From: Acidobacteriaceae bacterium
GTDB taxonomy: Bacteria > Acidobacteriota > Terriglobia > Bryobacterales > Bryobacteraceae
DNA: 64,000 bases
NCBI GenBank assembly: GCA_020247055.1
Contig: JADCJL010000108.1
Span: 54,631-118,630, forward strand
Direction: 5' to 3'
The translations under genes and the position numbers were made by a program. The notes beneath the pieces were generated by a model. That model did not search any database and was not told the origin of the DNA. It saw only the letters and a program-made list of their open reading frames with translations. This document shows positions 1 through 64,000 of the stretch, one piece after another. Numbering within the stretch: the first letter of the stretch is position 1; every line of letters begins with the position of its first letter.

Positions 1-2739
1 CGGGCGCTCGATTCGCTTTGCAAGCGGGCGTCGTGGGCGATTGAGGCCGGCTACTCGATTCTGATTTTGAGCGACCGCGGGATCAACGAAGATTCGGCGC
101 CGATTCCGTCGCTGCTCGCGTTGACGGCGGTGCATAATCATCTGATCCGCGAGGGGAGCCGGACGCGGGTGGCGCTGGTGATTGAGAGCGGCGAGCCGCG
201 GGAGGTGATGCATTTCTGCCTCCTGATTGGTTATGGCGCAAGCGCGGTAAACCCGTATCTGGCGATTGAGACGCTTGAGAACCTGGCGCTGCGGGGCCGG
301 TTGAACGTACCGTTTGATGTGGCCTTGAAGCACTTCAAGAAGGCGATCAACAAGGGCATGTTGAAGGTGTTTTCAAAGATGGGCATTTCGACGCTGCAGA
401 GCTACCGCGGCGCCCAGATCTTTGAAGCCATCGGGTTGAGTTCCGATCTGGTGCAGCAGTACTTCACCGGGACGCCGTCGCGGATTGAAGGGGTGGGGCT
501 CGCCGTGCTGGCCAGGGAGGCCAAGATGAAGCACGACCACGCGTACCGCCCGGTGACGGAGGCGGATACGGAGTTGGACGTGGGCGGAACGTATCAGTAC
601 CGGGTGCGCGGCGAGTATCACCTGCTGAATCCGCAGACGGTGAGTGCGGTGCAGCGGGCCGTGCGCACCGAGAGCTACGCGACCTACAAAGAGTACTCGG
701 ACCATGTGAACAAGCAGACGCGGGCGCTGTGTACGATTCGCGGGTTGCTGCAGTTCAAAGAAGGGCATCCGGTGCCGATCGAAGAGGTGGAACCGGCCAG
801 CGAGATCGTCAAGCGGTTTGCCACCGGGGCAATGTCGTTCGGGTCGATTTCGAAAGAGGCGCACGAGACGATCGCCGTGGCGATGAACCGCATTGGCGGG
901 CGCTCGAACACGGGCGAGGGGGGCGAGGACGAGATCCGTTTCCGGCCGATGGAGAACGGGGACTCGAAGCGGTCGTCCATCAAGCAGGTGGCAAGCGGCC
1001 GGTTCGGGGTGACGACGAATTACCTCGTAAATGCCGACGAGTTGCAGATCAAGATTTCGCAGGGCGCCAAGCCGGGCGAAGGCGGGCAGCTACCGGGCCA
1101 CAAGATCGACGAAGCGATTGCGAAGGTCCGGCATTCGACGCCGGGGGTGGGGCTGATTTCGCCGCCGCCGCACCACGACATCTACTCGATTGAAGACCTG
1201 GCGCAGCTGATCTTCGACCTCAAGAACGTGAACCCGAAGTCGCGGATTTCGGTGAAGCTGGTTTCTGAAGTCGGGGTCGGGACCGTGGCGGCCGGCGTAG
1301 CGAAGGCGCACGCCGACCTGGTGCTGATTTCGGGCGACTCGGGCGGGACGGGCGCGGCGCCGATGACGTCGATCCGTCACGCGGGCGTGCCTTGGGAGCT
1401 GGGCCTGGCCGAGACCCAGCAGGTGCTCGTGATGAACGACCTGCGGAGCCGGATCCGGGTGCAGACCGACGGGAAGCTGCAGACGGGCCGCGACGTGGCG
1501 ATTGCCGCGCTGTTGGGCGCCGAAGAGTATGGTTTCTCGACGACGCCGCTGATTACGATGGGCTGCATCATGATGCGGAAGTGCCATCTGAACACGTGCC
1601 CGGTGGGTATTGCGACGCAAGACCCGGCGCTGCGGGCCAAGTTCCAGGGCAAGCCGGAGGACCTGATCAACTTCTTCTTCTTCGTCGCGGAGGAGATGCG
1701 GGAGATCATGGCCAAGCTGGGCTTCCGGAAGGTGGACGAGATGGTGGGCCGCGTGGACATGCTCGAGGCGCGCGACGTGAGCTATCACTGGAAGGCGAGC
1801 GGCCTGGACCTGAGCGCGATTCTATACAACCCGCCGGTGCCTTCGAAGGTGGGGCGGCGGTGCCTGATCAGCCAGGACCACGGGCTAGCCGATGCGCTCG
1901 ACTACAAGCTGATCGACTTTGCCAAGCCCGCGCTCGAGAACGCCGAGAAGGTGGAGTTCAAGATGCCGATCAGGAACGTGCACCGGACGGTGGGCGCGAT
2001 GCTGTCGGGCGAGGTGGCCAAGCGTTACGGGTCCGCAGGGCTGCCGGACGATACGATCAAGTTTGAGTTCCACGGTTCGGCCGGGCAGAGCTTTGGCGCG
2101 TTTTTGTCGCGCGGGGTGACGCTGGAGCTCGAAGGCGATGCCAACGACTACGTGGGCAAGGGGATGTCGGGCGGCAAGGTGATTGTATACCCGCCGAAGA
2201 ACTCCTCTTTTGTACCGGAAGACAACATTCTGGTGGGCAACGTGGTGCTCTACGGGGCTACGACCGGTGAGGCGTATTTCAACGGCATGGCCGGGGAGCG
2301 TTTCGCGGTACGGAACTCGGGAGCGACGGCGGTGGTGGAAGGCGTGGGCGACCACGGCTGCGAGTACATGACCAAGGGATTGGTGGTGTGCCTGGGTAAG
2401 GCGGGCAAGAACTTCGCGGCGGGCATGAGCGGCGGCATTGCTTATGTGCTCGACGAATCGGGCGAGTTCTGCCGGACGCGCTGCAACCGTTCGGGGGTGG
2501 ACCTTGAACCGGTGGAAGACGCGGCCGATATTCAGGTGCTGCGGAATCTGATCGAGCGGCATGTGCGCTATACCGGCAGCCCGCGCGGCCGCTGGATCCT
2601 GGCCAACTGGGGCACGATGCTGCCGCAGTTTGTAAAGGTATTCCCGCACGAATTGAAGCGCGTGGCCGGGGTGCCGCGGCGCGAGACCCCGTACTTTGTT
2701 CCTGGCGCGGCGCAGGGAGGACAGGTGATTCATGGGTAA
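1..2739 (+). CDS. gltB: Glutamate synthase large subunit, C-terminal part (5' end outside window)
   Basis: Frame is open from base 1 ([40 protein letters not shown]). GltS core [36 protein letters not shown] and C-terminal GXGXG-type domain; followed by gltD. Confidence 0.97.
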
Positions 2740-4156
2740 GGTAACTGGATTTATCGAGTTTGAGCGGGAAGTCCCCACGCGGCGGCCGGTGGCCGAGCGA
2801 GTGAACGACTGGAAGGAGATCTACGAGCCGTTTCCCCTCGTGAAGGTGCAGACGCAGGGGGCGCGGTGCATGGACTGCGGCGTGCCGTTTTGTCATAACG
2901 GTTGCCCGCTGAATAACATCATTCCGGACTGGAACGACCTGGCTTACCGGGACCGTTGGCGGGACGCCATCCGCGTGCTGCATTCGACGAATAACTTCCC
3001 CGAATTTACCGGTCGCATCTGTCCGGCACCTTGCGAGGCGGCCTGCGTGCTGGGGATCAACGAGCCGCCGGTGGCGATTAAGACAATCGAGCGGACCATT
3101 ATTGACCATGCGTGGGAGGAGGGCTGGATTGTGCCGGAACCGCCCGAGACCCGGACGGGGAGGAAGGTGGCCGTGGTGGGCAGCGGGCCGGCGGGCATGG
3201 CAGCGGCGCAGCAGTTGAACCGGGCCGGGCACAGCGTGACGCTGTTTGAGAAGAACGACCGGATTGGCGGGCTGATGCGGTACGGGATCCCGGACTTCAA
3301 GATGGAGAAGCACCATATTGACCGCCGGGTGGAGCAGATGAAGGCCGAGGGCGTGGAGTTTGTCGTGAACGCCCACGTGGGGCATAACGTGTCGGTCGAG
3401 GAGCTGCGGAAGAACTTTGACGCCGTGCTACTGACCGGTGGTTCGGAGGCGCCGCGGGACATCAAGGCCCCGGGGCGGGAGCTGAAGGGCATCTACTTTG
3501 CGATGGAGTGGCTGCCGAACCAGAACAAGCGGGTGGCGGGCGATACGGTGAAGGGCGAGTTTGATGTCCTGGCAACCGACAGGCACGTCATCATCATCGG
3601 CGGCGGCGACACGGGGGCGGACTGCCTGGGCACGTCGCACCGGCACAAGTGCAAGAGCGTGACGCAGTTTGAACTGATGCCGATGCCGCCGGCGCAGCGG
3701 TCTCCGAACACGCCGTGGCCGATGTGGCCGCTCATGCTGCGGACCGAGAGTGCACACGAAGAGGGCGGACGGCGGGAGTGGTCGATCCTGACGACGAAGT
3801 TTGAAGGCGACGAGGAGGGCAACGTCCGGAAGCTGCACACGGTGAAGGTGGGTCCGGCGCCGAAGTTTGAACCGATTCCGGGTTCCGAGCAGGTATGGGA
3901 CGCCGATCTGGTGCTGCTGGCGATGGGCTTTTTGGGTCCGGTGAAGGGCGGCATGCTGGAGCAGTTGGGCGTGGAGCTCGATAACCGCGGCAACGTGAAG
4001 TGCGATGAGGGTTATATGTCGTCGGTGCCGGGGGTGTTTGCGGCGGGCGACATGCGGCGCGGGCAGTCGCTGGTGGTTTGGGCGATTGCGGAGGGCCGGA
4101 AGGCGGCGCGCGGCGTAGACGCGTGGTTGATGGGCGAGAGCAAGCTGCCGGGGTGA
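2732..4156 (+). CDS. gltD: Glutamate synthase small subunit (NADPH)
   Basis: [56 protein letters not shown]; overlaps the gltB end by 8 nt. Confidence 0.97.
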
Positions 4157-4165
4157 TGGGCTAGC

Positions 4166-4199
4166 GGCTGCTTCCGGGGTTAGCGCCCCGGAAGCAGCA
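4166..4199. terminator. Putative bidirectional terminator hairpin between convergent gltD and DUF2442
   Basis: 13-bp perfect inverted repeat gctgcttccgggg (4167-4179) / ccccggaagcagc (4186-4198), 6-nt loop; no clear T tract. Confidence 0.45.
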
Positions 4200-4413
4200 T
4201 TTCGCCGATGCCGAGATCTTCATCGAGCAAGGGCCAGCGGATGGAGTAGCCGCTCGGGGAGAGCTGACAGCGCATCCTTTCGACGCTGGTGGCCTGGCCG
4301 AGGCGCTCGGAGATCAACTCCCAGCGGAGGTCGGTTTTGCCGCGGTGGGTGAGGATGGAGAGGTGGCTTTCGCTTGCGCTGATTTCGCGGGCGAGGATGG
4401 CGTTAGAAGGCAC
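4180..4413 (-). CDS. DUF2442-like small protein (GTG start)
   Basis: 77-aa product VPSNAILAREISASESHLSILTHRGKTDLRWELISERLGQATSVERMRCQLSPSGYSIRWPLLDEDLGIGEMLLPGR; RWP-LDEDLGIGEMLL tail typical of DUF2442; overlaps the upstream DUF4160 gene. Confidence 0.7.
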   Translation of the reverse strand: MPSNAILAREISASESHLSILTHRGKTDLRWELISERLGQATSVERMRCQLSPSGYSIRWPLLDEDLGIGEMLLPGR

Positions 4414-4663
4414 GGCGCCCTCCGAACAGTTCATACCAGCCGTTGGCGATTTCGTCGAAGTGGGTATAAACGATCCGCCGGGCGTCGCGGCGGGAGCGCG
4501 TCGTGAGGTTGTGCTCGAAGTCCTCTTCGATGACAAACTGGTCCGGATGGAGCCAGAACTTGCACTCGCTGTTCCCTTTCTGCACGTAGACGTGCATGGG
4601 TTCTTCGCCTTCGTTCGAGTTGAAGTAACAACCCCAGCCCTGCACCTGGAGCACTGTAGGCAT
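4403..4663 (-). CDS. DUF4160 domain protein
   Basis: 86 aa MPTVLQVQGWGCYFNSNEGEEPMHVYVQKGNSECKFWL...; start ATG at 4661-4663; internal start within the longer track ORF 4403-5107. Confidence 0.75.
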   Translation of the reverse strand: MPTVLQVQGWGCYFNSNEGEEPMHVYVQKGNSECKFWLHPDQFVIEEDFEHNLTTRSRRDARRIVYTHFDEIANGWYELFGGRRAF

Positions 4664-4719
4664 ACTCGACCTCCTGATCGAAGTCAGTATAGTACAGCGG
4701 GTCCGGGCAGGGCCGGAGG

Positions 4720-5328
4720 TTAGCGCGGTGCTTCCGAAGAGCCGGCGGCCGGAGCGGGCGCGGGGGCTGCTTTCTTGGCAGGGGTGTCCTTCTTGAGGGG
4801 ACTGATAAGGATATGGGCGTTGCGGCCTTCGAGGCGCGGTGTGCCTTCGACGATGCCATGGGACTTCAAGTCGGCGGCGAAGCGGAGCAGGAGTTTCTGG
4901 CCGAGATCGACGTGGGCGATCTCGCGACCGCGGAACTGCACGACCGCCTTGACGCGGTTGCCTTCCCCGAGGAAGCGGATGGCGTGGTTCTTTTTGAAGT
5001 CGTAGTCGTGGTCGTCGGTATTGGGCCGGAACTTCAGCTCTTTGACGTGGATGACGTGCTGTTTGCGCTTGGCGTCGTGCGACTTCTTTTTCTGCTCGTA
5101 CTGCCACTGGCCATAGTCCATGGCCTTGGCGACGGGCGGCTCGGCGGTGGGCGCGATGACGATCAGATCCAGTCCGAGGTCTTTGGCCTTCCGCACGGCG
5201 GCCGGGGTGGGCATAACCTCCACGGTGCCATCCGGAAAAACGGCGCGCACTTCGCGCGCTCGGATTGCTTCATTGACGTTCTCTCGAATCTTGGGGCGCG
5301 GAAGACGGAAGGGTCGGTTTGGATACAT
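4720..5328 (-). CDS. infC: Translation initiation factor IF-3 with Ala/Pro-rich C-terminal tail
   Basis: RENVNEAIRAREVRAVFPDG..., AKAMDYGQWQYEQKKKSHDAKRKQ, KELKFRPNTDDHDYDFKKNHAIRFL. Confidence 0.95.
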   Translation of the reverse strand: MYPNRPFRLPRPKIRENVNEAIRAREVRAVFPDGTVEVMPTPAAVRKAKDLGLDLIVIAPTAEPPVAKAMDYGQWQYEQKKKSHDAKRKQHVIHVKELKFRPNTDDHDYDFKKNHAIRFLGEGNRVKAVVQFRGREIAHVDLGQKLLLRFAADLKSHGIVEGTPRLEGRNAHILISPLKKDTPAKKAAPAPAPAAGSSEAPR

Positions 5329-5439
5329 TCAGATCGTATCCCTAGTGTAATAGGAACCAGCTGTCAAGTCTATCCCGCATTTTTTTACTTTGGCCGCGGT
5401 ATGGCGGCGGGAGATTCCGCGTACTATAGTGGCATTGCT

Positions 5440-7002
5440 ATGAGTCTGGCTCCCGGGCAACAAATTGGCGACTACCGCATCCTGCAGGAATTGGGTGCAG
5501 GGGGAATGGGTAAGGTCTTTAAGGTGCAGAACGTCATCTCGGACCGGTTGGAGGCGATGAAGGTTCTGCTGCCGGATCTGAGCGGCAACACGGAGCTCGC
5601 CGACCGGTTTCTGCGCGAGATCAAGGTACAGGCGAGTCTCGAGCATCCGAATATTGCGCGGCTGCACACGGCGATGCGCGACGGCAACCAGCTGCTGATG
5701 CTAATGGAGTTCGTCGAGGGGCGGACGGTGGAGAGCCTGTTTACGCCGGAGCGCCCGCTGCCGCTCGACTATGCGGTGTGGTGCTCGATGCAGGTGCTGA
5801 GCGCGCTCGGGTACGCGCACGAGCGGGGCATTGTGCACCGGGACATCAAGCCTTCGAACATGATGCTGACAAGCCAGGGGCAGATCAAGCTGCTGGACTT
5901 TGGCATTGCGCGGGTGGTGAACGATCCCTCGCTGACGCAGACGCGGCAGACGATGGGGTCGCTGTTCTACATGTCGCCGGAGCAGATTAACGGGCAGCCG
6001 GTGGATTCGCGGTCGGACCTGTATTCGCTGGGGATCTCGCTCTACCAGATGGTGACCGGGCGGAAGCCGTTTGAGGGGACGAGCGAGTTTTCAATAATGG
6101 CGGCGCACATGCAGCAGCAGTCGATTCCGCCGATTCAGCTGGATCCTTCAATGCCGCAGGCGTTGAACGATGTGATTTTGCGGGCGATGGCCAAGGACGC
6201 TAATCAGCGTTATCAAAGCGCGGGGGAGTTTTACGCGGCGCTCGACGGGGTGCTGCGGGTGCTGCAGGGCGGGGGGGCGGCGGCTCCGGCAGCGGTCGCG
6301 CCGCAGGCGCCGGCGGTGGCGGCGGCTACGCCTTCGTCCGGGGGCGGCGGGTTGGCGCTGAAGCTGGGTGCGGTGGCGCTGTTGGTGGCGTTGGTGGCGG
6401 GGGGCGGGTTGGTTTGGTGGAAGCTGCGCAGACCGGCGGCCGAGCCGGTGGTGACCGAACCGGCAGCGGCAGCGCCAGCGGTGGTGGCGGCTCCGGAGGG
6501 AAGGAGCGAACCGTCGGCGGAGACCGCTGCGCCGGTGGCGGCGGAACCAGCTAAACCAGCGGCGGCGCCCGCGCAGGGGACGGCCGTCCAACGGCTGGGC
6601 AAGCTGCCGCCGGAGCTGACAGCCACAAGGACGGCGGAACCGGCACCTTCGGCGCCAGTGGCTCCGGCGGCAGCTCCAGTGGGGGCGGTCGCCGCGCCCG
6701 TGGCGACACCGGCGGCGCCGCCGCGTTTGGGCGCCGCAGAGGCGTCCGAGTTGCGGGTGCGGCGGGTGCGGGTTCAGTCGCGCCTCGAGGCGTGCAAGGC
6801 GGCGATGAATAATCTGCGGGAGACGCTGGCGAGCCAGGGACTGAAACCGCGGGGAGACATCGCGGCGCTGCTCGAGACGGTGGCGAGTGAGATCGGCGAG
6901 GGGGAAGCGGCCATGCAGGGGGCGGACGCCGAGGCGGCGCGGCAGCACTTTTCGGTGGCCGAGCAGGCGCTTCGGAAGGCCGAGCGGTTCTTCAACCTGT
7001 AG
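5440..7002 (+). CDS. Serine/threonine protein kinase, single TM, Ala/Pro-rich linker
   Basis: Hanks motifs GAGGMGKVFKV, HRDIKPSNMM, LDFGIAR, MSPEQ; TM LGAVALLVALVAGGGLVWW. Start placed at ATG 5440; the track ORF from 4813 runs antisense through infC. Confidence 0.93.
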   Translation: MSLAPGQQIGDYRILQELGAGGMGKVFKVQNVISDRLEAMKVLLPDLSGNTELADRFLREIKVQASLEHPNIARLHTAMRDGNQLLMLMEFVEGRTVESLFTPERPLPLDYAVWCSMQVLSALGYAHERGIVHRDIKPSNMMLTSQGQIKLLDFGIARVVNDPSLTQTRQTMGSLFYMSPEQINGQPVDSRSDLYSLGISLYQMVTGRKPFEGTSEFSIMAAHMQQQSIPPIQLDPSMPQALNDVILRAMAKDANQRYQSAGEFYAALDGVLRVLQGGGAAAPAAVAPQAPAVAAATPSSGGGGLALKLGAVALLVALVAGGGLVWWKLRRPAAEPVVTEPAAAAPAVVAAPEGRSEPSAETAAPVAAEPAKPAAAPAQGTAVQRLGKLPPELTATRTAEPAPSAPVAPAAAPVGAVAAPVATPAAPPRLGAAEASELRVRRVRVQSRLEACKAAMNNLRETLASQGLKPRGDIAALLETVASEIGEGEAAMQGADAEAARQHFSVAEQALRKAERFFNL

Positions 7003-7007
7003 GCTGT

Positions 7008-9404
7008 TTACTCGCCGCGAAGGGCCGTGGCGGGGTCGATGCGGGTGGCGCGCCAGGCGGGCAGAAAGGTGGCCAGGGCGGCGACGAGGGTCAGCAGCAG
7101 GGCGACGGCAGAGTAGACGAGCGGGTTCCAGGCGCTGATGCCGTAGAGAACCGCCGCGAGGGCCTGACCGGCAAGGGCGGCGAGGATGAGGCCGGCACCG
7201 ATACCGCAGGTGGCCAAGCGGAGGCCCTGGCCCATCACCAGGCGGAGGATCTGAGCGGGTGCAGCGCCGAGGGCAAGGCGAATGCCGAGTTCCTTCGAGC
7301 GGCGAGTGATCGAGTAGGTCATGACGCCGTAGATGCCGATGGTGGCCAGCAGTAGAGCGGCGGCGGCAAACAGGAGGGTGACCAGGCTGAGCAGGCGGGA
7401 GGCGGCGATGGATTCGTGGACGACGTCGTCCATGGAGCGGATGCGGTTGAGGGGAATAGTGGGATCGAGCTGGCGCATCTCCTGTTTGAGGGCACCGGCG
7501 ATTTGCGACGGAGCGAGGGGGGAGCGGAGGGCAATAGTGAGAGTGGGATAGGGCATCTGGGCGAAGGGGATGTAGACTTCGGCGCGAGGTTCGTCGGCGA
7601 GGCCGCGGCGACGGATCCCCCCGACGATGCCGACGACTTCGCCCGTCCAGTCGGCGCCGTAGGAGAGGGTGATCTTGCGTCCGATCGGGTTTTGGCCGGG
7701 AAAGAACTGGCGGGCCATCGGGGCGGAGAGAATGACGACGCGCGGGGAATCCTTCGCGTCGCGGGGGTCGAAGAGGCGTCCAGCGAGCAGGGGGATACGG
7801 AAGGTCTCGAAGTATCCGGGAGTGACCGAGACGTTGCCGACGGCGGGCTTGACGGCGGGCGGCGGCTCGCCGGGGATGGTGAGATCCATGAAAGAGTAGA
7901 CGCCGCCGAGAGGGGGGAAGATGGTGGCGGCGGCGGATTGGACGCCGGGGAGGGCGCGGATGCGGTCGAGGTAGTTTTGGACGAACTGGGCGGCCGCATC
8001 GGGGGAGGCGAAGCGTCGGGTAGGCAGGGAGAGATCGAGGACGGTGACGCTGCCGGTACGGAAGCCGGCGTCGACGGCGAGGAGACGGCGGACGCTTTCG
8101 AGCAGGAGTCCCGCGCCGATGAGGAGGAAGGAGGCGAGGGCGACTTCGGCGATGACGAGGGCGCCGCGCAGGCTGCTTTGGCGGCGGCCGGCGGTGGCGC
8201 CGCGTCCGCCGGCGGTTTGGAGGTCAGTGGCGAAAAGGGCGGGGGCGAGGCCGAACAGAAGGGCGGTGACGGTGACAAGGGCAACCGTGAAGGCGATGGA
8301 GGCGCCGTCGAGTTGGAGTTCGTCGAGACGGGGCAGGGACGGCAGAGACAGCACGCGGAGGAGGCGGACGGCCCACCAGGCGAGGAGGAGGCCGAGGGCG
8401 CCGCCGAGGGCGGCGAGGGCGAAGCTTTCCGTGAGGAGTTGGCGAAGGAGGCGGGCGCGGGGGGCACCGAGGGCGGAGCGGATGGCGAACTCCCGCTGGC
8501 GGCTGGCGGCGCGGGCGAGCAGGAGGTTGGCGAGGTTGCCACAGACGGTGAGCAGGAGTACGCCAACGGCGACGGCGAGCAGGTAGAGCATGGGCCGGAC
8601 TTCGCCGGTGATGGCGTGGGCGAGGGTTTCAACGGCGGCGCGGTAGCCGCGGTTGGTTTGGGGGTAGAGCTGTTCGTTGCGCTCGCCGAGGGCGAGGATC
8701 TCCTGGCGGGCGGCTTCGACGGTGGCGCCGGAACGGAGACGGCCGATGGCTTTATAGATATGAGCGTCGCGGAGGCGGGAGTTGGGGGAGCCGACGGGGA
8801 TGGGGGTCCAGCCAGCGGCGGGTTGGGGGAACTGGAAGCTGGGCGGCATGATGCCGATGACTTCGTAGTCGTTGGCATTGAGGGTGATTTTTTTGCCTAG
8901 GATGGCGGGGTCGCCGCCGTGGCGGCTGAGCCACCAGGAGTGGGAGAGGACGATCAGGCGGTGTTGTCCGGCTTGGTCTTCGCCGGCGGCAAAGGTGCGG
9001 CCGTGGAGGGGCCGGGCGCCGAGGAGGGCGAAGAAGTTGAAGTTGGTGGCGATGGTTTCGACCTGTTCGGGTTCGCCGGCGCCGGAGTAGATGGGGCGGT
9101 CGGGGTAGAAGGAGTAGGCAGCGAGGGCGACAAGGGTTTGGGAGTGCTGGCGGTAGTCGAGGAGGTCGGGCATGGAGATGCCCTGCTGCTCTTTGCCGTC
9201 AAGGGTGGGGACGCCGGAGAGGTGGACGAGGGAGTCGGGCTGGTCGTAGGGGAGGGGCCGCAGGAGGAGGCTATTGACGAGGGCAAAGATGGTGATGTTG
9301 GCGCCGATTCCCAGCGCCAGCGTCAGTAGGGCGACTGAGGCGAAACCGGGCTGCTTGACGAGCAGGCGGATGGCGAAGCGGAGATCGTCCGGGATGGCTG
9401 GCAA
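7008..9404 (-). CDS. ADOP-family ABC transporter permease (MacB/FtsX-like)
   Basis: DLRFAIRLLVKQPGFASVALLTLALGIGANITIFALVNSLLLRPLPY; RRSKELGIRLALGAAPAQILRLVMGQGL near the C-terminus. Confidence 0.93.
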   Translation of the reverse strand: MPAIPDDLRFAIRLLVKQPGFASVALLTLALGIGANITIFALVNSLLLRPLPYDQPDSLVHLSGVPTLDGKEQQGISMPDLLDYRQHSQTLVALAAYSFYPDRPIYSGAGEPEQVETIATNFNFFALLGARPLHGRTFAAGEDQAGQHRLIVLSHSWWLSRHGGDPAILGKKITLNANDYEVIGIMPPSFQFPQPAAGWTPIPVGSPNSRLRDAHIYKAIGRLRSGATVEAARQEILALGERNEQLYPQTNRGYRAAVETLAHAITGEVRPMLYLLAVAVGVLLLTVCGNLANLLLARAASRQREFAIRSALGAPRARLLRQLLTESFALAALGGALGLLLAWWAVRLLRVLSLPSLPRLDELQLDGASIAFTVALVTVTALLFGLAPALFATDLQTAGGRGATAGRRQSSLRGALVIAEVALASFLLIGAGLLLESVRRLLAVDAGFRTGSVTVLDLSLPTRRFASPDAAAQFVQNYLDRIRALPGVQSAAATIFPPLGGVYSFMDLTIPGEPPPAVKPAVGNVSVTPGYFETFRIPLLAGRLFDPRDAKDSPRVVILSAPMARQFFPGQNPIGRKITLSYGADWTGEVVGIVGGIRRRGLADEPRAEVYIPFAQMPYPTLTIALRSPLAPSQIAGALKQEMRQLDPTIPLNRIRSMDDVVHESIAASRLLSLVTLLFAAAALLLATIGIYGVMTYSITRRSKELGIRLALGAAPAQILRLVMGQGLRLATCGIGAGLILAALAGQALAAVLYGISAWNPLVYSAVALLLTLVAALATFLPAWRATRIDPATALRGE

Positions 9405-9493
9405 GGGGAAGATTCATGGGTAGGATCGCACAAACTGAGGAGTTTTTGCGGAATGTTGCTGGATGGGTGTCGAACGCGCTATCCTATTTTCTT

Positions 9494-9570
9494 CGGGGCG
9501 TGGCTCAGCCTGGTAGAGCGCCTGGTTCGGGACCAGGAGGCCGGAGGTTCGAATCCTCTCGCCCCGACCA
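9494..9570 (+). tRNA. tRNA-Pro (anticodon CGG), CCA encoded
   Basis: cggggcg...cgccccg acceptor pairing, anticodon arm cctggTTCGGGAccagg, T-arm ggaggTTCGAATcctct, acca 3' end. Confidence 0.95.
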
Positions 9571-9914
9571 TTTCTTGATTCTGCGCTTTCAATAGACCAG
9601 CGGTTGGCAGTAAAGAACTACCAACTCATTCGAGGCGCTTGAACCTTTGGGTGACCTAATCGGGCAAACGGTAACTACGCCGCCCAGTCGGGGGCTGTTT
9701 GTTCAAGCACGCCGGGGTTTTCCTTTTCACCGTACCTGCTTCAGGACAGAGCTTAGTGTCCCGGGTGGCACGGCGCGGTGCTTTTCGAGCGCCGCCATTC
9801 CGTCGCGAACCTTCATCTATTTTACTCCCGCCGCTCTTTTGTTCTCCCGCCATCGCCCACCGTGGACCGCACGGTGCCGATTCGGCGCAGATTCGGGGAT
9901 AATCGAACTGTACT

Positions 9915-10907
9915 ATGCCCATTGCATCCTCCCGCCGTATTCTGGTCACCGGCGGTGCCGGCATGATCGGCAGCGCCATCGTCTGGCGGCTGAATCAACT
10001 CGGCTACCAGAACATCCTCGTCGCCGACCGCCTCGACCTTTCTGAAAAATGGCGGAACCTCGTGCCGCTGCGGTTCCTGGACTACATCGACGGCGAAGAC
10101 CTGCTCACCGCCCTGCCGCAACTGGACGACGTCGATACGATCTTCCACCTCGGCGCCTGCTCCGCCACTACCGAGAAAGACTCCGCATTTCTCATGCGCA
10201 ACAACTTCGCCTACACGAAGACGCTGGCGCACTGGGCGCTGGCCAAAGACGCCCGCTTCGTCTACGCCTCCTCGGCCGCTACCTATGGCGCCCGCGAAGA
10301 TGACTTCCGCGAAGACCTGCCGCTCGATTCCCTCCGCCCGCTCAATATGTACGGCTACTCGAAGCACCTGTTCGACCAGTACGCCCTCGCTGCGGGCTTC
10401 GCCGAGCGGGTGGTTGGCCTGAAGTACTTCAACGTCTTCGGCCCGAACGAAGATCACAAAGGCGATATGCGCAGCGTCGTGCACAAAGCCTTCCACCAAA
10501 TCCGCTCCACCGGCAAGCTCGAACTCTTCCGCAGCCACCGGCCCGATTTCGCCGACGGCTGCCAGCAGCGCGACTTTCTATACGTCAAAGACGCCGTCGC
10601 CATGTCGATTCACCTGGCGGATTCGCCTACCGCCGGCGGCCTGTTCAACCTCGGCTCCGGCCACGCCCATACCTGGCTCGACCTCGGCCGCGCCATCTTC
10701 GCCGCCCTCGATCTCGAACCGAACATCGAGTTCATCCCCATGCCCGAGCAGCTGCGCGGCAAGTACCAATACCGCACCTGCGCAACCATCAACAAGCTGC
10801 GTGAGGCCGGCTACGCGCCGCCCATTACGCCGCTCGCCGACTCGGTGGCCGACTACATCCGCAACTATCTGAACCACGACCGGCGGCTAGGCGACGAGTC
10901 GCTCTAG
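9915..10907 (+). CDS. hldD: ADP-L-glycero-D-manno-heptose 6-epimerase
   Basis: ILVTGGAGMIGSAIVWRLN, YASSAATYG, LNMYGYSKHLFD, KYFNVFGPNEDHKGDMRSVVHKAF. Confidence 0.92.
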   Translation: MPIASSRRILVTGGAGMIGSAIVWRLNQLGYQNILVADRLDLSEKWRNLVPLRFLDYIDGEDLLTALPQLDDVDTIFHLGACSATTEKDSAFLMRNNFAYTKTLAHWALAKDARFVYASSAATYGAREDDFREDLPLDSLRPLNMYGYSKHLFDQYALAAGFAERVVGLKYFNVFGPNEDHKGDMRSVVHKAFHQIRSTGKLELFRSHRPDFADGCQQRDFLYVKDAVAMSIHLADSPTAGGLFNLGSGHAHTWLDLGRAIFAALDLEPNIEFIPMPEQLRGKYQYRTCATINKLREAGYAPPITPLADSVADYIRNYLNHDRRLGDESL

Positions 10908-11966
10908 CGTCCGGTAGAGGTTGTGGACGAAGGCGGCGTTGTCGTGCTGCACATAGTGCATCGGCGCGCCCATGCGGGAGAAGCTCTTGCAGAAACGCAG
11001 GTAGTAGGCCGGGTTCGTCTTCGGCGGCTCCCCCTGGGTCCAATCCCAGCCGCCGCCGTCCTGCAGGTCGACGACGTAGATCTCATGGCCGGTAACGATG
11101 GCGCGGCCGGCGCCGAGGCGCAGATTGTTCACGTTACTGAGCGTCTTCTCAAACACCTGCGGGGCCATGATGGCCGAGCCGATCGAGAGCACGACCCCGC
11201 CGTCGAGGCCGGCCACCGAGTCGCCCAGCAGCCGGAAGTCGAGACCCGCCCCGCGGCCGATGACCGCGCCGTTGAATAGCGGGTGGTTGGCGATGATGTC
11301 ATAGCCGATGCCCGGATGGACCGTGGCGGGCACGCCGTGGCGGAAGGCATGATAGAGGATCGAGGCGGACTTCCACCGGTGGTCCACCGCATAGCGCCCG
11401 GCGGGCAGGCCGGCCGCGAGAAGGTCGGCGCGCGCGGCCGTGAGCGGGTGGCGGGGTTCTTCGCGGATCCACTGCTCCAGCTCGGCGGGGGCGGGCAGCG
11501 TGACGCCGTCTTCGGCGATGAAACGGCCGAGCGAGGCGCCGTAGCCCTCGCCGCGCAGGGCGCCGGCCAGAAGAGCGACGTGCAGGTTGCGGCCGGTTTC
11601 GTCCCAGGCGCCGAAGGTGCCCGTGGCGACGTTCTCTTCGACACTCTCGGTGGAGCGGCCCAGCCAAGCGTACTCCCAATCGTGGATAGTGCCGGCGCCG
11701 TTGGTGGCGACGTGCGTCACCCAGCCGCGGGCCATCATCCGGTCAAGCAGCAGCGCCGCGCCGTTGCGCAGCAGATGCGCGCCGTAGAAAAGCACGACAG
11801 CGGCGCCGCGCTCGCGGGCGGCGAGGATCTTTGCCGCGCAGGCGGCCACGGCCGGGGGGGCGGGCGGCGGGTCGCTGGCGGGGTCGAGGAGAATCTGTTC
11901 GACGCGGGTGAGGCTCTTGCGTTCGCTGAGCGGGAAGACGCGCAGGCGCGTCCAGTCTTGGGGCAT
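10887..11966 (-). CDS. Conserved protein of uncertain family, weak deoxyhypusine-synthase-like resemblance
   Basis: MPQDWTRLRVFPLSERKSLTRVEQIL..., VTHVATNGAGTIHDWEYAWLGRSTESVEENVATGTFG, HPGIGYDIIANHPLFNGAVIG; start ATG 11966. Confidence 0.5.
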   Translation of the reverse strand: MPQDWTRLRVFPLSERKSLTRVEQILLDPASDPPPAPPAVAACAAKILAARERGAAVVLFYGAHLLRNGAALLLDRMMARGWVTHVATNGAGTIHDWEYAWLGRSTESVEENVATGTFGAWDETGRNLHVALLAGALRGEGYGASLGRFIAEDGVTLPAPAELEQWIREEPRHPLTAARADLLAAGLPAGRYAVDHRWKSASILYHAFRHGVPATVHPGIGYDIIANHPLFNGAVIGRGAGLDFRLLGDSVAGLDGGVVLSIGSAIMAPQVFEKTLSNVNNLRLGAGRAIVTGHEIYVVDLQDGGGWDWTQGEPPKTNPAYYLRFCKSFSRMGAPMHYVQHDNAAFVHNLYRTLERLVA

Positions 11967-11991
11967 GTTTCCTTCATGATACGCTGGCGCC

Positions 11992-13065
11992 ATGCGAATT
12001 CTCCTTGCCGCCGCTCTGCTGCCGGCGCTACTCCCCGCCCAGGACGCCGCTATCCGCGCGGCCATGCAGAAGATGATCGATGCGCAGGAGGTGACGGGCG
12101 CGGTGACGGCGATTGCCACGCGGAGCGGCGTCACCCACCTGGCCGCGACGGGCGCCGTCAAGAAGAACTCGCTGTTCTGGATTGCCTCGATGACCAAGCC
12201 GGTGGTCGGCACGGCGATCCTGATGCTGCAGGAGGAGGGCAAGCTGTCGGTGGACGACCCGGTGGCGAAGCATATTCCGGCCTTCTCGAAGTATCCAAAC
12301 ATTACGCTGAAGCACCTGCTGACGCACTCCTCGGGGCTGGCCGAAGCCGCACCGGCCGAATGGGCGGCGGCGCGGAAGCTCGGCGACCTGATTCCGGCTT
12401 ACCTCGCCAAGCCGCTGCAGTTTGCGCCGGGCAGCCAGTGGAAGTACTGCCAGAGCGGCATCAATACCCTGGGCCATGTCGTCGAAGTGGCCTCCGGCGA
12501 GCCGCTCGAGAAGTTTCTGGCCGACCGGCTGTTCAAGCCGCTGGGCATGAAGAGCACGACGTTTTTCCCGACCGCCAAGCAGAAGGCCCGGCTGATTACG
12601 CCGGTCCGGCAGGACAAAGCCACCGGCAAGCTCGTACCGGCCGCGCTGCCGCCGGGCTTTGATCCCGAACCCTTCCCGGCGGCCAACGGCGGCCTGTTTT
12701 CGACCGCCACCGACTACCTGCGCTTTCAGCGCATGATCCTGAACGAGGGCACGCTCGACGGCAAGCGCTACCTGAAGCCGGAGTCCGTCCGGCAGATGAC
12801 CACCATCCAATCCGGCGACCTGAAGACGGGTTTCACGCCGGGCAACGGCTGGGGGCTGGCCTGGTGCGTGGTGCGCGAACCGCAGGGCGTCAGCAAACTA
12901 CTGAGCGCCGGCTCGCACGGCCACGGTGGCGCTTACGGGACACAGGCGTGGATTGACCCGAAGCGGGGCGTGGCGCTGCTGCTGATGGTGCAGCGGGCCG
13001 GCTTCGCCAACTCGGACGACTCGCCCGTGCGGCACGCCTTTCAGCAAGCAGCGCTTAGTCAGTAA
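11992..13065 (+). CDS. Beta-lactamase-family serine hydrolase (class C-like), secreted
   Basis: Signal peptide; SMTKPV (SxxK), YCQSG, HGGAYG motifs. Confidence 0.9.
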   Translation: MRILLAAALLPALLPAQDAAIRAAMQKMIDAQEVTGAVTAIATRSGVTHLAATGAVKKNSLFWIASMTKPVVGTAILMLQEEGKLSVDDPVAKHIPAFSKYPNITLKHLLTHSSGLAEAAPAEWAAARKLGDLIPAYLAKPLQFAPGSQWKYCQSGINTLGHVVEVASGEPLEKFLADRLFKPLGMKSTTFFPTAKQKARLITPVRQDKATGKLVPAALPPGFDPEPFPAANGGLFSTATDYLRFQRMILNEGTLDGKRYLKPESVRQMTTIQSGDLKTGFTPGNGWGLAWCVVREPQGVSKLLSAGSHGHGGAYGTQAWIDPKRGVALLLMVQRAGFANSDDSPVRHAFQQAALSQ

Positions 13066-14632
13066 GCGACATCATGTAATCGAGCATGGCGGTCATGTCG
13101 GCCGGGGAGAACTTGTAGGCCGGCATGATCGTTCCGGGCGATTTGCTTTCCGGATCGACGAAGTGCTCCTCCATCCACTTGCGGTCCCAGCGTTTGGCGA
13201 CGCCGTTGAGCGGGGGGCCGGACTTCATGCCGGCGCCGTTGATCTGGTGGCAGGCGCCGCAGTTGTTCTGCTGGTAGACCACGGCTCCACTGACGAGCGA
13301 TTGCGGCGTCCGGTGGAGGCTTTCGACGTTCTCATCGTCGAGTTTCGGCAGGAAGGTCGCGAGGCGGCGCCACTGGAGATCCTTGACGCCCTGGCCGGCC
13401 GGGCCGCTGGCCTGCTTGAAGTGCGCGACGAGCCAGTCGCGGTCGCGCAGGACGGCGATGTCGGCGAGGTTGGGTCCGGGGCGGGAGTCGCCCGGGGTGG
13501 AGGAGTGGCACTGCCAACAGGCAGCCTGCCGGAAGGTGCCGATGGCGGCCATCTCTTCGGCGGTAAAGCCCTTCCAGGAATCGCGGTGCGGGGTGGTGGA
13601 GAGGGCGGCGGCCGTCAGCGCGCCCCAGCCGATCAGCGACAGCACCAGGACGCCGATCGCGCCCGTGCGCTGGCGCAGGGCGATGGCCTTGCCGCGGTCG
13701 ATAAACGGGGTCAGGAACAGGAGCAGGACGGCGAGGCCCGGCAGCACCATGCTGCCGACGATTTCAAGCGGCCCCTCAAAGTACTTGAGGATCTGAAACA
13801 GGAACAGGAAGTACCATTCCGGGCGGGGGATGTAGGAGACGTCATTGGGGTCGGCGAGTTTCCCGAGCGGGACGCGGACGGCGACGGCGAGCACAAACAG
13901 CAGGGCGAACATGGCGAAGATGGCGACCGTATCCTTGAACACCTGCCGGGGGTAGAACTTGATGGGCGGCGCGGTTTCGACCGGGGCCGGGGCAACGCCG
14001 TGCCGGCGGACGAGATAGACGTGAAGGAACACGAGCAGGGCCGTGACCGCCGGAAGAATCAGCACGTGCGCGGCGTAGAAGCGGGCGAAGGTAACCGCGC
14101 CAATCTGCCCGTCTTCGCTGCCAAGCAGCGTCAGAATATAGGGACCCATCACCGGTGCCTTGGCCGCAATCTGCGTCGTCACGACGGTACCCCAGTAGGC
14201 GCGGTTATCCCAGGGCAGCAGATAGCCGGTGAGGCCGAAGCCAAGGGTTAACAGCAGGAGCACAACGCCGAGCATCCAGGTGGCTTCGCGGGGTTTCTTG
14301 TAGGCGCCCCACAGAAACACCTGCACCATGTGCAGAACAACGATGCAGATCATCATGCTCGCGCCCCAGTGGTGCAAGCCGCGCATCAGCCGTCCGGCGG
14401 TAAGTTCGGTGAGGATGTAGCGGAGGCTGCTGTGGGCTTCGGCGGTGGTAGGCGCGTAGTTGAGCGCCATCATGATGCCGGTGAACACCTGCACCAGAAA
14501 CATGAACAGCGCCATGCTGCCGAACACCTGATGCCAGCCGCTCGAAGCGGGAATGTCTTCGTTGAGAAAGTGAGCGATACCGGATTCCAGACCGGTCCGT
14601 TCCTCCACCCAGGCGCGTACTTTGTTGAGCAT
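13055..14632 (-). CDS. Cytochrome b/b6 fused to C-terminal c-type cytochrome region with two CXXCH motifs
   Basis: Cytochrome b HHWGASMMICIVVLHMVQVF, GYLLPWDNRAYWGTVV, subunit IV-like RPEWYFLFLFQILKYF; C-terminal CWQCH and CGACH. Confidence 0.92.
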   Translation of the reverse strand: MLNKVRAWVEERTGLESGIAHFLNEDIPASSGWHQVFGSMALFMFLVQVFTGIMMALNYAPTTAEAHSSLRYILTELTAGRLMRGLHHWGASMMICIVVLHMVQVFLWGAYKKPREATWMLGVVLLLLTLGFGLTGYLLPWDNRAYWGTVVTTQIAAKAPVMGPYILTLLGSEDGQIGAVTFARFYAAHVLILPAVTALLVFLHVYLVRRHGVAPAPVETAPPIKFYPRQVFKDTVAIFAMFALLFVLAVAVRVPLGKLADPNDVSYIPRPEWYFLFLFQILKYFEGPLEIVGSMVLPGLAVLLLFLTPFIDRGKAIALRQRTGAIGVLVLSLIGWGALTAAALSTTPHRDSWKGFTAEEMAAIGTFRQAACWQCHSSTPGDSRPGPNLADIAVLRDRDWLVAHFKQASGPAGQGVKDLQWRRLATFLPKLDDENVESLHRTPQSLVSGAVVYQQNNCGACHQINGAGMKSGPPLNGVAKRWDRKWMEEHFVDPESKSPGTIMPAYKFSPADMTAMLDYMMSLTD

Positions 14633-14635
14633 GCG

Positions 14636-15133
14636 TTATGCCTTGTCGGCCGGGCGGATCTCGCCCAGCAGGATGGTGGAGCCGTCTAACTTCACCGCAA
14701 ACCGGTCGAGCGCGCGCGGCGCGGGTCCGGATAGAACCTTACCGTCAGTGCCAAAACTTGAGGTGTGGCAGGGGCAGGCAAAGTTCTTCGCCGACCCGTC
14801 CCAACTCACGGCGCACCCCAGGTGCGTGCAAACCGGCGAGAAAGCGACCACCTGCTTATCGGCCGTCTTGACCATCCAAGCACTCGCCTTCTCTTTCACC
14901 GTCTTCCACCCATCGCGGCGTACCCGTTCAAAGATCACCTGCTCGGGCACGTTCTCTTCGAGCTTGGCCAAGTCACCGGCGGGAACCCAGTCGGCCGGGC
15001 GTTTCGCTTTCGAGCCACCGAGCAGATAACCGGCCGAAGGCAGCGCCAAGGCGGCCGTGATCAGGCCCATCAGGCCGTTAATGGAGGCGATCAGAAAGCC
15101 GCGGCGCGGCTCCTCTGGGGAAGACGACTTCAT
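14636..15133 (-). CDS. Rieske 2Fe-2S protein of the bc-type complex
   Basis: CTHLGCAVSWDGSAKNFACPCHTSSFG; N-terminal RRGFLIASINGLMGLITAAL anchor; adjacent to cytochrome b. Confidence 0.93.
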   Translation of the reverse strand: MKSSSPEEPRRGFLIASINGLMGLITAALALPSAGYLLGGSKAKRPADWVPAGDLAKLEENVPEQVIFERVRRDGWKTVKEKASAWMVKTADKQVVAFSPVCTHLGCAVSWDGSAKNFACPCHTSSFGTDGKVLSGPAPRALDRFAVKLDGSTILLGEIRPADKA

Positions 15134-15178
15134 ATGTATAGAGTATAAATCGGATTAAATTAACCGGATTAGATTATT

Positions 15179-16503
15179 TCAGGAAGGCAGCAGAGTTTTC
15201 AACTGGGTCCGGATCCGCGTCTGCTGGGCCCATAGGTTTAAATTCTCTAATGGATCGCGCCGGAGGTCAAACAGCTGGGGCTCTTTCTCGAAACCCTCGA
15301 TGAGTTTGTAGCGGCCGTCCCAGACGAGACGCCACCCTTCGAGCCCGGCGACGAGGTGCGAGCGATGGCGCCGGGTCTGGTCCGCGAGCAGGGGCCGCAG
15401 GGTGCGGCTGTCCATCGCGGCGGGAACGGGCAGGCCGGCGAAATCGAGAAACGTGGACGCCAGGTCCATCAACGTAACCAGCGCCCGGCTGTTGCCGCGA
15501 GCCCGGACGCCGGGTCCGGCGATGACGAGGGGAATGCCGAGGGAAGCCTGGTAGGGGACGTGTTTCCCCCAGCGATTGTGATCGCCGAGCATTTCGCCGT
15601 GGTCGGAGGAGAAGACGACGAGGGTGTTGTCGAGTTCGCCGCGGGCGGCGACGGCGGCCAGGATCTGGCCGATGCCCCGGTCGATGTTCTCGCACATGGC
15701 CGAGTAGTTCTGCCGCACGGCCACGTGGTGCGCGGGCGGGTCCTGGGTGTTGCGGTTCGGCTGCGGGTAGGTGCGGTCCCGCGCGGTGCGCTCCATCGAA
15801 GAGGTGATATCGAGGGGGTCGTGCGGGCCGGTGAAGTTGACGGCCAGGTGCCAGGGCTGATCGCGCGGGGCGCGCTCGAGCAGGGTGAGGGCGTTACGGG
15901 TGATGAAGTTGTCGCAGTAGAGGTCATCGGGGAGCGGGGTGGGGTAGGTGCCCTCGTGGGCTTTCCGGGCTCGCATATCCTTGACGTGCACTTCGGCCAT
16001 GCCCCGGTCGTGCAGCAGCTTCATGTAGGGATCTTTGGGCGCGGGCAGACCGCTGCGCACGGCGTCCATTTTGCCGGCGTTGTCGATGCCGTCAGAAAAG
16101 CCCCATTCACGCAGCAGACGGCGGCCGTCGAGGCCCCAGTCGAGCGTCTTTTTGTGGAGGTCGAGCTTGCCGCAGCCCATGACGTGGTAGCCGGCATCGC
16201 GCAGGAGCTGGTAGTAGGTTAGCTGGTTGAGCGGGTAATCGAACTGATTGGAGGCGACGCCGCAGCGCGTGTACTCCTTGCCGGAGGCGAGACAGGCGCG
16301 GGCCGGGGCGCACAGGGGCGAAGGGGTGATGGCGTTGAGAAAACGGACGCCCCGGGCCATCAGCTGTTCGACGTGCGGGAGGCGCACCGGAATCCCGGGC
16401 TGGCCCGGCATCCAGTCCGGCCGCCATTGATCGGGCAGAAGAAGAAGGATATTCGGCCGCCGGGGCGCGGGGGCGGCCAGACCCGCCAGCAGGCCGCGGC
16501 GGG

Positions 16504-16519
<16 letters not shown>
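15179..16519 (-). CDS. Sulfatase (formylglycine-dependent type)
   Basis: RPNILLLLPDQWRPD, CAPARACLASGKE (C-X-P-X-R), SSDHGEMLGDHNRWGK; Tat-like TRRGLLAGLAAP. Confidence 0.9.
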
Positions 16520-20685
<4,166 letters not shown>

Positions 20686-20906
20686 GAAACACCTCGGTAG
20701 GAGTTAAGTGTGAGAACAAGCCCAGCAGACGGGGAAGACTTGCCACAATGCATTGCTCCACATGATGCAACGCGGAGGCCGCCAGCGGAAGTCGAAAATT
20801 GCTATTCAGGTTATTGAAAATATCTATTGGTACTTGCCCGTTCCGACCGATAAGGTGGGTAAGGATCCAAGTCGCTCCGAATTTCCCTTTAAATTGGAGA
20901 TTATTA

Positions 20907-22025
20907 ATGAACATTTCGGCGACTCGTGCCTTCGTCGTGTCGGTATTTACGGGATTGAGCCTGTTTGGTCAGACCACGGCTCCCGCTACCACTCCTGACC
21001 CTGCCCCTGCCGCGCCGGCCCCGTGGACCGTGGGTTCCATCAAGATCACTGGCTTGATTGACGGGTACTATAGCAAGAATTTTGGCAATCCCGCATCCGG
21101 CAACAATGTTTTGCGCAACTTCGACGTGAAAGCAAACTCTCTTACGCTGAACATGACGAAGATCTCTCTGACGCATGACGCCGATCCGATCGGTTTTACG
21201 CTCGATGTCGGCTTCGGCCGCGCCTGGGACGTGTTCCATGCCACGGAGCCGTCGGGCGCCGGCATTGTTAACTATATTCCGCAGGCTTTTGTTTCTTTCA
21301 AACCGAAAAACGCCGGCGGTTTGCAGGTCGACTTCGGTAAGTTTTTCACCTCAGCCGGCGCAGAACTTACTGAGACCCACCTCGCCTGGAACTACTCCCG
21401 TGGCTATCTCTATGCCAATGGTCCGTACTACCACACCGGTCTGCGGGTAACGAAGCCCCTCACCAAGTCCTTCTCGGCCGGCGTCCAGCTCGTCAACGGC
21501 TGGAACAACGTCGAAGATAACAACACCGGTAAAACGCTCGGTTTCACCACGGCCTGGACCGGTTCGAAGATTTCCTGGTTCAACACCTACTACACCGGCC
21601 CGGAAAAGAAGGGTACCAACCAGGGCTTCCGCAACTTCTACGACACCGTCGTCAACATCACGCCTAACGACAAGACCTCCATGTACATCAACTTCGATTA
21701 CGGCGCCGACAAGCGCCTGACGAGCGGGAGCGACACCTGGGTCGCCATCGGATTTGCCACCAAGTTTCAATTGTCGAAGACGGTTGCCTTCACGCCCCGC
21801 TACGAACACTACAACGACCGCAACGGTTTCATCACCGGCCAGGCGCAGAAACTGAACACCTTTACAATGACGGGCGAGTACAAGTGGGTCCAGGGTCTGC
21901 TGAGCCGCCTAGAGTACCGCAGAGACTGGTCTGACAAGCCTTTCTACGACCGGGGCAACCAGAACGCCAGTGCTAAAGCCCAGTCTACGATTTTGCTGGG
22001 CCTGGTGGCCTTCTTCGGTCAATAG
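20907..22025 (+). CDS. Outer-membrane beta-barrel porin-like protein (BBP2-like)
   Basis: Signal peptide MNISATRAFVVSVFTGLSLFGQ; alternating aromatic/hydrophobic strands (ITGLIDGYYSKNF, DVGFGRAWDVFH, RYEHYNDRNGF). Confidence 0.75.
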   Translation: MNISATRAFVVSVFTGLSLFGQTTAPATTPDPAPAAPAPWTVGSIKITGLIDGYYSKNFGNPASGNNVLRNFDVKANSLTLNMTKISLTHDADPIGFTLDVGFGRAWDVFHATEPSGAGIVNYIPQAFVSFKPKNAGGLQVDFGKFFTSAGAELTETHLAWNYSRGYLYANGPYYHTGLRVTKPLTKSFSAGVQLVNGWNNVEDNNTGKTLGFTTAWTGSKISWFNTYYTGPEKKGTNQGFRNFYDTVVNITPNDKTSMYINFDYGADKRLTSGSDTWVAIGFATKFQLSKTVAFTPRYEHYNDRNGFITGQAQKLNTFTMTGEYKWVQGLLSRLEYRRDWSDKPFYDRGNQNASAKAQSTILLGLVAFFGQ

Positions 22026-22036
22026 TGCGGGCAGAG

Positions 22037-22076
22037 GAGACCGCCGCGTGCCATCCTCTCATGCGGCGGCGGTCTC
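22037..22076 (+). terminator. Possible hairpin after the porin gene
   Basis: 11-bp perfect arms gagaccgccgc (22037-22047) / gcggcggtctc (22066-22076); no T tract. Confidence 0.3.
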
Positions 22077-22565
22077 TGAAGCCAGGAATGGTGAACGACT
22101 GAAGCCGCTATCCAGGTGTGGGCAGAGGATACCAGCCAGCAGGCCGTCCGCCAAAGACGAAGGTTCTCTGGGTGCAAGGTAAAGTTTCGGAGAGCCTGAG
22201 CTTCCACGAGGTTGAAACGAAGAACTGGGGAAGTCATGATTCTCCAGGGAGACACTGGCACTGCAGAGACCAGGGCTCCGAATGGCCTTAGGATTTGTCC
22301 TCCGCTGCTGCGCCCAACACGATTCCACAGATCTCATCGTTCCCTGTAAACGCCTCCCCAGGCTGGCGGGAAGTGGAAACGTGATTCAAGATGATCGCTC
22401 GATCCATTCGAATACTTTCTGCGTTTTGCTCCAAGTGTTCACTGACAGAGTTGTAGATGGACGGTTTCGAGCTGTCACCCCGCCCCCCCGCGCCCGGCCG
22501 CCGGGATCGGAAGCACGCGGCGATGAGCAAGCGGGGCAGCCCGTTCTGATACAATCTGCGGCACG

Positions 22566-23795
22566 ATGAAACGCCGCTCCTTTTTTGAACACGCCCTCGC
22601 CGCCAGCGCCGTCCCCGCGCTGCAAGCCGCCCAGCCCGGCGGCCGGCCCGCGCTGAAAATCACCGACATCAAGACCATCCTCGTTGGCACGGGCGGCCGC
22701 AACACCTGCTTTGTCAAAGTGGAAACCGATCAGGGCCATACCGGGATCGGCGAAGCCTACTCCTGCGGCCCGGACGAGGCCACCGCAGCCGTTGTCGCCG
22801 ATTTCAAAAGCTGGCTGGTCGGGCAGGACCCGCGCAACATCGAGCACCTCTACAACCTGATGATGAACTTCACCCGCTTCCCCGGGGGACTCGTCGTCAA
22901 CGCCGCCATCTCCGGCATCGAACACGCCCTGTGGGACATCGCGGGCAAATCGGCCGGCCTGCCCGTCTATATGCTCCTCGGCGGCAAGGTCCGCGAGAAG
23001 ATCCGCGTCTATCAATCGGTGGGCGGCAACACCCCCGATGAGATCGCCGCCAACGCCAAGGCCCTCGTCGCCAAGTACGGTTATACCTGCCTGAAGATGC
23101 GCCCGCAGCCGCCCCGCGACAATCAGATCTCCTACAACGCCGTCACCCTCGGCGCCGCCAACCGCGTCCGCGCCGTTCGCGAGGCCGTCGGCCCCGATAT
23201 CGACATCGGCTGCGACATCCACGCCCGTTTCCTCGAAGTCAGCCGCGCCGTCCGCCTTGCCAAGGCCATTGAACCCTACCACCCCGCCTGGCTCGAAGAG
23301 CCCATCCGCCCCGAAAACGAGGACGCCATGGAGAAGCTCGCCGACCACGTCAACATTCCGCTCGCCAGCGGCGAGTGTAACTACACCCGCCACGAGTTCC
23401 GCAAGATCCTCGCCAACCAGTCGCTCGATATCATCCAGCCCGACATCTGCGTCTGCGGCGGCTTGTGGGAGATGCGCAAGATCGCCGCCATGGCCGAGGC
23501 GCACTACGTCATGGTCGCGCCGCACAACCCCATGGGGCCGCTCGCCACGGTGGTCAACGTGCACTTCGCCGCGGCCACCCCGAACTTCTTCGTCCTCGAA
23601 TACCACCCCGACGACGTCTCCCCGCGCAAGGATCTGCTCAAGGAGCCGCTCATGGTCAAGGACGGCTACATTCCGCTGCCCACCAAGCCCGGCTGGGGCG
23701 TCGAACTCAATGAAGACGCCCTTCGCCGGATGCCGCCCAAGCCGTGGCGACGCGGCTTTGACTACCGCGTCGACGGCTCGGTGGCCTATATCTAA
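22566..23795 (+). CDS. Mandelate racemase/muconate-lactonizing enolase-superfamily dehydratase, putative Tat signal
   Basis: KRRSFFEHALAASAVPAL signal; ALWDIAGKSAGLPVYMLLGG, LEEPIRPENEDAMEKLA, SGECNYTRHEFRKIL, QPDICVCGGLWEMRKIA. Confidence 0.9.
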   Translation: MKRRSFFEHALAASAVPALQAAQPGGRPALKITDIKTILVGTGGRNTCFVKVETDQGHTGIGEAYSCGPDEATAAVVADFKSWLVGQDPRNIEHLYNLMMNFTRFPGGLVVNAAISGIEHALWDIAGKSAGLPVYMLLGGKVREKIRVYQSVGGNTPDEIAANAKALVAKYGYTCLKMRPQPPRDNQISYNAVTLGAANRVRAVREAVGPDIDIGCDIHARFLEVSRAVRLAKAIEPYHPAWLEEPIRPENEDAMEKLADHVNIPLASGECNYTRHEFRKILANQSLDIIQPDICVCGGLWEMRKIAAMAEAHYVMVAPHNPMGPLATVVNVHFAAATPNFFVLEYHPDDVSPRKDLLKEPLMVKDGYIPLPTKPGWGVELNEDALRRMPPKPWRRGFDYRVDGSVAYI

Positions 23796-24194
23796 CTAGC
23801 TCTTGGCCGGCAGCCGCGTCGTCTGCCGCTGCACGAGCTGCCACTGTTTGCCGTTCTTCACCCAGACGAGCAGGACGGTCAACTCCACATTCGGGCTCGC
23901 AATCGAAGTCACGCGGGCCCGGATGGTGGCCGTCTTGCCGTAGACCTTGATCGACTCGCTGTGCACCTGGAAGTTGGGCTTGCCCTTGGCAATCGCCGCC
24001 AACGCGGTAGCCTTGTCTTCGAGGAGGGCGTTCGAGTGGCTGTACTGCAACTCGGGGGCAAACAGCTTCTCGAGGGTCGCGGTGTCGCCCGCCTTGGCCG
24101 CCTTCACAAACTCGGCGTGCGCCGCCTTCACTTCGTTTTCCGCCTGGCCGAAGCTAAGCGCGGCCAGCATAAAGAATCCTAAGATCGTTTTCAT
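23796..24194 (-). CDS. DUF4440/SnoaL-like (NTF2-fold) secreted protein
   Basis: Signal peptide; EVKAAHAEFVKAAKAGDTATLEKLFAPELQYSHSNALLEDKATALAAIAKGK. Confidence 0.75.
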   Translation of the reverse strand: MKTILGFFMLAALSFGQAENEVKAAHAEFVKAAKAGDTATLEKLFAPELQYSHSNALLEDKATALAAIAKGKPNFQVHSESIKVYGKTATIRARVTSIASPNVELTVLLVWVKNGKQWQLVQRQTTRLPAKS

Positions 24195-24208
24195 GGAACC
24201 CGATCATA

Positions 24209-24955
24209 TCAACTCTTGAGATCGTGCAGCGCCGCCGTGATGGACGGCTTGATCCATTCCGCTAGCGGCGTCCAGGGCAACCGGGGGACACCGCCATAGT
24301 AGCTGTTCTGATCCATGGCGCACTTGAGCGCCGCCACGCCGTGCCCTTCGACGAGCGCAACCAACGGCCGGATGCGCTGCTGCCAGTCGGTGCCGGCCTC
24401 GTGCTCGCGCTGCCGGAAGGCCTCCCAGATGAGTTGCACGGAGTAGGGAATGGCGTTGGCCACCGGCACGACGGCCGCACTGGCGCCGCCTTCGAAGGCC
24501 GCAAACAGGTTGGCTGAATCGTGGGTGAGAGCCACGGGCAGGATGTTCGGATGCGCCGGTGCCGGTTCGCCGTCGACTACGACCGGCACGCGCGCTCCGT
24601 CGGCCACGGCACGGTAGTACAACTGCCGGGTCTCGCCCGTGTATTCGGCCGCCGCCCGCACGAACGCAAACTGGTAGCCCAACCCGGCCGCGCGGTTGGC
24701 CAGCGCCACCGTCTCGCGCACGCTCGGTGCCGAGGCGGCCGCCCCCAACAGCTTGCCCGGCTTAGCGCTCGCCGCTACCCACTCCCACACCTGCGCCTTC
24801 TCTTCAGCGGTCAACACCGCCTCGCCGGCCACGTAGCCGGCCAGCGCGATCGCGTTCAGCCGCTCCACGTTACTCTTCAGCTTGGCTTTGTAGACATCGC
24901 CGCGATGATCGAACGGCGTAGAGACCGGAACGAGAATGCCCTGAAGTTTCAGCAT
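24209..24955 (-). CDS. Dihydrodipicolinate synthase/N-acetylneuraminate lyase family protein
   Basis: LQGILVPVSTPFDHRGDVYKAKLKSNVERLNAIALAGYVAGEA; start at internal MLKLQG. Confidence 0.8.
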   Translation of the reverse strand: MLKLQGILVPVSTPFDHRGDVYKAKLKSNVERLNAIALAGYVAGEAVLTAEEKAQVWEWVAASAKPGKLLGAAASAPSVRETVALANRAAGLGYQFAFVRAAAEYTGETRQLYYRAVADGARVPVVVDGEPAPAHPNILPVALTHDSANLFAAFEGGASAAVVPVANAIPYSVQLIWEAFRQREHEAGTDWQQRIRPLVALVEGHGVAALKCAMDQNSYYGGVPRLPWTPLAEWIKPSITAALHDLKS

Positions 24956-24967
24956 ATAGAAACACGA

Positions 24968-25004
24968 AGGGCGCGGCGCCCCCAACTCCGGTGCGCCGCG
25001 CCCT
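24968..25004 (-). terminator. Putative terminator downstream of atpE
   Basis: 12-bp inverted repeat agggcgcggcgc (24968-24979) / gcgccgcgccct (24993-25004), 13-nt loop, immediately after the atpE stop. Confidence 0.45.
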
Positions 25005-25012
25005 GAAAGAAA

Positions 25013-25291
25013 TTAGCCTTTGACGAAAACGATGACGAGGGTGAACAGCGCCAGCGACTCGATGAAGACGAGGCCGAGCAGCCCGAGACCGCGGATGACG
25101 GTAGCGGCGCCGGGGTTGCGGGCGATGGCTTCAACGGCGCCGGCAATGGCTTTGCCCTGGCCGAGAGCGCACAGGCCCGAGGCGATGGCCATCGAGAAGG
25201 CGCTGGTGAGAACGATGCCGCCGTCAGCGGCCATCGAGGGGATCGCAAAGGCCATCAGAACGATGGCGAGGACAAACATTTTTCCGAACAT
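25013..25291 (-). CDS. atpE: ATP synthase F0 subunit c
   Basis: SAFSMAIASGLCALGQGKAIAGAVEAIARNPGAATVIRGLGLLGLVFIESLALFTLVIVF. Confidence 0.94.
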   Translation of the reverse strand: MFGKMFVLAIVLMAFAIPSMAADGGIVLTSAFSMAIASGLCALGQGKAIAGAVEAIARNPGAATVIRGLGLLGLVFIESLALFTLVIVFVKG

Positions 25292-25395
25292 AGGGTGTTG
25301 CTCCTTGGGTATGAATTGCGCTCAGGAGGTGGTTCCGTTCCGCCGTTGGGACGGGGAGGGCTCACACTGGCGCGGGGTTAATGCCAGATAAAAAC

Positions 25396-26127
25396 TTAAT
25401 GCTCGTCGCCCACCGCCGCGCCGATGTAGATCAGCGTCAGCAGCGCGAAAACGTAGGCCTGAATCACCGAGATGAACACGTGCAGCCCCATGAAGGCCAC
25501 CGGAACAATCAGATAGGTCAGGCTCAAAAAGACCAGCGTCACCTGCTCGCCGGCGAACATGTTGGCGAACAGACGAATCGTCAGCGAAACCGGGCGGGCC
25601 GCGTGGCTGACAATCTCAATGGGCAGCATCAGCGGGGTCAACCACCAGATGGGACCCGTGAACTGGCTGATGTAGTGGCCGCCGTGCTGGCGGATACCTT
25701 GAATGTTGTAGTAAAGGAACGCGAGCAGGGCGATGCCGGCCGGAACGTAGTGGTACATCGTCGGCGATTCAAACGTGGGAATCACGCCCAAAAGGTTCGA
25801 AAACAGCACGAACACGAAGAACGTTCCGGCGATCGGAATGTACTTCTTGTAGCCTTCGTGCACATTGTCGTGCGCCTGTTCGCCCAAAAACTCGTACATG
25901 GCTTCGAGGACATGCTGCAGTTTGCCGGGCGCCGTCATCGAGAAACCGCTTTTGGCAATCGTAAACAGAATCACGATCAACACCGCCACCAGGATCTCCA
26001 TGGTGATGTAGTTGGCCCAAGGCCGGTCGTGCGTGGCCAGGCCCACCGCGGACAGAACCGAGTTGCCTAAGCCAGCCAAGTGATCATTGAAGAGGGCGGT
26101 GAGCCAAAGCTCATGAGATTCGTGCAT
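25396..26127 (-). CDS. atpB: ATP synthase F0 subunit a
   Basis: VLEAMYEFLGEQ, SNLLGVIPTFESPT, PIEIVSHAARPVSLTIRLFANMFAGE. Confidence 0.96.
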   Translation of the reverse strand: MHESHELWLTALFNDHLAGLGNSVLSAVGLATHDRPWANYITMEILVAVLIVILFTIAKSGFSMTAPGKLQHVLEAMYEFLGEQAHDNVHEGYKKYIPIAGTFFVFVLFSNLLGVIPTFESPTMYHYVPAGIALLAFLYYNIQGIRQHGGHYISQFTGPIWWLTPLMLPIEIVSHAARPVSLTIRLFANMFAGEQVTLVFLSLTYLIVPVAFMGLHVFISVIQAYVFALLTLIYIGAAVGDEH

Positions 26128-26464
26128 AAATCAGTTGGTAGAGGGCCTCTCCCAGTGCCGCCGCGGCCGCCGTCAGCAGGCCAATCAGAAACGTAACCGG
26201 GGTAACCGCAAATACCTTCACTATAACATAGCCCACCCCGCCCAGAGCCGCCAGACGCAGCCCCAGCAGTCCTGCACGGGCCGGCGTAGGCCGCGAAAAA
26301 GCGCGTTCCAGCCAGCGGAAATTGGCCCAGGCCGCCGCCGCGCCGCTGGCCACCCCCAGCGCCGCCAACCCGCCCCAGCCCACGCCTGCCACTGCGGCAA
26401 ACACAACGCCCCAGCCGGCGATGCCCCACTCCATCCGCCGCACCATGCCTTCGTAGCTGTTCAC
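26111..26464 (-). CDS. AtpI-like F0 assembly protein
   Basis: Four hydrophobic segments, ANFRWLERAF motif, position upstream of atpB. Confidence 0.7.
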   Translation of the reverse strand: MNSYEGMVRRMEWGIAGWGVVFAAVAGVGWGGLAALGVASGAAAAWANFRWLERAFSRPTPARAGLLGLRLAALGGVGYVIVKVFAVTPVTFLIGLLTAAAAALGEALYQLIYARIS

Positions 26465-26661
26465 CCGGCGTCCTTATCCCGTTCGAACTCTTTGTTCAGC
26501 TTCCGGATCAGATCGCGCATCCCCGCAATCACCCCGACGATCAGCCAGAACACGCCCCAAAACTTCGTCCCGAACACATGGTCGAGCGCCGCGCCAATCC
26601 CGTAGCCCACCACCACACTCACCGGCAAAATCAGCGCCAGGTTCATGTAGTCCGAGATCAT
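26461..26661 (-). CDS. AtpZ-like small membrane protein
   Basis: MISDYMNLALILPVSVVVGYGIGAALDHVFGTKFWGVFWLIVGVIAGMRDLIRKLNKEFERDKDAG; next to atpI/atpB. Confidence 0.8.
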   Translation of the reverse strand: MISDYMNLALILPVSVVVGYGIGAALDHVFGTKFWGVFWLIVGVIAGMRDLIRKLNKEFERDKDAG

Positions 26662-26684
26662 CCGGCCGACGCTGCGTTCCCGCT

Positions 26685-27191
26685 TCACCGCGACGACACC
26701 GCCAGCGTATGCCGCGCATGGCAGTTCATGCAGGTCACCTTCGCCGTGCCCGCGCTCAAAGGAGGCTGTTTGCACGCCGCCGGGGTTGCGGCATGGCACC
26801 GCGCGCAGCCCGCCTGCGTCGCTGTCCACTCTTTCATATCGTGGTGCCCGTGGCAGGTACTGCAGTTGGCTGACTTCGCCGTCCGCTGCACAACGGCCAC
26901 GTGATGCTTGCTCTGCATGTACTGGTTCTTTTCGAGGTGATGGCAGTTGCCGCACATGCCCGCCACCTCGTCGGGCGCGGCCACGCGCTCGGGCGGCGCC
27001 TCGCCGTTGCTCTTGCGATGCTTCTCGCTCGGCCCGTGGCAGACGCCGCACTGCAGTCCCGCGCGCGAGTTATGCCGATGCTTGCTGAAGTCGGCGATCT
27101 GCTCGTTGTGACACGGCGCGCAGTCCTGTTGCGCTGCACTGCGAAACGAACCCAACGCCGGCAGCAGAAGCAGCCACAGCAGCCGGCTCAT
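26685..27191 (-). CDS. Exported hexaheme c-type cytochrome
   Basis: 168 aa, signal peptide MSRLLWLLLLPALGSFRSAAQ and six CXXCH motifs: CAPCH, CGVCH, CGNCH, CSTCH, CARCH, CMNCH. Confidence 0.9.
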   Translation of the reverse strand: MSRLLWLLLLPALGSFRSAAQQDCAPCHNEQIADFSKHRHNSRAGLQCGVCHGPSEKHRKSNGEAPPERVAAPDEVAGMCGNCHHLEKNQYMQSKHHVAVVQRTAKSANCSTCHGHHDMKEWTATQAGCARCHAATPAACKQPPLSAGTAKVTCMNCHARHTLAVSSR

Positions 27192-28330
27192 CCGAGCTTC
27201 CTCGTCACCAGGGTCCGCGTAATGTCGCTCGGCTTGGCCATGCCGGCCAGAGCCATCGCCAGCTTCAACTCCGCGTTCAACATCCACAGCACCCGTTCGA
27301 CGCCCGGCTGCCCGAAGGCGCCCAGACCCCACAGCGGCGCCCGGCCCACCAGCACCGCCTTGGCGCCCAGCGCCATCGCCTTCAAGATATCGGTGCCCCG
27401 GCGCAGCCCGCCGTCCATCAGCACCGGCACCTTGCCCCCCACGGCATCGACGCAATCGGGCAGCGCCTCGAGCGTGCCCATGACGCCGTCGAGCTGCCGC
27501 CCACCGTGGTTGGAGACCACAATGGCATCCGCCCCGTGCTTCACCGCCAGCGCGGCGTCCTCCGGATGGATGATCCCCTTCACAATCACCGGAATCTTCG
27601 CCCCTTCCTTCAACCAGGAGATCTGCTCCCAGGTCATCTGCGGCGTGTGCGGCTGCCACATCGCGGGCAGCGCCGGCGACTTCGGCGCCGGCTTCGGTTC
27701 GCCCTCTTTCGGCACGCCGGTCTGCATGTAGCCGTAGTCGAACCGGTTGCGATTGTTGCGGTCGCGGTTCGATTGATACTGGTTGTCGACGGTGAGCGTG
27801 ATGGCCCGGCCCCCGCCGTCTTCAATGCGCCGCGCGTAGCCCCGGGCCTGCGCCTTGGTCGCCGCACCGATCGTGTTGCTCCACCACAGCAGCGGCTCCC
27901 CTTTCTCAAGAATCTTCTGCACCCCGGTCGCCGAGCAGATCAGCGTCTTTGAGGCCAGCGCCGCCGCCGCGACTTTCTCATCCGCGCTCTCGATCACCAG
28001 GTTCTTCCCCCCGGTCGGCGCAATCAGAATCGGGCTCGCCAGCTTCATGCCGAGCAGGTCCACTGCGAGCGAGACGTTTGAAACATCGGTCATCACCCGC
28101 GGCCGCAGCGCAAACTTGCCGTACGCCTCCCGGTTAGCCCGCAGCGTGTACTCATCCTCGACGCCGCCAGCAATAAAGTCATAAGCCAGCTTGTGCATCT
28201 TCCGTTTGGCTACTTCCTCAAACTCATGCACATTCACCGGTCCCATCAACTCATCGGGCACCTCGGCCGGCAACAGCGGCGATCCTGCCGCCAAGCCCAC
28301 CAGGTTCCGCACCAATTCGCGCCGATTCAT
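27188..28330 (-). CDS. FMN-dependent alpha-hydroxyacid dehydrogenase/oxidase with putative Tat signal
   Basis: MNRRELVRNLVGLAAGSPLLPA; ASPILIAPTGG, VIVKGIIHPEDA, VVSNHGGRQLDG, VLMDGGLRRGTDILKAMALGA. Confidence 0.92.
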   Translation of the reverse strand: MNRRELVRNLVGLAAGSPLLPAEVPDELMGPVNVHEFEEVAKRKMHKLAYDFIAGGVEDEYTLRANREAYGKFALRPRVMTDVSNVSLAVDLLGMKLASPILIAPTGGKNLVIESADEKVAAAALASKTLICSATGVQKILEKGEPLLWWSNTIGAATKAQARGYARRIEDGGGRAITLTVDNQYQSNRDRNNRNRFDYGYMQTGVPKEGEPKPAPKSPALPAMWQPHTPQMTWEQISWLKEGAKIPVIVKGIIHPEDAALAVKHGADAIVVSNHGGRQLDGVMGTLEALPDCVDAVGGKVPVLMDGGLRRGTDILKAMALGAKAVLVGRAPLWGLGAFGQPGVERVLWMLNAELKLAMALAGMAKPSDITRTLVTRKLG

Positions 28331-29139
28331 CGTTTCGCCTCCAAGATCCCCGCCGCCTGCTCTCCGGCCTCTTTCACCAGAATGCCCATCTTCGGATGCG
28401 ACGGTTCCATATCGGCCTTTAATCCTATCTCGTCAAGCGCCTCCGATGTCGTGGGCCCGATCGAGCCGATCACCATCCGCCGCAGCGCGGGCAGCACATC
28501 GACCCCCTCCTCGGCCGCCACCTGCAGCAGATGCGTCACCTGAATCGAGGTCGTCAGCAGCACCACGTCGAACGCTCCGGCCGCAATCCCCCGCGCCGCC
28601 GCCCGCAGTGGCGCCGTGTCCTCCGGCAGCGCCCATTGGTAGACCGGCACCGGCGTCACCTCCGCCCCGGTCTCGCGCAGCGCGGCCAGCAAAGCCAGAT
28701 TCGACTTGCCATACTCCTGCACGGCGATGCGCCGTTCGGTGCGCCCGCGCATCACCTGCATCAGCTCCCGCCAGGTGTTCGGCTCCGGGGCCATGGCCGC
28801 CGCGGGCACGTTCCACTCGCGCAGCACGGCCATCGGCTTTGGCCCCCGCGCCACCACGGGACGCTTCCGCAACTCCGCGGCCAAGGCTCCTTCCGGCCAG
28901 CGCGTCGCCAGCACCTTATCGAGCGCCCGCGTCCCTACGCCCGTCAGCAGAATCACCAGATCGAACTCGCCGGCCCGCAGTCGGTCAAAGAACGCAAAAG
29001 CCTCGGGGTTATCTTCAATCGGCATCTCCCGCATCGACGGCGCCACCGTCGCCACGCCCCCGTTCTTCTCCACCAGCACCGCCATCTCGGTCGCCCGGCG
29101 CGACTCAAGCGCCAGCACCCGCAATCCGTCAAAACCCAT
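28327..29139 (-). CDS. hemD: Uroporphyrinogen-III synthase
   Basis: GLRVLALESRRATEMAVLVEKNGG, FDLVILLTGVGTRAL, FDVVLLTTSIQVTHLL, IGSIGPTTSEALDEIGLKAD. Confidence 0.88.
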   Translation of the reverse strand: MGFDGLRVLALESRRATEMAVLVEKNGGVATVAPSMREMPIEDNPEAFAFFDRLRAGEFDLVILLTGVGTRALDKVLATRWPEGALAAELRKRPVVARGPKPMAVLREWNVPAAAMAPEPNTWRELMQVMRGRTERRIAVQEYGKSNLALLAALRETGAEVTPVPVYQWALPEDTAPLRAAARGIAAGAFDVVLLTTSIQVTHLLQVAAEEGVDVLPALRRMVIGSIGPTTSEALDEIGLKADMEPSHPKMGILVKEAGEQAAGILEAKR

Positions 29140-29143
29140 GTCT

Positions 29144-29983
29144 CTAGGTTAGCTGGCAATAGTCCGGCCGGTCGCCGGCCGTCGCGTGCCGGTACTCTTT
29201 CACAATCCGCCCGCCCCGCACCAGAAACGCTCCCGGCATCTGAAACCCATCGCCTTCGAGAAACCCTACGCCGTGCTGCCGCCAGGCGAGAAAGCCGCGC
29301 CGCCAAACCGCCGGCCCCAGCAGTTGCCAGACGTTCCCCCGCCGCAGCCCAAACGCTTTGTAGAGAGCCCGCTCCGGATCGTGCACCCGCTCGACGTCCG
29401 CCAAACCATACCGGCCGAAAAACTCATCTCCCGCGCCCATGTGCACGAGGACGATCTTCGTGCCATCAGCCTCAATTTGCCGCCGCTGCCGCGCGATGTC
29501 CGCCAGCGCCTCCCGGCAGAACGTGCAGCCCGCGTGCCGGAGAAACACGACGAGCGCGTCGCGATGCCGGGCGAGAAACGGCCCCGCTTCGCCCACCGGA
29601 CCGCGATCCTGCCACGCGCCCCGCAAAATGAGCGCGAACGGAATCAGCCAGATGAGATCGTTCGTAATGTTGTTCACCCCAAACCACCAGGAGAAGCGCC
29701 CCGCCACGGCCGCCTGCACGAACCCGATCGGTCCGAACAGTTTGCCCAGAAACCCCACCAGCACAATCGGCCAGTGGCGATACGGGTCAAGCGCGGCCAG
29801 CGCATAGCCAACGCCGTATACCCCGACAATCATGGCGATACACTGCCACAACTCAGGGTAGTTCGGCCGCTCCATGCCAGCCCAATCAAACATCAGATGG
29901 GGCCAGAGCCCCACTAATAATCCCCAGCTGATGTTGTAGATTCCGGCCGCCAGCAACCAGCGCTTCATCCAGATTGGAGCCAT
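29144..29983 (-). CDS. Membrane protein with N-terminal multi-TM domain and C-terminal redoxin (AhpC/TSA-like, CxxC)
   Basis: Start at MAPIWMKRWLL; several TM segments; then ALVVFLRHAGCTFCREALADIARQRRQIEADGTKIVLVHMG. Confidence 0.8.
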   Translation of the reverse strand: MAPIWMKRWLLAAGIYNISWGLLVGLWPHLMFDWAGMERPNYPELWQCIAMIVGVYGVGYALAALDPYRHWPIVLVGFLGKLFGPIGFVQAAVAGRFSWWFGVNNITNDLIWLIPFALILRGAWQDRGPVGEAGPFLARHRDALVVFLRHAGCTFCREALADIARQRRQIEADGTKIVLVHMGAGDEFFGRYGLADVERVHDPERALYKAFGLRRGNVWQLLGPAVWRRGFLAWRQHGVGFLEGDGFQMPGAFLVRGGRIVKEYRHATAGDRPDYCQLT

Positions 29984-30047
29984 ACTTATGAGGACAGATG
30001 CGCAGAAACGGTTGCTGGTCGTGCTATCTTCAGGACACCAGCCCTGC

Positions 30048-30719
30048 ATGCCGGAACTGTCCCTTCAACTCCTCATCGACATCTTCGCTATCGTCCTGAT
30101 TGACCTGCTCCTGGCCGGCGACAACGCCGTCATTATCGCCCTGGCCGTCAAGTCGCTGCCGGACCGCGAAAAGAAGCTCGGCATCCTGATCGGCGCGGGC
30201 GTCGCCGTCGTGCTCCGTATCGGCCTCACGTTCTTCGCCGCCCAACTCCTGCAGGTCTCGTGGCTGAAGCTCGTCGGCGGCCTCGCGATTTTCTGGATCG
30301 CCATCAAGCTCCTCACCGACGCCGCCGACCACGACGCCGGCGGCCCGCAAGCGGCGACCCTCATGTCCGCCATCTGGTACATCCTCGTCGCCGACATCAC
30401 CATGTCCGTCGACAACATCCTCGCTGTGGCCGGCACCTCCAAGGGGAGCCTGCCGCTGCTGATCTTCGGCCTCGGCCTGTCGATCCCTTTCGTCGTCTTC
30501 ACGTCCAAGATCCTGTCCACCATCATGGACAAGTACCCGGTGATCGTCTGGATCGGCGCCGCCATCCTCGGTCGCGTCGGCGCCGAGATGATCCTCACCG
30601 ACCCGGTCGTCCGTTCTTCTTTCCATCCGCCGTTCGCCGTCGATGTTGCGATTCAGATCGCCGGCGCGCTGCTCGTCGTCGGCGCCGGCTGGTTCTTGTC
30701 TAAGCGAAAAGCGGCTTGA
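30048..30719 (+). CDS. TerC-family integral membrane protein
   Basis: LLIDIFAIVLIDLLLAGDNAVIIALAVKSLP, ADITMSVDNILAVAGTSKG. Confidence 0.92.
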   Translation: MPELSLQLLIDIFAIVLIDLLLAGDNAVIIALAVKSLPDREKKLGILIGAGVAVVLRIGLTFFAAQLLQVSWLKLVGGLAIFWIAIKLLTDAADHDAGGPQAATLMSAIWYILVADITMSVDNILAVAGTSKGSLPLLIFGLGLSIPFVVFTSKILSTIMDKYPVIVWIGAAILGRVGAEMILTDPVVRSSFHPPFAVDVAIQIAGALLVVGAGWFLSKRKAA

Positions 30720-32070
30720 TTACGTGTCCGTGCACGTCGGTCAACCGGCGCTGCAGGCCGTTGTGGTACCAACTCAGCCGCGTGTGGTCGAGCCCCATCA
30801 GGTGGAGAATCGTCGCGTGGAAATCGTAGAGCGTCACCGGGTTCTCGGCCGCCTTGTAGCCCAGCTCATCCGTTGACCCGTAGCTGAAGCCCTTCTTCAA
30901 GCCCGGCCCCACCATCCACGATGTGAAGCCTTCGGGGTTGTGGTCGCGCCCGCCCTCGCCGAGGCCCTCCGAGATCGGCAATCGACCGAACTCGGTCGTG
31001 AAGACGACGAGCGTATCGTCGAGCATGCCGCGCTGCTTCAGGTCCTTGAGCAGCGCCGCCGTGGGCTGATCAAGGATGCGCGCGTTCTTGCCGTGGTTGG
31101 TAATCAGGTCTTCGTGCGCGTCCCAGTTCACCCGGGGCGCCCCGAAGTGGCCGCCATTGTACATCTGGATCACCCGCACCCCGCGCTCCATCAGCCGCCG
31201 GGCCAGCAGGCAGTTGTAGCCGTAGTCGCGCATCTCCGGGTCGTCCAGGCCGTAGGCCTTGCGCGTGGCTTCCGTCTCGCCGCTGATGTCGGTCACCTCC
31301 GGTGCCGCCAACTGCATCTTCGCCGCCAGCTCATAAGCGCGGATGCGCGACACGAGCGCGTCCTCGCCCGGGTTCGCCTCCGCATGGGCTTCGTTCAACT
31401 GGCTCAGCAGATCGTAGCTGGCGGCCTGCGCCTTGGCGTTCACCGCCGTCGGCGGGCGCAGATTGGCAATCGGCTGCTCCTGCGTACCGAAGGCCACGCC
31501 CTGGTGCACGGCCGGCAAAAACCCGTTGCCCCAGTTGGCCACCCCGCACGGCGGCAGCCCGCGCCGGTCCGGCAGCACGACAAACGACGGCAGGTTCTCG
31601 TTCTCGCTGCCGAGGCCGTAGCTGATCCACGACCCGATCGACGGGAACCCCTGGAAGATGAACCCCGTCGACATCTGGAACAGCGCCGGGCCGTGGGCGT
31701 TCGAACGGGTGACCATCGAATGAACGAACGTCGTGTCGTCGACGCAGGTGGCCAGATGGGGCAGCAGCTCGCTCACCCACTTGCCGCTCTGCCCGTGCCG
31801 GGCGAACTGCCACGGCGACTGCATCACCGTTCCGCGCTTGCCGAAAAACGGGGTGATCGTGTTGGCGCCCTGCGTCTCCTTGCCGTGGTGTTTGACGAGC
31901 TCCGGCTTATAGTCGTAAGTATCGACGGCGCTCAGCCCACCGGGCAGGAAGATCATGATCAGCCGCTTGGCCTTGGCCGGAAAGTGCGTTCCCTTGCCCT
32001 GCAGCAGCTGCGCCAGCGCCAGTCCCGCGGCGCCGCCGCCCGCGTTCCAGAGTAGTTCTCGTCTCGTCAT
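30700..32070 (-). CDS. DUF1501 (sulfatase-like) protein, Tat signal
   Basis: MTRRELLWNAGGGAAGLALAQLL, RLIMIFLPGGLSAVDTYDYKPEL, VVFTTEFGRLP, GRDHNPEGFTSWMVG. Confidence 0.93.
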   Translation of the reverse strand: MTRRELLWNAGGGAAGLALAQLLQGKGTHFPAKAKRLIMIFLPGGLSAVDTYDYKPELVKHHGKETQGANTITPFFGKRGTVMQSPWQFARHGQSGKWVSELLPHLATCVDDTTFVHSMVTRSNAHGPALFQMSTGFIFQGFPSIGSWISYGLGSENENLPSFVVLPDRRGLPPCGVANWGNGFLPAVHQGVAFGTQEQPIANLRPPTAVNAKAQAASYDLLSQLNEAHAEANPGEDALVSRIRAYELAAKMQLAAPEVTDISGETEATRKAYGLDDPEMRDYGYNCLLARRLMERGVRVIQMYNGGHFGAPRVNWDAHEDLITNHGKNARILDQPTAALLKDLKQRGMLDDTLVVFTTEFGRLPISEGLGEGGRDHNPEGFTSWMVGPGLKKGFSYGSTDELGYKAAENPVTLYDFHATILHLMGLDHTRLSWYHNGLQRRLTDVHGHVIKPLFA

Positions 32071-34568
32071 GGGATGTAGAGAAATTCGTTCGTATTCAGG
32101 AGCACGCGACAAAACAAAGCCAACGAATGCTGGGCGGCGTACCGGTCGCCCAGGGCCAGCTCTTTTTCCGTGGCCGGCCGGCCCAGCACCAGTTGATAGG
32201 CCCGACCCACGCTCCCGGCGCGCGCCGCCAGCTTCTGCGCCTGCTCCCAGACAAAATCGTCGTTGAGCAGCGTCAGTGCCTGCAGCGCCGTGTTCGAGGA
32301 GCTCCGCTGCGGCGTCGCCACCGACGGGTCCGGGCAGTCGAAGTTGTCCATCATCAGCCGGTCGCCGCCCCGCACGTTGAAGCGGTAGACGCTGCGCCGC
32401 CACGTCTCCGGCCCCGGGTTGTCGACCGCCTTGAAGATATACGAGCCGCCCGACTGCATCCGGTGCAGCCGGAAGCTCGGGCCGCCCATCGTCAAATCGA
32501 GCGTGCCCGCCGCGGCCAGCATCGAGTCCCGCAGCGTTTCCGCGTCCATCCGCTTGAGCGGCATGTGCCACAGCAGGCGGTTGCCCGCGTCGATGGCGAA
32601 GGCCTTGGCGTTATGCGCCGTCGACTGCTGATAGGCCTCGGTAAGCAGAATCTGCCGGTGCAGCCACTTCAGGCTCCAGCCGTTTTCGACAAACGAAGCC
32701 GCGAGCCAATCGAGCAGTTCGGGGTGCGAGGGGCGGTCGCCCATCAGGCCGAAGTCGCTCGGGGTGTTCACCATGCCGTTACCGAAATGGAAGTACCAGA
32801 CGCGGTTGACAATCACGCGCGCCGTTAGGGGATTGGCCGGATCGGTCATCCAATCGGCCAGCGCCAGGCGGCGGTCTTTGTCCGTGGCGAAGGCGGCCGG
32901 GAGCACCGACAGCGCCCCGGGGTCCACCGCCGCACCCTTGCGCGTGATGCTGCCGCGCTCAAGCACGTAGGCCTGCTCGGGCTTGTGCGGCATAGCGGCG
33001 TAGAGCTTTTCGGGCGCGGGGATTTTGGCGATTTCCGCCTTCAGCCGGTCGCGCTCCCGCTTCAGTTCCGGCACGAGGCCGGGGTCCGGCGCCGCGGGCA
33101 GACTGACTTCCACGCTGCGAATATGGTCGAGCGAACTGGCTACCTCCACCCATTGGTCGCCCCGCCGCGCCTCGACGCGGTAGACGGTAATGCCGCCCGG
33201 GCGGCGCGCCAGCTTCTCATCGCACGCCCAGGCCATTTCGCCCGGCGCGGCCACCTCGCCAAGGGGCAGGAAGACCGGATCATCCGGCGTCGCCTTGCGG
33301 TCGGCCTGCCAGTTTTCGATGCGCCGTCCGCCCACGGTGAGCCAGTCGAGCCGGGCCAGCGGCCCATCGTGGCCGGTGATGACCAGCCGCAGTTCCCCCG
33401 CCTCGCGGATCCGATTGACGTTGAAGACCGGGTTGAGCGGCATGCGCCGGGCCTCGCCGCGGCGTGCGGCATGGAACTCGCGGATGGCCTGGCGCAGGTA
33501 GGCCGCCCGCACGGGGTCTTCGGCGTCGGCGATCTTCTGTTCGACAGTCTTCAACTGCGCCCGCAGCGGCGTGGTGGCCCGCTCGTAGGCGGCCTTGGCT
33601 TCCGGCGTCACCACCTCCCGGGTGCCGAAGCCCACGGTTTGAAAAACAGCGGTGAGTTTGTAATAGTCGCGCGTCGGGATGGGGTCGAACTTGTGGTCGT
33701 GGCAGCGGGCGCAGTTGGCCGTCATGGCCTGGAAGGTGTGCATGGTCGTGGTGACCATATCGTCGAGCTCGTCCATTCGCGCGGTGGCCTTCATGGCGGC
33801 GTCTTTGTTGAGTTCGGCCGAGACGGAGTCCCACGGGCCGGCGGTAAGGAAGCCCGTGGCGCGGACGATTTTCGGATCCTGCGGGGCGAGCAGGTCGCCG
33901 GCGATCTGTTCGCGCAGGAACTGCGGATAGGGCTTGTCGGCGTTCAGGGACTCAATCACGTAGTCGCGGTACGGCCAGGCCAGCGCCCGCTCGAAGTTGT
34001 GTTCGCCGCCGTCGGTTTCGCCGAAGCGGACGACGTCGAGCCAGTGCCGTCCCCACCGCTCGCCGTAGCGCGGCGAAGCCAGGTACGCCTCCACGGCTTT
34101 TTCGTAAGGCAGACTCTCGCCCGGCGGCAGGCCGGTCAGGTCAAACGCCAGCCGGCGCAGCAGCGTCCGGTCGTCGGCGCGTGGCGCAAAGCCCAAACCC
34201 TTGGCCTGCAGCTTGGTGAGCAGAAAGGCGTCGATGGGCGTCTTGGCGCCCGTGCCCGCCGGTACCGGCGGCTTCCCCACCGGCCGGAACGCCCAAAAGG
34301 GTTTCCGCGCCGGCGCGGCCAAAGGCTTGGCGCCGGCCTCGACCCACGCCTTCACGGCCGCCACCTCGTCGGGCGAAAGGCGCGGCCCGCCGAGCGGCAT
34401 TTCGCCGCTTTCAACGCGAGCCATCACCCGCGGCGAGGCCGCTTTCGTCAGGTCGAAACCTGCAGAAACCTTTTCCCCACCATGACACTTGAGACACCGG
34501 TCCCGCAGCACGGAGGCGGAGTCCGCCCCCCACACCGTACCGGCCAACAGCAGCACGAGCGCTCGCAT
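32067..34568 (-). CDS. DUF1549/DUF1553 protein with N-terminal cytochrome c-type CXXCH
   Basis: MRALVLLLAGTVWGADSASVLRDRCLKCHGGEKVSAGFDL; LRRLAFDLTGLPP; WGRHWLDVVRF; CARCHDHKFDPI; NRVWYFHFGNGMV. Confidence 0.93.
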   Translation of the reverse strand: MRALVLLLAGTVWGADSASVLRDRCLKCHGGEKVSAGFDLTKAASPRVMARVESGEMPLGGPRLSPDEVAAVKAWVEAGAKPLAAPARKPFWAFRPVGKPPVPAGTGAKTPIDAFLLTKLQAKGLGFAPRADDRTLLRRLAFDLTGLPPGESLPYEKAVEAYLASPRYGERWGRHWLDVVRFGETDGGEHNFERALAWPYRDYVIESLNADKPYPQFLREQIAGDLLAPQDPKIVRATGFLTAGPWDSVSAELNKDAAMKATARMDELDDMVTTTMHTFQAMTANCARCHDHKFDPIPTRDYYKLTAVFQTVGFGTREVVTPEAKAAYERATTPLRAQLKTVEQKIADAEDPVRAAYLRQAIREFHAARRGEARRMPLNPVFNVNRIREAGELRLVITGHDGPLARLDWLTVGGRRIENWQADRKATPDDPVFLPLGEVAAPGEMAWACDEKLARRPGGITVYRVEARRGDQWVEVASSLDHIRSVEVSLPAAPDPGLVPELKRERDRLKAEIAKIPAPEKLYAAMPHKPEQAYVLERGSITRKGAAVDPGALSVLPAAFATDKDRRLALADWMTDPANPLTARVIVNRVWYFHFGNGMVNTPSDFGLMGDRPSHPELLDWLAASFVENGWSLKWLHRQILLTEAYQQSTAHNAKAFAIDAGNRLLWHMPLKRMDAETLRDSMLAAAGTLDLTMGGPSFRLHRMQSGGSYIFKAVDNPGPETWRRSVYRFNVRGGDRLMMDNFDCPDPSVATPQRSSSNTALQALTLLNDDFVWEQAQKLAARAGSVGRAYQLVLGRPATEKELALGDRYAAQHSLALFCRVLLNTNEFLYIP

Positions 34569-34574
34569 AAAACC

Positions 34575-34650
34575 TGGTGGGCCCTGTTGGATTCGAACCA
34601 ACAACCAACGGATTATGAGTCCGCTGCACTAACCGTTGTGCTAAGGGCCC
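34575..34650 (-). tRNA. tRNA with CAU anticodon (tRNA-Ile2 favoured over elongator Met), CCA encoded
   Basis: Minus strand: GGGCCCTTAGCACAACGGTTAGTGCAGCGGACTCATAATCCGTTGGTTGTTGGTTCGAATCCAACAGGGCCCACCA; the GGSCCCTTAGC start resembles Ile2(CAU). Confidence 0.93.
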
Positions 34651-34668
34651 GGAACTATCAGACTACCA

Positions 34669-35451
34669 TCACCACATGTGATAAAAACCATCGTGTTCGA
34701 ATACCTGCACGGGCGTTTCGAAAACGTCGCTCAGGCACGCGGGCGTGAGCACCTCGGGTTTCGGCCCGTCGCGGTAGATCCGGCCCCGCCGCAGGCAGAC
34801 GACGCGCCCGATTTCGGGAATGATATCGGGCAGATGGTGCGTGACGAGAATCACCGTCACCCCGCTCTGCGCCAGCGTCCGCATCACCTCGCGCAGCTCC
34901 CGCATCGCCGCGATATCGAGCGAGTTGGTCGGCTCGTCCAGGATCAGCGCCTTTGGCCGGTGGGCGAGGGCACGGCCGATGACGGCCCGCCGCACCTCGC
35001 CGCTCGACATCTCCGTCAGCAGCCGGTCTTTCAAATGGCGAATCGCCAGCAGATCGAGCAGCTCTTCGGCGCGGGCCTCCATCGCGGGTGTGATCGGATG
35101 GTAGGGCCAGATACCGACCGAGGAGTGGAAGCCGGAGAGGATGGTCTCCATCACCGGGTAGGGCTGCGTACACTGCTGCACCAGGTCGTTGGTCACCACC
35201 CCCATCCACGCCCGCAGCTCCCATACGTTCCAGATCTGTTGGCCGTGCACCTCCATCCGGCAGCGCGGGGCCGGCCAGCGCGGATACAGCTCCCGCGTAA
35301 TGGTCTTGATCAGGGTCGACTTGCCGGAACCGTTCGGTCCCAGAATGGCAATGTGCTCCCCCGGATGGATCGTGAGTGAGCACTCCTCGAGGGCGGTCAC
35401 CTCGTCGTGCATCACCGTCACGTTTTCCCATTGCAACAAAGGCGTAATCAT
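34669..35451 (-). CDS. ABC transporter ATP-binding protein (stand-alone)
   Basis: ILGPNGSGKSTLIK, MSSGEVRRAVIGRALAHRPKALILDEPTNSLD, VTHHLPDII. Confidence 0.93.
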   Translation of the reverse strand: MITPLLQWENVTVMHDEVTALEECSLTIHPGEHIAILGPNGSGKSTLIKTITRELYPRWPAPRCRMEVHGQQIWNVWELRAWMGVVTNDLVQQCTQPYPVMETILSGFHSSVGIWPYHPITPAMEARAEELLDLLAIRHLKDRLLTEMSSGEVRRAVIGRALAHRPKALILDEPTNSLDIAAMRELREVMRTLAQSGVTVILVTHHLPDIIPEIGRVVCLRRGRIYRDGPKPEVLTPACLSDVFETPVQVFEHDGFYHMW

Positions 35452-35532
35452 CTCGAAACTCCCATTATGACCTCGATCAGTTAAACTGATGAGACGAGGG
35501 GGAACTACCCCCTGCTTTGGTAAGGAGAATCT

Positions 35533-38500
35533 ATGAAGCTTCAGAAAGCTCTACGCAGAGCTTCCAGTGCCTTTGCGGCACTCTGTCTGCTTGCGCTGTC
35601 CGCTTTTGCGCAATCGGACAACGCAAGCATTTCCGGCGTGGTGAAGGACCCCAGCGGGGCCGTGGTCGCCAACGCCAAGGTAACTGTTAAGAACGACGAC
35701 ACGGCGTTTGAACGCCAGGCGACAACCAACACCGATGGCTTTTACATCGTGACCAACATCGCGCCCGGCTACTACACGGTTTCCGTCGAAGCCGCCGGCT
35801 TTAAGAAGGCCGCTTCCAGCCGCAACAAGCTCAATGCCGGCGTACCGATCGCGGTCAACCTCGATCTCGCCGTTGGTCAGCTGACCGAAACCGTCACGGT
35901 CGAAGCCAGCACCGCGCAGGTGAACACCGAATCCGCCACAGTCGGCAAGACCGTCGAGCAGGCGCAGATTCAGAACCTGACGCTGAACGGCCGCAATCCG
36001 CTCTTCTCGGCCCTGCTCCGCCCCGGCGTGCGCGGCGGCGCTCTGTCCGGCTTCAGCTTCGGCCTGTCGAGCGGTGGCTTCACCATCAACGGCGGCCGGT
36101 CGCAGGACTCGCTCATCACCGTTGACGGCGCCGTCGCCATCCGGACCCGCGCCAACGGTACCTCCATTGGTACCGCCGACGCCGACACCGTGCAGGAAGT
36201 GCAGATTCTCGCCGCCAACTACTCGGCCGAGTACGGCCGGTCCGGCAACGGACAGATCCGCATGGTAACCCGCTCGGGCCAGAAGGATTTCCACGGCAGC
36301 GCCTACGAGTTTTTCCGCAACAACCAACTCGATGCCAACAGCTGGGCGCGGAACCGCTCCGCGACTACCAACTTCGTGGCGCCCCTCAAATTTAACCAGT
36401 TCGGCTATAACCTCTCGGGTCCTGTCATGATCCCGAAACTGTTCAACAAAGATCGCGAGAAGCTGTTTTTCCTGTTTGCGCAGGAATGGGTCCGCTTCCG
36501 CCAGGACCAGACCACCTTCCAGCGCGTTCCGAGCCTTGCCATGCGCAACGGTGACTTCAGCGAGCTGCTCGGCACGAACATCTACTATTCGGCGCCCCGC
36601 ACTCTGAATGATCCCCAGACCGGCGCGCCCTTCCCAGGAAACATCATTCCTCCGAACCGTCTGAGCCCCAACGGCATTGCGTTCCTCCGCACCTACCCGG
36701 CTCCTAACGGTCTCTTTCAGGGCAACAACAACTTCCTCCAGGTGCGTCCGCAGCCCCAGAATCAGCGCAAAGACACGATCTCGATCGACTACAACCCAAC
36801 CTCGAATCAGGTTGTTCGTTTCCGCCATCTGAACTACGCCTTCAATGTGGCTAATGCTTTCGCTGGTGGCTTTGATTTTGCTCCGTCCGCTCTGGACCGG
36901 CCAAACAAGACGGCCAGCCTCACCCACGTTTGGACGCTGTCGCCCACGATGATCAATGAAGCGACGATCACCGGTTCGAATGATCGCGTCACGATTGCGG
37001 TGCAGCGCACCGGCCGCTATCAGCGCTCGGTGAACAATATCAACTACCCTTATTTGTTCTCCGAGCCCAAGGAGATCAACGACAAGATCCCCACCGTGGT
37101 CATCCCGAACATCGGCCAGATCGACGGTGGACCCTACCCGGCCAGTTCCGCTGGCCCGATCTACACCTTCTCCGACAATCTGACCAAGATCGTGGGTAAC
37201 CACACCTTCAAGTTCGGCGCGCTCTTTGAACGCTCCGGCCAGAACGATTTCGACCAGATCAACGTCTCCGGCGTCCCGGGCGGCACCAACAACCAGAACG
37301 GTCGTTTTGAATTCAACGACGTCCGTCCCGGCGGCGCCCCCGGCTCCGGCACCGGTCTGGCGAACGCAGCCCTTGGCCTGTTCTCCACCTACGCCGAAAT
37401 CGGCCCGCGCAGCTACACGCCCTACCGTGGCAACATGTTCGAGTTCTTCGCTCAGGACTCCTGGCGCGTCAACCAGAAGCTGAAGCTCGAACTCGGCTTC
37501 CGCGGCACCTGGCAAAACGGCTACTACAAGTCGCTTTGGGGCAACATGGCCTACTTCGATCCGAAGAACTACGATCCGGCCCAGGCCGCCGTCCTCGATC
37601 GCGCCACCGGCAACGTCCTGAGCGGCAACCGTTTCAACGGCGTCCGCATCCCGGGCTCCTCTTTCCCGGCCGCCGGCAAGGGCCGCGTTCCGGCTATCGA
37701 CTCGGGTCTTTATAACAATCTCCTCGACGGCGGCAACGGCTACCCGTCGCCGAACCAGTTCAACGTGATGCCCCGCCTTGGTCTCGCCTATTCGATGACC
37801 AACAAGCAGGTGGTCCGCATGGGCTTCGGCGGCTTCATGGCGCGCCCCGGTGTCTATGACTCGGTCTTCCTGGGCGGCAATCCGCCGTTCCAGCCGATGG
37901 CCTCGGTGACCAACGGCAACGTCGATCAGCCCGGCGGCGCCACCCGCGTGAACTTCCCGCAGTTCTTCATGACCATCGACCGCGCCTACAAGATTCCCCG
38001 GTCCTACCAGTGGAACGCCACCTACCAGCGCGAAGTCGGCCTCGCCACCACCCTCGAAGTCGGCTACGTCGGCACCACCGGCCTGTTCCTGGCCCGCGAG
38101 CGCGACCTGAACCAACTGCCCACCGGCACCACGTTCCAGGCCGCCAACGCCGGCGCCAACGTCAACTTCCTCCGCCCCTTCAAGGGCTTTGCCAACATCC
38201 CCATGCTCGAACACTCCGGTCGCAGCACCTACCATGGTCTGCAGGTGGAAGCCAACCGGCGCTTCAGCAAGGGCATCCTCTACAGCTTCTCCTACACCCT
38301 CTCGAAGACCATGGACAACAACTCCGGTCCGCGTGACGGGTTCATTGACACCTTTAACCAGGGTCTGAATTGGGGCAAGTCCGGCAACGACACCCGTCAC
38401 ATCGCCGTGGCCAGCGTTGTGTGGGAACTGCCGTTCTTCAATGGACAGGACACCAACCGCGCCGTGAAGGCCATCGCCGGCGGCTGGCAGTTGCAGGGCG

Positions 38501-38976
38501 TTAATCAGTGGCAGACCGGCACGCCGATCACCATCGGCAACGGCGACGACTACCTCGGCATCGGTTCAACCAACGGCAAGCCGTGGAACCTGAACTTCGC
38601 TCCGGACAACTCCGGCCGCGCGTTCAGCAACATCACTGCTGCGGGTAATTACGTCGGGGAACCGAACTTCTACTTCCCCGTAACCAACGGCACCACCAGC
38701 CTCGCCACTCGTCCCGCCAACGGCACCCTGCCTAACCAGAACCGCAACTCGATCTCCTTCAACAACCCGGGCTTCCAGAACTGGAACCTCGCGCTGCAGA
38801 AGGCGTTTCGGTTCACCGAACGGCAGGCCGTGACCTTTAAGTTCGAAGCCTTCAACTGGATCAATCACCCGAACTGGGGTGGCGTGGATACCAATCCCAC
38901 GGCCGCTACCTTCGGCAAGATCACCAGCAAGAGCAGCGAACGCAACCTGCAGCTCAGCCTCCGCTACAGCTTCTAA
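35533..38976 (+). CDS. TonB-dependent receptor/Oar-like outer membrane protein with carboxypeptidase regulatory-like N-terminal domain
   Basis: Signal peptide; ASISGVVKDPSGAVVANAKVTVKN; plug NGGRSQDSLITVDG; C-terminal LQLSLRYSF; SD aaggag upstream. Confidence 0.94.
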   Translation: MKLQKALRRASSAFAALCLLALSAFAQSDNASISGVVKDPSGAVVANAKVTVKNDDTAFERQATTNTDGFYIVTNIAPGYYTVSVEAAGFKKAASSRNKLNAGVPIAVNLDLAVGQLTETVTVEASTAQVNTESATVGKTVEQAQIQNLTLNGRNPLFSALLRPGVRGGALSGFSFGLSSGGFTINGGRSQDSLITVDGAVAIRTRANGTSIGTADADTVQEVQILAANYSAEYGRSGNGQIRMVTRSGQKDFHGSAYEFFRNNQLDANSWARNRSATTNFVAPLKFNQFGYNLSGPVMIPKLFNKDREKLFFLFAQEWVRFRQDQTTFQRVPSLAMRNGDFSELLGTNIYYSAPRTLNDPQTGAPFPGNIIPPNRLSPNGIAFLRTYPAPNGLFQGNNNFLQVRPQPQNQRKDTISIDYNPTSNQVVRFRHLNYAFNVANAFAGGFDFAPSALDRPNKTASLTHVWTLSPTMINEATITGSNDRVTIAVQRTGRYQRSVNNINYPYLFSEPKEINDKIPTVVIPNIGQIDGGPYPASSAGPIYTFSDNLTKIVGNHTFKFGALFERSGQNDFDQINVSGVPGGTNNQNGRFEFNDVRPGGAPGSGTGLANAALGLFSTYAEIGPRSYTPYRGNMFEFFAQDSWRVNQKLKLELGFRGTWQNGYYKSLWGNMAYFDPKNYDPAQAAVLDRATGNVLSGNRFNGVRIPGSSFPAAGKGRVPAIDSGLYNNLLDGGNGYPSPNQFNVMPRLGLAYSMTNKQVVRMGFGGFMARPGVYDSVFLGGNPPFQPMASVTNGNVDQPGGATRVNFPQFFMTIDRAYKIPRSYQWNATYQREVGLATTLEVGYVGTTGLFLARERDLNQLPTGTTFQAANAGANVNFLRPFKGFANIPMLEHSGRSTYHGLQVEANRRFSKGILYSFSYTLSKTMDNNSGPRDGFIDTFNQGLNWGKSGNDTRHIAVASVVWELPFFNGQDTNRAVKAIAGGWQLQGVNQWQTGTPITIGNGDDYLGIGSTNGKPWNLNFAPDNSGRAFSNITAAGNYVGEPNFYFPVTNGTTSLATRPANGTLPNQNRNSISFNNPGFQNWNLALQKAFRFTERQAVTFKFEAFNWINHPNWGGVDTNPTAATFGKITSKSSERNLQLSLRYSF

Positions 38977-39006
38977 CGAAGCCCGGCCCTGGCCGGGAAA
39001 ACCAAA

Positions 39007-39037
39007 GCCTCCCGCCCTACCCGGCGGGAGGCTTTTT
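39007..39037 (+). terminator. Rho-independent terminator after the TonB receptor
   Basis: gcctcccgcc (39007-39016) / ggcgggaggc (39023-39032) followed by ttttt. Confidence 0.85.
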
Positions 39038-39042
39038 GCATT

Positions 39043-40710
39043 TCAGCGGGGCGTCAGCTTCGGCCACGCCAACTCCATCCCCTGCGCCGTCATCCGGGCC
39101 TGCAACTCACCCAGCAACTTCTGATCATTCCGAATCTTGCGCGGCGCCTGACCCGTCCGCACCGCCTCGGCCGCAATCACCCCCGCCGCCTCGCCAATGT
39201 TCCACTCCACCGGATGCAGCCGGTAACACCCGTTGGTAATGTGCGTCACGCCCAGGTTCTTACACCCGGCCAGCAGGTTCTCGACGCGCCGCGGCAGCAG
39301 CGCCCCCATCGGAATCTGAAACGGCAGCGAACTCACATCGACGTAGTTATCGCCCCCCGAAGACGGGTGCAGGTCGATGCGGTAGCTGCCCGTGCCCACG
39401 CTATCGGCGAACTCCGCCGCCCCGGCCTCCGGCCCCGCCACCTGCCGTCGCGCCTCGGTGCCCACGTGCTGTTCAAGCACCGTGAACTCGGCCTGAATCC
39501 GCCGCGCCTCCCGGACGTAGGGATACTTCGCCAGACCATCCTCCGTGCCCGCCAGGTCGTAGCGCAACCGCAGCCCCGGCCACCCCTGCTTGCCGTCCGC
39601 GCGCGGGCACTCCGTCTGCATCCAATAGAGCAGGCTGAGCGAAAGCTGCTTGGCCCGCGCCAAGTGCCGCGCGGCCTCGGCCTCGGAAACCTCGCACAGG
39701 TTGCCCAGCCAGTAGTCGTTCTGCGGCCAGTTGATCAGCGAGATGTCGTTGTACGCCCCGGCGAAGTTCGCCTTGTTCGCAATGCGCCGGTACAGCCAGA
39801 GGTTGAGCGGACCCGGGCGGCCGGAGCGCTCCCGCGGGTCGAACGTCACCGCCCGCGGCGTCAACCGGATCGGGTCCGACATCGCCCACCCCAGCAGCTT
39901 GCCCGGCCACGGCGGGGTCATCGTCGGCACGTAGTCGCGCCAGAAAGCATACTCAGCCGGCTTGTCGACCGTGTGGTCTTCGCCCTCGCGGTAGTCGATC
40001 GCGTAGCAGACGGTAAACGCCTGATGGTTCTGCGGCTGCGCCGTTTCGGGGGCGTGCGGTTCCCCCGTCTGTTTGCGGGACTCAAAGCCGGTGACATACT
40101 CGGTGCGCGTCAGCGGCAGCAGGTCCCCGAGTTCCGTGGCATCGATGAAGTAAGGCGCCGTCAGCGTCAACTCGTTGCCGGTCTCGAGGCTCTTCACGGT
40201 CACCGCCCGCACGCGGTCGCCGTCCACGTCGGCCTTGGCCGGCTTGTGCCGCAGCAGCACGGTCAACTGCCCGGCGCTGATCCAGGGCGCCAGCATCGCC
40301 TCCAAAACGTGCAGCGACACCGGCGGCTCGTGCGTAATCCGCGAAACAGACCCATCGCCGGGGTTCAGATACTCCCGCCCCCGCGCCTCGGCCGTCAGCG
40401 GATAGTGGTCGCGGTAGTACTGCCGCACCGCCCGCCGATACTGCCGATAGAGCTGCGTGCCGCCGTAGCTCTCGACGGACGGATGCTCATCCGGCGGCAC
40501 CAGTTGCGAGGTCAACTGCCCGCCCACCCAGTCCGTCTCCTCCGTCATCACCACGCGCCGGCCATTGCGCAGCGCCGCCAGCGCGGCGGCCACCCCGCCG
40601 GTACTCGCGCCAATCACGGCGACATCAGCGCGCAGGTCCCGGCCGGCCGCCGCCAGCGGACCAGCCGCGAGAATCTGCAAAAGGGTTCGACGGGAAAGCA
40701 TCTCTAACAT
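39043..40710 (-). CDS. FAD-dependent oxidoreductase, putative Tat signal
   Basis: MLEMLSRRTLLQILAAGPLAAAG, DVAVIGASTGGVAAALAALRNGRRVVMTEETDWVGGQLTSQ, GCYRLHPVEWNIGEAAGVIAAEAV. Confidence 0.9.
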   Translation of the reverse strand: MLEMLSRRTLLQILAAGPLAAAGRDLRADVAVIGASTGGVAAALAALRNGRRVVMTEETDWVGGQLTSQLVPPDEHPSVESYGGTQLYRQYRRAVRQYYRDHYPLTAEARGREYLNPGDGSVSRITHEPPVSLHVLEAMLAPWISAGQLTVLLRHKPAKADVDGDRVRAVTVKSLETGNELTLTAPYFIDATELGDLLPLTRTEYVTGFESRKQTGEPHAPETAQPQNHQAFTVCYAIDYREGEDHTVDKPAEYAFWRDYVPTMTPPWPGKLLGWAMSDPIRLTPRAVTFDPRERSGRPGPLNLWLYRRIANKANFAGAYNDISLINWPQNDYWLGNLCEVSEAEAARHLARAKQLSLSLLYWMQTECPRADGKQGWPGLRLRYDLAGTEDGLAKYPYVREARRIQAEFTVLEQHVGTEARRQVAGPEAGAAEFADSVGTGSYRIDLHPSSGGDNYVDVSSLPFQIPMGALLPRRVENLLAGCKNLGVTHITNGCYRLHPVEWNIGEAAGVIAAEAVRTGQAPRKIRNDQKLLGELQARMTAQGMELAWPKLTPR

Positions 40711-40716
40711 CGTAGA

Positions 40717-42105
40717 ATGGAGTTTCCCGCCATGGTTGGTTATCAAGCCATCTCCGCCCACGTCACCGCGCACCAGGAGCGCCTGCTCGACGAACTGCTC
40801 GACTTCCTGCGCATCCCCAGCGTCAGCACGCTGCCGGAGCATCAGCCCGACGTCGTCCGCGCCGCCGAGTTCACCGCTGCCGCCCTCCGCGCCGCCGGCC
40901 TGCCCCACGTCGAAGTCATCCCCACCGCCGGCCATCCGCTCGTCTATGCCGAAAGCCTAAAAGCGCCCGGCAAGCCCACCGTACTCTGCTACGGCCACTA
41001 CGACGTCCAGCCGCCCGACCCGCTCGAACTCTGGAAGTCGCCGCCCTTCACCCCCGTCATCGACAACGGCAACATCTACGCCCGCGGCTCGGCCGACGAC
41101 AAGGGCCAGTTCTACACCCACATCAAGGCCGTCGAAGCGCTCATGGCGCTCAACGGCGAACTCCCGCTCAACGTCAAATTCCTCATCGAAGGCGAAGAGG
41201 AAGTAGGCGGCAAATCGGTCGCCCGGTTCGTCGCGGAAAACCCGGAAAAGCTGAAAGCCGACGTCGCGCTCGTCTCCGACACCGCCCTGTTCGCCCCCGG
41301 CCTGCCCACGCTCTGCGTCGGCCTGCGCGGCCTCGTCTACCTCGAAGTCGAAGCCACCGGCCCGGCCCGCGATCTCCACTCCGGCCTCTACGGCGGCGCC
41401 GCCCCCAACGCCGTCTATGGCCTCGTCCAACTCCTCGCCAAGGCCAAGGACGCGCACGGCACTATTCAAATCCCCGCCATCTACGACACCGTCGCCCCCC
41501 CCTCGCCCGCCGAAGTGGAAAGCTGGGCCAGCCTGCCCTACGACGAAGCCGAGTACCTTCGCGAGGTCGGCTCGACGGCCCTCACCGGCGAACCCGGCCG
41601 CAGCACGTTTGAAAAGACCTGGGCCCGGCCCACGTTCGAAGTCCACGGCATCGCCGGCGGCTTCACCGGCGCCGGCGCCAAAACCGTCATCCCCGCCAAA
41701 GCCGTCGCCAAAGTCTCTCTGCGCTTGGTGCCCGACCAGGACCCCGATGCCGTCGTCGCCGCCTTCCGGCAGTGGGCAGCGGAGAATCAGCCCGAAGGCG
41801 TGCAGATCAGCGTTCGCGTGCTGAGCGGCGGCCCCGGGCTGCTCGTCAACCCGGACCACCCCGCCATCGCCGTCGCCGCCCGCTGCTTTGCCGACGCCCT
41901 CGGCCGCAAAACCGTCTTCGTCCGCAGCGGCGGCTCCATCCCCATCGTCGGCGACTTCGCCCAGCATCTCGGCATCCCCACCATCCTGATGGGCTTCGGC
42001 CTTCCCGATGACGGCCTGCATTCGCCCAATGAAAAGTTTGCCGTGGAGAACTACTACAAAGGCATCGCCACGGTCGCCCATTTTCTTGAACAGTACGGAG
42101 CGTAA
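40717..42105 (+). CDS. M20-family dipeptidase/peptidase
   Basis: VLCYGHYDVQPPDPLELW, RGSADDKGQFYTHIKAVEAL, LIEGEEEVGGKS; possible alternative start 40732. Confidence 0.95.
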   Translation: MEFPAMVGYQAISAHVTAHQERLLDELLDFLRIPSVSTLPEHQPDVVRAAEFTAAALRAAGLPHVEVIPTAGHPLVYAESLKAPGKPTVLCYGHYDVQPPDPLELWKSPPFTPVIDNGNIYARGSADDKGQFYTHIKAVEALMALNGELPLNVKFLIEGEEEVGGKSVARFVAENPEKLKADVALVSDTALFAPGLPTLCVGLRGLVYLEVEATGPARDLHSGLYGGAAPNAVYGLVQLLAKAKDAHGTIQIPAIYDTVAPPSPAEVESWASLPYDEAEYLREVGSTALTGEPGRSTFEKTWARPTFEVHGIAGGFTGAGAKTVIPAKAVAKVSLRLVPDQDPDAVVAAFRQWAAENQPEGVQISVRVLSGGPGLLVNPDHPAIAVAARCFADALGRKTVFVRSGGSIPIVGDFAQHLGIPTILMGFGLPDDGLHSPNEKFAVENYYKGIATVAHFLEQYGA

Positions 42106-43740
42106 GTGAGCAGTAACGCGGCCGCCCCCCCCGGCGCCGTCTCCTCCAGCCAGTCGGTGGCGAGGTCGGCCGGGGTCACCAGTATTGCCGTCCTCGCCAG
42201 CCGCATCACGGGCCTGGTCCGCGAGATCGCCCTCGCCCACTATTTCGGCGCCACGGCCGCCTACGACGCCTACCTGCTCGGCTTCCGCATCCCCAACCTC
42301 ACGCGCGACCTGTTTGCCGAAGGCGCCCTCAGCTCGGCCTTCGTCCCCACTTTCGTCGAAGCGCTGCAGAAAAAATCCCGCGCCGAAGCCGCCCACCTCG
42401 CCAACCTCGTCGCCACGGCCATCATGCTCGTCGTCGGCACGCTCTGCCTGCTCGGCATGATCTTCGCGCCCGAAATGGTCGACCTGCTCGCCCCCGGCTT
42501 CCGGCAGATTGCGGGCAAGCACGAACTCGCCGTTCGCCTCACGCGCATCATGTGCCCCTTCCTGCTCGTCGTCGCCCTGGCGGCGCAGGCGATGGGCATT
42601 CTGAACGCCTGCAACCAGTTCGCCCTGCCGGCGCTCTCCTCGTCGATGTTCAACGTCGGCTCGCTCGCCGTCGGCCTCGGTCTGGGCCTGGTCGCCGGCC
42701 CCCATCTGGGCATCCCGGCCATTGAAGGTATGGCCTGGGGCGTGCTCACCGGCGGCTGTATTCAATTGTTCGCGCAGGTGCCGGCGCTGGTGCGCAGCGG
42801 GTTCGTTTTCCGCCCCGCCCTCGACTGGGGCCACGCCGGGCTGCAGCAGATCCTCCGCCTCATGGGGCCCGCCATCCTCGGCAACGCCGCCGTGCAGATC
42901 AACGTCATGGTCAACACCAGCTTCGCCTCGGAGATCAACGGCGGCATGAGTTGGCTCGGCTACGCCTTCCGGTTGATGCAACTGCCGCTCGGCCTGTTCG
43001 GCGTCGCCATCGGCGGGGCCACCCTGCCCGCCATCTCCCGCAGCGTCGCCCGCGGCGACATGGACGACTTCCGCCGCACCCTCTCCCGCTCGCTCGGCCT
43101 CGTCTTCCTGCTCACCATTCCCTCCTCGGCCGGCCTGTTCGTCCTCGGCCCGTCCATCATCGGCGCGCTCTTTGAACGGGGCGAGTTCACCCCCTACGAC
43201 ACGCAGCAGACCGCCATGGCCCTCGGCTGGTTCGCCCTCGGCCTGGCGGGCTACAGCGCGCTCAAGGTACTCGTTCCGGCCTTCTACGCCCTCAAAGACT
43301 CCCGGACGCCGATGATCGTCAGCCTCGCCTCCATCGCCATCAACTACGGCGTCGTCTCCACCCTGACCACGCAGCCCGGCTTCGGCCTGGCCGGACTCGC
43401 CATGTCCACCTCCGTCGTCGCCATCACCGGCAGCCTGCTTCTGTTCACCATTCTCAAGCGCCGCATCACCGGCATCTACGGCCGCGCGCTCCTCGCCAGC
43501 GTCCTGCGCATTCTCGCCGCCGCCGCCGCCATGTCGGCCGCGATCTGGGCCACCAGCTGGCTGGTCGCCTCGCGCATCGACCCCGGCCGTCTACGCTATC
43601 TGCTCGACCTCGCGCTCTCCATTCCCTCCGGCCTGGCTGTCTACTATTTCGCCTGCCGCCTGCTCCGGGTCGAAGAGATGGCGCTCGCCGTCGACGCCCT
43701 CGAGCGGCCCTTGGCCCGCTTGCGTGGTAGACTCCGCTAA
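42106..43740 (+). CDS. murJ: Lipid II flippase MurJ (GTG start)
   Basis: SRITGLVREIALAHYFGATAAYDAYLLGFRIPNLTRDLFAEGALSSAFVPTF. Confidence 0.95.
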   Translation: MSSNAAAPPGAVSSSQSVARSAGVTSIAVLASRITGLVREIALAHYFGATAAYDAYLLGFRIPNLTRDLFAEGALSSAFVPTFVEALQKKSRAEAAHLANLVATAIMLVVGTLCLLGMIFAPEMVDLLAPGFRQIAGKHELAVRLTRIMCPFLLVVALAAQAMGILNACNQFALPALSSSMFNVGSLAVGLGLGLVAGPHLGIPAIEGMAWGVLTGGCIQLFAQVPALVRSGFVFRPALDWGHAGLQQILRLMGPAILGNAAVQINVMVNTSFASEINGGMSWLGYAFRLMQLPLGLFGVAIGGATLPAISRSVARGDMDDFRRTLSRSLGLVFLLTIPSSAGLFVLGPSIIGALFERGEFTPYDTQQTAMALGWFALGLAGYSALKVLVPAFYALKDSRTPMIVSLASIAINYGVVSTLTTQPGFGLAGLAMSTSVVAITGSLLLFTILKRRITGIYGRALLASVLRILAAAAAMSAAIWATSWLVASRIDPGRLRYLLDLALSIPSGLAVYYFACRLLRVEEMALAVDALERPLARLRGRLR

Positions 43741-43742
43741 GA

Positions 43743-44492
43743 ATGCTACCCGAAGTGCAAGCGCTCGTCCGGCTCCAGGAGTGCGACCACGCGGTCACCC
43801 GCCTCGAAGCCGAACTCGCCGAACTGCCCAAGCGCCTCGACGCGCTGCAAAAAGAAGCCGCCGCTCAGGCCAAATCTGTCGCCGCCCTCGAAACGCGCCT
43901 CAAAGCCGGCGAAACCGAACGCCGCACCCTCGAAGGCGCCGTCGAGCTGCACAAAAGCAAGATCGTCAAGCTGAAAAAGCAGTTGAACGAGGCCCAGAAT
44001 CTAACCCAAACCCGCGCCCTCGAACACGAAATCGACTGGGCCGAACAGGCCATCGCCAAGGCCGAAGAACGCCAACTCGAACTGCTGATGGAAGAAGAGC
44101 AGCTCCGCCCGGAACTCGCCACGGCCAAAGAAACACTGGTAGGCCAGCAGAAAAACTTTGAGTCCACCCGCCAGCAGGCCCTCGCCCGTCACAAGGCCGG
44201 TCTGGCCGAAATAGCCGCCCTCGGCGAGCAGCGAAAGTCCACCCTGGCCACGCTGACGCCCCAGCTCACCAGCCTCTACGAACGCCTCCGCAAGAAGCAC
44301 AAAAACGGCGTCGTCGCCGTCGAAGCCATCAACGCCCAGTGCCAGGGCTGCTTCATGGAGATCCGCCTGCAACTCTGGCAGGAGCTCCGCGCCCACCCCG
44401 TACTGATGACCTGCGAAAACTGCGGCCGCGTCCTCTACCTCCACGCCGCCACCGGCTTCGACCCGCAGGTCGGCCCCGCGCTCGTGCACTAG
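43743..44492 (+). CDS. Coiled-coil zinc-ribbon protein (C4-type)
   Basis: Long coiled coil; C-terminal CQGCFMEIRLQLWQELRAHPVLMTCENCGRVLY. Confidence 0.88.
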   Translation: MLPEVQALVRLQECDHAVTRLEAELAELPKRLDALQKEAAAQAKSVAALETRLKAGETERRTLEGAVELHKSKIVKLKKQLNEAQNLTQTRALEHEIDWAEQAIAKAEERQLELLMEEEQLRPELATAKETLVGQQKNFESTRQQALARHKAGLAEIAALGEQRKSTLATLTPQLTSLYERLRKKHKNGVVAVEAINAQCQGCFMEIRLQLWQELRAHPVLMTCENCGRVLYLHAATGFDPQVGPALVH

Positions 44493-44519
44493 AATCCTTT
44501 GCAATAGAATAGGGGATGA

Positions 44520-47500
44520 ATGCGGAGTATCGTTTTCATCACGTTCGCCGCGGCTCTCGCCCTGGCCGAAACACCAGTAGACTTCCAGCGCCAGGTGCGC
44601 CCAATTCTTTCCGATAACTGCTTCCACTGTCACGGCCCGGACCGCACCACCCGCATGGCCAACCTCCGCCTCGATACCCGCGAAGGCGCCTTCGCCCCGC
44701 GCAAACAGGGCGCTGCCATCGTCCCCGGCCAACCCGCCGCCAGCCTCATCCTCCAACGCATCGCCCACCCGGACCCCGCGCGCCTCATGCCCCCGCCGCA
44801 GTCCCACAAAAAAATCACCGCCCAGCAGCAGCAGATCCTCACCCGCTGGATCGCCCAGGGCGCCCCCTGGCAGGAGCACTGGGCCTTCCAGCAGCCCGCC
44901 AAGCCTCCGCTGCCCACCGTCCGCGACACCCGCTGGCCCCGCAGCCCCCTCGACCAGCTCCTGCTCGCCCGCATCGAAGCCGCCGGTCTCACCCCGGCTC
45001 CCGAAGCCGACCGCCGCACCCTCGCCCGCCGCCTCGCCCTCGATCTCACCGGTCTCCCGCCCCAACCCGCCGACGTCGAAGCCTTCCTCGCCGACCCCGC
45101 CCCCGACGCCTACGAAAAGCTCGTCGACCGCTACCTCGCCTCCCCCCAGTACGGCGAACACCGCGCCCGCTTCTGGCTCGACGCCGCCCGCTACGCCGAT
45201 ACCCACGGCCTCCACATCGATAACTACCGCGAAATGTGGCCCTATCGCGACTGGGTCATCCAGGCCTTCAACAAAAACCTCCGCTTCGATCAGTTCGTCC
45301 TCTGGCAGGTGGCCGGCGACCTGCTCCCCAACCGCACCATGGAGCAGCAGATCGCCAGCGGCTTCCAGCGCTGCAACGTCACCACCAACGAAGGCGGCGT
45401 CATCCCCGACGAAGTGCAGGCCATGTACGATAAGGACCGCGCGGACACCACCGGCGCCGTCTTCCTCGGCATGACCGTCGGCTGCGCCAGCTGCCACGAC
45501 CACAAGTTCGATCCCATTTCGCAGAAAGACTTCTACGCGCTCACGGCCTTCTACCGCAACACCCTCCAGCGCCCGCTCGACGGCAACATCTACGACACCC
45601 CGCCCATCCTCATCGTCCCCCGCCCCGCGGACGAAGCCCGCTGGCAGAGCCTCCCCGCCGACGAAGCGGCCGCCCGTACCGCCATCGAAGCCGCCCGCGC
45701 TGCCGCCGCCCCGGGCTTCCAAGCCTGGTTCACCAAAGGCCGGTATAAAAAGTTGAAGCTCCCCGTCGCCGGTGAACTCTTCCGCCTCCCCGCCGGCGAG
45801 CTGACCTTCGACGCCAAACAAACCCGCGAACTCCCCAACCAGCCCCTGTTCGCCCGCAACCGGCCCTTCTCTATCGCCGTCCGCTTCTTCCTGCCCAAGT
45901 CCACGGAAAACCTCACTGTCCTGAGCCAGCTCGAGCGCTACCCCGAAGACAAGGCCCGCGGCATCGCCGTTGAAGTCAACGACCGCCGCCCCTTCCTCCG
46001 CCTCGTCGGGGACGACAACAAAGCCATCCAGGTCCGCGGCTCGAACGACCGCCGCCTCGCTGTCGACTCCTGGCACCACGTCACCCTCACCTACGACGGC
46101 AGCGGCCGCCGCGACAGCCTCGCCCTCTTCGTCAACGGCGAAGCCGTGCCCTACGAAGGCGCCAACGAATCGTTCTTCGACCTGATGGGCGAGATTGAAA
46201 CCAAGGCTCCCCTGCGCCTGGGTGGCGATGGCAACAAGCGCTTCTTCGCCGGCGGCAAAATCAGCGATCTGCGCCTCTACCCGCGCGCCCTCGGCGTCGA
46301 CGAAGCCCGCACCATCGCCCTCTGGCCCGAACTCACCCGCGGCGACCGCGCCGCCGCCGAGCACTACTACCTCGTCAACGTCGACCCCGCCGCCCGCCCG
46401 GCCTATCAACACCTCGCCGCGCTCACCGCCGAACGCCTCGCCATCCGCCGCCGCGCCGCCATCACCCACGTCATGCAGGAGAAAACCAACTCCCTGCCCA
46501 TGTCCAACATCCTCTACCGCGGCCAGTACGACCAGCCGCGCGACAAAGTCGAACCCGCCGTCCCCGGCGTCCTCCCGCCCCTGCCCGCCGGCGCCCCCAA
46601 GAACCGCCTCGGCCTCGCCCAATGGCTCGTCGACGCCAACAACCCCCTCACCGCCCGCGTCACCGTCAACCGCTTCTGGCAGGAGATCTTCGGCACCGGT
46701 ATCGTCAAAACCGCCGACGACTTCGGCAGCCAGGGCGAAGCCCCCACCCATCCCGAACTCCTCGACTGGCTCGCCATCGAGTTCCGCGAATCGGGCTGGG
46801 ACGTCAAGGCGCTCCTGCGCCTGATGGTTACCAGCGCCGCCTACCGCCAGGCCGCCATCGCCACGCCCGACAAACTCCAGGCCGACCCCGACAACCGCCT
46901 CCTGGCCCGCGGCCCCCGCTTCCGCATGGACGGCGAAATGATCCGCGACTACGCCCTCGCCGCCAGCGGCCTGCTCACCGCCAAAATCGGCGGCCCCAGC
47001 GTCAAGCCCTACCAGCCGGATAATGTCTGGGAAACCGTCGCCATGGACGGCAGCAACACCCGCTTCTACAAACGCGACTCCGGCGAAAACCTCTACCGCC
47101 GCAGCCTCTACACGTTCTGGAAGCGCAGCGCCCCGCCCGCCAACATGGAGATCTTCAACGCCCCCACGCGCGAGACCTGCACCGTCCGCCGCGAACGGAC
47201 CAATACGCCGCTACAGGCCCTCGTCACCATGAACGATCCCCAGTTCGTCGAAGCCGCCCGCGCGCTCGCCCAGCGCGCCCTGCAGGCCGAAAAGAACAAC
47301 CCGGCCGGCCAGCTCCAACTCATCGCCCGCACCGTGCTCGCCCGTCCCCTCGACGAGCGCGAACAGACCATCACCCAAAGCGCCTACCGCGACTATCTGC
47401 GCCACTACGACTCCTCCCCCGCCGACGCCCGCAAACTGCTCGCCGTCGGCGAATCGAAGGCCGACGCGTCCCTGCCCCCGGCCGAGTTCGCGGCGCTGAC

Positions 47501-47549
47501 CATGGTCACCAACCAACTTCTCAATCTCGACGAGGTCGTCACCAAATGA
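44520..47549 (+). CDS. DUF1549/DUF1553 protein with N-terminal cytochrome c motif and internal LamG/concanavalin-like domain
   Basis: CFHCHGPDRTTRMANLRLDTREGAF; LALDLTGLPPQP; CASCHDHKFDPI; FSIAVRFFLPKS...WHHVTLTYDGSG...FVNGEAV; TVNRFWQEIFGTGIV. Confidence 0.93.
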   Translation: MRSIVFITFAAALALAETPVDFQRQVRPILSDNCFHCHGPDRTTRMANLRLDTREGAFAPRKQGAAIVPGQPAASLILQRIAHPDPARLMPPPQSHKKITAQQQQILTRWIAQGAPWQEHWAFQQPAKPPLPTVRDTRWPRSPLDQLLLARIEAAGLTPAPEADRRTLARRLALDLTGLPPQPADVEAFLADPAPDAYEKLVDRYLASPQYGEHRARFWLDAARYADTHGLHIDNYREMWPYRDWVIQAFNKNLRFDQFVLWQVAGDLLPNRTMEQQIASGFQRCNVTTNEGGVIPDEVQAMYDKDRADTTGAVFLGMTVGCASCHDHKFDPISQKDFYALTAFYRNTLQRPLDGNIYDTPPILIVPRPADEARWQSLPADEAAARTAIEAARAAAAPGFQAWFTKGRYKKLKLPVAGELFRLPAGELTFDAKQTRELPNQPLFARNRPFSIAVRFFLPKSTENLTVLSQLERYPEDKARGIAVEVNDRRPFLRLVGDDNKAIQVRGSNDRRLAVDSWHHVTLTYDGSGRRDSLALFVNGEAVPYEGANESFFDLMGEIETKAPLRLGGDGNKRFFAGGKISDLRLYPRALGVDEARTIALWPELTRGDRAAAEHYYLVNVDPAARPAYQHLAALTAERLAIRRRAAITHVMQEKTNSLPMSNILYRGQYDQPRDKVEPAVPGVLPPLPAGAPKNRLGLAQWLVDANNPLTARVTVNRFWQEIFGTGIVKTADDFGSQGEAPTHPELLDWLAIEFRESGWDVKALLRLMVTSAAYRQAAIATPDKLQADPDNRLLARGPRFRMDGEMIRDYALAASGLLTAKIGGPSVKPYQPDNVWETVAMDGSNTRFYKRDSGENLYRRSLYTFWKRSAPPANMEIFNAPTRETCTVRRERTNTPLQALVTMNDPQFVEAARALAQRALQAEKNNPAGQLQLIARTVLARPLDEREQTITQSAYRDYLRHYDSSPADARKLLAVGESKADASLPPAEFAALTMVTNQLLNLDEVVTK

Positions 47550-49021
47550 GCCTGCTCCCGTTTCTCAAATCGAACCCAGACCCGACGGAAGAGTCCGTTG
47601 TCAATGAAGCCCGCCGCCAACTGCTGCGCGGCGGCCTCGGCGCCGTGGCTCTCTCGCAGCTGCTCTCGGCCGCGCCCAAGGCCGAAGGCGGCGTCCCCGG
47701 CCTGCCCGGGCTGCCCCACTTCGCCCCCAAAGCCAAGCGCGTCATCTACCTCCACATGGTCGGCGCCCCGCCCCAGCACGACCTGTTCGACTGGAAGCCG
47801 AAGATGAAGGATTGGTTCGACAAGGACCTCCCGGAATCCATCCGCTCCGGCCAGCGGCTCACCACCATGACCGCCGGCCAGGCCCGCTTCCCCATCGCGC
47901 CCACCGTCTTCAAATTCGGCAAGCACGGCAAAAGCGGCATGGAGCTATCCGAACTCCTGCCCTGGACCGCCAAAATGGCCGACGACATCACCCTCATCCG
48001 GTCCATGAACACCGAGGCGATCAACCACGAACCGGCCATCACCTTCATCCAGACCGGATTCATGATCGCCGGCAAACCCTGCATCGGCTCCTGGGCCTCC
48101 TACGGCCTCGGCAGCATGAATCAGGACCTGCCCGCCTTCGTCGTCCTTAACGCCAAACACACCCACCCCAAAGCCAACGTCCAGGCCATCTCGGCCCGCC
48201 TGTGGAGCGCCGGCTTCCTCTCCGGCCAGTACTCCGGCGTCTCGCTCCGCAGCGGCGGCGACCCGGTGCTCTATATCAATAATCCCGACGGCGTCCCCAC
48301 CCCGATGCGCCGCCGCATGCTCGACGCCCTCGGCCAGATGAACCAGCTCACCGCCGAAAAGCTCAGTGACCCCGAAACCCGCACCCGCATCGCGCAGTAC
48401 GAAATGGCGTTCCGCATGCAAGCCTCCGTCCCGGAACTCACCGACATCAAAAGCGAACCCGAATCCACCTTCAAGCTCTACGGCGAAGCCGCCCGCGAAG
48501 GCGGCACCTTCGCCAACTCCGCCCTCATGGCCCGCCGCCTCGTTGAACGCGGCGTCCGCTTCGTCCAGCTCTACATGCGCGGCTGGGACGTCCACGGCCT
48601 GCTGCCCGAAGTGCTCCCGTCCCAATGCAAGGATGTCGACCAGGCCTGCTACGCGCTCGTGCAGGATCTCAAACAGCGCGGCATGCTCGACGACACGCTC
48701 GTCATCTTCGGCGGCGAGTTCGGCCGCACCATCTACTCACAAGGCAAGCTCACCCCCACCGACTACGGCCGCGATCACCACCCGCGCTGCTTCAGCCTCT
48801 GGATGGCCGGCGGCGGCACCAAAGGCGGCTACACCCACGGCGAAACCGACGAGTTCAGCTACAACATCGTCAAAGATCCCGTCCACGTCCGCGACTTCCA
48901 GGCCACCCTGCTCCACCTGCTCGGCATCGACCACGAACGGTTCACCTACAAGTTCCAGGGCCTCGACCAGCGGCTCACGGGCGTTGAAAAAGCCCACGTG
49001 GTCAAGGCCCTGCTCGCCTAG
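47546..49021 (+). CDS. DUF1501 (sulfatase-like) protein
   Basis: RRQLLRGGLGAVALSQLLSAAP, RVIYLHMVGAPPQHDLFDWKP, GGEFGRTIYSQG, GRDHHPRCFSLWMAGGG. Confidence 0.93.
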   Translation: MSLLPFLKSNPDPTEESVVNEARRQLLRGGLGAVALSQLLSAAPKAEGGVPGLPGLPHFAPKAKRVIYLHMVGAPPQHDLFDWKPKMKDWFDKDLPESIRSGQRLTTMTAGQARFPIAPTVFKFGKHGKSGMELSELLPWTAKMADDITLIRSMNTEAINHEPAITFIQTGFMIAGKPCIGSWASYGLGSMNQDLPAFVVLNAKHTHPKANVQAISARLWSAGFLSGQYSGVSLRSGGDPVLYINNPDGVPTPMRRRMLDALGQMNQLTAEKLSDPETRTRIAQYEMAFRMQASVPELTDIKSEPESTFKLYGEAAREGGTFANSALMARRLVERGVRFVQLYMRGWDVHGLLPEVLPSQCKDVDQACYALVQDLKQRGMLDDTLVIFGGEFGRTIYSQGKLTPTDYGRDHHPRCFSLWMAGGGTKGGYTHGETDEFSYNIVKDPVHVRDFQATLLHLLGIDHERFTYKFQGLDQRLTGVEKAHVVKALLA

Positions 49022-49036
49022 TTACTCCTCGACGAA

Positions 49037-50866
49037 CTACTCGACGCGAACGATCGGGTAGGCGTTCTTGTCCGGCTCCAGGTAGGGGGATCGCTCGTAC
49101 CACCACTGGAGCCGCGCCCGCGGATTGCCCGCAAAACGCGCATCGGCCTTTACCCGCGCGTTGAACTCGGCGAGCAGTTCCGGATGCCGCCGCGCCATCT
49201 CCTGCGCGATCGGCTCAAAGACGTAGTCGGAAAAGTACTCCTTCTGCTCGAAGATCGAGTTCAGGAAGCCCCAGCGCACCAGCGAATCCGGCGCCGCCGG
49301 CTCCAGCAGATTCAGCGCCACCCGCGCCGCCCGCTGCTTCATCGGCACATAGACGCTCCCGGCCGGAATCACCCGCTTCTCCTTCACCGGCGTCACCCGA
49401 AAATCCACCGTCAAGCGCCCCTCAAACGGCGCCGTGCTCCACTTGGGCTCCGTCAGCCGGTAGGTGGCGAACTCGCCGCGCAGCTCCCGCGTGGTCCGCT
49501 CCGTCCGCACCCCGTGCAGCGCCAGCCGCTCGATCAACTCCGTCCACTCGGCCGGCACATAGTAGCCCTTGGGCACCGTCGCGGCCAGCGTCGTCTTCAT
49601 CCGGTCGAAGATCTTCGTCGGGATATCGAGCGTCTCTTTCTGGTAGACCAGCACCGGCCCTCCGGCCAGCGAACTCGGCCGCGCCTCGGCCCGCAGCGCC
49701 CGAAACGTGAATGGCTTCGTTTCGTCACTGGAGTCTCCGTCCAGGTGCACCGCCGTCCCGGCCCCGGCCAGCGCCGCCACCGCGCGGTCCGCCTCCCGTA
49801 CCGCCTCCCGCAGCGTCTTCGGGTCGCGGACGAGAATTTCAATCGACCGCTTCATGATGTTGTAGTGGCCCCAACTCCGCGTCTTGAAGGTTTTCAGACT
49901 GTGGGTTTCGACGAGCAGCGACGGCCGGTTCTGCGCCGCCAGATAGCCGTTTGAGTAGCGCGGCGTCACGCCCAGTGTTTGAAAACCACTCTCCGGCCGG
50001 CCGCGCTGCCGGAAGCCGCCGTAAGGACCCATCACGTGCCCATCGGTCGTCATCGCGTCCTGCAGCGCCGGCAGGTAGCGCTCGCGCGTCCATCGCGCCA
50101 GGTTCTCCCAGATGTCCTGGTTCATTGGCGTGTCGATCGTGACGTCGTACTGAAAATCGGCCCCATCGGTGACGTGGTTGTCGATAAAGAAATCCGGCAG
50201 CCAGGCGTTGAAAAACCGGAGCCAGGCCTGCATCTCCGGCGCATCGGCCTTCAAAAAGTCGCGGTTCAGGTTCAGCCGCTGCGCCGTGGCGCGGAAGCCC
50301 ATCGCGTTCGGCCCCTGCTGGTTGATCCGGTTGTAGCCGCTCCAGATCTCGTGGCCGTCCACGTTGAAGATCGGGATGTTGATCAGAATCACCTGGTCGA
50401 GCCACGCGGCGTACTTCTTGGTGACCGCCACATCGCGCAGCAGCATCTCGCCGGCCTCTTTGCCGTCCACCTCGCCCGGGTGGATGCAGCTTTCGAGCAG
50501 CACGATCAGTTTGCCCGTCTTCCGGGCCGCCTCGGGCGTAAATGCCCGGTCTTTTGAAACGATTGTCGCGATCAGGTCGCGCCCGTGCGGCGACTTGCCG
50601 AACGAGATGGTCCGTACCCAGGGGCTCGCCTTTTCAAGCGCCCGGGCGAAGGCCACCGAATCGGGATACCGTCCGGTCTCCCGCCACTCGGACCGTTCTC
50701 CCACGGTCAACAGGTTCTTCGGCGCCGCCGCCGTGCTCTCGGCAAGCGAAACGGCAAGCTTGGCCGCCGGCGGCTCCCACTGGGAAACCGGCGCCATCAC
50801 GGGAACCTCGACGACTTGGGCGAAGCTCAAACTGCTCAGAGCAACTGCATTTAAGAGGGTCCGCAT
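49037..50866 (-). CDS. M14-family zinc carboxypeptidase-like protein
   Basis: Signal peptide; GKSPHGRDLIATIVSKD, LESCIHPGEVDGKEAG (HxxE-type), FNVDGHEIWSGYNRINQQGPNAMGFRATAQRLNLNRDF. Confidence 0.9.
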   Translation of the reverse strand: MRTLLNAVALSSLSFAQVVEVPVMAPVSQWEPPAAKLAVSLAESTAAAPKNLLTVGERSEWRETGRYPDSVAFARALEKASPWVRTISFGKSPHGRDLIATIVSKDRAFTPEAARKTGKLIVLLESCIHPGEVDGKEAGEMLLRDVAVTKKYAAWLDQVILINIPIFNVDGHEIWSGYNRINQQGPNAMGFRATAQRLNLNRDFLKADAPEMQAWLRFFNAWLPDFFIDNHVTDGADFQYDVTIDTPMNQDIWENLARWTRERYLPALQDAMTTDGHVMGPYGGFRQRGRPESGFQTLGVTPRYSNGYLAAQNRPSLLVETHSLKTFKTRSWGHYNIMKRSIEILVRDPKTLREAVREADRAVAALAGAGTAVHLDGDSSDETKPFTFRALRAEARPSSLAGGPVLVYQKETLDIPTKIFDRMKTTLAATVPKGYYVPAEWTELIERLALHGVRTERTTRELRGEFATYRLTEPKWSTAPFEGRLTVDFRVTPVKEKRVIPAGSVYVPMKQRAARVALNLLEPAAPDSLVRWGFLNSIFEQKEYFSDYVFEPIAQEMARRHPELLAEFNARVKADARFAGNPRARLQWWYERSPYLEPDKNAYPIVRVE

Positions 50867-50925
50867 CCCCCCTAGTGTCGCAGACTCCCCCTTGTCTCCA
50901 GCCGGGCTAAAATGTATGATCCGTA

Positions 50926-52935
50926 ATGAATATGCGCTCTTCCCGCTTTGCCGCCCTGCTCTCGGCCCTCCTCGTGTTTCACGCGGTGGCGGAGGAGACT
51001 ACCGCGCCGCTCGGTACCTACACCGCCGTCGAGCGCCGCCATTGGGCCTTCCAAAAACGGAGTACGCCCGACATCCCGGCCTTCTCCGACCCCGCCGATC
51101 AGGCCTGGGTCAAGAACCCCGTCGACGCCTTCGTCCTGGCCCGCCTGAAGAAAGCCGGTCTCCGTCCGGCGCCGGAGGCGGACCGCCGCACGCTGATTCG
51201 CCGCGTCACCTTCACCCTGATCGGCCTCCCCCCCACCCCGGAAGAGGTCGATGCCTTCCTCAAAGACACCTCCCCGCAAGCCTGGGAGAAGGTCATCGAC
51301 CGTCTGCTCGCCTCCCCGCACTACGGGGAACGCTGGGGCCAGCACTGGCTCGACGTCGTCCGCTTCGCCGAATCGGACGGCTTTGAATACGATACCCACC
51401 GCAACGGCGCCTGGCGCTTCCGCGACTACGCGATTCAATCCTTCAACGCCGACAAGCCTTACGACAAGTTCCTCATGGAGCAGCTCGCCGGCGACGAGAT
51501 CGCCCCCAAAGAGGAGCCGCTGCGCATCGCCTCCGGCCTCCAGCGCATGGGCCCGCTGCGCAAGAACGCCGGCAACCAGGAAGTGGCCAGCTCCCGCAAC
51601 GAAGTCCTCACCGAGATGACCAACGTCGTCGGTGCCGCCTTCCTCGGCGTCACCCTCGGCTGCGCCCGCTGCCACGATCATAAGTTCGATCCCATCCGCC
51701 AGGCCGACTACTACCGCATCCAGTCCTACTTCTCGGCCACCCACGAAAAAGATATCCCGCTCGCCCCCGAAGCCGAACAGGCCGCCTGGGAGGCCAAAGC
51801 CAAGTCCATCCAGGAAGAGATCAAGACCCTCAAAGCCGAGTTGCGCGGCAAGGTCGGCGACGAACGCCTGGCGCTCGAGAAGAAACTGGAAGCAGCTACC
51901 GACCGCCTGCCCGCCCCCCTGCCCGCCCTCTACAGCGTCGAAAACGATTTCAAGCGCGTCTCGCCGATCCATCTGCTGAACCGCGGCGAGTACAACCAGC
52001 CGAAAGAGAAGGTCGGCGCCCGGCCCCTCGGCGTCCTGCTGCCCGATGGCGCGCCGGAGCGCACGGCCCTGCCCGAAAACCCGCGCACGAAGCTGGCCGA
52101 ATGGCTGATCGATCCCGAAAACCCGCTCACCGCCCGCGTCCTCGCCAACCGCATCTGGCACTGGCAGTTCGGCCGTGGCCTCGTCGCCACCCCGAACGAC
52201 TTCGGCAAGATGGGCCTCCGCCCCACGCACCCGGAACTCCTCGACTACCTCGCCAATCAGTTGATCGCCGGCGGCTGGCGCATGAAGCCTTTGCACCGGC
52301 TGTTGCTGACTTCGAGCACCTGGCGGCAGTCGTTTGAATCGCCCGTCGCCGCCCAGGCTACCGCCGCCGACCCCGAAAACAAGCTCCTGTGGCACTGGAG
52401 CCGGCGCCGTCTCGAAGCCGAAGAGCTCCGCGACAGCCTGCTCGCCGTCTCCGGCAAGCTCAACCCGAAGGCCGGCGGCCCCAGCATCATCGTCCCGGTC
52501 GACCCCGAACTCGTCAATTTTCTCTACAAACCCTCGCAGTGGGCCATCACCCCGAATGCCACCGAGCACGACCGCCGCAGCGTCTACCTGATGGCCAAGC
52601 GCAACCTGCGCCTGCCCATGATGGAGACGTTCGACGCCCCGGACCTGCAGATCAGCTGCGCCCGCCGCGAGTCCTCCACCCACGCCCCGCAGGCGCTCGA
52701 ACTCACCAACGGCGACCTCGCCTCCCGCATGGCCACCGCCCTGGCCCAACGTCTCACGGCCGAAGCCAAAGGCGACCGCGCCAAAGTCGTTGAACGCGCC
52801 TGGCTGCTCGCCACCAGCCGCCCCCCCTCGACCAAGGAGCGCGCGCTCGCCCTGCAGTATCTCAACGAAGGCCAGCCGCTGCGCGAGTTCGCCCTGGCCG
52901 TGCTGAACCTCAACGCCTTTTTGTACGTGGACTGA
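50926..52935 (+). CDS. DUF1549/DUF1553 protein lacking the N-terminal cytochrome c region
   Basis: RRHWAFQKRSTPDIPAFSDPADQAWVKNPVDAFVLARLKKAGL; WGQHWLDVVRFAESDGFEYDTHRNGAW; CARCHDHKFDPI; NRIWHWQFGRGLV. Confidence 0.94.
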   Translation: MNMRSSRFAALLSALLVFHAVAEETTAPLGTYTAVERRHWAFQKRSTPDIPAFSDPADQAWVKNPVDAFVLARLKKAGLRPAPEADRRTLIRRVTFTLIGLPPTPEEVDAFLKDTSPQAWEKVIDRLLASPHYGERWGQHWLDVVRFAESDGFEYDTHRNGAWRFRDYAIQSFNADKPYDKFLMEQLAGDEIAPKEEPLRIASGLQRMGPLRKNAGNQEVASSRNEVLTEMTNVVGAAFLGVTLGCARCHDHKFDPIRQADYYRIQSYFSATHEKDIPLAPEAEQAAWEAKAKSIQEEIKTLKAELRGKVGDERLALEKKLEAATDRLPAPLPALYSVENDFKRVSPIHLLNRGEYNQPKEKVGARPLGVLLPDGAPERTALPENPRTKLAEWLIDPENPLTARVLANRIWHWQFGRGLVATPNDFGKMGLRPTHPELLDYLANQLIAGGWRMKPLHRLLLTSSTWRQSFESPVAAQATAADPENKLLWHWSRRRLEAEELRDSLLAVSGKLNPKAGGPSIIVPVDPELVNFLYKPSQWAITPNATEHDRRSVYLMAKRNLRLPMMETFDAPDLQISCARRESSTHAPQALELTNGDLASRMATALAQRLTAEAKGDRAKVVERAWLLATSRPPSTKERALALQYLNEGQPLREFALAVLNLNAFLYVD

Positions 52936-52937
52936 TC

Positions 52938-54350
52938 ATGTCTGAACACTTCCGCTGGACCCGTAACCGCCGCGAATTTCTCACCGATGCCTTCTGCGGC
53001 TTCGGCTCCCTGGCCCTCGCGCAGATGACGGCCCAGGCCGCCGCGAACAACCCGCTCGCCCCCAAGCCGCCCCACATGCCGGACAAGGCCAAAGCCAAGT
53101 CGGTCATCTTCCTGTTCCAGGCCGGCGGCCCCAGCCACATCGAAACCTTCGATCCCAAGCCGCTACTCAACCAGCTCAGCGGCCAGACGCGCCCGGCCGA
53201 GTTCGGCGAAGCCAAGTATCAGTTCGTCTCGAAAACCGCTAAGCTGCTCGGCACCAAACGCACCTTCCGGCGCTACGGGAAAAGCGGCATCGAAGTCTCC
53301 GACCTGTTCCCGCACCAGGCGAGCATCGTCGACGAGTTAGCCGTCATCCGCTCCTGCCACGGCGACATGGTGGTGCACTCGGCCGCCCAGTATCAGCTGA
53401 TGACCGGCCGCATTCTGCCCGGCTTCCCGAACATGGGCAGCTGGGTCGCCTACGGCCTCGGCACCGAAAGCGAATCCCTGCCGGCCTACTGCGTGCTCCC
53501 CGACCCCAAGGGTGCCCTCGAAGCGGGCCAGCCCATGTATACGCAAGGCTTCCTGCCGGCCGTCTACCAGCCCACCATGCTCCGCCCCGGCGCTCGGCCC
53601 GTGCTCAATCTCGAGCTGCCCGAAGGCATCACCACACCGCAGCGCCGTCGTACCCTCGACCTGCTTCGCGGCCTCAACGAAGCCGAAATGAAGCCCGGCG
53701 ACGCCGAACTCGAAGCCCGCATCGCCGCCTACGATCTTGCCTTCAAGATGCAGAGCGAAGCCCCCGAGGCCTTCGATATCGCCAAGGAATCCGACGCCGT
53801 GCGCGAGCTCTACGGCATTGGCAAAAAAGAAACCGACGACTACGGCCGCCGCTGCCTCCTCGCCCGCCGTCTTGTCGAACGGGGCGTGCGCTTTGTCACG
53901 GTGGTCGCCGGCGGCGGCCCCGGCAACATGCAATGGGACGCCCATTCGAACATCGAAGAGAACCATATCCGCATTGCCGGCCATACCGACCAACCGGTGG
54001 CCGCGTTGATTAAAGACCTGAAGCAGCGCGGCTTGCTCGATTCGACGCTCGTCGTCTGGGGCGGCGAGTTCGGCCGGTCGCCCGAGTCCGAGGGCACCGA
54101 AGGCCGCGACCATCACAACCTCGGCTTTACGATGTGGATGGCCGGCGGCGGCATCAAGGGCGGCCAGGTTGTCGGCGCCACCGATGCGATCGGCCTCCGC
54201 GCCGTCGAAAATCCCTGCCATTTCCGCGATATCCACACAACGATCCTGCACCAGCTCGGCCTGCAGCAGGATGCGCTCAGCTATCTCCACCTCGGCCGCC
54301 GCGAGCGGCTGACGGAGGTGCACGGCCAGGTGATCAGCCAGATCGTATAA
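52938..54350 (+). CDS. DUF1501 (sulfatase-like) protein
   Basis: RNRREFLTDAFCGFGSLALAQM, SVIFLFQAGGPSHIETFDPKP, WGGEFGRSPESEG, GRDHHNLGFTMWMAGGG. Confidence 0.94.
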   Translation: MSEHFRWTRNRREFLTDAFCGFGSLALAQMTAQAAANNPLAPKPPHMPDKAKAKSVIFLFQAGGPSHIETFDPKPLLNQLSGQTRPAEFGEAKYQFVSKTAKLLGTKRTFRRYGKSGIEVSDLFPHQASIVDELAVIRSCHGDMVVHSAAQYQLMTGRILPGFPNMGSWVAYGLGTESESLPAYCVLPDPKGALEAGQPMYTQGFLPAVYQPTMLRPGARPVLNLELPEGITTPQRRRTLDLLRGLNEAEMKPGDAELEARIAAYDLAFKMQSEAPEAFDIAKESDAVRELYGIGKKETDDYGRRCLLARRLVERGVRFVTVVAGGGPGNMQWDAHSNIEENHIRIAGHTDQPVAALIKDLKQRGLLDSTLVVWGGEFGRSPESEGTEGRDHHNLGFTMWMAGGGIKGGQVVGATDAIGLRAVENPCHFRDIHTTILHQLGLQQDALSYLHLGRRERLTEVHGQVISQIV

Positions 54351-54354
54351 CGGG

Positions 54355-55974
54355 CTACCGGATCGAGATCGGCCCCTCCCGCTGCGAGGCGGTCAGGGCG
54401 CTGATCATTTGCTCCTTGCGCGCTTCGGCGGTTTCGATCGCCGCATCGGTTGCCACCCAATACAAGATTCCGGCCAGCAGCAGGTCCACTGCGAGCACCG
54501 CGAAAAAGGCGGCTTGGGAATCGAGCGCCCAGCGAGCGAGATAGGCGAGCGAAACGGGGATCGACAGCACGGGATAGAGCAGCAGCAGCAGGGCGGTCAC
54601 CATGCCGCCCGAAGAGTTGCGCATCATTTGATTGGGGTCGACCGCGCGCGGATAGGCAATGCTCGAAAGGTTGCCCACCCCCAGCAGCACCAGTGCCGTC
54701 ACGGCCAGCACCCCGGCTGCCTCCAGAAACTGGGTGAAGTCCACCGGGACCGGCAGCAGCGTCGAGGTGGCAGTGAGCACCAGCAGGCACAGGAACAGCA
54801 CGAGCGCCGCCACCAGGTTCTTGGCGTACAGCACCGTGCGGATGCCAATCGGCGTGACAAACGTCGTCTGCGCCGCGCCGCGCTCCATGCCGAAGATGTT
54901 CCACAACAGAATGTCGCTCAGCGTCATGAGGACGTACGACATCGACAGCGTCAGATAGTTGCCGGAGACAAACCCCTCGCCGTTACCGCTACGCATGCCG
55001 AACGGCAGAAATAGCAGCGGGCTGAGGACACAGCTCATCAGCAGCATCAGACGGAAGCGGGGCGAGCGGACGAGTAACCGGAGCTCTTTTTCGATCACAG
55101 CCGCCAGCGGGTCCCGGAACAGAAGCGCCGGCGCCCGGTAGATCCCCTCAACCCACCTCTCGCTCCGCCGCACCGGTCTGGGCGTCGCGGCGCTGAACTC
55201 CTCCAGGCGCAGCGACCGCGCGAATTGCGCGCGGGCAAACCAATAGGCAAGGCCAATCCAGCCACCGAGCAAAGCCAGCGCCTCCCATCCGCCCTGGCCC
55301 GCGGCCAGCAGGGCGGTAGCTTTCCACGGCAGGAAGCGGTTCAGCCGGACTGTCTGCTCGAACTGGGCCACCAGCGGCGCCGGCAGTCCATTCATCGAGA
55401 CCAGTTGCGGCAGCACCAGCAGCAGAAGCAGGCAGCCGACCAGGATCTCCCGCACCCAGCGGCGCTGCAGCATCCGCTCAAGCAGCGTCTTCAGACCGCT
55501 CGATAACAGTAAGTTAAACGCCCCGAAAGCCAGCAGCGGCAGCGGTGCCCACCACGGCAGTCCCGGATTCCAGGCCACCCCGGCGCAGAGTCCCAGTAGC
55601 ACCAGCAGCATCTCAAGCCCCGTCGATACCCGCAGGGCCAACTCGAGCAGGAATAGTTGGCCGGGCGGGATGGGGTAGACGAGCAGCCGTTTGACGTCGA
55701 GGAAGGCGCCGCTCGAAGCCAGCACGATCGGAAACACCTGCCAAAAGAAGAAGTTAAAGAAGAGAACGGTTCCCAACACCAACTCGATCGATTCCGACCG
55801 CCCGCCGCCCCGGCCCGTCAACAGCGCCGCACCCGCCGCCAGGCCCGCCCACAATCCGTACCAGAGCAGGCTGCTCAACCAGGAAAATACGATACCCGTC
55901 TTGTGGGAGCCGAGTACGAAGTTGCGCTGCGCGCGCCACTGCGCCCAGACAATCGCGCGGACCGGGCCCAGCAT
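54355..55974 (-). CDS. ABC-2-type transporter permease-like membrane protein
   Basis: Many TM segments; overlaps the downstream end of the ABC ATPase gene by 1 nt or abuts it; start at MLGPVRAIVWAQW. Confidence 0.8.
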   Translation of the reverse strand: MLGPVRAIVWAQWRAQRNFVLGSHKTGIVFSWLSSLLWYGLWAGLAAGAALLTGRGGGRSESIELVLGTVLFFNFFFWQVFPIVLASSGAFLDVKRLLVYPIPPGQLFLLELALRVSTGLEMLLVLLGLCAGVAWNPGLPWWAPLPLLAFGAFNLLLSSGLKTLLERMLQRRWVREILVGCLLLLLVLPQLVSMNGLPAPLVAQFEQTVRLNRFLPWKATALLAAGQGGWEALALLGGWIGLAYWFARAQFARSLRLEEFSAATPRPVRRSERWVEGIYRAPALLFRDPLAAVIEKELRLLVRSPRFRLMLLMSCVLSPLLFLPFGMRSGNGEGFVSGNYLTLSMSYVLMTLSDILLWNIFGMERGAAQTTFVTPIGIRTVLYAKNLVAALVLFLCLLVLTATSTLLPVPVDFTQFLEAAGVLAVTALVLLGVGNLSSIAYPRAVDPNQMMRNSSGGMVTALLLLLYPVLSIPVSLAYLARWALDSQAAFFAVLAVDLLLAGILYWVATDAAIETAEARKEQMISALTASQREGPISIR

Positions 55975-55975
55975 G

Positions 55976-56758
55976 CTAGAGCCACTCCAGCGCATCGGCC
56001 GCGCGGGGCGCGGCGCCCACCACGCGCACGAAGATCTCCTCGAGCGTTTCGCTGCCCGTGCGCAGCCGGGCCATCGGCTCGTCGATCACCAGTTTCCCGT
56101 CATGGATGATCGCCACCCGGTCGCAAAGCCGCTCGACCACGTCGAGGACATGGGAGGTCAGGAAGATGGTAGCCCCGCGGCGGACCCGGTCAGCCAGGAT
56201 ATCCTTCATCAGCCGCGCGCCCACGGCGTCGACACCCTCAAAGGGCTCATCCAGCAGAAACAACTGCGGAGAGTGGATCAGCGCAGCGGCCATCGCCACG
56301 CGTTTGCGCATACCCTTCGAGTATTCGCCGATCAGCTTCTGCTCATGGCCGTCCATTTCGAATAAGGCGAGCAGTTCCCGGCTCCGCTCCCGGGCGAGGT
56401 CCGGCGCGAGGCCATAGAGCCGTCCGCTGAATGCGAGAAACTCCGGACCCGTCAACTGATCAAACAGCAGCGTATCGTCCGGCACCAGACCGATTTGCCG
56501 CTTGATGGCGACGGCATCGTCCGGCATCCGCAACCCGAGCATTTCGATCTCGCCCGCGGTGGGCGCCGCCAGGCCCATCAGCATTTTGATCGTGGTGGTC
56601 TTCCCCGCCCCGTTCGGTCCCAGAAAGCCGAAAAAGCAGCCCCGGGGCACCGTCAGCGTCAAACCATCCACGGCGGCCTTGGTTCCGTAAACTTTCCTAA
56701 GATCCCGGACGGCCACGGCGGGCGGCTGTACAAACGGAGGAGGCTCAATCACAACCAA
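55976..56758 (-). CDS. ABC transporter ATP-binding protein
   Basis: GFLGPNGAGKTTTIKMLMGL, YSKGMRKRVAMAAALIHSPQLFLLDEPFEGVD. Confidence 0.95.
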   Translation of the reverse strand: MVVIEPPPFVQPPAVAVRDLRKVYGTKAAVDGLTLTVPRGCFFGFLGPNGAGKTTTIKMLMGLAAPTAGEIEMLGLRMPDDAVAIKRQIGLVPDDTLLFDQLTGPEFLAFSGRLYGLAPDLARERSRELLALFEMDGHEQKLIGEYSKGMRKRVAMAAALIHSPQLFLLDEPFEGVDAVGARLMKDILADRVRRGATIFLTSHVLDVVERLCDRVAIIHDGKLVIDEPMARLRTGSETLEEIFVRVVGAAPRAADALEWL

Positions 56759-56811
56759 TAGTCTAAGACTTTTATCCGAAGGGTCGAGGAGGTGATTGAG
56801 AAGTAGCCGCC

Positions 56812-57678
56812 ATGAATGCCATCATTACCCCTTCCGTAGCCAGAGAGAAAGCGCTGCATGCGCTTGGACAACTTCCCCCGTTCAACCCCGTTCTCGCCAA
56901 ACTGATGGCCACCCTCGCCCGCGAGGATGTCATGCTCACCGATTTGGCGGATTGGATCGAGAAAGATGCCGTGCTGGCCGGAAACGTCCTGCGCATCGTG
57001 AACTCGGCCGCCTATGGGCGTTCGGCCTCGATCAGCAGCGTCCGTCAGGCGATCGCGATTCTCGGTACGGTCAAGCTGCGCAACATCATTTTGGCCATGC
57101 AGGTGGCCCGGATGATGACGCAGTTGAAGTTGCCGAAGGGATGGTCGGATACGCGCTTCAACCAGCACGCGATTGCTACCGCGCTCATGGCGGATCTGTT
57201 GGCGCAGTATCTGCCGGTGGATTACGCCGAGGGGGCTTTTATCGCCGGTCTGATGCACGATCTGGGCAAACTGATGTTTGCCGTTGGCTTGCCGGAGGCC
57301 TACTCCGAGGTCTGCCAGATGCAGAAGCAGTCTGGCCGGCCGGCCATCGAATGCGAGAGCGAACTGCTCGGGGTGACGCATCCGGAGTTGTCGCTGGCAG
57401 TGCTCGAAAAGTGGCAGCTGCCGTTACCGATCCGCGCCGCCGTCCGCCACCACCATGCTCCCGACGAGAACGCCGCCGGGCCGGGTCTCCTCTCGCTCAG
57501 CCGGGCGCTCCAAGTGGCAGACCAAGCCATCAACGGGTTAGGAATCACCCTGCTCCCCACGGATCAGCCGCCGGTCGACCCCACCCCACTGCTCGAAGAA
57601 GTGGGCCTCAAGAGCAAGGCTGAACGGGTGATCGATGCCTTTCATAAAGACTTGAGTGCCATGAAGGCCGGTATCTAG
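56812..57678 (+). CDS. HDOD-domain protein
   Basis: LPPFNPVLAKLMATLAREDVMLTDLADWIEKDAVLAGNVLRIVNSAAYG, AFIAGLMHDLGKLMF. Confidence 0.9.
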   Translation: MNAIITPSVAREKALHALGQLPPFNPVLAKLMATLAREDVMLTDLADWIEKDAVLAGNVLRIVNSAAYGRSASISSVRQAIAILGTVKLRNIILAMQVARMMTQLKLPKGWSDTRFNQHAIATALMADLLAQYLPVDYAEGAFIAGLMHDLGKLMFAVGLPEAYSEVCQMQKQSGRPAIECESELLGVTHPELSLAVLEKWQLPLPIRAAVRHHHAPDENAAGPGLLSLSRALQVADQAINGLGITLLPTDQPPVDPTPLLEEVGLKSKAERVIDAFHKDLSAMKAGI

Positions 57679-58799
57679 GCGAAGGGAATCTCGGCAACAT
57701 AAACCTGCGCGTGGCCGGTTCGGTCGCTCGTGAACACTACCGAGCGCTCGTCCCGGCTGAAGGAGGGATGCGGGTGCGTCCACTGGGGTCCATAAACGGT
57801 GTCCGTACCCGCTTCCATCCAGCTCAGCACTCGCCCGTGGGCCCCGCTCCGGGCCGCCGCAAAGTCCTCCGCCAGCGCATACCGGCTCCGCCGCCACTGC
57901 GTCCCCGCGTTGCTCGACTCCGGCAGGCAAACCAGCCGGCGTTTTCCCGTCGCAACGTCCACCAGGAAGATGCCCTCGTCCGGGTGATTGGTGTCGCACA
58001 AGACCTGCGTACCTGCCCGGTTCGGCGTAATGTGCCAGGCGTTGAACGATGCGATGGTGCGGTGCTCCCGCGTCCGCCAATCCATCACCCGCAACTCCCG
58101 GGGCCACACCGTATAGATGAGTTGCCCGGTCACCCCCAGAAACGTCTCGTGCACCACGAACTCGTCGTTGTCGTGCCGATACAGACACTCGAGGCCCGTA
58201 CCGTCCCGTCGCACCCGGTGCATTCGCGGAGCCGGATCGCCCGCAAACAGGATCCACTCCGGCTCGGCGGGATGAAACTGTGGATGGATCACCGTTCGTT
58301 GAAACGGAATCCAGTGCCAGTCCGCACCATCCGTCCTTCCCACGGCGAGGCCGGCGGTGTTGTCCCGTTTGCACGCCGCTACCAGCCACAGGCCGGAAGC
58401 GTCCAGCGAGCATTCCCCCATCGACGCGGTCCCGTAATCCACCACGCACCGTTCCTCGAGCGTGGCCAAACTGAGCCACCAGATACCGCCGCCGCGGACA
58501 AAGAACACCCGCTCGCCCGCCGGATCAATTGCCGGCGAAAAGGGGTGCAGGCACGCCCCGTCGGTAAGTTGCAGGATGTCCCCGCCCGGAAACTCGGTTA
58601 CCGCAAAAAGCTGCCATCCGCCCTCGCGATTCGAGACGAACAACATCGTCCTGCCATCCGGGGTGAAGGAGTTTTGCAGGAAATAAGTCGCGTGATTGAT
58701 GGATGGAGAGGACGTCAGCTGATGAATCCGGGCGCCGGTAGCCCGGTCCCGGTGCAGTGAGTACTCCGAGCGCAGCCGCCGCCCCTTCGCCTGGTTCAT
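57675..58799 (-). CDS. Oligogalacturonate-lyase-like beta-propeller protein
   Basis: HRDRATGARIHQLTSSPSINHATYFLQNSFTPDGRTMLFVSNREG; HPHPSFSRDERSVVFTSDRTGHAQVY. Confidence 0.75.
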   Translation of the reverse strand: MNQAKGRRLRSEYSLHRDRATGARIHQLTSSPSINHATYFLQNSFTPDGRTMLFVSNREGGWQLFAVTEFPGGDILQLTDGACLHPFSPAIDPAGERVFFVRGGGIWWLSLATLEERCVVDYGTASMGECSLDASGLWLVAACKRDNTAGLAVGRTDGADWHWIPFQRTVIHPQFHPAEPEWILFAGDPAPRMHRVRRDGTGLECLYRHDNDEFVVHETFLGVTGQLIYTVWPRELRVMDWRTREHRTIASFNAWHITPNRAGTQVLCDTNHPDEGIFLVDVATGKRRLVCLPESSNAGTQWRRSRYALAEDFAAARSGAHGRVLSWMEAGTDTVYGPQWTHPHPSFSRDERSVVFTSDRTGHAQVYVAEIPFA

Positions 58800-59473
58800 T
58801 TCCGGCTTTTCTTACAGATAAAGATATGCTGCCAAGGCAGGACATCGAGCACTTTGTCGATCCGGAAACCTTCCGGCTCCAACTCCGCCTTCACTTCAGC
58901 CACACTCATCTTGTGTTCGAGGCGGATCGGCACCGATTGGTCCTCCTTGCGAAACTCGAGCAGCACCAGGCGGCCATCGTCTTTGAGCGCTTCCCGCATC
59001 CGCCGCAGCATGAGCTGCGGCCGTGCAAATTCGTGATAGACATCCACCAGCAGAATCAAATCCTGCGACTGGGGCGGTAGCTTGGGGTCGTCCTCCGTGC
59101 TCAGGACGGGTACCACGTTCTCAATCCCTTCCAACCGCAGGCGCCGGGTGAGCAGTTCGAGCATCCGCGGCTGAATGTCCACGGCGTAGACCTTACCGGC
59201 CGGCCCCACCAGACGCGACATCCGCACCGTGTAGTAGCCGCTGCCCGCGCCCAGATCGCACACCGTCATGCCCGGTTGAATATCGAGAGCGCGAATCGCC
59301 TTCGCCGGATTTTCCTCCCTTTCGCGCTCACCCCGCTCGAGCCAATCCGCCCCGGCGGCGCTCATGACGGGCGCGATTACCCGCCCGCTGACCGGATGCT
59401 TCGCCTGAGCCCACAGGCCCAATACCCCACTGAGCAAAAGAGGGAATTGCAATCCTGTTCTGATTACTCGCAT
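58796..59473 (-). CDS. Class I SAM-dependent methyltransferase, exported or membrane-anchored
   Basis: Signal-like N-terminus; IQPGMTVCDLGAGSGYYTVRMSRLVGPAGKVYAVDIQPRML. Confidence 0.88.
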   Translation of the reverse strand: MRVIRTGLQFPLLLSGVLGLWAQAKHPVSGRVIAPVMSAAGADWLERGEREREENPAKAIRALDIQPGMTVCDLGAGSGYYTVRMSRLVGPAGKVYAVDIQPRMLELLTRRLRLEGIENVVPVLSTEDDPKLPPQSQDLILLVDVYHEFARPQLMLRRMREALKDDGRLVLLEFRKEDQSVPIRLEHKMSVAEVKAELEPEGFRIDKVLDVLPWQHIFICKKSRK

Positions 59474-59553
59474 AATGGTGTGTCCTTATTCCGTATCGGG
59501 ACTGCCCGGCACGGCCCGCTATCGTGCACGAAGCCGCTCCCGGGATTCCGGCT

Positions 59554-60087
59554 ATGATCGTGCTATCTCGCTACCTTTCTATCTTATCTCTGGCTCTGCT
59601 CCTTTCGATGTGTCTGTCGTGCGGCAGCGAAGCGCCCAAAGCATCTGCGACCACCTATTCGTTGGGCGATCCCGCCCGGGCGGGGAATGTAACTTACGTT
59701 GGGCTCACAGCCGAGCAGCGCGCGGAGTTGCCCGGCGCCAAACAACCGGCGAAACACCGCTACCTGGTGATTTTCCTGTCCGCCACCAACGGGTCGGGCC
59801 AGGAGATTACCCTGCCCCACACCCGCCTCATCGGCGTCGGCGGCACGGAATACCCCGAGGTAACCGAGATTGAAGGGTTCCCGCAGTGGATGGGGCTGCT
59901 CCGGACCGTTTCCCCAGGCAGTACCGAACAAGGTTATGTTGTATTTGATGTTCCGGTGGGCGCCTACAAGCTGCAGGTCTCAAGCGGAGGAGATCCGGAG
60001 ACGGAGAAGCTGGCCGAGATTGAAATTCCCGCCAGCCTCAGGCCGACCAGTCCCAGTGGGCTGGGCGGTCCTTCTCTTAGCAAGTAG
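59554..60087 (+). CDS. Putative lipoprotein, DUF4352-like
   Basis: MIVLSRYLSILSLALLLSMCLSCGSE lipobox-like; RYLVIFLSATNGSGQEITLPHTRLIGVGGTEY. Confidence 0.65.
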   Translation: MIVLSRYLSILSLALLLSMCLSCGSEAPKASATTYSLGDPARAGNVTYVGLTAEQRAELPGAKQPAKHRYLVIFLSATNGSGQEITLPHTRLIGVGGTEYPEVTEIEGFPQWMGLLRTVSPGSTEQGYVVFDVPVGAYKLQVSSGGDPETEKLAEIEIPASLRPTSPSGLGGPSLSK

Positions 60088-60922
60088 TCTCTGCCCCACG
60101 GGCCGCTCCCAACCCTTGCCCGGCGGGCCAGGGCAGGTCGCCCTCGCCATCGACCAGTTAACGATCAGCGCTACCGATGGCGGGACCGCCATTGACCGGC
60201 CATTTGCGAGTGGAGAGACGGTTTTCGTCCGCTTCACCGTCAGCGGCGCCCGCTCCGCCAAAGCGGATGAGGAGAGCGACCCGCGGGTCCGCCTGCGCTA
60301 TCAGATGAGCTTGACGGATAGCGCCGGCTTGGCGCTCGCCAAATCGCTGGCGGGCGAGGTAGTAGCGGACTTGGCGCCGCAGGATAAACAGTGGAGGCCG
60401 AAGGTGCAGGCCGAATTGGAACTGCCGGCCGGCCTCGTCCGGGGCGAGGCCACGCTCGAAATCCGGCTGGAAGACCAGGTGGCGGGCACGGCCACGGCGC
60501 GCCGGACGCCGGTGCCTCTCGCGGGGCCGGTGGTGCCTGCCGATGCCCCGCTCGGGCCTGCCGCGTTCGGCTTCTACCGGCAGGAGGAGGATCCCGAACC
60601 GGTGCTGACGCCCGTTTACCGCGCCGGGGAGACCGTCTGGGCGCGATTTTCGATTATCGGTTTTGCCCGGACGGACGCCAATCGCTACGACGTTTCTTAC
60701 GGGCTGGAGGCGTTCAACGCCGCGGGGGCGAGCCTGTTCCGACAGGAGATCGCCGCCGAACAGACTGGGGAATCGGCCTACCCGCGGCGGTACCTGCCGA
60801 GCGTTCTGAGCCTGAATCTGAGCCGCGATCTGGCGCCGGGGGCCTACCGTCTGCAGTTGCTGCTCCACGACCGCATCAGCGGCCGGCGCGCCGCGTCCGA
60901 TCATCGCTTTACCGTCGAGTGA
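60056..60922 (+). CDS. Hypothetical secreted protein
   Basis: Likely GTG start at 60056 giving signal peptide [19 protein letters not shown]; overlaps the upstream gene by 32 nt; two similar beta-rich halves ([16 protein letters not shown] / [17 protein letters not shown]). Confidence 0.6.
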
Positions 60923-60953
60923 GAGGATTCCGCGTCGGGCCCACTCCTGTAAC

Positions 60954-62468
60954 ATGGGCCTGTTTCGTACCCGGTCAGCGGCGGTATTCGGCATTGATGC
61001 GCATTTGATTGACGTCGAAGTGGACCTCTACAACTCCGGCTCCGCCCGGGACTTCATCACGGTGGGCATGCCGGACCTGGCCGTCCGCGAGAGCCGCGAA
61101 CGAATCAAGTCGGCTCTGACCAACTCCGGCTTCGGCTACCCGGCCCGCGCCGTGACCATTAACCTGGCGCCGGCCAACGTCCGGAAGGAGGGCCCGGGGT
61201 TTGACCTGCCGATGGCGCTCGGCATCCTGGGCGCCATGGGGACGCTGCGGGCGAGCGAGCAGCACCTGGCCATCGGCGAGTTGTCGCTCGATGGCGCCGT
61301 GCGGCCGATTCGCGGTGCGCTTTCGATTGCGGTGTGCGCCCGTGAGCGCAACGTCCGCAACGTGATAGTGCCGCTCGAGAACGCGGCCGAGGCCGCCGTC
61401 GTCGAGGGTGTGAATGTCTTCGGCGTCAAGCATATCGCCGAGGCGGTCGGCATCGTCAACGACCCGATGAAGTTCGACCCGGTGCCTTCCGCGGTGGATA
61501 CGGCGGCAACGCCGGACTACCCCGACTTTTCGGATGTGCGCGGCCAGTCGACCGCCAAGCGGGCGCTCGAAGTTGCCGCGGCCGGCGGCCATAACGTTCT
61601 GCTGGTGGGCCCCCCGGGCTCCGGCAAGACGATGCTCGCCAAACGGTTTGCCGGGATCCTGCCGCCGTTGACCTTCGCCGAATCGCTGGAGACGACGCAG
61701 ATTCATTCGGTGGCCGGGCAGCTGGCCAAGGGCCACGGGCTGCTGCGGCTGCGGCCGTTCCGGTCGCCGCATCATACGGTCTCCGACGCCGGGCTGATCG
61801 GGGGCGGCAGCGGCACGCCGCGGCCGGGCGAGGCGAGCCTGGCGCACCACGGGGTGCTGTTTCTCGATGAGTTTCCGGAGTTTGCGCGTAACGTACTCGA
61901 GCAGCTGCGGCAGCCGATGGAGGAGGGTGCCGTGACCATCGCTCGCGCCGGCATTTCGACGCGCTTTCCGGCCCGGTTTATGTTGGTGGCGGCTATGAAC
62001 CCGTGTCCGTGCGGGTTCCACGGGGACCCGACGCGGGAGTGCCGGTGTACGCCGGGGATCATCCAGCGGTACCTGGCCAAGATCAGCGGGCCGATGCTCG
62101 ACCGGATCGACCTGCATATCGAAGTTCCGGCCGTGCCGTACAAAGATCTTCGCGGGGCCGATGCGGCTACCAGCTCCGACCACTTCCGACAGCGGGTCGA
62201 GGCCGCGCGGGAAAAACAGCGGGGGCGCGGCTTCTACAACGCGCTCATCCCCAGCGCCCAACTGCGCACCCACTGCGGCCTCGACGAGGCCGGCGAGCGA
62301 ACTCTCGAAATGGCCGTGCGGCGCATGGGCCTCAGCGCCCGCGCCCACGACCGAATCCTGAAAGTGGCGAGGACCATCGCCGACCTCGACGGGCGAGAAC
62401 AGATCGGCGCCAAACACCTCGCCGAGGCCGTGCAGTACCGCAGCCTCGACCGAACCTACTGGAATTAA
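60954..62468 (+). CDS. comM: YifB/ComM-family Mg-chelatase-like AAA ATPase
   Basis: [82 protein letters not shown]. Confidence 0.95.
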
Positions 62469-62568
62469 ACTTGTATCTCGGCAGGGGCGGGCCGCAAGCC
62501 GGCGATGCCCGGGAGCGGCCCGCAACAGGATCTCGACAGGTTTCTGCCGGCGGAGATCGGCCGATTCG

Positions 62569-62626
62569 GGTTTCTGTTGGGTTCTGTTGGGATCCAGTTG
62601 GGTTCTGCTTGGGTTCTGTGGGGATC
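62569..62626. repeat. Short degenerate G/T-rich tandem repeat (about 10-11 nt unit, 5-6 copies)
   Basis: ggtttctgttg ggttctgttg ggatccagttg ggttctgcttg ggttctgtgg ggatcgg. Confidence 0.7.
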
Positions 62627-62735
62627 GGTTTTTGAAAGAACCGAACTTGTAAGTATTTTCTTTTGAGTCACTTTCTGGGTTCTTCCTTTCGCGGGCGGGT
62701 GTGCGCGTGCGTGCGTGTGCGCGCGGTATATTGAT

Positions 62736-62770
62736 ACGGCCCGGCGGGGTTCGATGCCCCGCCGGGCCGT
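62736..62770. repeat. Perfect 14-bp inverted repeat (strong hairpin)
   Basis: acggcccggcgggg (62736-62749) / ccccgccgggccgt (62757-62770), 7-nt loop ttcgatg. Confidence 0.85.
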
Positions 62771-62939
62771 GCCCGTTGTGCGGACGGGGAGCCGTGAGTT
62801 TGGGCGAGAAAGGCTTTGCCTGGCGCATGGGAATGATCCTCCGGGACGCTTTCAGGTTGGCATGGCGGGGAGGGTAATCCGGGTGGGGGTGTCGCGGGAG
62901 GCCCGTGGTTATTGGGGGGAAAAATTCCGATGGGTTGTG

Positions 62940-63365
62940 AATCATCATTCCCGGCTTGCGCGGAGGCACAAGCGGGAGCGGCGGACGTATGACCCGCTGC
63001 GACTGCAGTTGACAGGGATTGCCTATGAGCGTTGTTTGGACAACACGGCGGCTTGCGGGACGGTGGAGGCGGTGCGGGCGTTTGGGTTTGGATACGTTGC
63101 CGCGGGCTTGGGCAACGGTGGCGGGCCGAATAATCATGGGAATGTGCGAACGCAGTCGATGGCGGATCCTGGGGTGGGGGGGTGATGCAGGTTTACGGGT
63201 ATGACCCTGTGAACCGGTTGACGACGTTTGAGGAAGGGGAGATTTCGGAGACGAACTGCGATGACGAGCACGGTAACGGGGCGGTGTTGGCCGCGGGGGG
63301 CGGGGTGTCGCCGCTGGTGGTGAGCAGAGAGCGCATGGACACCCTGGCCGCAGCGGAAGACGGCG
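62940..63365 (+). pseudogene. Rhs/YD-repeat fragment, frameshifted
   Basis: YDPLRLQLTGIAYERC...NNHGNVRTQSMADPGVGG in one frame, then VYGYDPVNRLTTFEEGEISETNCDDEHGN in another frame across a G7 run at 63176-63182. Confidence 0.7.
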
Positions 63366-63366
63366 A

Positions 63367-63840
63367 ATGACGTACACTGCCTTCATGGCGGCTCAAGCAA
63401 AACTTTTGCTTCTTTGTTTGGCCGCCTTGTGTCTGCCCGCCTTTGCGAATGCACCCCGGGACTTGCGGCTTACCGAAAGACTGCCCTCGCATCGGGGTTC
63501 GACCGCCTTCACGGAAGGTGCGGCGTCGGAGACCAACAATTACGATTCGTTTGGCAATCGATGGGTGACCGCCGTCCGCGGTTTGGTGGCCGATCCATTG
63601 ACCCCTGCTGGTCCGGGTTGGTTTAGTGCGGCGAGCAATCAGATGACAGGCGTTCCGTATGATGCGGCCGGGAACCAGATCCAGTTCAATCCCTACACGT
63701 TGAGCTACGACGCGGAGGGGCGTGTGGTCTCGGCGACTAGTGCCGCGAACGGAAGCGCGGTGTACGCGTATGACGGCGAGGGGCGGCGGGTCAAGAAGAT
63801 TGTCAACGGGAATGCCACAACGGTATACGTCTACCTATGA
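63367..63840 (+). pseudogene. Truncated Rhs/YD-repeat ORF with signal-peptide-like N-terminus
   Basis: MAAQAKLLLLCLAALCLPAFANA then ETNNYDSFGNRWVTAV...YDAAGNQIQFNPYTLSYDAEGRVVSATSAANGSAVYAYDGEGRRVKKIVNGNATTVYVYL*, ending abruptly. Confidence 0.7.
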
Positions 63841-63842
63841 TT

Positions 63843-63864
63843 GTGTCAACTGAAAAGTTGACAC
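63843..63864. repeat. Perfect 9-bp inverted repeat at the Rhs truncation point
   Basis: gtgtcaact (63843-63851) gaaa agttgacac (63856-63864). Confidence 0.8.
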
Positions 63865-64000
63865 GGCGGGGTCTGGACGGTGGCTGAGGGTGCGGATCTG
63901 GGCGTGCGGGAGCAGGCCAGCGGGCTGGGGGCCCTATGAGAAAGCACACTGCGGGCGCGGTGGGTGGTGCAAGGCCGGGCGTAGCCCGCCCGTAGGGTCG

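Follow-up and report, generated by a model that had tools for sequence, protein, structure and literature searches.

Enzymes of the lactate/glycolate oxidase family pass their electrons to O2, to quinone or, in yeast, by way of a fused heme b to cytochrome c. The yeast enzyme, flavocytochrome b2 (L-lactate:cytochrome c oxidoreductase, EC 1.1.2.3), is a functional parallel, in the same family, to the locus described here (PMC6472588, PMC8491902). In a different family, the amine oxidoreductase superfamily, the combination of a Tat signal with an adjacent Sec cytochrome c predicted dehydrogenases that use cytochrome c, which stopped flow then showed; fused forms are found there too (PMC12224317). 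LldD-type L-lactate dehydrogenases have been annotated in related peat Acidobacteria MAGs (PMC6018796).

The locus lies in a stretch of acidobacterial DNA of 64,000 nucleotides, which as a whole we call the window. A first-pass annotation of the letters had proposed that an exported FMN alpha-hydroxyacid dehydrogenase and a small hexaheme cytochrome c form an undescribed periplasmic module, with the cytochrome as electron acceptor. In the open-access papers searched, no FMN hydroxyacid dehydrogenase is described that is both exported and paired with a multiheme protein, which is weak evidence as subscription papers mostly lie outside this set. Within that scope the hexaheme-linked FMN module is apparently previously undescribed, as had been supposed.

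The gene pair and its conservation

The coordinates first given for the two genes were exact, and the 380-aa and 168-aa translations were recovered there (Table 1). The overlap reported between them is also present, as an ATGA shared by the FMN gene stop and the cytochrome gene ATG. The FMN protein carries both the RR signal MNRRELVRNLVGLAAG and the active-site motif SNHGGRQLDG, and the small cytochrome has its six CXXCH motifs (CAPCH, CGVCH, CGNCH, CSTCH, CARCH, CMNCH).

Table 1. Positions of the gene pair and of the neighbouring genes in the window.
Feature	Position	Strand	Remarks
FMN_dh-family dehydrogenase	27188..28330	minus	380 aa; Tat-like N-terminus MNRRELVRNLVGLAAGSPLLPA; Pfam FMN_dh
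Hexaheme cytochrome c, Sec-type leader (predicted export)	26685..27191	minus	168 aa; six CXXCH and six further invariant His
ATGA stop/start overlap of FMN gene and cytochrome gene	27188..27191	minus	couples both genes; 4 nt
Tat-like N-terminal signal region of FMN protein	28265..28330	minus	about residues 1-22; R3, R4, S17, P18 and L19 invariant
HemD, uroporphyrinogen-III synthase	28327..29139	minus	upstream of FMN gene; context, outside core pair
ATP synthase gene 1 (ATPase_gene1)	26461..26688	minus	GTGA overlap with cytochrome stop; context
AtpI, AtpB, AtpE (F0 subunits)	25013..26464	minus	remainder of gene chain; context

The pair sits inside a longer chain (25013-29139) in which hemD, the FMN gene, the cytochrome gene, ATP synthase gene 1 and atpI each overlap by 4 nt, followed by atpB and atpE. 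Outside the pair itself the overlaps fall at 28327-28330 (hemD and the FMN gene), 26685-26688 (cytochrome gene and ATP synthase gene 1, GTGA) and 26461-26464 (ATP synthase gene 1 and atpI). In this genome the pair thereby heads the F0 ATP-synthase genes, a placement shared by roughly half of the relatives that carry it.

Elsewhere in the window, at 13055-15133, a cytochrome-b-like protein with two CXXCH adjoins a Rieske-like protein, both named by eye from their sequences; the two probably belong to a bc-type complex whose c hemes are fused. In each of three gene pairs (30700-34568, 44520-49021 and 50926-54350) a large protein bearing one or two CXXCH precedes an RR-leader protein that is DUF1501-like by eye; these pairs resemble exported cytochrome/sulfatase-like pairs of the planctomycete style.

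Co-conservation was examined in 150 Bryobacteraceae genomes, sorted by coordinates for adjacency of both genes. Enzyme orthologues form a distinct score class above 450 bits, with the next matches at 342 bits or less, and occur in 38 genomes; 33 genomes have a cytochrome orthologue, for which the threshold was 68 bits. Both genes are present and adjacent in 31 genomes, the enzyme is alone in seven, the cytochrome is alone in two (in one case where the contig ends), and 110 genomes have neither. The association is strong (Fisher p = 5e-23 over the 150 genomes, kinship ignored). The cytochrome thus adjoins the enzyme gene in 31 of the 38 family orthologues, and the pair is co-conserved in the relatives, as the module proposed for the window would lead one to expect. 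The closest named relatives are Bryobacteraceae, Bryobacterales and Ca. Sulfopaludibacter MAGs.

Relatedness among these genomes is a concern for the Fisher value, and three observations answer it in part. The pair occurs in relocated loci, at least 15 named pairs having neither hemD nor atp nearby; the -4 overlap is kept in 23 of the 24 measurable pairs, even though identity to the window proteins falls as low as 63% for the enzyme and 38% for the cytochrome; and an Acidobacteria MAG that is less closely related (L116, 57%) also has the pair. The 15 named pairs in other contexts rule out that the two genes stay together only through passive synteny with hemD and atp. In one relative (L062:11596-12141) the pair and the atp genes are followed, after a few kb, by a gene for a seven-CXXCH protein, a position at which the window has none.

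The cytochrome is not an obligatory partner of the enzyme, since seven orthologues lack it and it occurs in one genome or more where the enzyme is missing. Lone enzymes adjoin hemD or atp (L093, L095, L109, L111), a position that would fit an original order hemD-FMN-cyt-atp out of which the cytochrome was lost. In one genome of the family (G143) the cytochrome is interrupted, and a MAG with the label Limisphaerales (L115, 58%) carries the enzyme but no cytochrome.

Active site, export signals and hemes

The enzyme matches FMN_dh (PF01070) at 337 bits (E=1.2e-100) over profile positions 1-349 of 350, and a Pfam search found no fused cytochrome b5-like heme domain in it. It scores 192-218 bits against the NCBIfam models for LldD, L-lactate oxidase and MftD, below their cut-offs of 376-646. 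We mapped the active site by aligning 37 orthologues to spinach glycolate oxidase (GOX, 1GOX). D182, R189, K251, H275 and R278, the equivalents of GOX Asp157, Arg164, Lys230, His254 and Arg257, are kept in all 37. Tyr24 of GOX is replaced by Phe throughout (F52 in the window enzyme), and Tyr129 by T in 27, G in 5, V in 3 and S in 1 of the 37 (T153 in the window enzyme). Gln127 has mostly become Ser or Thr, the loop bearing Trp108 is deleted, and the hexaheme-linked enzymes share an invariant block of their own, SNRDRNNRNRFDY...W.PH. At the position of GOX Ala79 all 37 have Gly (Gly107), which we take to be a trait of mandelate dehydrogenase and not of the oxidases, linked to poor use of O2.

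Seven active-site residues are described as shared by the whole FMN_dh family, and at least one of them was missing in 8 of 10 inactive FMN_dh proteins (PMC8491902). Judged by its residues, the window enzyme probably has its oxidation chemistry intact, with a substrate pocket that differs from those of the known lactate and glycolate enzymes. The first identification as an alpha-hydroxyacid dehydrogenase therefore holds in part: the catalytic His, Asp, Lys and Arg are kept, and because the two substrate-binding tyrosines are replaced an alpha-hydroxyacid is only a putative substrate. The AlphaFold model of the enzyme has an acceptable core (pLDDT 72.5), with low values in the leader and the active-site loops.

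In every aligned orthologue a short, basic, RR-bearing segment comes first, followed by a mildly hydrophobic stretch that ends in an invariant SPL, and then by the start of the domain. R3 and R4 are invariant in the 34 aligned enzyme orthologues and the remainder of the leader varies. The conserved twin arginine, the moderate hydrophobic region and the short-residue region before the domain are features of the Tat type; the hydrophobic stretch is short, with 12-residue Kyte-Doolittle maxima of about 1.0-2.0. A search of the enzyme with Tat signal HMMs gave no match, and the same models also missed the Tat-like DUF1501 proteins of the window that served as controls, so we regard this result as uninformative. 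The cytochromes have Sec-like hydrophobic leaders. The sequences of both leaders suggest export, and no result showed the RR N-terminus, which is conserved in all aligned orthologues, to be something other than an export signal. TatC and homologues of cytochrome c assembly proteins are present in the genome, as are two homologues of COX1, the heme-copper oxidase subunit I.

The cytochrome scores above the Pfam cut-offs for Cytochrome_C7 and Cytochrom_c3_2. All six CXXCH are invariant across 24 orthologues, as are six additional His (H38, H40, H58, H96, H117 and H161). Because these six candidate distal ligands match the six hemes in number, all six hemes are predicted to be six-coordinate, bis-His and of the electron-transfer type. 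Chance occurrence of CXXCH can be dismissed, as the six motifs and their spacing are conserved in 24-30 orthologues. Comparison by sequence with solved structures gave no convincing relative of the cytochrome, and its AlphaFold model is poor (pLDDT 54).

Related acidobacterial enzymes

In a tree of 87 sequences, the hexaheme-linked enzymes (group A) and two further groups, B and C, form a single clade that excludes GOX and LOX (support 98/89). Each group is monophyletic (support 100/99-100), and A and B are sisters. Group B enzymes are 43-47% identical to the window enzyme and have RR leaders, and a four-CXXCH protein lies close by in 12 of 16 loci, often with intervening sequence. Group B was seen in two families of the phylum (L119-L123, L125, L128, L130, L135, L136, L083, L084).

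Group C occurs in at least 11 families of the phylum and includes the second FMN_dh gene of the genome studied here (G000:C123); its loci are L131:3333-4496 (G000:C123:20332-21495), L132-L134, L138-L150, L152-L157 and L166. Most members have RR leaders. The group is defined by one CXXCH within the FMN domain, at the position of loop 4, so that all 24 of its members in the tree have the motif; so do nearly all members of the branch, L151 at its base having none. A Met 13 residues after the CXXCH is near-invariant, and all canonical active-site residues are kept, both tyrosines included. These features suggest a heme c covalently bound beside the flavin, which would make the group C enzymes candidate flavocytochromes c, with the heme embedded in the FMN domain, and perhaps more novel than the hexaheme pair. 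That three related groups are tied to c-type heme by different routes strengthens the reading of the group A pair as an enzyme with its electron acceptor.

We tentatively suggest, at somewhat short of an even chance, that the three groups constitute an undescribed acidobacterial superclade of exported FMN dehydrogenases wired in three ways: by a hexaheme partner, by a tetraheme partner, and by a CXXCH heme with a Met ligand, placed within the FMN domain beside the active site. In this proposal the pocket of the hexaheme branch would have changed to a substrate class new to the family.

A probable periplasmic dehydrogenase with its own electron acceptor

In soil and peat Acidobacteria the enzyme, with its export signal, nearly always has a six-heme protein encoded beside it. 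This points to a respiratory module located beyond the inner membrane, and we consider it probable that the two genes encode such a periplasmic module, an FMN dehydrogenase with its own hexaheme acceptor. The FMN dehydrogenase would fold with FMN in the cytoplasm and then be exported by Tat, as its conserved RR signal implies. In the periplasm it would use its family's His-Asp chemistry to oxidise an organic compound, which is probably a 2-hydroxyacid or an alcohol related to one. Reduced FMN would then pass electrons singly to the co-translated hexaheme cytochrome, which would have been exported by Sec and, with bis-His ligation at all six hemes, could act as a wire or a small capacitor. From there electrons would move to the periplasmic cytochrome pool and on to a terminal oxidase or another acceptor.

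This two-gene module is favoured by the co-occurrence of the genes, the -4 overlap, the relocated loci, the invariant RR, the His ligands, Gly107 and the presence of TatC, COX1 and assembly genes. The sister clades tied to c-type hemes favour it further, as do, by analogy, signposts of the NicA2/CycN type (PMC12224317). Against it stand the lone orthologues, the missing Tat HMM match, the loss of Tyr24 and Tyr129 and the poor model of the cytochrome.

Three alternatives were considered. The substrate might not be an alpha-hydroxyacid at all: the pocket may have been remodelled for an amine-, aldehyde- or peptide-like compound, as in MftD, with the enzyme still coupled to the hexaheme protein. 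The loss of both tyrosines, the change of Gln127, the deleted Trp108 loop, the invariant block of this clade and scores far under the LldD, LOX and MftD cut-offs all argue for it; retention of the Arg257, His254, Asp157, Lys230 and Arg164 equivalents, the carboxylate and base machinery, argues the other way, and on the whole we think such a substrate possible but lean against it. In another alternative the protein would be cytoplasmic, its N-terminus would be no export signal and the gene order would reflect only co-regulation with heme and ATP synthesis. We judge this very improbable, despite the short hydrophobic stretch and the lack of a Tat HMM match, as RR is invariant in the aligned orthologues and recurs in the sister clades, within a leader that is otherwise variable, the internal CXXCH of group C requires export for heme acquisition, and the pair persists without hemD and atp.

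It is also unlikely, though less so, that the enzyme is a periplasmic oxidase that reduces O2 to H2O2, beside a cytochrome that is unrelated or detoxifying. Most characterised soluble FMN_dh proteins do use O2 (PMC8491902), the Tat flavoenzymes without a neighbouring cytochrome in PMC12224317 were O2-users, and seven orthologues have no adjoining cytochrome. However, the overlapping arrangement persists across relocated loci, Gly107 replaces the oxidase Ala in all orthologues, and peroxidase chemistry would be unlikely in a cytochrome whose six hemes all appear six-coordinate.

If the periplasmic module is real, small molecules could be oxidised by soil Acidobacteria without entering the cytoplasm, and the electrons could supply periplasmic or extracellular respiration. 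LldD, the name that automatic annotation gives to such genes in peat and soil metagenomes, is probably incorrect. Substrate-dependent heme reduction offers a simple biochemical test, in a phylum with few characterised enzymes.

Several known systems share parts of this arrangement. The cytochrome resembles the Cytochrome_C7, c3, NrfB and DmsE/MtrA types, CXXCH/bis-His multiheme periplasmic carriers, and its sequence has the multiple CXXCH, candidate bis-His ligands and export signal of the C7/c3 type. Set against other small multiheme cytochromes, it has six hemes in 168 aa. It is far under the cut-offs of the NrfH and NrfB models, and against TIGR03508, for DmsE/MtrA-type decahemes, it scores 33.2 bits (cut-off 192.2), with six hemes and not ten. 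LldD and (S)-mandelate dehydrogenase share the enzyme's fold and its catalytic His, Asp, Lys and Arg, and are not linked to O2; they differ in facing the cytoplasm, reducing quinone and having no cytochrome partner, and the window enzyme scores well below the cut-offs of the LldD models. Flavocytochrome b2, like the pair, has a non-cytoplasmic FMN_dh domain, in the intermembrane space, with electrons passing via heme to cytochrome c. It uses one fused b5-type heme b, whereas here a Tat-like enzyme and a six-heme c-type protein are separate, and two conserved substrate tyrosines are lost in the window enzyme. In layout, the nearest match is NicA2/Pnao with CycN, together with related Tat-exported amine dehydrogenases: a Tat flavoenzyme with an adjacent Sec cytochrome c (PMC12224317). 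The conserved operonic Sec cytochrome beside a Tat-like flavoenzyme is found here too (31/38, with the -4 overlap in 23/24). NicA2/Pnao have the FAD amine oxidoreductase (FAO) fold and a monoheme or diheme cytochrome, in contrast to the FMN_dh TIM barrel and hexaheme protein of the window; there the two proteins were shown to be functional partners, and here a similar partnership is predicted.
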